Virus record (IMG/VR): IMGVR_UViG_3300034236_000033
Location: 1-25,882 of that record
From: a virus
Strand: one strand, 5' to 3'
Length of the DNA: 25,882 bases
The translations under genes were made by a program, and so were the position numbers. This document shows, in pieces, positions 1 to 25,882 of this stretch (position 1 is its first letter; each line of letters opens with the position of its first letter). A model generated the notes under the pieces. That model had not been told where the DNA came from. It made no database searches and was given only the letters and a program-made list of their open reading frames with translations.

Positions 1-488
1 ATATGCTCAGCACTGCCGGCCACCACAGACATGATGCCCTTTTCGGTCTTCATTGGCCATGGTGCTTCGGGGTGCTGAGCCATCGCCCACTCGATCATAC
101 CGGCCTTGGTAGCATTGCGATCTTTGGTAACCAACTTCACTTCGGTCGGGGTGACCTCAAAGAAGGGAATACCTGTGGCCCGCAATGCACCCAGGACGCC
201 CACACAGATGCCATAGGAGGCCATTGCGCGAGCAGACTGACTTCCTACCGGTACTTCAACAAAGATCGCCTGTGCGCCTTTTGCAAAGCTCAGGGCCATG
301 GATGCAAGCTGGTTAGCTGCTTCCAAATCCAACGAGTTCTGACGAACTTGTTTACCGGTAGGTAAAGATGGCTGGATGACGTCAACATGGTCCAGAATGA
401 GGACACCCCGATCCATGTCGATGTTACCCTTGGCCACACCCCAGTTCCGCAGTGATGGGTCAAAGCCGACCACGCGGATCAGACTCAT
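1..488 (-). CDS. RuvC-like Holliday junction resolvase (partial, cut by left window edge)
   Basis: The reading frame runs from an ATG at 488 to the window edge, giving 162 residues with no stop. The N-terminus reads VVGFDPSLRNWGVA, the first RuvC strand with acidic residue D10. IFVEVP supplies the second acidic residue, E78. A segment near residues 113-135 (TPTEVK, then RNATKAGMIEW) matches the RuvC 'R/E-VK...G...K' helix that contacts DNA. The C-terminal acidic pair of the active site would lie beyond the edge. Family knowledge: RuvC-type nucleases cut four-way junctions; in phages they resolve recombination or replication intermediates before packaging. The start overlaps the stop of the upstream gene by four bases (ATGA), so translation is probably coupled. 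Another RNase H-fold nuclease is possible, but the motif set favours RuvC. Confidence 0.82.
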   Translation of the reverse strand, partial: MSLIRVVGFDPSLRNWGVAKGNIDMDRGVLILDHVDVIQPSLPTGKQVRQNSLDLEAANQLASMALSFAKGAQAIFVEVPVGSQSARAMASYGICVGVLGALRATGIPFFEVTPTEVKLVTKDRNATKAGMIEWAMAQHPEAPWPMKTEKGIMSVVAGSAEH

Positions 489-1039
489 GCTACTGGGCTT
501 TCTGGAGCTTCTTCAATGCTGGCACCGAAAGGCAGATCTTTGAACAGGTTCAAAGCTGCTTCGACGCCGATACGGAAGGTCTGCAAGTATGCACCATTCA
601 AGTCCATGATGATTACCACACCAGGTGTTTTTTCATCTTCAACTTCGACCTGGGTACCTTCAGGCATTTCAAGCAAGCGATTACCATGTTCCATGCACTT
701 GCCATGCCAGTGGTCGATCATCATGGCGAAGGTGTCGATGTCATCAATTGGCTTAGCACCGATCGGGACTTCTTCTTTGAACAAAGGAGTGCCGGCCAGC
801 TCAGAATTGAGCTCAGTCACGTTGGACGGTTCAACTGGAGGGAACGCAGCAATACGCTCAATCAGCATCTTGAGGTACTCTTGCATTGCTTTGTGTTGAT
901 GCTGAATTCTAATTTTCTCAGCTTCTGGCAGAATTTTGAATTCATCACTGTAACTAAACTGTTCAAGTGCGAATACACGCACATCAAGTTCAGTTTTCTC
1001 GGCAATGACCCGAGCCTCATGTGGACGACGGGTGATCAT
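485..1039 (-). CDS. crAss001_48-related phage protein, function unknown
   Basis: This encodes 184 residues. The first ~65 residues (RVIAEKTELD..., then QHKAMQEYLKML and ERIAAF) resemble the small phage family named after crAss001 gp48: a predicted helical pair with a conserved 'RV..E...L' opening and a 'Q...M..Y...L..RI..F' close. I know this family by recall only, and its function is unknown. Residues ~75-184 form a second part, rich in acidic residues, with DTFAMMIDHWHGKCMEHG and VVIIMDLNGAYLQTF segments that I do not recognise. The protein ends in a Pro/Glu tail. It is longer than the usual single-domain members, so it is probably a two-domain variant. The start overlaps the upstream Gp49-like gene by ATGA and its stop overlaps ruvC by ATGA, so the three form one translational unit. 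Confidence 0.7.
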   Translation of the reverse strand: MITRRPHEARVIAEKTELDVRVFALEQFSYSDEFKILPEAEKIRIQHQHKAMQEYLKMLIERIAAFPPVEPSNVTELNSELAGTPLFKEEVPIGAKPIDDIDTFAMMIDHWHGKCMEHGNRLLEMPEGTQVEVEDEKTPGVVIIMDLNGAYLQTFRIGVEAALNLFKDLPFGASIEEAPESPVA

Positions 1040-1371
1040 TTGTCCAACTCCTGAAACAGATCGAAACCAAGAAATGCCCAGAGAGCATCTTTAGTCGCAA
1101 TCTCACACTTCGAGCGGGAAATATCAACACCAGTTATGGCATTGAAGTTTTCCGGACTGACACAAGCTGAATGGCCAGTTGCCAAGGAGAACAGTCGGTT
1201 ACCATCCTTGCTGCGCAAGTAACTATGCGTGAACGTGGACGTTGTACCTGGTGGCACTATAGTCGAGTACTCAACACGGGCCAGATAAGCATTCACCTGG
1301 TCTGGTGTGACTCGTGGTGCAGTCATACCCGCACGGATGATATCGTGCTCAATTTTTTGATCGTTATCCAT
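1036..1371 (-). CDS. Gp49-like protein (phage N4 gp49 / Sf6 gene 66 family)
   Basis: This encodes 111 residues. The characteristic core is visible: GMTAPRVTP near residue 15, then VNAYLARVEY, then TGHSACVSPENFNAITGVD at residues ~65-85, and a C-terminal helix around KDALWAFLGFDLFQ. These match the N4 Gp49/Sf6 gp66 family, a common small accessory gene in phages of Gram-negative bacteria whose biochemical role is not established. A clear Shine-Dalgarno GAGGAA lies about six bases upstream of the ATG. It is preceded by a terminator-type hairpin (1389-1415), so readthrough or a nearby promoter is needed for expression. Confidence 0.85.
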   Translation of the reverse strand: MDNDQKIEHDIIRAGMTAPRVTPDQVNAYLARVEYSTIVPPGTTSTFTHSYLRSKDGNRLFSLATGHSACVSPENFNAITGVDISRSKCEIATKDALWAFLGFDLFQELDK

Positions 1372-1388
1372 GATTCCTCGTGGGGTGG

Positions 1389-1415
1389 AAAAATGCCCCG
1401 ATACTATGGGGCATT
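1389..1415 (-). terminator. Rho-independent terminator between SSB-like and Gp49-like genes
   Basis: A perfect 8-bp stem (AATGCCCC with GGGGCATT; arms 1392-1399 and 1408-1415) with an 8-nt loop is followed on the minus strand by a run of five T (1389-1393). This is the form of an intrinsic terminator for transcripts coming from the SSB-like gene. Confidence 0.75.
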
Positions 1416-1426
1416 CAGAGCTACCA

Positions 1427-1442
1427 GCCAGCCATTGCTGGC
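1427..1442 (-). other. Small perfect hairpin after the SSB-like stop codon
   Basis: The arms GCCAGC (1427-1432) and GCTGGC (1437-1442) pair perfectly around a 4-nt loop, just downstream of the stop of the SSB-like gene. No U-tract follows, so it is more likely a 3'-end RNA-stabilising or processing element than a terminator alone. Confidence 0.5.
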
Positions 1443-1452
1443 CGGGTAATGC

Positions 1453-2220
1453 TTAACCGAACAGCGAGCTCTTCGGTTTGGCGGTGCCAGTTGCGGCACC
1501 AGCCTTAGCTGGAGCACCTGGGGTACCACCAGCAGATGCACCTTTGGCCTTGTTACGGACCTGGCCTTTGTTCTTCTCGATCCAGCTCGCATAGAACGGC
1601 TCAGCAACTTCACCACCGGCAGCCTTGGTTTTCACTTCAGTCAGGGTCAGGTTTTCAAAGCCATCACGAGCGCAGAAGAACTTGTCGATCTCGTTTTCTT
1701 CGCGGGTTTCACCAGTTGGAACGTAAACTTTACTGCCTGGTGATGTTTCTTTGGTCTTGTCTACAATCTGCTTGAGCAAGCCAATAACAACTTGTTTCTG
1801 CAGCAATTCAACAACCACAGGTACCGTGGTTGGAATTTCAGCTTTAGCCTCGTAGTTGTACAGCTTAATGACTTTGTCTTCGGTTTCCAGCTGGGAGATT
1901 TCCTTGCCGGTAGCCAGTTGGCACAGGCTGTTGACCAGCAGGTAACCTGGCAGTGGGTAGGTCTTACCATCTTTTTCGTACGTCGGCTTCTGGCCTTTAG
2001 CACGGCCCGATGTCACGTAGATCGCACCGCGGATTTCCTTGCCATCTTCGGTCATGGCTGTGATGTTCAGTGCCTTAGCACCGCCTTCGGACTCGCTCAT
2101 GTAGGCCATGGTGATCGTTGCTGGGTAAGCATCCGAATCCAGGAGACTACGGCCGCCAAGTACGTCTTTTTCTTCGCCATCAACGCCATCATCGAGTTTC
2201 AGATTTGCAAGCATGTTCAT
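1453..2220 (-). CDS. Probable single-stranded DNA-binding protein
   Basis: This encodes 255 residues. The body (residues ~15-205) contains YPATITMAYMSESEGGAKAL, a PGYLLVNSLCQLATGKEI segment and VIKLYNYEAKAEIPT, a pattern I associate with phage proteins annotated as SSB. The last ~40 residues are a low-complexity Ala/Gly/Lys/Pro tail ending in SSLFG, which resembles the flexible tail and terminal aromatic residue of SSBs, although the usual acidic patch is weak. The gene follows a Sak4-like ATPase, and Sak4 annealing proteins are known to work with a cognate SSB, which supports the call. The start at 2220 is chosen because AAGGAA lies about ten bases upstream; the next Met, two codons later, would be too far. 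Assignment rests on pattern and context, not on a clear OB-fold motif. Confidence 0.65.
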   Translation of the reverse strand: MNMLANLKLDDGVDGEEKDVLGGRSLLDSDAYPATITMAYMSESEGGAKALNITAMTEDGKEIRGAIYVTSGRAKGQKPTYEKDGKTYPLPGYLLVNSLCQLATGKEISQLETEDKVIKLYNYEAKAEIPTTVPVVVELLQKQVVIGLLKQIVDKTKETSPGSKVYVPTGETREENEIDKFFCARDGFENLTLTEVKTKAAGGEVAEPFYASWIEKNKGQVRNKAKGASAGGTPGAPAKAGAATGTAKPKSSLFG

Positions 2221-2282
2221 AATGATATTTCCTTGTGATAATTAAATAGAATAGGTTAGTAGTGCAGACTGATGAAGCTCTG

Positions 2283-2312
2283 CTCAACTCAATGATGTTA
2301 GATGGAGTTGAG
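2283..2312 (-). other. Stem-loop in the Sak4-SSB intergenic region
   Basis: CTCAACTC (2283-2290) and GAGTTGAG (2305-2312) form a perfect 8-bp stem with a 14-nt loop. It lies in the leader of the SSB-like gene, about 60 bases before its start. No U-tract follows on the minus strand, so it may be a processing or leader structure. The remaining sequence up to the start (2221-2282) is AT-rich and shows no promoter that I can support. Confidence 0.5.
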
Positions 2313-2329
2313 TAGTGTATTACAGAACT

Positions 2330-2348
2330 CTACGCTATTCAAGCGTAG
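2330..2348 (-). other. Hairpin whose loop contains the Sak4 stop codon
   Basis: CTACGCT (2330-2336) pairs perfectly with AGCGTAG (2342-2348) around a 5-nt loop, and the Sak4 TGA stop (2339-2341) sits in that loop. The 3' end of the coding region therefore forms one arm of the stem. Confidence 0.5.
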
Positions 2349-3076
2349 TATTCGTGCAGGCGGTTCAATACCAGCTGCATATTGTTGTCGATGTATGTTT
2401 CTTTCACTGACCACATACCCATTGGGCCACGAAGGCGTTCATCCTTCGTTTCTTTGGTCAAACGAGTTTGAAATACATGCTTGTACCCCAGAGCCTCTTC
2501 TTCTTCGGTGATAACCAACAAAGGGTTATCGAATTCCTTCAATGCTTTGATAGTCATCTTTTTAGTTGACAGAACGCAAGAGAAGAAGGATTCAATGCCG
2601 TTGTTCTTCAGTGAACCCTGAACAGGGACTTTCGTCTCCATGACCATCTCACCTTCGTTTAAGCTGTCCAGAGTGTGAGCCAGGAAGATGACATTCTTTG
2701 AACATGCTGCAACTTTTTGCTGCATCAGGTTCTTAAAATACTGAGAGAACTGGCCCCATGCAGCACGACCGTCAGCCAACGGTGCGACGTACATCGAAAC
2801 GTACATGTCGAGCAGGTAAGTCAGGGTATCGATCACTACTGTGTGATAACTGGCTTGTTCAGGTGCTTCCAGCCAGTCAAACAGTTCAATAATCTGCAGT
2901 GGATCGGTAATAACGAACTCTTTAAACTTCGATCGAAAGGGGAGTTTTTTGCCTGCTTCACAGTTGGCGTATGCAACGCCTTCTGGTTTGAGCAAGCCCA
3001 TCAGTGAAGCCGACTTACCAGTAGCGGATTTGCCGCCGATAAGTACGAGGTTGTCATTGATTTGTTGTTGGGACAT
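2339..3076 (-). CDS. Sak4-like RecA-fold ATPase (single-strand annealing recombinase)
   Basis: This encodes 245 residues. Walker A is GGKSATGKS (residues 14-22) and Walker B is TVVIDTL with D83. The later segment VIFLAHTLDS (starting near residue 128) corresponds to the strand carrying a sensor residue, and GSLKNNGIESFF is typical of AAA_24/Sak4 phage ATPases. Known Sak4 proteins are minimal RecA homologues lacking RecA's N- and C-terminal domains; HK620 Sak4 anneals single strands with stimulation by its SSB. Length is close to family members. The SSB-like gene lies immediately downstream and the primase immediately upstream, consistent with recombination-linked replication. The Shine-Dalgarno TGGAGA precedes the ATG. 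Other AAA_24 ATPases cannot be excluded. Confidence 0.8.
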   Translation of the reverse strand: MSQQQINDNLVLIGGKSATGKSASLMGLLKPEGVAYANCEAGKKLPFRSKFKEFVITDPLQIIELFDWLEAPEQASYHTVVIDTLTYLLDMYVSMYVAPLADGRAAWGQFSQYFKNLMQQKVAACSKNVIFLAHTLDSLNEGEMVMETKVPVQGSLKNNGIESFFSCVLSTKKMTIKALKEFDNPLLVITEEEEALGYKHVFQTRLTKETKDERLRGPMGMWSVKETYIDNNMQLVLNRLHEYYA

Positions 3077-3092
3077 TAGATCTCCAAAGGTG

Positions 3093-3119
3093 AAAAAAGC
3101 AAGACCGAACGGCCTTGCT
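3093..3119 (-). terminator. Strong rho-independent terminator between primase and Sak4
   Basis: On the minus strand AGCAAGGCC and GGTCTTGCT form a 9-bp stem with a single G-U wobble around a GTTC tetraloop (arms 3111-3119 and 3098-3106), followed directly by TTTTTT. This is a textbook intrinsic terminator placed in front of the Sak4 gene. Confidence 0.85.
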
Positions 3120-3133
3120 AAATTGTCGAAGAA

Positions 3134-3149
3134 GTGCCCGGAGGGGCAC
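3134..3149. other. GC-rich hairpin directly after the primase stop
   Basis: GTGCCC (3134-3139) and GGGCAC (3144-3149) pair perfectly around a 4-nt loop, eight bases beyond the primase stop. On the minus strand TTCTTC follows; on the plus strand CTTTCTTTT follows. It could act in either direction but is weaker than the adjacent terminator. Confidence 0.5.
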
Positions 3150-3156
3150 CTTTCTT

Positions 3157-5322
3157 TTATGGCATCTTGGCGATGGCCTTGGCTACAGAGACCATGATGG
3201 TGCTCATAATTTCTGCTTCATCAAGCTTGTCAGCAATGCGTTCATTCAAGTGCATGACCTTCTGCCGGATTGGTTCCATCTGGAAGCCAGCATCCACCAG
3301 AATCATTGAGTATCGAAGCAACATATTATTCCGGTTACCATCACCGATGTTGTTCATTACCCAGCGTTCCAGGTTGTCCATGCCTTGCTGGTCTTGCAGC
3401 AGCTGCTTGCGCTCTTCATTCTTACTGGTTTTAGGAATGAACGGAAGGGCGTCCAGAATCTCCCCTTCGTTGTATTCATAATGACCATCAGTACCATCAA
3501 GCGCTTGAGCACAGCTCATCCACTTACGAGCACGCTGATTGGTTGCCGCATCAACTTCAAATGGCAACCACTCGAAGATGTTGGACATGAATTCCTTGAA
3601 GTCCTTAGCATCCATCTTCAGCTCGTAGTTGATCGGCATGATCAGGCGGAAACGGTTTTCAATCGCCGTGTGTCGCTTGGTCGTGTAGATCATGAACTTG
3701 TGTTGAGACATGAGCATCTTAACGGTGCTCAAGTTGGCTGTACCATCAACGTCAATGACGATCATGTTGAAACCAGGGATTGCATTTTCTTCGTTACGGT
3801 AACCACCCACCAGATGGTGAGACGTCCAGTGCATGCCGGATGCTTGCGTCAGCTTGTGCAGCTTATCAAACGGGGCACGTTCGTTACTGTAGTTTTCGGT
3901 GATGTCCGAGCTGTAAGCCAGGATCATACTATCGATATGGCTTGCCTTCAGGGTTTCACCCCGCAGAAATTCGATACCATCACTGAATGACTTCTTAATG
4001 ATGATGCTGTTCTTGTAGCCCCAGGCTGTGGCCAAGGTCAACATTTCAGTCTTCTGGCCAGACGCACCGCGGTAGAAAGGTAGGTCTTCAACCAGGTCGG
4101 CCTGCGTGACTTCGCGTTGCACGGAGCCCAGGTACTTAGCCAGCTTGACGTAATTGCGATCACGCGTGAGCAGCTTATCGAAGGCGTTGCCAGATTCCTC
4201 AGCCAGCTTGATCGCATTGTAGAAATGGTCATCTGTGAGGATAGGTGAATCGTCAATGAATGCGTAAGCGCCGGCCAGTTTCAATGCTTTGAAGTAGCGA
4301 TGGGAAATCTCGGCTTTTTTGATCTCTTCATGCTCAGGCAACAGGTTGGCGATCTCTTCGCATTTGGTCTTGTACTCGATCACCAGTAACGATGTATCAA
4401 GCGTCATGACCAGACGTTTGTTGACGTTGATGATGTCAGCCAGCTGGTCCAATCGATCAGCCAGGTCTTCCATCCAAGTGTTTGACGACTTGTCAGTCAA
4501 CTGGTCGTAGATTTCCTTCGGCGTCAGCTTCTTTGGTTGGTCACTGGCTTTGCTGTAGCCGAAGAAGCATCGACGTGCGTAACCTGTTTCTAGCATTGAG
4601 TACAGCTCTTCCTCAACCTTGCCGCCGTTAAGCAGCTTGGCTGGTGTACCGAATAACATCATGTTGGTGGGAGTATTACCAGGGATTTCTTCGTTACGTT
4701 TGTTCTCAGCCGTGTTCTTGATGAGCTTGGTTTTGATGCGGCCAACGTCATAGAGTTCAAGGTAGGTGTTGAGCACATCAACACTGGCCAAGAGGTTAGA
4801 ACCGATTTCGTCAATCTGAAGATTGACTGAGCCGGCATCTGCCATCAACAGCTTGTGACGCATCTGTTTAATGGCCGCCGGTGTACCTGAATCGAAGCTG
4901 AACACCAGGGTACCTAGCTCATCAAATTCTTTCTGTACACGCACCAGTTCTTCTTCAGGATCACAGCTCTTACGGGCTGCACGCTTCACTGCCAGCTTGG
5001 GTAGATTCTGTTCAGCCAGTAGTGGAAATGTCTCTTCAAGGAAGCGATTACGAAAGCGGTTGATGACTTCGTTTTCGATGATGTTTGTCGAGAAGCCTTT
5101 ACCCGATCCGGATGTGCCTAGGTTAAGGGCGTACATGTTTACTGGAATGTCGCCACGATCGTGTGTGACGATAGTGGTACGCATGGATGATGCAATCATG
5201 CTGAAGTAGTAGCCAACCAACACCCGGAAAAACAATGGATTTTGATTTTGCGTTTTGTTGCACAGGATGTCAACCAGCTTTTCCGAGATCGGATGGAAGG
5301 CCATTTCATCATTGGTTTTCAT
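3157..5322 (-). CDS. Large replicative ATPase-primase (DUF3987-like ATPase plus primase-like C-terminus)
   Basis: This encodes 721 residues. Residues ~1-350 look like a DUF3987/YfjI-type P-loop ATPase: an opening helical region, a P-loop GTSGSGKGF (69-77) and Walker B LQIDEIGSNLL with D171-E172. Residues ~500-620 carry archaeo-eukaryotic primase-like features: IVIDVDG (near 521-527) with the paired acidic residues, then YTTKRHT as a possible S/T-x-H motif, then FRLIMPI, then FEVDAATNQRARKW as a possible third acidic motif. The protein would prime DNA synthesis and probably act as or with a helicase. The domain order is unusual, since fused primase-helicases normally have the primase first. 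The P-loop also ends in Gly rather than Ser/Thr. AAAAGGAA precedes the start. The ATPase assignment is firm; the primase part is inferred from motif spacing. Confidence 0.72.
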   Translation of the reverse strand: MKTNDEMAFHPISEKLVDILCNKTQNQNPLFFRVLVGYYFSMIASSMRTTIVTHDRGDIPVNMYALNLGTSGSGKGFSTNIIENEVINRFRNRFLEETFPLLAEQNLPKLAVKRAARKSCDPEEELVRVQKEFDELGTLVFSFDSGTPAAIKQMRHKLLMADAGSVNLQIDEIGSNLLASVDVLNTYLELYDVGRIKTKLIKNTAENKRNEEIPGNTPTNMMLFGTPAKLLNGGKVEEELYSMLETGYARRCFFGYSKASDQPKKLTPKEIYDQLTDKSSNTWMEDLADRLDQLADIINVNKRLVMTLDTSLLVIEYKTKCEEIANLLPEHEEIKKAEISHRYFKALKLAGAYAFIDDSPILTDDHFYNAIKLAEESGNAFDKLLTRDRNYVKLAKYLGSVQREVTQADLVEDLPFYRGASGQKTEMLTLATAWGYKNSIIIKKSFSDGIEFLRGETLKASHIDSMILAYSSDITENYSNERAPFDKLHKLTQASGMHWTSHHLVGGYRNEENAIPGFNMIVIDVDGTANLSTVKMLMSQHKFMIYTTKRHTAIENRFRLIMPINYELKMDAKDFKEFMSNIFEWLPFEVDAATNQRARKWMSCAQALDGTDGHYEYNEGEILDALPFIPKTSKNEERKQLLQDQQGMDNLERWVMNNIGDGNRNNMLLRYSMILVDAGFQMEPIRQKVMHLNERIADKLDEAEIMSTIMVSVAKAIAKMP

Positions 5323-5334
5323 GCGTGATTCCTT

Positions 5335-6339
5335 TTAAAGTACCAGGTCGCCGGCTGCAATGAGTGCATCTTTTTGCGAGCAGACAGGGAAGCCTGGGCA
5401 GTATTTGCAGGCGTTGACTTGGCCAGGTTTAGTGACAACGACGCCTTTGCCGCCACCTACAGTAAGCATGTGGGTGCGAGCTTCGAGCTCAGTGTCAAAG
5501 TTTTTGGTGGACTTGGCTGCAGTAGCTACAGTGGCCAAGGTGTGATTCTTGTACCACTTGTGGACTGGCTCTGTGCGCCACAGATCTTCATCACTGCACA
5601 ATGGCAGCAACGATTCATCTTGGTCTACCAGGTCATCAAAGTCCGATAGCTTCTGACGGATGTAACGATCAGTTTCCTCAATGCTGAGCAGCTTGAGTTT
5701 ACGTTCCTGGATTCGGCTTTGCGGATAATTTGGGTTTTGACGTGCTTGCATTAATGACCAGTCAGTGAAGATGAATTGAATACTCATTTCGTCTTCAGTG
5801 ATGATTTCTGGATTAAGCCAGCGATAGATACTTCCTTGCAGGATGTACTTAGCGTCGTTCGATCCTGACATGGCAGTGTAGGTGCCAGTAGTTTTGAAGT
5901 CTTCCAGCCGACCTTGGCCAACAAAGTCGAACTTGCCGGACACCAGGTAGTTACCTACCTGCTTCTGTGATCGTTGTTCAAGATAGACCGGGATCAGATC
6001 AGGGTTGGCAGCCAGCTGTTCTTTGGTGGGGTTGATCACCACTAGATCGATTACGCGTTGGGGATATCCCAATGCTGCCATAGCACGCTTGTGGTTGTAA
6101 ACCCAGCTGCGTTCGATACCATCATGAATGGCTGTTCCGATACGGGAAGCAACCATGCCTACCAGGTCAGGTAAGCTGAGTTCTTGGGGCACACGGCCAC
6201 CCAAAATGAGCTGACGCAAGGGCTTGATCAACGATGTGGCCGAGATGGTCGATGAGTCGTGATCGTAGTTGTCAGTGGCCAGAAATACTGCCATCGACAA
6301 GGGTACGGATGAGGTATTGATATAGCGCACTTGCGTCAT
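5335..6339 (-). CDS. PD-(D/E)XK nuclease (RecB/Cas4-like exonuclease)
   Basis: This encodes 334 residues. The motifs of the RecB nuclease family appear in order: IGTAIHDGIE with H72, SGKFDFV with D138, LEDFKTTG with D147 and K149, and YILQGSIYRW with Q168. The C-terminus has C311-x2-C314-x5-C320, the spacing of the three C-terminal cysteines of Cas4/AddB iron-sulfur nucleases, but no cysteine occurs in the N-terminal part. The only other one is C248, so a cluster would need an unusual fourth ligand. Its likely role is 5' or 3' end resection that feeds the Sak4/SSB annealing pair. It lies 12 bases from the primase with no hairpin between them, so the two are probably co-transcribed. The Shine-Dalgarno AAGGTGA precedes the start. 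Confidence 0.82.
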   Translation of the reverse strand: MTQVRYINTSSVPLSMAVFLATDNYDHDSSTISATSLIKPLRQLILGGRVPQELSLPDLVGMVASRIGTAIHDGIERSWVYNHKRAMAALGYPQRVIDLVVINPTKEQLAANPDLIPVYLEQRSQKQVGNYLVSGKFDFVGQGRLEDFKTTGTYTAMSGSNDAKYILQGSIYRWLNPEIITEDEMSIQFIFTDWSLMQARQNPNYPQSRIQERKLKLLSIEETDRYIRQKLSDFDDLVDQDESLLPLCSDEDLWRTEPVHKWYKNHTLATVATAAKSTKNFDTELEARTHMLTVGGGKGVVVTKPGQVNACKYCPGFPVCSQKDALIAAGDLVL

Positions 6340-6362
6340 GATTCACCTTGTAGGAATGGGAA

Positions 6363-6382
6363 GGGCCAGCCGTAGCTGGCCC
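6363..6382 (-). other. Perfect 8-bp GC-rich stem-loop upstream of the nuclease gene
   Basis: GGGCCAGC (6363-6370) and GCTGGCCC (6375-6382) pair perfectly around a 4-nt loop. On the minus strand it is followed by TTCCC, a weak U-tract. It lies about 25 bases before the nuclease start. Confidence 0.55.
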
Positions 6383-6392
6383 GGTTAATATC

Positions 6393-6417
6393 GGAAGAGC
6401 GTCGGGACGACGCTTCC
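6393..6417 (-). other. Bulged stem-loop at the 3' end of the DUF3310 gene
   Basis: GCGTCG (6399-6404) and CGACGC (6408-6413) form a perfect stem with a 3-nt loop, extended by GGAA/TTCC after a 2-nt bulge. It begins just after the stop codon of the DUF3310 gene and is followed by the second hairpin at 6363-6382. No clear U-run follows. Confidence 0.5.
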
Positions 6418-6419
6418 TT

Positions 6420-6902
6420 TTATTTCGGCTGAAGATTCAAAGGTGGTAGTGTAGGCAGAGGCACACTTGGGGATTTACCATCATCACCGGTGAGTTGAAG
6501 CCAACGATTCAGAGTGTCCACTGCTTCTTGAACATCCTTACGCAAGCTCTTACCACCGGTGCGAACACCTGGGATCAATAGCTTTTTACGTGCATGATTA
6601 ATGGCACCTGAAGGGTCATCAACTGGGAAGAGCATACAAACAGCGTACACATCCACTTCTTTGAGTTGACCAATAGGTTTGTAATATTGGGGATACCGGG
6701 AAGCCAGTGAACGATCCCCTGCACGATTACGTTCTGGGTTAACTTTGGGGGGTGCTTGTGTACTGTTGATGTGATACGGTACATCAGCTTTAACAGTATT
6801 CATGGAACCAACAAAACCGGTCAATGCTTGCTCACAGTGGAAACACCGATCTGAGTCAAACATTGCTGTGTTAGGGCAGCTTTTGCATTTAGTGTCATTC
6901 AT
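6420..6902 (-). CDS. Zinc-ribbon plus DUF3310 protein
   Basis: This encodes 160 residues. The N-terminus has C6-x2-C9-x10-C20-x2-C23, a probable zinc-binding ribbon. After a low-complexity linker, residues ~85-145 (VDVYAVCMLFPVDD, INHARKKLLIPG, LRKDVQEAVDTLNRW) match the DUF3310/SaV-like family found in many phage early regions: a helix-rich domain with a conserved '..HA.KKLL..G' core. Its function is unknown; family members often lie near nucleotide metabolism or replication genes, as here. The last ~18 residues are Pro/Leu-rich. An AGGAAC Shine-Dalgarno lies about six bases before the ATG. The join of a zinc ribbon to this domain suggests nucleic-acid or protein binding, but that is inference. 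Confidence 0.75.
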   Translation of the reverse strand: MNDTKCKSCPNTAMFDSDRCFHCEQALTGFVGSMNTVKADVPYHINSTQAPPKVNPERNRAGDRSLASRYPQYYKPIGQLKEVDVYAVCMLFPVDDPSGAINHARKKLLIPGVRTGGKSLRKDVQEAVDTLNRWLQLTGDDGKSPSVPLPTLPPLNLQPK

Positions 6903-6927
6903 TCAGAGTTCCTATTAAGATATATAA

Positions 6928-6954
6928 TTTATATTATTTAGGTGCATTCCACAA
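6928..6954 (-). promoter_or_regulatory. Candidate promoter in AT-rich leader of the DUF3310 gene
   Basis: On the minus strand TTGTGG (6949-6954) is followed after 15 bases by TATAAA (6928-6933) within a very AT-rich stretch (6915-6940). It is the only strongly AT-rich intergenic segment of the left arm. Spacing is shorter than ideal and the -35 overlaps a hairpin arm, so this is a weak call. Confidence 0.25.
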
Positions 6955-6968
6955 ATTGATAGGTGGAA
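6947..6968 (-). other. Stem-loop after the HNH endonuclease gene
   Basis: TTCCAC (6947-6952) and GTGGAA (6963-6968) pair perfectly around a 10-nt loop, with two further pairs possible beyond a bulged base. It lies 20 bases downstream of the HNH stop and precedes the AT-rich leader of the next gene. Confidence 0.45.
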
Positions 6969-6988
6969 GCTTTAGATCAAGCCAGAGG

Positions 6989-7528
6989 TCATTCAACGTG
7001 CTGCCATTGTTCCCCACGGGCAATGCGGGCGACTTGTTGTCGGGATATTCCGAGGTCGGATGCAATACGGGTGAAGGATTCATCTGCTGCTCTCCGTCGA
7101 ATTTCTCTGACTTGATCGGCTGTAATAACCGCCTTGTTACTATTCTCACCATGCACTTGAGTGCCGTGTAATTTTCGATCTGCTGCGTTGTTTACTGGTG
7201 TGTCCCAACGAAGATTGTCCAACCGGTTGTTACTCGGATCACCATCACCGTGACAGCCTTCCATTTCTGGAGAGGGCCGCGGACCAACAAAAACACTGAG
7301 TACAGTGAGGTGTAGATAGACGGTCTTCTTGCTCCCGTCTTTGCTCAACGTGACGCTACGATAGCCGCCACGCTTCGCATTAATATGTGGTGTCAGCACC
7401 AGGTCAGGCATGTACCGCAGCCCTCCCCGGTTGTTGCTGACATCACGGCCGACCGATCGGATCTGACCGAGGTTAGACACCTCATACAGTCCTTCATAGT
7501 CAGGCACGGGACGCCAGATTTCATTCAT
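6989..7528 (-). CDS. HNH homing endonuclease with NUMOD4 domain
   Basis: This encodes 179 residues. NUMOD4 occupies the N-terminus (EIWRPVPDYEGLYEVSNLG, residues 3-21). The HNH nuclease core follows, with H73 in YLHLTVLSVF, then the segment around GCHGDGDPSNNRLDNLRW (91-108) containing H93 and the Asn residues. The C-terminal ~45 residues (ITADQVREIRR..., LGISRQQVARIARG) form a helix-turn-helix DNA-recognition region. Such free-standing endonucleases cut sequences in genomes lacking them and spread by repair. It starts three bases after the stop of the ribonucleotide reductase gene and is probably coupled to it, with only a weak Shine-Dalgarno inside the reductase 3' end. The reductase reading frame is intact, so this looks like a selfish gene inserted just behind it rather than an intron. 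Confidence 0.9.
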   Translation of the reverse strand: MNEIWRPVPDYEGLYEVSNLGQIRSVGRDVSNNRGGLRYMPDLVLTPHINAKRGGYRSVTLSKDGSKKTVYLHLTVLSVFVGPRPSPEMEGCHGDGDPSNNRLDNLRWDTPVNNAADRKLHGTQVHGENSNKAVITADQVREIRRRAADESFTRIASDLGISRQQVARIARGEQWQHVE

Positions 7529-7531
7529 GGC

Positions 7532-10132
7532 TTAGGAGTCCTTGACGTTGGCACCAAAGTTGATTGGGCATGCTCCAGATGCACAGTCAACGTGTTCCAT
7601 GCCTACTTCTTCTTGAATATCACCAGCTTCTTCGTCTGCTTTGATGGCCGCAACAATGGCTTCAAAGCGAGCTTTGGTTACAGGTTCTTCGGGAAGATAC
7701 TCGTAGGCTGACGTGTCTGACTGTGGCATAACGCTGCAGCAGCGAATGGTCGACTGCCCTTCCATCAAGGTCCGCATGAACTCAGGAAATCCTGTGTCCT
7801 GTGGCTTGTACTTCAGGGTGTAGCTGACCTGGTTGCCGGTGTCGCGTAATGGGGTCACGCCGTCTTCTTCCATACCGACAATCCAATACTTCTCTAACAG
7901 ACGAAGGTACTGGTACTGCTCTTCAGGAGTAGCGTCGCCGGCGAATACCAGCTTGTCACCCATGCCCAGCGTGGAGATCGTTGGAATGGTTGGGAATCCT
8001 ACGATAGTGGTGCCGTTGTACGACTGCAGCTTGCGGATTGGGTAACCCATGGTACGGTAGGTTTCAATCAGCGGATCATCATTGCGGAACTGAACCCAAC
8101 GCAGGTATTCACCCATAGATGGGAGATGCGCACCTTCAGTCAGTCCGAAAAGCTTAGACGTCGTGCCGGCCGGCTTCATAGTCGTATCGGTATGTGGACA
8201 AACCACACCAATCAACTTGGAGTAGAACAGCGCTTCATCTTGCACAGCACGCTTGAAGCGCGACAGCATTTGCCAGAATGGTTGTGAGATTTTTTCATCA
8301 ACCAAATCCTTCCAGCCGAAGCCAAAGCGTGCCCAAGCGTATTCGTGCAAGCCGGTCATGCCGACACCGATACGATTGGTACGTGCTACTTCTTTGCCAT
8401 ACATGCTGTCCATCAGGTTGGTTCTGATGAGAGCACGAGTGGCCACGCGGAATGCATCTTCTGCATCGAAGTCCACGTTGTTCCAGTAGTCGATCCACGC
8501 TTCTTCTGTGGCACCGACAGGTGGTTTGGTGTAAGCCGTACCAGCATGGAATGGCACCACATCAGCGATGACGCAGTACGCACCAAGCAGGTTCAGTACA
8601 ATCTCACCGCATGGATTGGTGATGACTTTGTACTGCATGCGTGACCAGACTTGAGCCAGCACACGACTGAGTTGTTTAGCTTCAGGTGACAGCTTGTACT
8701 TCTTGGATTCAGCGAATTCGCCATCAAGCAGGTTTTCGCTACCTTCACCGTTCCATGTCAGCCGTTCTACAGTGATAAAGCCAGGCTCACCAGTGCCGTC
8801 GTTATAGGATGCCTCACAAGATGCCACAAATACCTTCCAAGCATGAATTTGCGTGTCATTGAAACAGTCCTTTCCAATCAGTTTATGGAAACCACCTTTA
8901 TCAATCAATTCATAGCCATTGACCTTCATCAAGGCAGCTACGTGCTTGACGTTATCCCAGAATTCCATATCGACCATGACCGAGTTGTTACTCGACCAGA
9001 GGAAGCCTCCACGTTTCAGCTCGATAAAGCCGAAAATGGATTTGTCTTTCCAGAATTTGGTAGCCATGCGGGCAGCACGACGTGCACCACCTACCAAGAC
9101 GCATTCTGCTGCGTAGTGATCGGCATACATCGTTGCACGCCATGGTTCCATGCCAGCGTCACGCAAATTAGCGATCTTGTCGATGGCCGTCATGATAGGG
9201 CCAGGCCCAGATGCTGGACGATCTTGCATACCGGCGATTGGTGAATTACGGGGACGTACACCACTGAAGTCCAGGATCAGAACATCGTTGCGGAAGCAGC
9301 CAGCGAAGGTCATGGTTTCGACTTTTTCAAAGCCCTGTGCCCAGCCCTCACGACTGTCCGGAACGATGAATTCGTGGATGGTTTTGTGTGCATACAGGTG
9401 ACGGGCATCACGAGCAGGTATGGCAGTGATTTCACCTGACAGTACATCTTTGTGCATACCGTCGATGACGCACACCACAGTCGGCATGAGACGCCAATCA
9501 ACTTGCATCATGGCGTCATCGTAACAACGACCTACACCTGAACCATTAAGCAAGAGGTAGAACTCCAGGAAGCTCATGGCCGATGTACTGCAGTTGGTGA
9601 ACACTTCCATGTTCCGAGTTGGCTGCGTTGCATCGCCGTGTTGAAGGTGTCGGCCAGACATCAGCAAGGATGCTTGGCGAAGATGGTGGTGCATGCCGTC
9701 GAACTCGATCGCAAATGCAGCCGGCTCGTTTAACCATTGTTCATTGGTTTGGCGACGGTTCCAATTGGTCCGTGGATCCAGCATTGCATTGCCAGTGGCA
9801 ACACGAGTGGATACGTCAGCCCACTTTTCAATCTCGACGTCAGCAATGACATTGAGGGTTATACCAACGACATCTTGGTCACCTTTGTCGACATGGTATC
9901 CATCAGCACCAGGAGTGATCTTCAGGTTGTTGGATTTGCAGTATGCAGCGACTTGATCATCAAGCGAAGTATCATCGTTGCGTGGGATTTCAATGACTTG
10001 GGTACGGGATGCTGGACGATCAATCTTGCGATTGACTGTGCGGTTGGCCACCGCTTCACCCATACCCTTGTCATAAACACGAGCCTGGACACCTACTGGA
10101 CGACGCCAGGTACTTTGACGGGTTGGTAGCAT
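7532..10132 (-). CDS. nrdJ: Adenosylcobalamin-dependent class II ribonucleotide reductase
   Basis: This encodes 866 residues, comparable with monomeric class II enzymes. It reduces ribonucleotides to deoxyribonucleotides using a thiyl radical generated from coenzyme B12. The active site is visible: C181 in TNCSTSA, the radical cysteine C508 and E510 in NPCGEI, and partner C520 in GAYC. The C-terminal redox shuttle pair is C850-x4-C855 (CASGAC), the same spacing as in Lactobacillus leichmannii RNR. GSGVGR, VGGARRAA and MKPAGTTSKL are further conserved segments. No N-terminal ATP-cone is seen. An insert of ~50 residues (~45-95) lies before the finger region. The phage would thus avoid needing an NrdB radical subunit but needs cobalamin from the host. 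A purine-rich GGAAAGAGAAAG leader precedes the ATG; a terminator hairpin lies upstream. Confidence 0.9.
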   Translation of the reverse strand: MLPTRQSTWRRPVGVQARVYDKGMGEAVANRTVNRKIDRPASRTQVIEIPRNDDTSLDDQVAAYCKSNNLKITPGADGYHVDKGDQDVVGITLNVIADVEIEKWADVSTRVATGNAMLDPRTNWNRRQTNEQWLNEPAAFAIEFDGMHHHLRQASLLMSGRHLQHGDATQPTRNMEVFTNCSTSAMSFLEFYLLLNGSGVGRCYDDAMMQVDWRLMPTVVCVIDGMHKDVLSGEITAIPARDARHLYAHKTIHEFIVPDSREGWAQGFEKVETMTFAGCFRNDVLILDFSGVRPRNSPIAGMQDRPASGPGPIMTAIDKIANLRDAGMEPWRATMYADHYAAECVLVGGARRAARMATKFWKDKSIFGFIELKRGGFLWSSNNSVMVDMEFWDNVKHVAALMKVNGYELIDKGGFHKLIGKDCFNDTQIHAWKVFVASCEASYNDGTGEPGFITVERLTWNGEGSENLLDGEFAESKKYKLSPEAKQLSRVLAQVWSRMQYKVITNPCGEIVLNLLGAYCVIADVVPFHAGTAYTKPPVGATEEAWIDYWNNVDFDAEDAFRVATRALIRTNLMDSMYGKEVARTNRIGVGMTGLHEYAWARFGFGWKDLVDEKISQPFWQMLSRFKRAVQDEALFYSKLIGVVCPHTDTTMKPAGTTSKLFGLTEGAHLPSMGEYLRWVQFRNDDPLIETYRTMGYPIRKLQSYNGTTIVGFPTIPTISTLGMGDKLVFAGDATPEEQYQYLRLLEKYWIVGMEEDGVTPLRDTGNQVSYTLKYKPQDTGFPEFMRTLMEGQSTIRCCSVMPQSDTSAYEYLPEEPVTKARFEAIVAAIKADEEAGDIQEEVGMEHVDCASGACPINFGANVKDS

Positions 10133-10160
10133 ATTATTCTTTCTCTTTCCTGCGGTGACG

Positions 10161-10202
10161 AAAAAAGAGCCGACTACCCCAGGAAATGATGGATAGCCGG
10201 CT
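10161..10202 (-). terminator. Rho-independent terminator between thyX and nrdJ
   Basis: On the minus strand AGCCGGCTA and TAGTCGGCT pair over 9 bp with one G-U wobble (arms 10194-10202 and 10168-10176, 17-nt loop), followed by CTTTTTT. It ends ~30 bases before the nrdJ start, so it could also work as an attenuator for nrdJ. Confidence 0.72.
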
Positions 10203-10220
10203 CGAAGGTGCTGCTTGGAG

Positions 10221-10275
10221 AACTGGTATGTTACCTAGTTTACGTAGTTCCACAAGGAAAATAAATTTCTTGTGG
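10221..10275 (-). other. Two stem-loops in the thyX 3' region
   Basis: The first (10250-10275) pairs CCACAAGGAA with TTTCTTGTGG over ten positions including one wobble, with a 6-nt AT loop. The second (10221-10240) pairs AACT-GGTA with TACC-AGTT around a short loop with one bulged base. Together with the terminator at 10161-10202, they fill the 153-bp gap between thyX and nrdJ with RNA structure. Confidence 0.5.
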
Positions 10276-10285
10276 GCTAGTGTTA

Positions 10286-11284
10286 TCAGGCAATTTCTGT
10301 GCTATAGCACTCGCCGGGGATGAGTTTGCGGTACTGGATCCAACCCTGGAAGTTGCCTGACCAAAATTTACAACTGCGATCCATATGCGTGATACCAGGT
10401 TCCCAAGAATCTGTATCACATGGATAATTGATATCTTTGATGTTTTCATCATCAATATCGATGGTATCTGTCTCCTGCATCGGTGTACCTTGATGTTCAA
10501 AGGCTGAAGCGTGTTTACGTTCACTACCAACCAGTTTGTCGTACACTTCTAGGCTCTTAGTCAGGTCGTAGCCTTCATTACGGTAGCTGACCGCCGCTGA
10601 ACGAGCACAAGATACCTTGATGGCGTTATCAACACCAAGAAAACGTTTAGTGTTTTCACCTTCCATGATGCTGTAACGACGGATACCACCTTCACGACTG
10701 ATATCGATGTAAGGCAAGTGCCATTCGCCCGGCTCTAAGCACTCCGGTGTACTTGCATTCTTGGCTTCACGCATGACACGCGCCAGCTCACGAATGGTCG
10801 GGTCTGCAGCATCGTCGTCACGAAGCCAGAAGAAGTTATCCACTTCGGTAGCCGAAAGGACCGTTTTCTGCATTTGCCAGGCTTCAAGCAAGCGGTTGTA
10901 CACTTGCTTGTGGTAACCGGCGTCGCTGAATGCTTTGGCTACACTAATCATCATTTGTCTGGCTTGACGCCATGCACCCGTCTTAGTAACCAGGACATCA
11001 GGTGTCAGCCATACAGGTGCGTCAAAGTCTTCACCTTTATCCTGCATGCCGGCCTGGTTAGCACCAAACCTTACTGGTTCGCCCTGCAATTGCTCCAGCA
11101 TCTTCATGAACGGTACTGCACGGCTGCTGTAGCTGTTGCGAGACAACTGACGATGTGTGTTGAGCTCTGCCAGAATCAACCTGGGGTACTCAATCTCCCA
11201 AGTGATTAGTTCTTTGCCTGTCGCTGTAATGCTGTGGGCCAGTACCGTCGCTTTAATACCATTCTTACCATGAATAGTGATCAT
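10286..11284 (-). CDS. thyX: Flavin-dependent thymidylate synthase
   Basis: This encodes 332 residues from the chosen start. It makes dTMP from dUMP using methylene-tetrahydrofolate and FAD. The ThyX signature RHR-x7-S is present as T43-H44-R45 followed by S53 (THRQLSRNSYSSR), with the first Arg replaced by Thr; this divergent form is familiar from phage ThyX proteins. GGIRRYSIMEGEN and KVSCARSAAVSYRN are later conserved segments, and residues ~255-285 contain the C-terminal HxSxFEHQ-type active-site segment (HASAFEHQGTP). The frame stays open upstream to an ATG at 11374, but that start has no Shine-Dalgarno and would run through the divergent control region. The Met at 11284 has the purine-rich AGAAAGAAAG before it and begins where similarity is expected. 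This is the first gene of the leftward module. Confidence 0.87.
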   Translation of the reverse strand: MITIHGKNGIKATVLAHSITATGKELITWEIEYPRLILAELNTHRQLSRNSYSSRAVPFMKMLEQLQGEPVRFGANQAGMQDKGEDFDAPVWLTPDVLVTKTGAWRQARQMMISVAKAFSDAGYHKQVYNRLLEAWQMQKTVLSATEVDNFFWLRDDDAADPTIRELARVMREAKNASTPECLEPGEWHLPYIDISREGGIRRYSIMEGENTKRFLGVDNAIKVSCARSAAVSYRNEGYDLTKSLEVYDKLVGSERKHASAFEHQGTPMQETDTIDIDDENIKDINYPCDTDSWEPGITHMDRSCKFWSGNFQGWIQYRKLIPGECYSTEIA

Positions 11285-11307
11285 GTCTTTCTTTCTAAGT
11301 GATTGAA

Positions 11308-11320
11308 CAACAAATTGTTG
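11308..11320. promoter_or_regulatory. Palindromic operator-like site between divergent modules
   Basis: CAACAAATTGTTG is a perfect inverted repeat with 6-bp arms around one central base. It sits 24 bases upstream of the thyX start and 69 bases upstream of the rightward tail operon, a natural place for a dimeric repressor or activator. No regulator gene is visible in the window. Confidence 0.35.
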
Positions 11321-11353
11321 CTCTGTTGGTGGGTTTCCTGTAGGGAATGGTGA

Positions 11354-11359
11354 GATAAT
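11354..11359 (+). promoter_or_regulatory. Candidate -10 element of the rightward tail operon
   Basis: GATAAT preceded by TGA resembles an extended -10 element and lies 30 bases before the first tail gene. No good -35 hexamer is found at the usual distance, so it would rely on the extended -10 or on an activator. Confidence 0.35.
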
Positions 11360-11388
11360 GCACGAAATAAACATGCAACGAGGTAACT

Positions 11389-12978
11389 ATGTCTTGTAAT
11401 GATGGCGTTTGCGGTACAGGTGGTTGGGGTGGACCCAAGCCAGGTGACCCAAGCAATAACAGTGTTCTGAGTGCTACACCAGCGTTCGGCGGCATTGATA
11501 TCAACTGGACCTTCCCTACACTGAATCCGTTTGCAGTTGCGCACACACGCATCTACCGCGCTCTCATTGATGATGTGAACGCAGCTTTAGTGATTGTGGA
11601 TCCGGTTGGTGGATCATTCTACTATGACAAAGTAGGGCCAGGAGTGTTGTATTTTTACTGGATTCAATTTGTCTCGATCAACGGCACTCAAGGTGAGTTG
11701 ATCGGTCCTGCATCGTCTACTGCTCGTGCATCGATCGAACAGACGATCACTGATTTGACAGGGCAGATTGATGCCGGCATGTTGGCTCAAGCGTTGAAAA
11801 CTCAGATTGCATTGATCCCCGCTATTGATGCCAAAATCTTGGAGGAAATCACCAATCGCTTGGCAAGCAATGAAGCATTGGGTAATGCAATCGCTCAAGT
11901 ACAGGGTGTAAATGAAGAGACTCGTGCTTTCATTCTGAATGAAATTAGTCAACGACAGACCGCAGATACAGTACTGATCGAGTCGATTAACACCTTATTT
12001 GCACAGGCCGCGGGGAACGCGGCTGCCATCACTGAAGAACAGACTATTCGAGTAACTAAGGATGATGCCTTAGCATCTCGTATTGATACCTTGGCTGCTT
12101 CAGTGAATGGTGATATCACAGCTGCGATCGCTAATGAACAGATAGTAAGGGCCAATGCAGATACAGCCTTGGCCAGTGATATTTCAACGCTGTACACCAA
12201 GGCAGGTAATAACTTGGCGGCGATCCTAACTGAATCCACAGCACGTAGTAATGCGGATAGTGCACTGGCTACTGACATTACAACGTTGTTTACTAAAGCT
12301 GGTGACAATACAGCGGCTATTCAATCTGAAGCTACAGCCAGGGCAAATGCAGTAAGTGCCGAAACCAATGCACGTAATACTCAGTACGCCGCAGTATCTC
12401 CAGCTATTGCTGCTGCGGTACAGACGGAAACTAATGCTCGTGTTTCGGCCGACAATACACTGTCAAATCAGATCACAACAGCTCAGTCGACTTTAAATGG
12501 TCAGATTTCCGCAGTGCAGACAAATCTGCAAACCAATATCGATACAGTGAATGGTAAGGTCACATCTATTGGTGCTCTCTATACTGTCAAGCTCAATGTT
12601 AATGGTTTGATTGGTGGCTTCGGTGCGTACAACGACGGTAATACCGTGCAGATGGGCTTTGATGTTGATTCATTTTGGGTTGGTCGAACAGGTGCCAACA
12701 TGCGTAAGCCGTTCATCATTTCAGGTAGTGAGACCTTCATTGATGAAGCAGTGATCAACAAGCTTACTTTCAGTAAGCTGCGTGCTGATGACGGCTCTTT
12801 GATTGTGGAAAACGGTAAGGTGAAGGCTACCTATATCGAAGCGGTGAACATTACTGCTACGAGTATCAATGTACAAAATAGTGTGGCTGGTGAGGGCTCT
12901 CTTGTCATGGACAACAACTCCTATCGTTGCTATGACGAGAACGGTACATTGCGTGTTCGTCTTGGACGGCTCCAATGA
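11389..12978 (+). CDS. Tail fibre protein with DUF1983 domain (lambda J C-terminal-like)
   Basis: This encodes 529 residues. Residues 1-25 are a Cys/Gly/Pro-rich start. Residues ~25-115 form a fibronectin-III-like beta domain (INWTFP, TRIYRA, YYDKVGPGVLYFYWIQFV). Residues ~182-310 are four tandem ~32-residue Ala-rich repeats of the form 'I..E...R..AD.ALA..I.TL', probably a trimeric coiled coil or stalk. Residues ~397-490 match DUF1983 (YTVKLNVNGLIGGFGAYND, VDSFWVG, FIDEAVINKLTFSKLRADDG), the central fibre domain at the C-terminus of J-type host-specificity proteins. The large N-terminal hub part of J is missing, so this is a separate fibre gene that should attach to a tail-tip protein encoded elsewhere. 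GAGGT lies just before the ATG. It is the first rightward gene, and its stop overlaps the next start. Confidence 0.85.
   Translation: MSCNDGVCGTGGWGGPKPGDPSNNSVLSATPAFGGIDINWTFPTLNPFAVAHTRIYRALIDDVNAALVIVDPVGGSFYYDKVGPGVLYFYWIQFVSINGTQGELIGPASSTARASIEQTITDLTGQIDAGMLAQALKTQIALIPAIDAKILEEITNRLASNEALGNAIAQVQGVNEETRAFILNEISQRQTADTVLIESINTLFAQAAGNAAAITEEQTIRVTKDDALASRIDTLAASVNGDITAAIANEQIVRANADTALASDISTLYTKAGNNLAAILTESTARSNADSALATDITTLFTKAGDNTAAIQSEATARANAVSAETNARNTQYAAVSPAIAAAVQTETNARVSADNTLSNQITTAQSTLNGQISAVQTNLQTNIDTVNGKVTSIGALYTVKLNVNGLIGGFGAYNDGNTVQMGFDVDSFWVGRTGANMRKPFIISGSETFIDEAVINKLTFSKLRADDGSLIVENGKVKATYIEAVNITATSINVQNSVAGEGSLVMDNNSYRCYDENGTLRVRLGRLQ
11932..12318 (+). repeat. Four tandem ~32-residue stalk repeats in the DUF1983 fibre gene
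   Basis: Repeat units begin at 11932, 12028, 12127 and 12223 (residues 182, 214, 247, 279; unit lengths 32, 33, 32, 32), with degenerate copies continuing from 12319. Each starts with Ile-x-x-Glu and contains 'D.AL...I.TL', and most end in an Ala-rich turn. Confidence 0.75.
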
Positions 12979-13295
12979 GTTACGGTTTACAGATCTACAG
13001 GGCTGATGGTCAGATCCAATTGGACATTTCGGATCGCATCACCAAGCTATATGGGACATATAGTGGCAATGCTAGCCTGGTCAATGGTGCTGCAACGCCC
13101 AAGGTACACTCAGCGTTCATTAGTGTTCCTGGCTTGGTCGATGACGGCTCATGGTATGTAGGTCCACCCCATCTCTCAACAAGTACAACATTCGATTACG
13201 TTGTGTACATCACAAATGGTCAGATCGAGCTGCAGTTGATGTCTAACTCCAGTTCATCCACACTCAGCTTCACTATTTCTGTTTTAAGGGGCTGA
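12975..13295 (+). CDS. Small tail-fibre-associated protein
   Basis: This encodes 106 residues. The N-terminus MSYGLQIYRADGQIQLD has the pattern GL-x6-G-x4-D typical of small proteins found downstream of J-type fibres (DUF6453-like, by recall). The rest is predicted beta-strand with Ser/Thr-rich loops and no membrane segment. Its start overlaps the DUF1983 fibre stop by four bases (ATGA), so the two are translationally coupled and likely assemble together at the tail tip. The next gene contains two further copies of the same opening motif, which suggests a small paralogous family. Function is unknown; a fibre cap or decoration role is inferred from position. Confidence 0.65.
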   Translation: MSYGLQIYRADGQIQLDISDRITKLYGTYSGNASLVNGAATPKVHSAFISVPGLVDDGSWYVGPPHLSTSTTFDYVVYITNGQIELQLMSNSSSSTLSFTISVLRG

Positions 13296-13296
13296 T

Positions 13297-13962
13297 ATGA
13301 CCTTTGGTCTTCGTACATCCAATACCAGTGGATACCCACAGCTCGATGAGAATTTGAGTATCTACTCTCTGCATCAATCAGGGTCATTTGTAACCACTGC
13401 AGGTGGATATGCCCAAGTATCGTTCCCTCAAGTAAATGTTATTCCTCTGGTTTTGGTGAAGTTTGAGAGCACAAATAAGTGGGTGTTAGCACGTATTACC
13501 CGCAGTGGTTTTACTGCACGAGTAGTAGACGGTACCGGGGATAACGGTGTGGTGGGAGTAACTGTTCAATACGCCGTATTTAGTGGTACCGCAGTACTGT
13601 CCAATGAAAAGTATGGACTAAGAATGTACAACTCTGCTGGTGTACTGACGTTCGACTCAGGTCACCCCGCAGTACGCATGTACGCAGCAATCAATACTCA
13701 TCCCTGGCTTACTGGGGGAAGCAGTCGCACTATCTCGTATGGTACGGCCTTAGGTAATCCTTGGTTTCAGTTGCAATCAAAACGACTGGGTATCATCAAT
13801 AATTACGAATACGTTCAAGGCTATCGCCATAACGCCGGCGTCATGCAAACCGCAAGCATCCAGCAGGAACCTGCTGATGAAATCTTGTACGGGATTTCTC
13901 GACCAGGTGGCACATTGCAAATATCTGCTACCTCATGCCTCATCTCTCATGGTGTCTACTAA
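13297..13962 (+). CDS. Two-copy paralogue of the small tail-fibre-associated protein
   Basis: This encodes 221 residues. The protein looks like two fused units: MTFGLRTSNTSGYPQLD at residues 1-17 and YGLRMYNSAGVLTFD at 106-120. Both have the exact GL-x6-G-x4-D spacing of the preceding 106-residue protein. Each unit continues for about 100 residues of predicted beta structure. It lies one base after the upstream stop, with AGGGG as Shine-Dalgarno inside the preceding gene's end. Its stop shares bases with the start of the next gene (TAATG). It is probably a tail-tip or fibre component; the exact role is unknown. Confidence 0.68.
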   Translation: MTFGLRTSNTSGYPQLDENLSIYSLHQSGSFVTTAGGYAQVSFPQVNVIPLVLVKFESTNKWVLARITRSGFTARVVDGTGDNGVVGVTVQYAVFSGTAVLSNEKYGLRMYNSAGVLTFDSGHPAVRMYAAINTHPWLTGGSSRTISYGTALGNPWFQLQSKRLGIINNYEYVQGYRHNAGVMQTASIQQEPADEILYGISRPGGTLQISATSCLISHGVY

Positions 13963-14591
13963 TGAAAAAATATGCCTTTGTGAACCCTGATGGGTCACTT
14001 GCTTACACAGCTTCACCATCAACTGATGATCAGTATGTGATTGGTGGCCTCTACAACGAACTACGCTGTATTGAAGTGCCTTTGCACGTCTCTGAGATGG
14101 ATCTGCTTGTTCGTTACCGTTTTATGAACAACCAATTGGTTGAACTGGCACCAAGACCCTCTGACAGGCATATTTGGTCAGGTAGTGCTTGGGTACCAGA
14201 CTTGATTACAGCAAAGGCCGATCTTGATACACAAATCGAGCGTGAACGGGATAAACGTATCTATTCCCTGATTGCATACGACAACAAGGTCATTGATGCT
14301 GATCCAGTGAGCCAGAAGAACCTGGCCAATAAGATCGCAGAGATGCAAGCCAAGAAAGAACTGAATCTGCCTACATCAGTTGAGATGTTGTTGTGGCGTG
14401 ACGCAGACAACGTTACTCACAGCTGGGAAACAGCGGAAGCTTACCTTGACTGGCTTTACGGCTTTGCCGTAGTACTGTCTGAGCGGGGAACCCAGATCTA
14501 TGCTAGCTCATGGCAGCACAAAGGTAACATTGCAGCGTTGACCACTCTTGAAGCGCTCGAAAACTACAACATAGACAGTTTGTGGCCTTAA
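13962..14591 (+). CDS. DUF4376-like tail protein (possible fibre chaperone or tail component)
   Basis: This encodes 209 residues from the chosen ATG at 13962, which overlaps the previous stop as TAATG; an ATG 27 bases upstream would lie inside the preceding gene without a better ribosome site. Residues 1-90 (KKYAFVNPDGSLAYTA, then LVRYRFMNNQLVELAPRP) resemble the N-terminal beta part of phage tail-fibre assembly proteins. Residues ~92-209 (LDTQIERERDKRIYSLIAYD, LLWRDADN, AYLDWLYGFAVVLSERG) match the helical DUF4376 pattern. Such proteins sit beside adhesin genes and are often assumed to aid fibre folding or attachment. The next gene is a giant tail enzyme, which fits a chaperone or adaptor role, but this is inference. 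Confidence 0.65.
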   Translation: MKKYAFVNPDGSLAYTASPSTDDQYVIGGLYNELRCIEVPLHVSEMDLLVRYRFMNNQLVELAPRPSDRHIWSGSAWVPDLITAKADLDTQIERERDKRIYSLIAYDNKVIDADPVSQKNLANKIAEMQAKKELNLPTSVEMLLWRDADNVTHSWETAEAYLDWLYGFAVVLSERGTQIYASSWQHKGNIAALTTLEALENYNIDSLWP

Positions 14592-14597
14592 TATTTC

Positions 14598-14627
14598 TTA
14601 AACAGAACAAGATTTATGCACTACAAT
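14598..14627 (+). promoter_or_regulatory. Candidate promoter before the lyase-esterase gene
   Basis: TTAAAC (14598-14603) and TACAAT (14622-14627) are separated by 18 bases in the 73-bp gap before the 1227-residue tail gene. The -10 matches five of six consensus bases, the -35 only three. It would allow separate expression of the adhesin block. Confidence 0.3.
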
Positions 14628-14664
14628 GCTTCCGTAAATCAACACAAATTACTAAGGGTACCTA

Positions 14665-17600
14665 ATGGTCCAGATCGGTTCAGTATTTACCACCATCACC
14701 TTCAAGAACCCGACCACGGGGGTACTGGTCAATGAACCGGTGACCTTCGGTCAAACGTTCAGTAAAGGGGATTTCCCGGCTACAGGTGCTGGTGTAGAGC
14801 TTCGTGCCCCCAACAATTCAGTGGTTCCTTGCCAAATTGATGTTAAGGCTACCTTTTCAGATGGCTCTGTACGCCATGCTATTTTGTCAGCAATTATCCC
14901 ATCCCTGGCTGCATCAGCTAGTGATGTGTATGGTATTGTCCGCAAGACTGCGGTAGTCACGACCGCGGTGACCCCTTCTGCCTTTCCTGGCTTGAATGCT
15001 ACGGTATTATTGAACGATCATGGCACAGAACTGGCCGGCCCTAATGCTGGTACGGCATACACTGCCGATGCTTCGGTTCAACTTGCTGGTGGTGATTACC
15101 AGACTCATTTGTCAGGCCCGATCTGCAGTGAATGGATCATCCGTGCTCCCTTGAAAACTGCAGGTGGTGTTGAACATCCTGACTTACATGCACGGTTCAG
15201 TATCCGTGCCTATGCTAACCAGTCTCGGGCAAAGATCGATTATGTTATCGAAAATACCTGGGCCAAACGCAAAGCTGTTCCATCAGGTAACAACCCATGG
15301 GAAAATGCAACTCTCAGCCCACGAATCTATGCTGTGAGTTTCAAAGCTGGGGCTACAACAGTGTATGTCCGTAGCCAGGCAGGCTATATCCGTACTCGGC
15401 TGACCAATACGCCAAGTGGCGTCTACGATTCCAACAGCACTGGTTTACCTAATGATGCGACGGTCTACACTGCAACCATCCGTGTGGATGGTGTGGATTA
15501 TCCTATCAACATCACTGGGTCTGCTGCACAGAAGTACCTGGATCTTCGTAACCTGATCAATGCACAATTGAATGGTGCTGCTATCTGCAGCTCAGATGTT
15601 GAAGGTATGAATGGCCTGATCTTTCGCTCAGCGACAACAGGCCCAACTTCATTAGTTACGATCACTTACGGTACTTTGTTTCCTGCTCTGGGCCATGCCC
15701 AGCTCGTGGGTACTACCCAATACTATCCATATCGACCTATTCAGGGTGATGAGGTGCTTCATCATGCGTATGCACGCTGGAAGAAAACCTTTTGGTGGGG
15801 TGCTGAAACAAAAGTTCACGTAGCGCATAACAAGAGCTACCTGACGGCTACACGCTCAGTGCCAAATTATCCTTCGGATATCAGTGGCTCCAACACACAG
15901 ATTGCCACCAATCTTGTAACTCTCAAAGCCAATGAAGACATTGGCCAGAATGGTCTCACTAAAGCATTGATGAGTGATGTGGGTTACGCACCGGGTATTG
16001 GTGTGCTCCCTGAGTGGACTGCCATGTACCTGATCAATCAGGATGTGGATGCCAAGTACACGATGCTGAAGCAAGCAGATCTGCAAGGTTCCTGGTCTAT
16101 TCATGCCCGTGATTACACGACAGACAGACCAATCAACTTTGTTGATTATCCTTACGCTACGCTTGTAGGTCAGATAACGGATAGCTACAACTCTGCTACT
16201 GGTTTGTATGAGAAGCTCCCGGCCGTCTCGATCCCAACCTGCATCCCTAATAATCGGAATGTGGCAGACACTTCGCACCATCCTTGTTTCTGCTTTGTTC
16301 CTTACATGGTGACGGGCGACCATTATTATCTGGAAGGTTTGCTGTTCTATAGTCGTTTCGTAGGTTTGAATTCGCTATCCCATCTGAACTATCGTGATGG
16401 GCGTAAATGCCTTTGGAAAGGGGATCAACCCCGTGGTCAAGCATGGTCATTGCGTACCATGGTTCATGCTGCGTACATCACTCCGGATGATCACCCACTG
16501 AAATCGGACATCCTCTACAGTCTGGAACAAAATCGTCTTTGGTACGCGACAAATTATTTGGATCCTGCTGGTCAGTACTTTAACCAGTTGGGATTCATTT
16601 ATCATGGTTATGGTTTGGCATACTCCACCAGTGGTGGTGCTAGTACCGGTGCTGCACCGTGGATGAATCACTTCATCACTTCAGCAGCCGGTCGTGCAGT
16701 TGAATTGGGTTTCACTGAATTCCTGCCATTGCTCAACTTCGTATCTAAATGCGTTGTTGGCTTGATGACTTCTGGCTCTGATTATTGCTGGCAGGTGGCC
16801 TCTTGGTACTCGCTTCGTCTTAAAGCCAGTGCCTCCAGTAGTGTGTTGTACACGACCTACAAGGAAGTCTACGACAACACCATGCCAGCAGGCATTCTGG
16901 CCCAAGAATGCGGTACTGCTGGTATGACCGCAGCCATCGGTACTGCACAGGGTTACACCATTCCATTGAACTCTATGGCTGGTTACCCTGCAACCATTGC
17001 TGGCTATCCTGCTGTAATCCAAGCAGCCTTGGCTTACTGTGTCACGTTCGGTACGCCTAATGCGGATAACGGTTGGTTGATCTTTGATAACCGCGCAGCT
17101 AAGCCCGATTACAACCTGGGTCCACAGTTTGGCATTGTTCCTCGTGTCAATGAAGTGGCAGCCATCACGTATTCACCTCCTGATGTTTACGCGGTGACTA
17201 CAGGTCTACCAATCTATGGTGGCAAAGCCAAACCAGTGACCAGTAACGGTGCATTTGATAAAGTCGACGTTGCACTGGAAAGTACGGATGGTCTTCCAGG
17301 CAACACCAGTACTAAGATCCTGATTTTCAGTCTTCATGGTAGCTCAGGGCAGAACATCACGAATGGTCGTCAGTATGACGCGACTGTCAGTGGCCCAATG
17401 GCCTATGACATCCATAATGTATTCCGCTTTAGCACAGTGCTAAGCACAGTAGCTGGCTGTTATCTGCTGCGTCCTGTTGATTGGTATGGTAGTAACGCCA
17501 ATGGTACTCGCAAGGAAAGTATGTGGCTTGGCTTTAAAAATATGCCAACCGGTGACGTAGCTCTGATTACCGAACGCCGTCTTGACGCATTGGTTCAATG

Positions 17601-18348
17601 GGCTGAAATCAATCTTCAGTATGTTGCGAAGAAAACCGTTCTTACTGGTGGTTCGATGGGCGGTTGGGGTACCTTGACCTTCGGTGTGAGCCGTCGAAAC
17701 AAGTTCGCTGCACTCTATCCGGATCGTCCGCGGTGGAAATACTCAGCTGCGTTGAACAACGTTGCTGTAGCAAACTACAATGGTGCTTTAGAAAATGCCC
17801 CAGTAGCTACACCATTGAACCTGGTTGCAGCTGATGGTGGTGGATCCTACATCACCAAGCTGGATATCATTGCCTATGTATCCAACACAGCAAACAAGAT
17901 TCCTTGGATTGGCTGGTGTGTTGGTAGAAACGATGGTTTTACCAATTTCTCTGATCATGTGGCAGCAGTTGCAGCCATGCGAACAGCAAAGCGTGGCTTT
18001 GCGTTTGCTTGGAATGATGGCAACCATACTGTGGGCTCGATCCAGGCTCAAATCGTCAATAGCTACCCATGGGGTACATTTGAAATCGGTAAAGGGTATC
18101 CACTCTTTACCCAGCATTCTGGTGACCAGGATCCAGCAGTTGACCTGGTTGGTGGTATTAATCTTGGTCTGTCATTCCGTAATGTTGTCGAAACTGCGAG
18201 TGGCTGGAGCTGCGAGGTTACAAGTATCGCCGGTGCTCGTACTGTAAAAGTCGAGCCAATCAGCGATGTGTTTATAACGACCGTGGCAGCTAAACTTATC
18301 ACAATCCCAGCAGCTAACACCTGGGTTCCAGTATCCTTCACCGCATAA
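14665..18348 (+). CDS. Giant tail depolymerase: lyase-like region fused to a serine esterase-like domain
   Basis: This encodes 1227 residues. Residues ~1-220 (EPVTFGQTFSKGDFP, then FSDGSVRHAIL) look like the RIFT-barrel start of PcRGLX/YetA-type exo-rhamnogalacturonan lyase relatives. Residues ~370-405 (FWWGAETKVHVAHNKSYL) and ~510-780, with aromatic- and His-rich helices (DTSHHPCFCFVPYM, GQAWSLRTMVHAAYITPDDH), suggest an (alpha/alpha) toroid glycan-binding or lyase domain. Residues ~840-1160 form an alpha/beta hydrolase: nucleophile S997 in LTGGSMGGWG, an acid candidate at D1090 (VGRNDG), and H1121 in NDGNHT. This resembles polysaccharide or PHB-type esterases. A beta-rich C-terminus of ~65 residues follows. 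AAGGG precedes the ATG. The enzyme probably cleaves and deacylates host surface polysaccharide. The esterase is well supported; the lyase is a fold-level guess. Confidence 0.72.
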   Translation: MVQIGSVFTTITFKNPTTGVLVNEPVTFGQTFSKGDFPATGAGVELRAPNNSVVPCQIDVKATFSDGSVRHAILSAIIPSLAASASDVYGIVRKTAVVTTAVTPSAFPGLNATVLLNDHGTELAGPNAGTAYTADASVQLAGGDYQTHLSGPICSEWIIRAPLKTAGGVEHPDLHARFSIRAYANQSRAKIDYVIENTWAKRKAVPSGNNPWENATLSPRIYAVSFKAGATTVYVRSQAGYIRTRLTNTPSGVYDSNSTGLPNDATVYTATIRVDGVDYPINITGSAAQKYLDLRNLINAQLNGAAICSSDVEGMNGLIFRSATTGPTSLVTITYGTLFPALGHAQLVGTTQYYPYRPIQGDEVLHHAYARWKKTFWWGAETKVHVAHNKSYLTATRSVPNYPSDISGSNTQIATNLVTLKANEDIGQNGLTKALMSDVGYAPGIGVLPEWTAMYLINQDVDAKYTMLKQADLQGSWSIHARDYTTDRPINFVDYPYATLVGQITDSYNSATGLYEKLPAVSIPTCIPNNRNVADTSHHPCFCFVPYMVTGDHYYLEGLLFYSRFVGLNSLSHLNYRDGRKCLWKGDQPRGQAWSLRTMVHAAYITPDDHPLKSDILYSLEQNRLWYATNYLDPAGQYFNQLGFIYHGYGLAYSTSGGASTGAAPWMNHFITSAAGRAVELGFTEFLPLLNFVSKCVVGLMTSGSDYCWQVASWYSLRLKASASSSVLYTTYKEVYDNTMPAGILAQECGTAGMTAAIGTAQGYTIPLNSMAGYPATIAGYPAVIQAALAYCVTFGTPNADNGWLIFDNRAAKPDYNLGPQFGIVPRVNEVAAITYSPPDVYAVTTGLPIYGGKAKPVTSNGAFDKVDVALESTDGLPGNTSTKILIFSLHGSSGQNITNGRQYDATVSGPMAYDIHNVFRFSTVLSTVAGCYLLRPVDWYGSNANGTRKESMWLGFKNMPTGDVALITERRLDALVQWAEINLQYVAKKTVLTGGSMGGWGTLTFGVSRRNKFAALYPDRPRWKYSAALNNVAVANYNGALENAPVATPLNLVAADGGGSYITKLDIIAYVSNTANKIPWIGWCVGRNDGFTNFSDHVAAVAAMRTAKRGFAFAWNDGNHTVGSIQAQIVNSYPWGTFEIGKGYPLFTQHSGDQDPAVDLVGGINLGLSFRNVVETASGWSCEVTSIAGARTVKVEPISDVFITTVAAKLITIPAANTWVPVSFTA

Positions 18349-18357
18349 AGGCACGTA

Positions 18358-20808
18358 ATGGCAACTATTATTGAAAAAACAATCGGCACCGGTGGTGATT
18401 ACGCGTCTATCCCACTTTGGTGGGCGTCAACTCCGGCTGACTTTACAACTGCAGATCAGATTCATCGTGGACTGTTACTGAATCAAGAATTCGTTAACAC
18501 CACCACTATTGCCTTGTCAGGTAAAACTTGTGACGCCACACGGTATGCAGAATTGACTGCAGCTCCTGGCGCATCGTTTATTGATAATGCTACGCAGATG
18601 GGTAGGTACGATGCAACTAAAGGTGCAGCACTGAAATGCACTGCTTCGACAAGTTCGATCCTTAGTGTGTCGGTTAAATATATGCGGATTAATCGCTTAC
18701 AGTTTAGCAACACATCAACTGGATCAACTGCAGCTTGCTGCCTGTATGAATCAGGTGCTGCCTCGATCGTCGGTTACACCGATATCGATCAATGCATCAT
18801 GGAATCCAGCAGCGAAAACAGCTCGCTCAAGGGTACTTTGCGAATTAGTAATACTGGCAGTAAAGTACGCAATTCGATCATCATCAACAAATCAGCTTTG
18901 GCGACTACTATCATTGCTGCCCTGGTTGGTGGTGCTAGTGCCTACAACTGTACATTCGTGAACATCAGTGGGACTCCATATAACTATGGCATCTCCACAC
19001 AATACATCACGGGTGTAATGAAAAACTGCTATGTCGGTGGCGTGATTACACCAGAAGATGGCACAATTGCTCTTACGAAGACCACATGCTTCAGTAATGC
19101 TGCTGCAACTGGTTACAGCACTGCACCATTATCGACTGCGACGTTTGCTAACGTTACTGCCGGTACTCATGATTTGCGCACGGTACTTGGCTCAGCACTG
19201 CTTGATGTTGGTACCACTGAGTCAACTTATGCTGCTTATGGTATTTATGGTAACGCTCGTCCTCAAGGCGCAGCGTATGACGTCGGTGCATATGAGTTGG
19301 TAACTGACTTCACTGCACCAACGCTGACTTCACCTACCGGCACTGCAACTGGTCCTACGACTGCAACTGGTACTGTTTCAACGAATGAAAGTAACGGTAC
19401 GCTGTTCTATCTAGTTAATACCAGTCCTACGGCAACGGTTGCTGCAGTCAAAGCCGGTTCATCTAAAGCTGTAACGGCAGCTGGTACGCAGAACGTTTCT
19501 ATTGTGGGCCTCACGGCTAGCACTGTTTATTATCTGCACTATGTGCATGTTGATTCGGCCAATAACACCTCAACGGTTTATGACTCGGCCGCATTTACTA
19601 CTAGCCCACCACCTGATGTGACGGCACCAGTACTCACGTCACCAACGGCTACGGTTACTGGCAGCTCGACTGCTACAGGTTCTGTAACCAGCGATGAAGG
19701 TGCAGGTACTCTGTTCTACCTGGTCGATGCAAGTGCCTCATCTACTGTGGCTGCGGTCAAAGCCGGCTTGTCGAAAGTGGTCACTGCTACCGGTGCTCAG
19801 TCTGTAAGTCTTACAGGCTTAACCCAGAACACGACTTACTACCTGCACTATGTTCAAACCGATGCTTCGGGTAATGATTCGTTGGTGTCGAATACTGCCA
19901 GCTTTACGACCCAGATTTCGGCTGACGTTACTCCGCCTACGTTGACTACGCCTAGTGGGACGCCAACAAGTGCCTTTACGGCTACTGGTGCTGTAACGAC
20001 TAATGAGAACACAGGTAGCCTGTATTACCTGGCTAATACTAGTGCCACTGCAACGGTTGCTGCTGTTAAAGCTGCTCTATCCAAACCAGTAACAGCCACC
20101 GGTGCTCAGTCTGTTTCATTGACTGGTTTGAGCGGAGCAACTACGTATTACCTCCACTTTGTTCATACCGATGTGGCAGGTAACGATTCGATCGTGTCTA
20201 ATACGACGAGCTTCATCACGCCTGTGGCACCGGACACTACTGCACCAGTCCTGGAAGTTCCTACAGCCACAGCCACTGGCAGCACAACTGCTGTGGGTAG
20301 TGTGGGTACCAATGAAGCAGGGGGTACGCTGTACCGCTTCCTGAGCTCCAATCCTACGGCCACTGCAACTGAAGTAAAGGCAGCCAATCAAACCACCGCA
20401 GTAGGCGCTACTGGTAACCAAGATGTTAGCTTCACTGGTTTGAGCCCGAGCACAACCTACTATGCTCACTATCTTCAACGTGATGCGGCCGGTAATGATT
20501 CCCTGGTAGTAAACAGTGCATCGTTCTCGACCAATGCAGCAGGTACTACAGGCACATTTAAGACTCGTCAGTTTGCCAACAACACTTCTACGGGATGGTT
20601 GTCAGGTACTACTGTGTACTGGTCCTGGCATCAGAATGGTCGTATCGGTCAATCTTCTACTAGTGTTACGTTTGGTGTAGGTACCTTGGCTTCTGATGGT
20701 ACTTTGACTATTACTGCCCCAATTGGGGCTGGGTACTTGATGGCTGCTGTTCGAGGAACAGACTACACACTTGATCAACCTTACCACCAGCCAGGAACGG
20801 TGACCTAA
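18358..20808 (+). CDS. Beta-helix tail adhesin with four tandem FnIII/Ig-like repeats
   Basis: This encodes 816 residues. Residues 1-~315 (opening IIEKTIGTGGDYASIPLWW) show the regular short-strand, Ser/Thr/Asn-rich pattern of a right-handed parallel beta-helix, common in phage tailspikes and pectate-lyase-like enzymes; a catalytic site cannot be picked out. Residues 319-~730 are four tandem repeats of exactly 103 residues beginning TAPTL, TAPVL, TPPTL and TAPVL, each ending 'YYLHYVQTD.SGNDS.V.NTASFTT'-like, an Ig/FnIII type fold. Residues ~735-816 form a separate beta-rich cap. The start follows AAAGG and lies ten bases after the previous stop. Likely role: receptor-binding fibre or depolymerase, with the repeats as a spacer arm. 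Confidence 0.72.
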   Translation: MATIIEKTIGTGGDYASIPLWWASTPADFTTADQIHRGLLLNQEFVNTTTIALSGKTCDATRYAELTAAPGASFIDNATQMGRYDATKGAALKCTASTSSILSVSVKYMRINRLQFSNTSTGSTAACCLYESGAASIVGYTDIDQCIMESSSENSSLKGTLRISNTGSKVRNSIIINKSALATTIIAALVGGASAYNCTFVNISGTPYNYGISTQYITGVMKNCYVGGVITPEDGTIALTKTTCFSNAAATGYSTAPLSTATFANVTAGTHDLRTVLGSALLDVGTTESTYAAYGIYGNARPQGAAYDVGAYELVTDFTAPTLTSPTGTATGPTTATGTVSTNESNGTLFYLVNTSPTATVAAVKAGSSKAVTAAGTQNVSIVGLTASTVYYLHYVHVDSANNTSTVYDSAAFTTSPPPDVTAPVLTSPTATVTGSSTATGSVTSDEGAGTLFYLVDASASSTVAAVKAGLSKVVTATGAQSVSLTGLTQNTTYYLHYVQTDASGNDSLVSNTASFTTQISADVTPPTLTTPSGTPTSAFTATGAVTTNENTGSLYYLANTSATATVAAVKAALSKPVTATGAQSVSLTGLSGATTYYLHFVHTDVAGNDSIVSNTTSFITPVAPDTTAPVLEVPTATATGSTTAVGSVGTNEAGGTLYRFLSSNPTATATEVKAANQTTAVGATGNQDVSFTGLSPSTTYYAHYLQRDAAGNDSLVVNSASFSTNAAGTTGTFKTRQFANNTSTGWLSGTTVYWSWHQNGRIGQSSTSVTFGVGTLASDGTLTITAPIGAGYLMAAVRGTDYTLDQPYHQPGTVT
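19312..20547 (+). repeat. Four tandem 309-bp repeats (103 residues each)
   Basis: Units start at codons 319, 422, 525 and 628, an exact 309-bp period. Conserved positions include the TAPxLxxPT opening, AT(A/G)xVxTNExxGTLFYL, and the YYLHYV...GNDS close. Copies have diverged at third positions, so duplication is old or recombination is limited. Confidence 0.85.
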
Positions 20809-20809
20809 T

Positions 20810-22630
20810 ATGCTGCGCGATCTCAGTGTCCTAACTGGTGGTAAAGGGATCTGCGGCACCCACTTAGTGGGTGTCCCAGCCTCGGCAATTCCGGTGGGGT
20901 TTCCCCTTTCGGGATTGCTTAACAATGACATCTCTTCGTCTGACCCAGTAGGATGTCTGTATCGTGTGGAGGTCTTAGAACGACCTGCATCCGGTAATCT
21001 TTTTATTGATGAGAATGGTGCATTCAGTCTGACTGGTGCGCCAGATGGCACCTACACAGGTAATCTCATCAACTACAAGAACAATGTATCGGAACAGGGT
21101 AGTTACAGCATGACCATCGGTGCAGCTGCCGCAACCGTAACTGGTGTGGTTGTGAGTCCAGCTACGCCTACGGTACCTGGTACTGGCACCCAGCAATTTA
21201 CTGCTGTGGTCAACGGTACTAACAACCCATCTCAGTCCGTAACTTGGACCAAATCGGGTGCTGGTACCTTGTCGTCGACTGGTTTGTACACTGCACCATC
21301 TGCCATCTCTACTGTGCAGACAGTGACGATTACGGCCACCAGTAGCCTTGATAACACGAAGGTTGGATTTACCACGCTGTCTATTCCTGCTTTGGTGGTG
21401 AGCACAGTCACGGGAGTGACAGTCACCCCAACTACTGCTACGGTTCCTGGTTTGGGTACTCAGCAATTTACCGCGGTAGTTGCTGGTACCAATGGCCCAT
21501 CACAAGCAGTAGTATGGAGCAACACAGGCACGGGAACTATTTCTTCTTCTGGCTTGTACACTGCGCCTGCAAGCACCAACGTCGAACAAACAGTGACAGT
21601 TACTGCTACCAGTGTAGCCAACGGCACTAAATTTGCTGTGGCTATTCTGTCGATCCCAGCAATCGTACCTGTTGTCGTCACTAGCGTGGATATTTCACCA
21701 TTGATGCCAGCCATACAGGGGCTGGGTACGCAGCAATTTACTGCGACTGTGAATGGTACCAATTCACCTTCGCAAAGCGTTGTGTGGTCTCTGGTGGGTC
21801 CAGGTTCACTGTCTACATCTGGTTTGTACACGGCTCCTGTAGGAACCTTGTCGCTACAAACCGCATCTGTAACGGCAACCAGTGTGTTGAACAACACAAA
21901 GTTGGCCACCACAGTTGTCAGTGTGTTGCCATTGATTACCGTGACTGGTGTAACAATTACGCCTGCTGTGTCTCAAACATTGTCCGGTAAAACTAGGCAG
22001 CTGACTGCAGTGGTTGAAGGTGAAAATAACCCACCACAGACCGTTACTTGGGCTATTTCCACTACTGGTGAATACGCTGACGGTGAAGTAATCACTAATG
22101 CGAGTATCAGTTCTACTGGTTTGTTCACTGCACCAGAACATACTGATGAAGAGCTCATCTATTATGTGTTTGCTGTTAGTACGGTAGATGCAACGCCGTC
22201 TAAACGTGGCCAAGGAACAATTATTGTCCCAAAGTCGGCCAATATTGTAGTAGCTCCAAGTCGTATTCTTCGTACAGTGGCAGGCAATTTGCTGCAACGT
22301 GATCCTTCTTTGCTGACTAAAGATGCATTTTATCTTCGTGGCCGTAAGTGGATGATCAACAAAGACCCAGATGATGTGCTTCACTACGCTATTGACATGC
22401 AGTTGGATATGCAAGCCGCGTCAACAACTATCAAGAATGTGGAAGCAATTCCTGTGGGTGTTACTGTGGGTGATAACAACTATGTACGCATCCAAGGTTC
22501 TCTTTTGATCATCAAAGTTCTTGGTGGTGTGTATAGTGATGAAGTGTACAACTCAGTTACTTTGAGAATCACATGCAGTAATAATGAAGTTCTTGACCGA
22601 ACTATTTATTTCGTACTGAAAGAGTCCTAA
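20810..22630 (+). CDS. Tail adhesin with four Ig-like (BIG2-type) repeats
   Basis: This encodes 606 residues. Residues 1-~105 hold a beta domain with NLFIDENGAFSLTGAPDG, a segment common near the ends of phage tail-fibre proteins. Residues 111-~474 are four Ig-like repeats (starts at 111, 201, 291, 379), each with 'TGV.V.P...TVPG.GTQQFTA.V.GTN.PSQ.V.W' followed by 'STGLYTAP'. These resemble bacterial Ig-like group 2 domains of surface adhesins. Residues ~500-606 (HYAIDMQLDMQAASTTIKN, then SVTLRITCSNNE) resemble a C-terminal domain seen in phage fibre-tail adaptor proteins. No signal peptide or transmembrane segment is seen, as expected for a virion protein. It starts one base after the upstream stop with GGTGA as ribosome site and is followed by a terminator-like hairpin, ending the first tail block. 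Confidence 0.75.
   Translation: MLRDLSVLTGGKGICGTHLVGVPASAIPVGFPLSGLLNNDISSSDPVGCLYRVEVLERPASGNLFIDENGAFSLTGAPDGTYTGNLINYKNNVSEQGSYSMTIGAAAATVTGVVVSPATPTVPGTGTQQFTAVVNGTNNPSQSVTWTKSGAGTLSSTGLYTAPSAISTVQTVTITATSSLDNTKVGFTTLSIPALVVSTVTGVTVTPTTATVPGLGTQQFTAVVAGTNGPSQAVVWSNTGTGTISSSGLYTAPASTNVEQTVTVTATSVANGTKFAVAILSIPAIVPVVVTSVDISPLMPAIQGLGTQQFTATVNGTNSPSQSVVWSLVGPGSLSTSGLYTAPVGTLSLQTASVTATSVLNNTKLATTVVSVLPLITVTGVTITPAVSQTLSGKTRQLTAVVEGENNPPQTVTWAISTTGEYADGEVITNASISSTGLFTAPEHTDEELIYYVFAVSTVDATPSKRGQGTIIVPKSANIVVAPSRILRTVAGNLLQRDPSLLTKDAFYLRGRKWMINKDPDDVLHYAIDMQLDMQAASTTIKNVEAIPVGVTVGDNNYVRIQGSLLIIKVLGGVYSDEVYNSVTLRITCSNNEVLDRTIYFVLKES
21140..22228 (+). repeat. Four tandem ~270-bp Ig-like repeats
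   Basis: Units begin at 21140, 21410, 21680 and 21944. The first two periods are exactly 270 bp, the third 264 bp, and the last unit is the most diverged with a longer loop. The stretch encoding GTQQFTA is nearly the same in the first three units at DNA level. Confidence 0.8.
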
Positions 22631-22649
22631 CCCACCGACTCTAACTATG

Positions 22650-22677
22650 ACTCAACCCATACTCACCTGGGTTGAGT
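22650..22677 (+). terminator. Probable terminator after the adhesin block
   Basis: ACTCAACCC (22650-22658) and GGGTTGAGT (22669-22677) form a perfect 9-bp stem with a 10-nt loop, followed by GTCTTTA. The U-tract is short but the stem is strong and lies 20 bases after the adhesin stop. It separates adhesin expression from the lysis genes. Confidence 0.68.
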
Positions 22678-22748
22678 GTCTTTAGCAACAGATAGAGTTC
22701 CCAAGAGCGTCATTGAACGCCCTATCTTTGCTTAATTTCAAACTATCT

Positions 22749-22772
22749 TCACAGAAAGCAAAAATTCTGTGA
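22749..22772 (+). other. Stem-loop in the holin leader
   Basis: TCACAGAA (22749-22756) and TTCTGTGA (22765-22772) pair perfectly around an A-rich 8-nt loop, about 30 bases before the holin start. Together with the terminator it fills the 173-bp gap 22631-22803. A regulatory role in the timing of lysis is possible; no convincing promoter is seen in the gap. Confidence 0.5.
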
Positions 22773-22803
22773 CGTAATTCATACTTAGAGGAAATAATTC
22801 TTC

Positions 22804-23112
22804 ATGAACAGGTTAAAATACGAACACACAACAATCAACGATAAAGTGAAACCCATGGGCCAAGAATTCAACGAAACGACAGTCAACGTGGTAGCTAGTC
22901 AAGGGGCCAAGATTGGCTTTGTTTGGGCAGCTATCGGTATCAGCTCCTGGACCGATGCTGCTGCTTTCCTGGCTTTTGTGCTTTCATTCCTGGCACTGAG
23001 CGAGTATCTGTGGAAGAAGATCCTTCGACCGATGCTGGCCAACCTTGGTGTCTGCAAACCAGCCCGCAAGCGAGTCAAGATGGTCGCTGTTGAAGAAGAG
23101 GAAGAATCTTAA
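22804..23112 (+). CDS. Holin (two predicted transmembrane segments)
   Basis: This encodes 102 residues. Hydrophobic segments lie at ~35-48 (AKIGFVWAAIGISSW) and ~51-68 (DAAAFLAFVLSFLALSEY), followed by a basic stretch (KKILRP, KPARKRVK) and an acidic end (EEEEES). Size, charge pattern and the endolysin gene directly downstream support a holin that permeabilises or depolarises the inner membrane at the end of infection. AGAGGAA lies about 11 bases before the first ATG. A second in-frame ATG at codon 18 has AAAGTGA upstream, so a shorter product without the basic N-terminus is possible. The stop overlaps the endolysin start as TAATG. Confidence 0.78.
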   Translation: MNRLKYEHTTINDKVKPMGQEFNETTVNVVASQGAKIGFVWAAIGISSWTDAAAFLAFVLSFLALSEYLWKKILRPMLANLGVCKPARKRVKMVAVEEEEES

Positions 23113-23630
23113 TGAGCAAACCACGCATGGCAGTCGCCGGCTTGATGCTTAGTGCCATGGCCTTCATTGGCCTGGTAGCAAGCGAAGGCTTTGAGGAGAC
23201 TGCCAGTATCCCTACCAAAAATGATCGTCCTACGGTGGGTTTTGGCTCTACCTACTGGGAAGATGGTTCTGCAGTGAAGAATGGCCAGAAGGTCACTCCA
23301 GTGCGTGCACTGCGGGTGGCTCAAGCTCATATCACCAAGGAAGAAATTATCTTCCGTAACTCAATGCCTGGTGTGCAGCTCAGCCAGGTCGAATACGACA
23401 TCTACATGGACTGGGTGTACCAGTACGGTACTGGTGCATGGTCAGGTTCCTCCATGCGTTCTAAGCTCATGAAGACTGACTATGCAGGTGCTTGTGGGGC
23501 ACTGTTGGGATATAAGTTCTCTGGTGGCTACGATTGCAGCACGCTGATCAATGGGAAACCTAATCAGCGTTGCTGGGGTGTCTGGACCCGTCAGAAAGAA
23601 CGCTACGCTACCTGTATGGGGGCGCAATGA
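23112..23630 (+). CDS. GH24-type endolysin with N-terminal signal-arrest-release-like segment
   Basis: This encodes 172 residues. After a short basic start, residues 6-24 (MAVAGLMLSAMAFIGLVAS) are a weakly hydrophobic Ala/Gly-rich segment, as in signal-anchor-release endolysins that are exported by Sec and freed when the membrane is depolarised. E25 in SEGFEETA is the likely catalytic acid. The following IPTKNDRPTVGFGST segment holds D38 and T41/T47, the lysozyme-like continuation. QVEYDIYMDWVYQYG and RCWGVWTRQKER are further conserved blocks of this muramidase family. Four cysteines in the C-terminal third could form disulfides in the periplasm. The enzyme would cleave the glycan strands of peptidoglycan. 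The start overlaps the holin stop (TAATG) and the stop overlaps the Rz start (ATGA). Confidence 0.85.
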   Translation: MSKPRMAVAGLMLSAMAFIGLVASEGFEETASIPTKNDRPTVGFGSTYWEDGSAVKNGQKVTPVRALRVAQAHITKEEIIFRNSMPGVQLSQVEYDIYMDWVYQYGTGAWSGSSMRSKLMKTDYAGACGALLGYKFSGGYDCSTLINGKPNQRCWGVWTRQKERYATCMGAQ

Positions 23631-23995
23631 ATCCTTGGGCAGCGTTAGCTGCTCTTGTTTTATGGGTGGCTTCGATAGGCGGCTCGTACTGGTACGGTAC
23701 TAGTGTAGGTAAAGCCAGTGAGATAGCCAGAGTGGCTGAAATCAAGCAGGCTATCGAAGATACTCGTGAAGCTGCAAAACAGGGAGCAGCAAGTGAAATT
23801 GCAAAAATCAAAGTACGAAATACGACCGTACAAGGCAAGGTGGAAACCATCATTCGAGACAATCCTGTGTATCGGGATTGCAGGCATTCTGATGATGCTA
23901 TGCGGTTGCTCAACGAATCCCTTACAGGAAAACAAAGTGGGGCCGGACGCGACAGTAGTGATAGCGTGCCCCGAGCTGTCTCCCCTCTCCGATAA
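23627..23995 (+). CDS. Rz-like inner-membrane spanin (i-spanin)
   Basis: This encodes 122 residues. One N-terminal transmembrane segment (residues ~4-24, PWAALAALVLWVASIGGSYW) is followed by a long charged helix (~28-80) suitable for a periplasmic coiled coil, then NPVYRDCRHSDDAMRLLNE, a typical Rz C-terminal motif with one cysteine. With Rz1 it spans the periplasm and fuses inner and outer membranes after peptidoglycan is cut. The ATG at 23627 overlaps the endolysin TGA; an upstream start at 23570 lies deep inside the endolysin and is not used here. The Rz1 gene begins inside this one in the +1 frame. Confidence 0.85.
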   Translation: MNPWAALAALVLWVASIGGSYWYGTSVGKASEIARVAEIKQAIEDTREAAKQGAASEIAKIKVRNTTVQGKVETIIRDNPVYRDCRHSDDAMRLLNESLTGKQSGAGRDSSDSVPRAVSPLR

Positions 23996-24098
23996 TTCGT
24001 TTGGGGCTACAACAGCTAAGCTTACCGAAGTTGGCAACATATATCGGGAATGTCGTACTGCTGCTTTAGCAGGAAAATTAAATAAGGAAACTAGGTAA
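23793..24098 (+). CDS. Rz1-like outer-membrane lipoprotein spanin (o-spanin)
   Basis: This encodes 101 residues from a GTG at 23793, chosen because AGGGAG lies six bases upstream; another in-frame GTG at 23766 has no such site. The hydrophobic signal (TILCIGIAGILMML) ends in a lipobox LCGC with lipidated C39, giving a mature outer-membrane lipoprotein of ~63 residues with a further cysteine pair. It partners Rz during the last lysis step. The gene starts inside Rz in a different frame and runs 103 bases past the Rz stop, the overlapping arrangement of spanins rather than full embedding. Its N-terminal region before the signal is unusually long (about 20 residues, basic), so a later non-ATG start is possible. 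Confidence 0.78.
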   Translation: MKLQKSKYEIRPYKARWKPSFETILCIGIAGILMMLCGCSTNPLQENKVGPDATVVIACPELSPLSDNSFGATTAKLTEVGNIYRECRTAALAGKLNKETR

Positions 24099-24823
24099 TG
24101 GCTAAGAAATCAATTGAATTACCGGATGGTAGCTGGTCAGACGTAGTTGTTCTGGTGGATACCACTGGTGCACCACTATCCGGCCTGGGTGGCGGAGGTG
24201 GTGGGGGCGGATCTACTGATATCACTACACTGACTAAAGCCGCACAACTTCCAGCTACGATCGGACAGAAGAATGCAGCGAGCTCACTCTCTGTTGTACT
24301 GAGTTCGGATGGTCCGTTTGCTTCTAACTTTGGTGTACAAGCAGATACAGCAGCAGCAACTGATACCGGTAATGCCAGCTATATCTCGCTGTTCAAACGC
24401 ATGTTGCAGCGTCTGACTACCCTACTCCCACAGACTTCGGTTGGTGGTTTAGGTGCTCTGGCTGTTTCTGTACTGTCTCAGCAAGCTGGTGAACGTAACA
24501 TCGGTAGCAGCGGTAACAGCTACATGGTTCAACGTCATGAATCCAATGGAACTATTGCTACTGGTGTGACCTCTGCAATTGCCATTAGTGCAGGTCAACC
24601 GGCTCACCTTTTTAGTGCTATGCCAGTAAATGCAGCACTTACTGGTACTTGCACGATCACTGGTTTAACTGATCAAGCAGGTACGGCTGTATCGATGGTT
24701 TTGCCTATTGGTACTGCTGCATTTAGCCCAATTGGCTTTGGTGCTGTACGATGTGAAACCAGTATTACAGTAACGTTATCAGTTGCTACTGACAAGGTTC
24801 TGATCAACTGGAGGCCAATCTAA
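24098..24823 (+). CDS. Virion-associated tail protein with poly-glycine linker
   Basis: This encodes 241 residues. The N-terminus (KKSIELPDGSWSDVVVLVD) is followed by a run of eight glycines (residues 31-38) as a flexible linker. Residues ~45-75 carry LPATIGQKNAASSLSVVLSSD, a segment typical of many phage tail or baseplate-fibre proteins ('GQK..A.S..VVLASD'). Residues ~92-120 (SYISLFKRMLQRLTTLLP) are a helix, and the rest is beta-rich. It has no membrane signal. The start overlaps the Rz1 stop (TAATG) and its stop overlaps the next start in the same way, linking the lysis genes to a second adhesin block. It probably anchors the following NodB-like protein on the virion, but this is inference. 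Confidence 0.65.
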   Translation: MAKKSIELPDGSWSDVVVLVDTTGAPLSGLGGGGGGGGSTDITTLTKAAQLPATIGQKNAASSLSVVLSSDGPFASNFGVQADTAAATDTGNASYISLFKRMLQRLTTLLPQTSVGGLGALAVSVLSQQAGERNIGSSGNSYMVQRHESNGTIATGVTSAIAISAGQPAHLFSAMPVNAALTGTCTITGLTDQAGTAVSMVLPIGTAAFSPIGFGAVRCETSITVTLSVATDKVLINWRPI

Positions 24824-25882
24824 TGGTTGATCGTGCTACTCCTACTCAGCGTTTCAAAGTACGAGAAGAAAAAGCGATGGTTCGCTTTGACACTGCCAAC
24901 GGTGGAAGCTGGAATTATCTTGTCGGCGTACCTGGCGGTTCGGCCGTAGCCACGCTTGTACCTCTCTCTGAAATGTCACACGATGGCCGTCAAGTCGTCC
25001 GTATTGATCTGACTGATGACTGCACTAGTGCGTATGTTGGTGTCACTACCGGCAAGACATTTGCGCTACCTGGTGACTGGAGCGGTGAGTTCTGTGCTGC
25101 TATCAATATCGCCAGTGGACAAGGCAGTCTAACCAATGTCAATATGTATTTGAATGACGTTGCATTCACCAATCGGTATGAGAAACTGATGCCTATGACG
25201 GTGTGGAAGCATCATGGCTGGCGTACTGTTCGTTGGCGTATGTTTAACTCTGCAACCAACGGTGGCGCTCAAACTGGTGGTGATGGTCGTGGTACTACCG
25301 GCGCACCTACACCTTCTACAATGAACTGTGCTCGTTTGCGGTTTCTTAAAACTGCAGGTGTCGGTACGGCTTGCTCTATCTATGTGGCTTTCATGGGTGT
25401 ACCTGCTCGTGCTCGTCCACAGATCATGTTGACCTTTGATGGTGCCACGATCGGGCAATACACGAACTTATTCCCAGTACTCCAAGCCAAGAAGGTAACA
25501 GCAAGCTTTGCTGGTCAATCTGACTTGAATGCCGGTACAGCTGGTACTCACATGACTGCTGCGAATATCTTGGAGATGCAGTCAAGTGGGCTGGCTGAAT
25601 TCTACGTGTACTCAAAAACTGCTGGTGCGGCCAAGGGTCAAGTAGGTAGCGTAGCTGTTTCGGATGTCGGTTTGGCTACGTACCTGGCCAACTATGATCT
25701 CGCAACAGAGTATTTCAAATCTATTGGGGTACGAAATCCTACGTTGTTCCATCCTTACCCGCTCGGTGACTACACCGATGCATTGATGGATGGTTTGATA
25801 GCTCGTGGGACCAAACTTGCACGTCGAGCAGATTCTGCTGGTTATCGAACCAATGAATCTGCAAATGTGTTCAATGGCAAGC
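24823..25882 (+). CDS. NodB-fold (polysaccharide deacetylase-like) tail protein, cut by right window edge
   Basis: 353 codons are visible, with no stop before the edge. Residues ~1-195 are a beta-rich N-terminal domain of unknown type. From residue ~199 the NodB pattern begins: RPQIMLTFDGATI (motif 1), then LFPVLQAKKVTASFAG, then NILEMQSSG with EFYVYSK, and NPTLFHPYPLGDYTDALMDGL (aligned to the R/H-x-P-x-G motif). D206 aligns with the first Asp of the TFDDG motif, but the second is Gly and the H-x3-H metal motif reads as YVYSK. The fold is therefore recognisable while the classic zinc site is not. It may be a diverged hydrolase or a carbohydrate-binding relic on the tail. The start overlaps the previous stop (TAATG). 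Confidence 0.7.
   Translation, partial: MVDRATPTQRFKVREEKAMVRFDTANGGSWNYLVGVPGGSAVATLVPLSEMSHDGRQVVRIDLTDDCTSAYVGVTTGKTFALPGDWSGEFCAAINIASGQGSLTNVNMYLNDVAFTNRYEKLMPMTVWKHHGWRTVRWRMFNSATNGGAQTGGDGRGTTGAPTPSTMNCARLRFLKTAGVGTACSIYVAFMGVPARARPQIMLTFDGATIGQYTNLFPVLQAKKVTASFAGQSDLNAGTAGTHMTAANILEMQSSGLAEFYVYSKTAGAAKGQVGSVAVSDVGLATYLANYDLATEYFKSIGVRNPTLFHPYPLGDYTDALMDGLIARGTKLARRADSAGYRTNESANVFNGK

Follow-up and report, generated by a model that had tools for sequence, protein, structure and literature searches.

A tail-block gene of a virus that joins a PL26-like module and an esterase-like module in one reading frame

Domains of the SGNH and SASA types are common in phage tails generally, and gp63.1 of E. 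coli phage G7C is a polysaccharide-deacetylating tail fibre of the SGNH hydrolase class. The tail fibre gp66 of Pectobacterium phage Possum is likewise a polysaccharide-deacetylating SGNH hydrolase (PMC9569702), and the SGNH fibres of Klebsiella prophages are tail-associated esterases that act, or are expected to act, on surface polysaccharide (PMC13123978). Among polysaccharide-cleaving enzymes, the PL26 exo-rhamnogalacturonan lyase PcRGLX (5xq3, 5xqg, 5xqj, 5xqo) is built from an N-terminal half of RIFT barrel and beta domain followed by an alpha/alpha toroid, and among esterases the Esterase D / FphF-type alpha/beta-hydrolases (PF00756; 6vh9, which is FphF, 4rgy and 8z91) carry a GxSMGG nucleophile elbow. 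In the open-access literature searched, of which the coverage was partial, we found no phage protein in which a lyase domain is linked to an esterase domain. We describe here a gene with modules resembling PcRGLX and the FphF-type esterases, located in a stretch of 25,882 nucleotides from the virus record IMGVR_UViG_3300034236_000033, which we call the window.

One reading frame, two modules

The initial annotation proposed that lyase-like and esterase-like domains are fused in one 1227-residue tail protein. The frame proved to be intact, with the sequence AAGGG located 8-12 nt 5' of its ATG, and it sits in a tail and lysis block, surrounded by J-like, DUF4376, Gp77-adaptor, holin and lysozyme genes; from this position we infer that the protein is located in the virion. 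The features concerned are:

11389..12978, + strand: tail fibre / central fibre J-like protein (PHROG 496, E 1e-87; phrog_31, E 7.5e-19)
13935..14591, + strand: DUF4376 tail-fibre protein (PF14301, E 1.7e-10; phrog_1807, E 9e-18)
14665..18348, + strand: 1227-residue fusion protein, ATG start, internal stops absent, same frame in contig L001
17182..17223, + strand: residues 840-853 (DVYAVTTGLPIYGG), a peptide that forms the N-terminus of stand-alone esterases and lies inside the protein here, at the fusion joint
18358..20808, + strand: 816-residue protein, a partner gene by sequence similarity, adjoining or near the esterase module in all loci with that module examined
20810..22630, + strand: Ig-domain protein with a Gp77 fibre-tail adaptor domain (PF23148, E 1.2e-6; PF02368, E 1.7e-11)
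22804..23630, + strand: holin and endolysin genes (phrog_21780, phrog_7, PF00959)

For the 816-residue partner, the N-terminal similarity in the five other loci (L004, L012, L096, L097, L166) was read by eye, without a program score.

The fusion consists of an N-module (residues 1-831) and a C-module (residues 840-1227) which were inherited separately. The relatives L002 and L003 align to residues 1-855 only and L004 to residues 840-1225 only, so that the domain split that had been placed at about residues 835/840 was correct. Because the fusion is found in one virus only and the relatives have separate genes, one may ask whether two genes were joined by an assembly or sequencing artefact. A second contig of 77.7 kb, L001, which overlaps the window over 14,414 bp with 1 mismatch, comes from nearly the same virus and not from an independent lineage, carries the same 1227-residue frame, and the junction is therefore not the error of a single assembly. 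At the joint the coding is uninterrupted, with neither a frameshift nor a nearby Met, and GC3 is similar. Moreover, the sister protein of L002 ends with an orphan copy of the esterase N-terminal peptide (the equivalent of residues 840-853), as expected of a gene that was once fused. An artefact is thus extremely improbable, and we rejected it on the agreement with L001 and the coding continuity.

Architecture of the N-module

Sequence alone gives weak domain calls for both modules; it takes relatives and, for the N-module, a structure model to make them convincing. The parts of the N-module are:

14665..17157, + strand: N-module, residues 1-831, beta N-terminal half and alpha/alpha toroid, PL26-like architecture (AF2 model and PL26 structural match)
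14734..14877, + strand: PcRGLX_1st-like RIFT barrel segment, residues 24-71 (PF19501, E 0.0015, under the cut-off)
15373..15750, + strand: inserted domain resembling D2-D3 of the flagellar cap FliD, residues 237-362 (VIA-align to 5xlk: Z 9.4, 110 residues, rmsd 2.9)
15868..17157, + strand: alpha/alpha toroid, the presumed catalytic domain, residues 402-831 (AF2 model and structural matches)
16108..16110, + strand: R482, invariant in 73 relatives
16276..16278, + strand: H538, candidate catalytic residue, invariant in 73 relatives
16432..16455, + strand: R590, W594 and R597, all invariant in 73 relatives

The AF2 model of residues 1-840 (pLDDT 92.1, pTM 0.93) presents the RIFT-barrel, beta-domain and alpha/alpha-toroid architecture of PL26. 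Its best PDB match over the full length is with the PL26 structures 5xqj, 5xqg and 5xqo (VIA-align Z 12.6-12.8 for 509-518 residues, spanning 3-829), and PL26 is also the top match of Foldseek (E 1e-8). The fold search thus yielded, for the predicted model of the N-terminal part, the fold architecture of a glycan-active enzyme, and the "rhamnogalacturonan-lyase-like" label of the initial annotation holds as to architecture. The FliD-like insertion is confined, among the 73 members, to the window, L002, L003 and L099. With a presumed catalytic domain of the toroid type, the protein does not correspond to a classical tailspike, which is a trimeric right-handed parallel beta-helix.

Profiles placed the module less closely. 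PcRGLX_1st (PF19501) scored 18.8 bits in the window versus a cut-off of 22.1; in L015, a relative from bacteria, it passed the cut-off with 24.2 bits. The profile of the PL26 catalytic domain, PcRGLX_3rd (PF21346), gave no match in the window at E<=1, nor in eight relatives at E<=0.1, and when the N-module profile was aligned by hhalign with genuine PL26 proteins (found via PF21346) the alignment was limited to 45 columns in the barrel at the N-terminus. Since a PDB search with the whole 1227-residue protein as single sequence returned only noise and a 73-row N-module profile matched no PDB sequence, the PL26 link rests on the fold and the weak barrel profile. The family matched neither an NCBIfam model nor a Pfam catalytic model. 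The modelled N-module has the PL26 architecture, which is not PL26 membership; the latter was not assigned because PcRGLX_3rd is unmatched, and as the profiles align in the barrel only, the catalytic residues of PL26 are not transferable and a hydrolase is possible.

Indeed, the toroid alone matches GH88, GH105, UGL and GH76 structures (Z 8-10), and D460, D535 and D608, which are 92-97% conserved, could act as acids; together with the unmatched PL26 catalytic profile, this would fit a glycoside hydrolase with a GH88/105/76-like mechanism in place of a lyase, leaving the rest of our model unchanged. We consider this unlikely, if worth keeping in mind: the whole beta-plus-toroid module is matched by PL26 only (Z 12.8, about 510 residues), and the polar residues that never vary are all Arg or His (R482, H538, R590, R597), which would suit uronate binding and beta-elimination better than an acid pair. 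The window departs from the family consensus at 6 of 50 conserved polar positions, including W148H, D669H and R700L. Catalytic degeneration of its N-module is not favoured, given that the closest phage relatives depart as often (5-7 positions).

The C-module and its association with lyase-like genes

The second half of the protein contains:

17182..18345, + strand: C-module, residues 840-1227, esterase-like module of the alpha/beta-hydrolase type that carries a short beta tail (stand-alone homologues in L004, L012, L096, L097, L166)
17335..17340, + strand: H891-G892, candidate oxyanion-hole HG motif, invariant, with a low-scoring alignment to the HG of LC-Est1C
17653..17655, + strand: S997, candidate nucleophile (GGSMGG), invariant in 6/6, aligned to the serine of GHSMGG (6vh9) and GLSMGG (4rgy)
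17932..17934, + strand: D1090, candidate triad acid, invariant in 6/6, aligned to the D of GKQDF (6vh9) and GTEDF (4rgy)
18025..18027, + strand: H1121, candidate triad base, invariant in 6/6, aligned to the H of GDHDY (6vh9) and GEHEW (4rgy)

Judged by its sequence, the C-module is an alpha/beta-hydrolase-type esterase with a conserved candidate Ser-Asp-His triad. It presents the GxSxG nucleophile elbow and the Ser-Asp-His order, with a spacing alignable to 6vh9 and 4rgy. The residues originally picked out as a candidate triad are correctly numbered: S997 is the Ser of GGSMGG, D1090 the Asp of GRNDG and H1121 the His of DGNH. They are exactly those that do not vary among the six C-module relatives and that align to solved esterases. 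Nearly all weak PDB matches (30/31) are esterases, cutinases or related hydrolases. PF00756 scored 13.3 bits in one scan and 15.0 bits with the C-module of the window, both below the cut-off of 22, the best E among five C-module members being 4.8e-4, and an AF2 model built from five sequences reached a pLDDT of only 38.8. Conserved extras are a DRPRW motif and the C-terminal beta tail. Apart from one probable prophage, all C-modules in the collections searched lie in viral contigs; the genome search returned it in 1 of 145 genomes of one family (Oxalobacteraceae, according to the record for Massilia agrisoli, the genome at its centre) and in 0 of 398 genomes of that family's phylum, a weak negative with at most 4 candidates scored per genome.

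The protein could mainly be a binder or adhesin, one or both modules keeping their fold for receptor recognition with little activity, like catalytically weak receptor-binding proteins. The departures at W148H, D669H and R700L and the insertion of a FliD-like structural domain would agree with such a role, against which stand the retention of all five strictly invariant N-module residues and of the full candidate esterase triad, and the equally frequent departures in close relatives; we regard it as improbable.

The combination of deacylation and cleavage had been called unusual. The unusual feature is the one-polypeptide form; the pairing itself is less so, since two-gene versions exist in a phage, L012, where N- and C-module are separate neighbouring genes, and in an Oxalobacteraceae prophage-like region (L166), where the two genes overlap by 4 nt. 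The host genome of this prophage carries a further N-module gene of its own, which adjoins MBOAT and AlgJ/X-like genes (L166, L167). In L002 and L003, both without the fusion, a SASA carbohydrate-esterase gene lies immediately 3' of the lyase-like gene. Esterase-family matches among 48 downstream neighbours of viral N-modules were five SASA, at least one GDSL and one C-module, versus none among 47 upstream neighbours; the comparison is small, and the general frequency of SGNH/SASA domains in phage tails weakens it.

The two modules might nevertheless have separate targets, matrix exopolysaccharide for the N-module and O-antigen, lipid or protein esters for the C-module; the fusion would then be a packaging convenience that arose from cassette recombination. 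The C-module does not need the lyase, as the stretches read around it in L004, L096 and L097 contain no lyase-like gene, and the borders of the modules fall on a short peptide motif that is used repeatedly, which indicates cassette shuffling. Linkage was, however, seen three times in different arrangements (the window, L012 and L166), and the filling of the neighbouring position by unrelated SASA esterases in L002 and L003 favours a shared substrate. Separate targets are accordingly a minority reading, rather unlikely in our judgement.

Exopolysaccharide loci and comparison with known systems

Exosortase-A (PEP-CTERM) polysaccharides hold together the flocs and biofilms of many Burkholderiales. 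Bacteria, mainly Oxalobacteraceae, often keep the N-module family in exopolysaccharide clusters of this type: in 16 of 80 bacterial N-module loci, genes associated with exosortase-A lie no more than about 7 kb away (TIGR03097 in ten, plus the TIGR03100, TIGR03101 and TIGR03098 types), and MBOAT or OafA-type acyltransferases occur at nine of the 80. Several of the bacterial relatives have lipoprotein-like N-termini. This location, in exopolysaccharide and not pectin loci, points to an exopolysaccharide, and we rejected rhamnogalacturonan as the default substrate; together with the unmatched PcRGLX_3rd and the 45 aligned columns, it leaves the substrate part of the "rhamnogalacturonan-lyase-like" label unsupported.

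We think it probable that the fusion is a two-part receptor-layer enzyme, in which a depolymerase for exopolysaccharide, PL26-like in architecture and probably a lyase, acts on the same acylated polymer as a Ser-Asp-His O-acyl esterase. The C-module would strip O-acyl groups from the polymer that the N-module cuts, presumably by beta-elimination and presumably after the esterase has acted, and with both steps, de-esterification and cleavage of the chain, united in one tail-associated protein the phage would be able to cut through an acylated matrix, the host being plausibly a member of the Burkholderiales. A broader proposal is more tentative and we hold it with less than even confidence: phages may have recruited, as a depolymerase, an uncharacterised PL26-architecture family of exosortase-A clusters, fused here to a dedicated O-acyl esterase of the alpha/beta-hydrolase type, so that a single tail protein would first unmask and then cut one polymer, mirroring the acyltransferase-plus-lyase pair of the host cluster. 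If the phage and host versions of the N-module are depolymerases of the exosortase-A polymer, they offer a means of dissolving it and a way to approach the phage receptors in that setting. The fusion also makes it testable whether phages must de-acylate the polymer before cutting it and whether tethering both activities speeds infection.

Compared with PcRGLX, the N-module has about 10% identity, the FliD-like insertion and a phage and exopolysaccharide-locus context, whereas PcRGLX belongs to fungal pectin degradation. The C-module differs from the Esterase D / FphF type by its score below the PF00756 cut-off, its DRPRW motif, its beta tail and its viral or probable-prophage setting throughout the collections searched. 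Homologues of the N-module with 36-42% identity are present in the exosortase-A (XrtA/PEP-CTERM) loci of Massilia, Noviherbaspirillum and relatives, where they adjoin TIGR03097, TIGR03100, TIGR03101, flippase, glycosyltransferase and some acyltransferase genes; unlike the window, these cellular versions are mostly single-module, with neither the esterase module nor the FliD-like insertion. Among phages, gp39 of EBPR siphovirus 1 (JF412302) is a 26% identical relative of the N-module which has a short N-terminal YGG motif as in the esterases but no esterase module, its next gene being annotated as a glycosyl hydrolase. Finally, G7C gp63.1, Possum gp66 and the Klebsiella fibres are of the SGNH class, whereas the window joins an esterase of the alpha/beta-hydrolase type to a depolymerase-like module.

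The fusion gene and its surroundings

The open reading frame at 14665-18348 (+) is intact and encodes a 1227-residue fusion protein, made of a lyase-like N-module (residues 1-831) and an esterase-like C-module (840-1227). AAGGG lies shortly 5' of its ATG, and the same ORF is carried by L001, a contig of nearly the same virus (14,414 bp shared, 1 mismatch). The gene sits within a tail/lysis block:

11389-12978, J-like central fibre
13935-14591, DUF4376 tail-fibre protein
14665-18348 (+), fusion protein
18358-20808, 816-aa protein, next after the fusion gene
after the 816-aa protein gene, Ig-domain protein with Gp77 fibre-tail adaptor domain
after the Ig-domain protein gene, holin, then lysozyme-type endolysin

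Replication genes that run leftward fill the window's left half: primase, exonuclease, ssDNA-binding protein, Sak4-like annealase, ribonucleotide reductase and thymidylate synthase. The 816-aa protein, for which no Pfam family scored above cut-off, presents fn3-like repeats, and at five further loci its N-terminal part recurs adjoining the C-module or a short way from it.

Predicted fold and chemistry of the modules

The N-module was modelled from an alignment of 73 relatives (pLDDT 92.1, pTM 0.93), and in the fold search PL26 exo-rhamnogalacturonan lyase took the top Foldseek rank (E 1e-8 to 2e-6 across 13 chains). The VIA-align match to PL26 covered 509-518 residues between positions 3 and 829 at Z 12.6-12.8. 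Toroid-only VIA-align matches (Z 8-10) were polysaccharide lyase, GH88, UGL, GH105, GH76 and epimerases. The rhamnogalacturonan-lyase-like character proposed by the initial annotation thus holds for the best fold match, but PL26 membership by sequence is unsupported: the catalytic-domain profile PcRGLX_3rd matched neither the window protein nor any relative scanned, and profile comparison with genuine PL26 proteins (retrieved via PF21346) aligned only 45 barrel columns. R482, H538, R590, W594 and R597 are invariant in 73/73 relatives; since Arg and His are kept without an invariant acid, beta-elimination on a uronate polymer would suit this module. Residues 237-362 (window 15373-15750) form a predicted inserted domain like FliD D2-D3 (Z 9.4), limited to the clade of four phages (window, L002, L003, L099).

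The proposed C-module triad, S997, D1090 and H1121, remains a candidate: all three residues, like H891-G892, are unchanged across six relatives, the most distant of which is 45% identical. In the solved esterases 6vh9 (FphF) and 4rgy, S997 aligned to GHSMGG and GLSMGG, D1090 to GKQDF and GTEDF, and H1121 to GDHDY and GEHEW, respectively; the aligned residues are the catalytic ones of those enzymes, as established for the esterase D family. Profile matches to the PDB were weak (best 2e-4), 30 of 31 at E<=1 being esterases, cutinases and related hydrolases, and PF00756 matched below cut-off in 3/5 C-module members.

Separate histories and recurrent linkage

Decisive here is the sequence comparison, which shows separate histories for the two halves. 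Similarity is confined to residues 1 to ~855 for the phage proteins of L002 (856 aa) and L003 (929 aa), and to 840-1225 for that of L004 (396 aa); in L004, L096 and L097 the stretch read holds a C-module but no N-module. The suggested fusion is confirmed, as an intact ORF with separately matched parts; its interpretation is partly supported. Linkage recurs in three arrangements, with a single polypeptide only in the window virus among the loci compared. Locus L012 has separate genes (N-module at 7911-10340, a 130-aa gene, then the C-module from an ATG at ~10754 to 11929), followed by a homologue of the 816-aa-protein gene. In L166, a prophage-like region in a genome from the family centred on Massilia agrisoli, a 1083-aa N-module gene and a 404-aa C-module gene overlap by 4 nt, among tape-measure-like, capsid-like and head-tail-like genes identified by inspection.

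L002 is the sister of the window in the tree (SH-aLRT 91; 100 for the four-phage clade), and its protein ends in DVYAVASGMPIYGGRAA-stop, corresponding to the first esterase residues. This peptide could be what truncation left of an ancestral fusion, or else a linker used again; a similar one starts tail enzymes of both kinds elsewhere (esterases in L004 and L096; lyase-like in L006, L122 and L155). The pattern Y-x(n)-G-x2-[LIM]Y[GA]G lies inside the protein where the window's two modules join, and closes the L002 protein as an orphan copy (10520-10571). Such a short peptide may act as a docking tag where cassettes recombine. A separate viral ORF of 1546 aa (L105:425-5065, +) holds two full tandem N-module copies (835 and 743 bits), a double lyase-like protein.

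Directly 3' of the N-module gene, L002 and L003 carry a SASA carbohydrate esterase gene (above Pfam cut-off). Across viral N-module loci, the 48 downstream neighbours included 5 SASA proteins, at least one GDSL protein and a single C-module protein, versus none of these among 47 upstream neighbours (Fisher p ~0.007 taking 7; the count ranges over 6-8, as the scan reports matches without saying which members match). That the two activities belong together is suggested by this enrichment, in a small sample and against a background of frequent tail esterases in phages (PMC13123978). The C-module would strip acyl groups shielding the polymer, after which the PL26-like N-module would cleave the chain. 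In other phages a pair of separate proteins would suffice; fusion would fix the ratio and proximity of both activities.

Cellular relatives and known systems

Among 84,980 genomes searched, N-module relatives were encoded in 261 of 338 candidate stretches. Most came from Massilia, Noviherbaspirillum, Undibacterium and further Oxalobacteraceae, with Polyangium and others represented too; several have lipoprotein-like N-termini. In the best 80 of the 261 loci, an exosortase-A-system gene lay within ~7 kb in 16 (TIGR03097 in 10, TIGR03100 in 4, TIGR03101 in 5, TIGR03098 type in 4), a flippase occurred in 13, and an MBOAT or OafA-type acyltransferase in 9. As a roughly single-copy gene would fall within a 16-kb stretch of a 5-Mb genome with a chance of ~0.3%, TIGR03097 in 10/80 is far above chance, by an estimate rather than a formal test. 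The genome holding the prophage-like pair L166 also has its own chromosomal N-module (L167), whose neighbours include genes for an MBOAT acyltransferase, for an AlgJ/X-like protein and for a protein resembling a nucleotide-sugar dehydrogenase. On a Skermanella rosea plasmid (L014:5845-8451), a relative annotated only as calcium-binding protein is fused to RTX calcium-binding repeats; those of L053, L069, L070 and L076 lie within much longer bacterial proteins, that of L069 with Laminin_G_3, CHB_HEX_C_1 and a Por secretion tail.

Both depolymerases and polysaccharide esterases are already known from phages. The sequence collections and literature searched gave no other case of a module of predicted PL26 architecture, from a family seated in exosortase-A exopolysaccharide clusters, joined to a putative alpha/beta-hydrolase.
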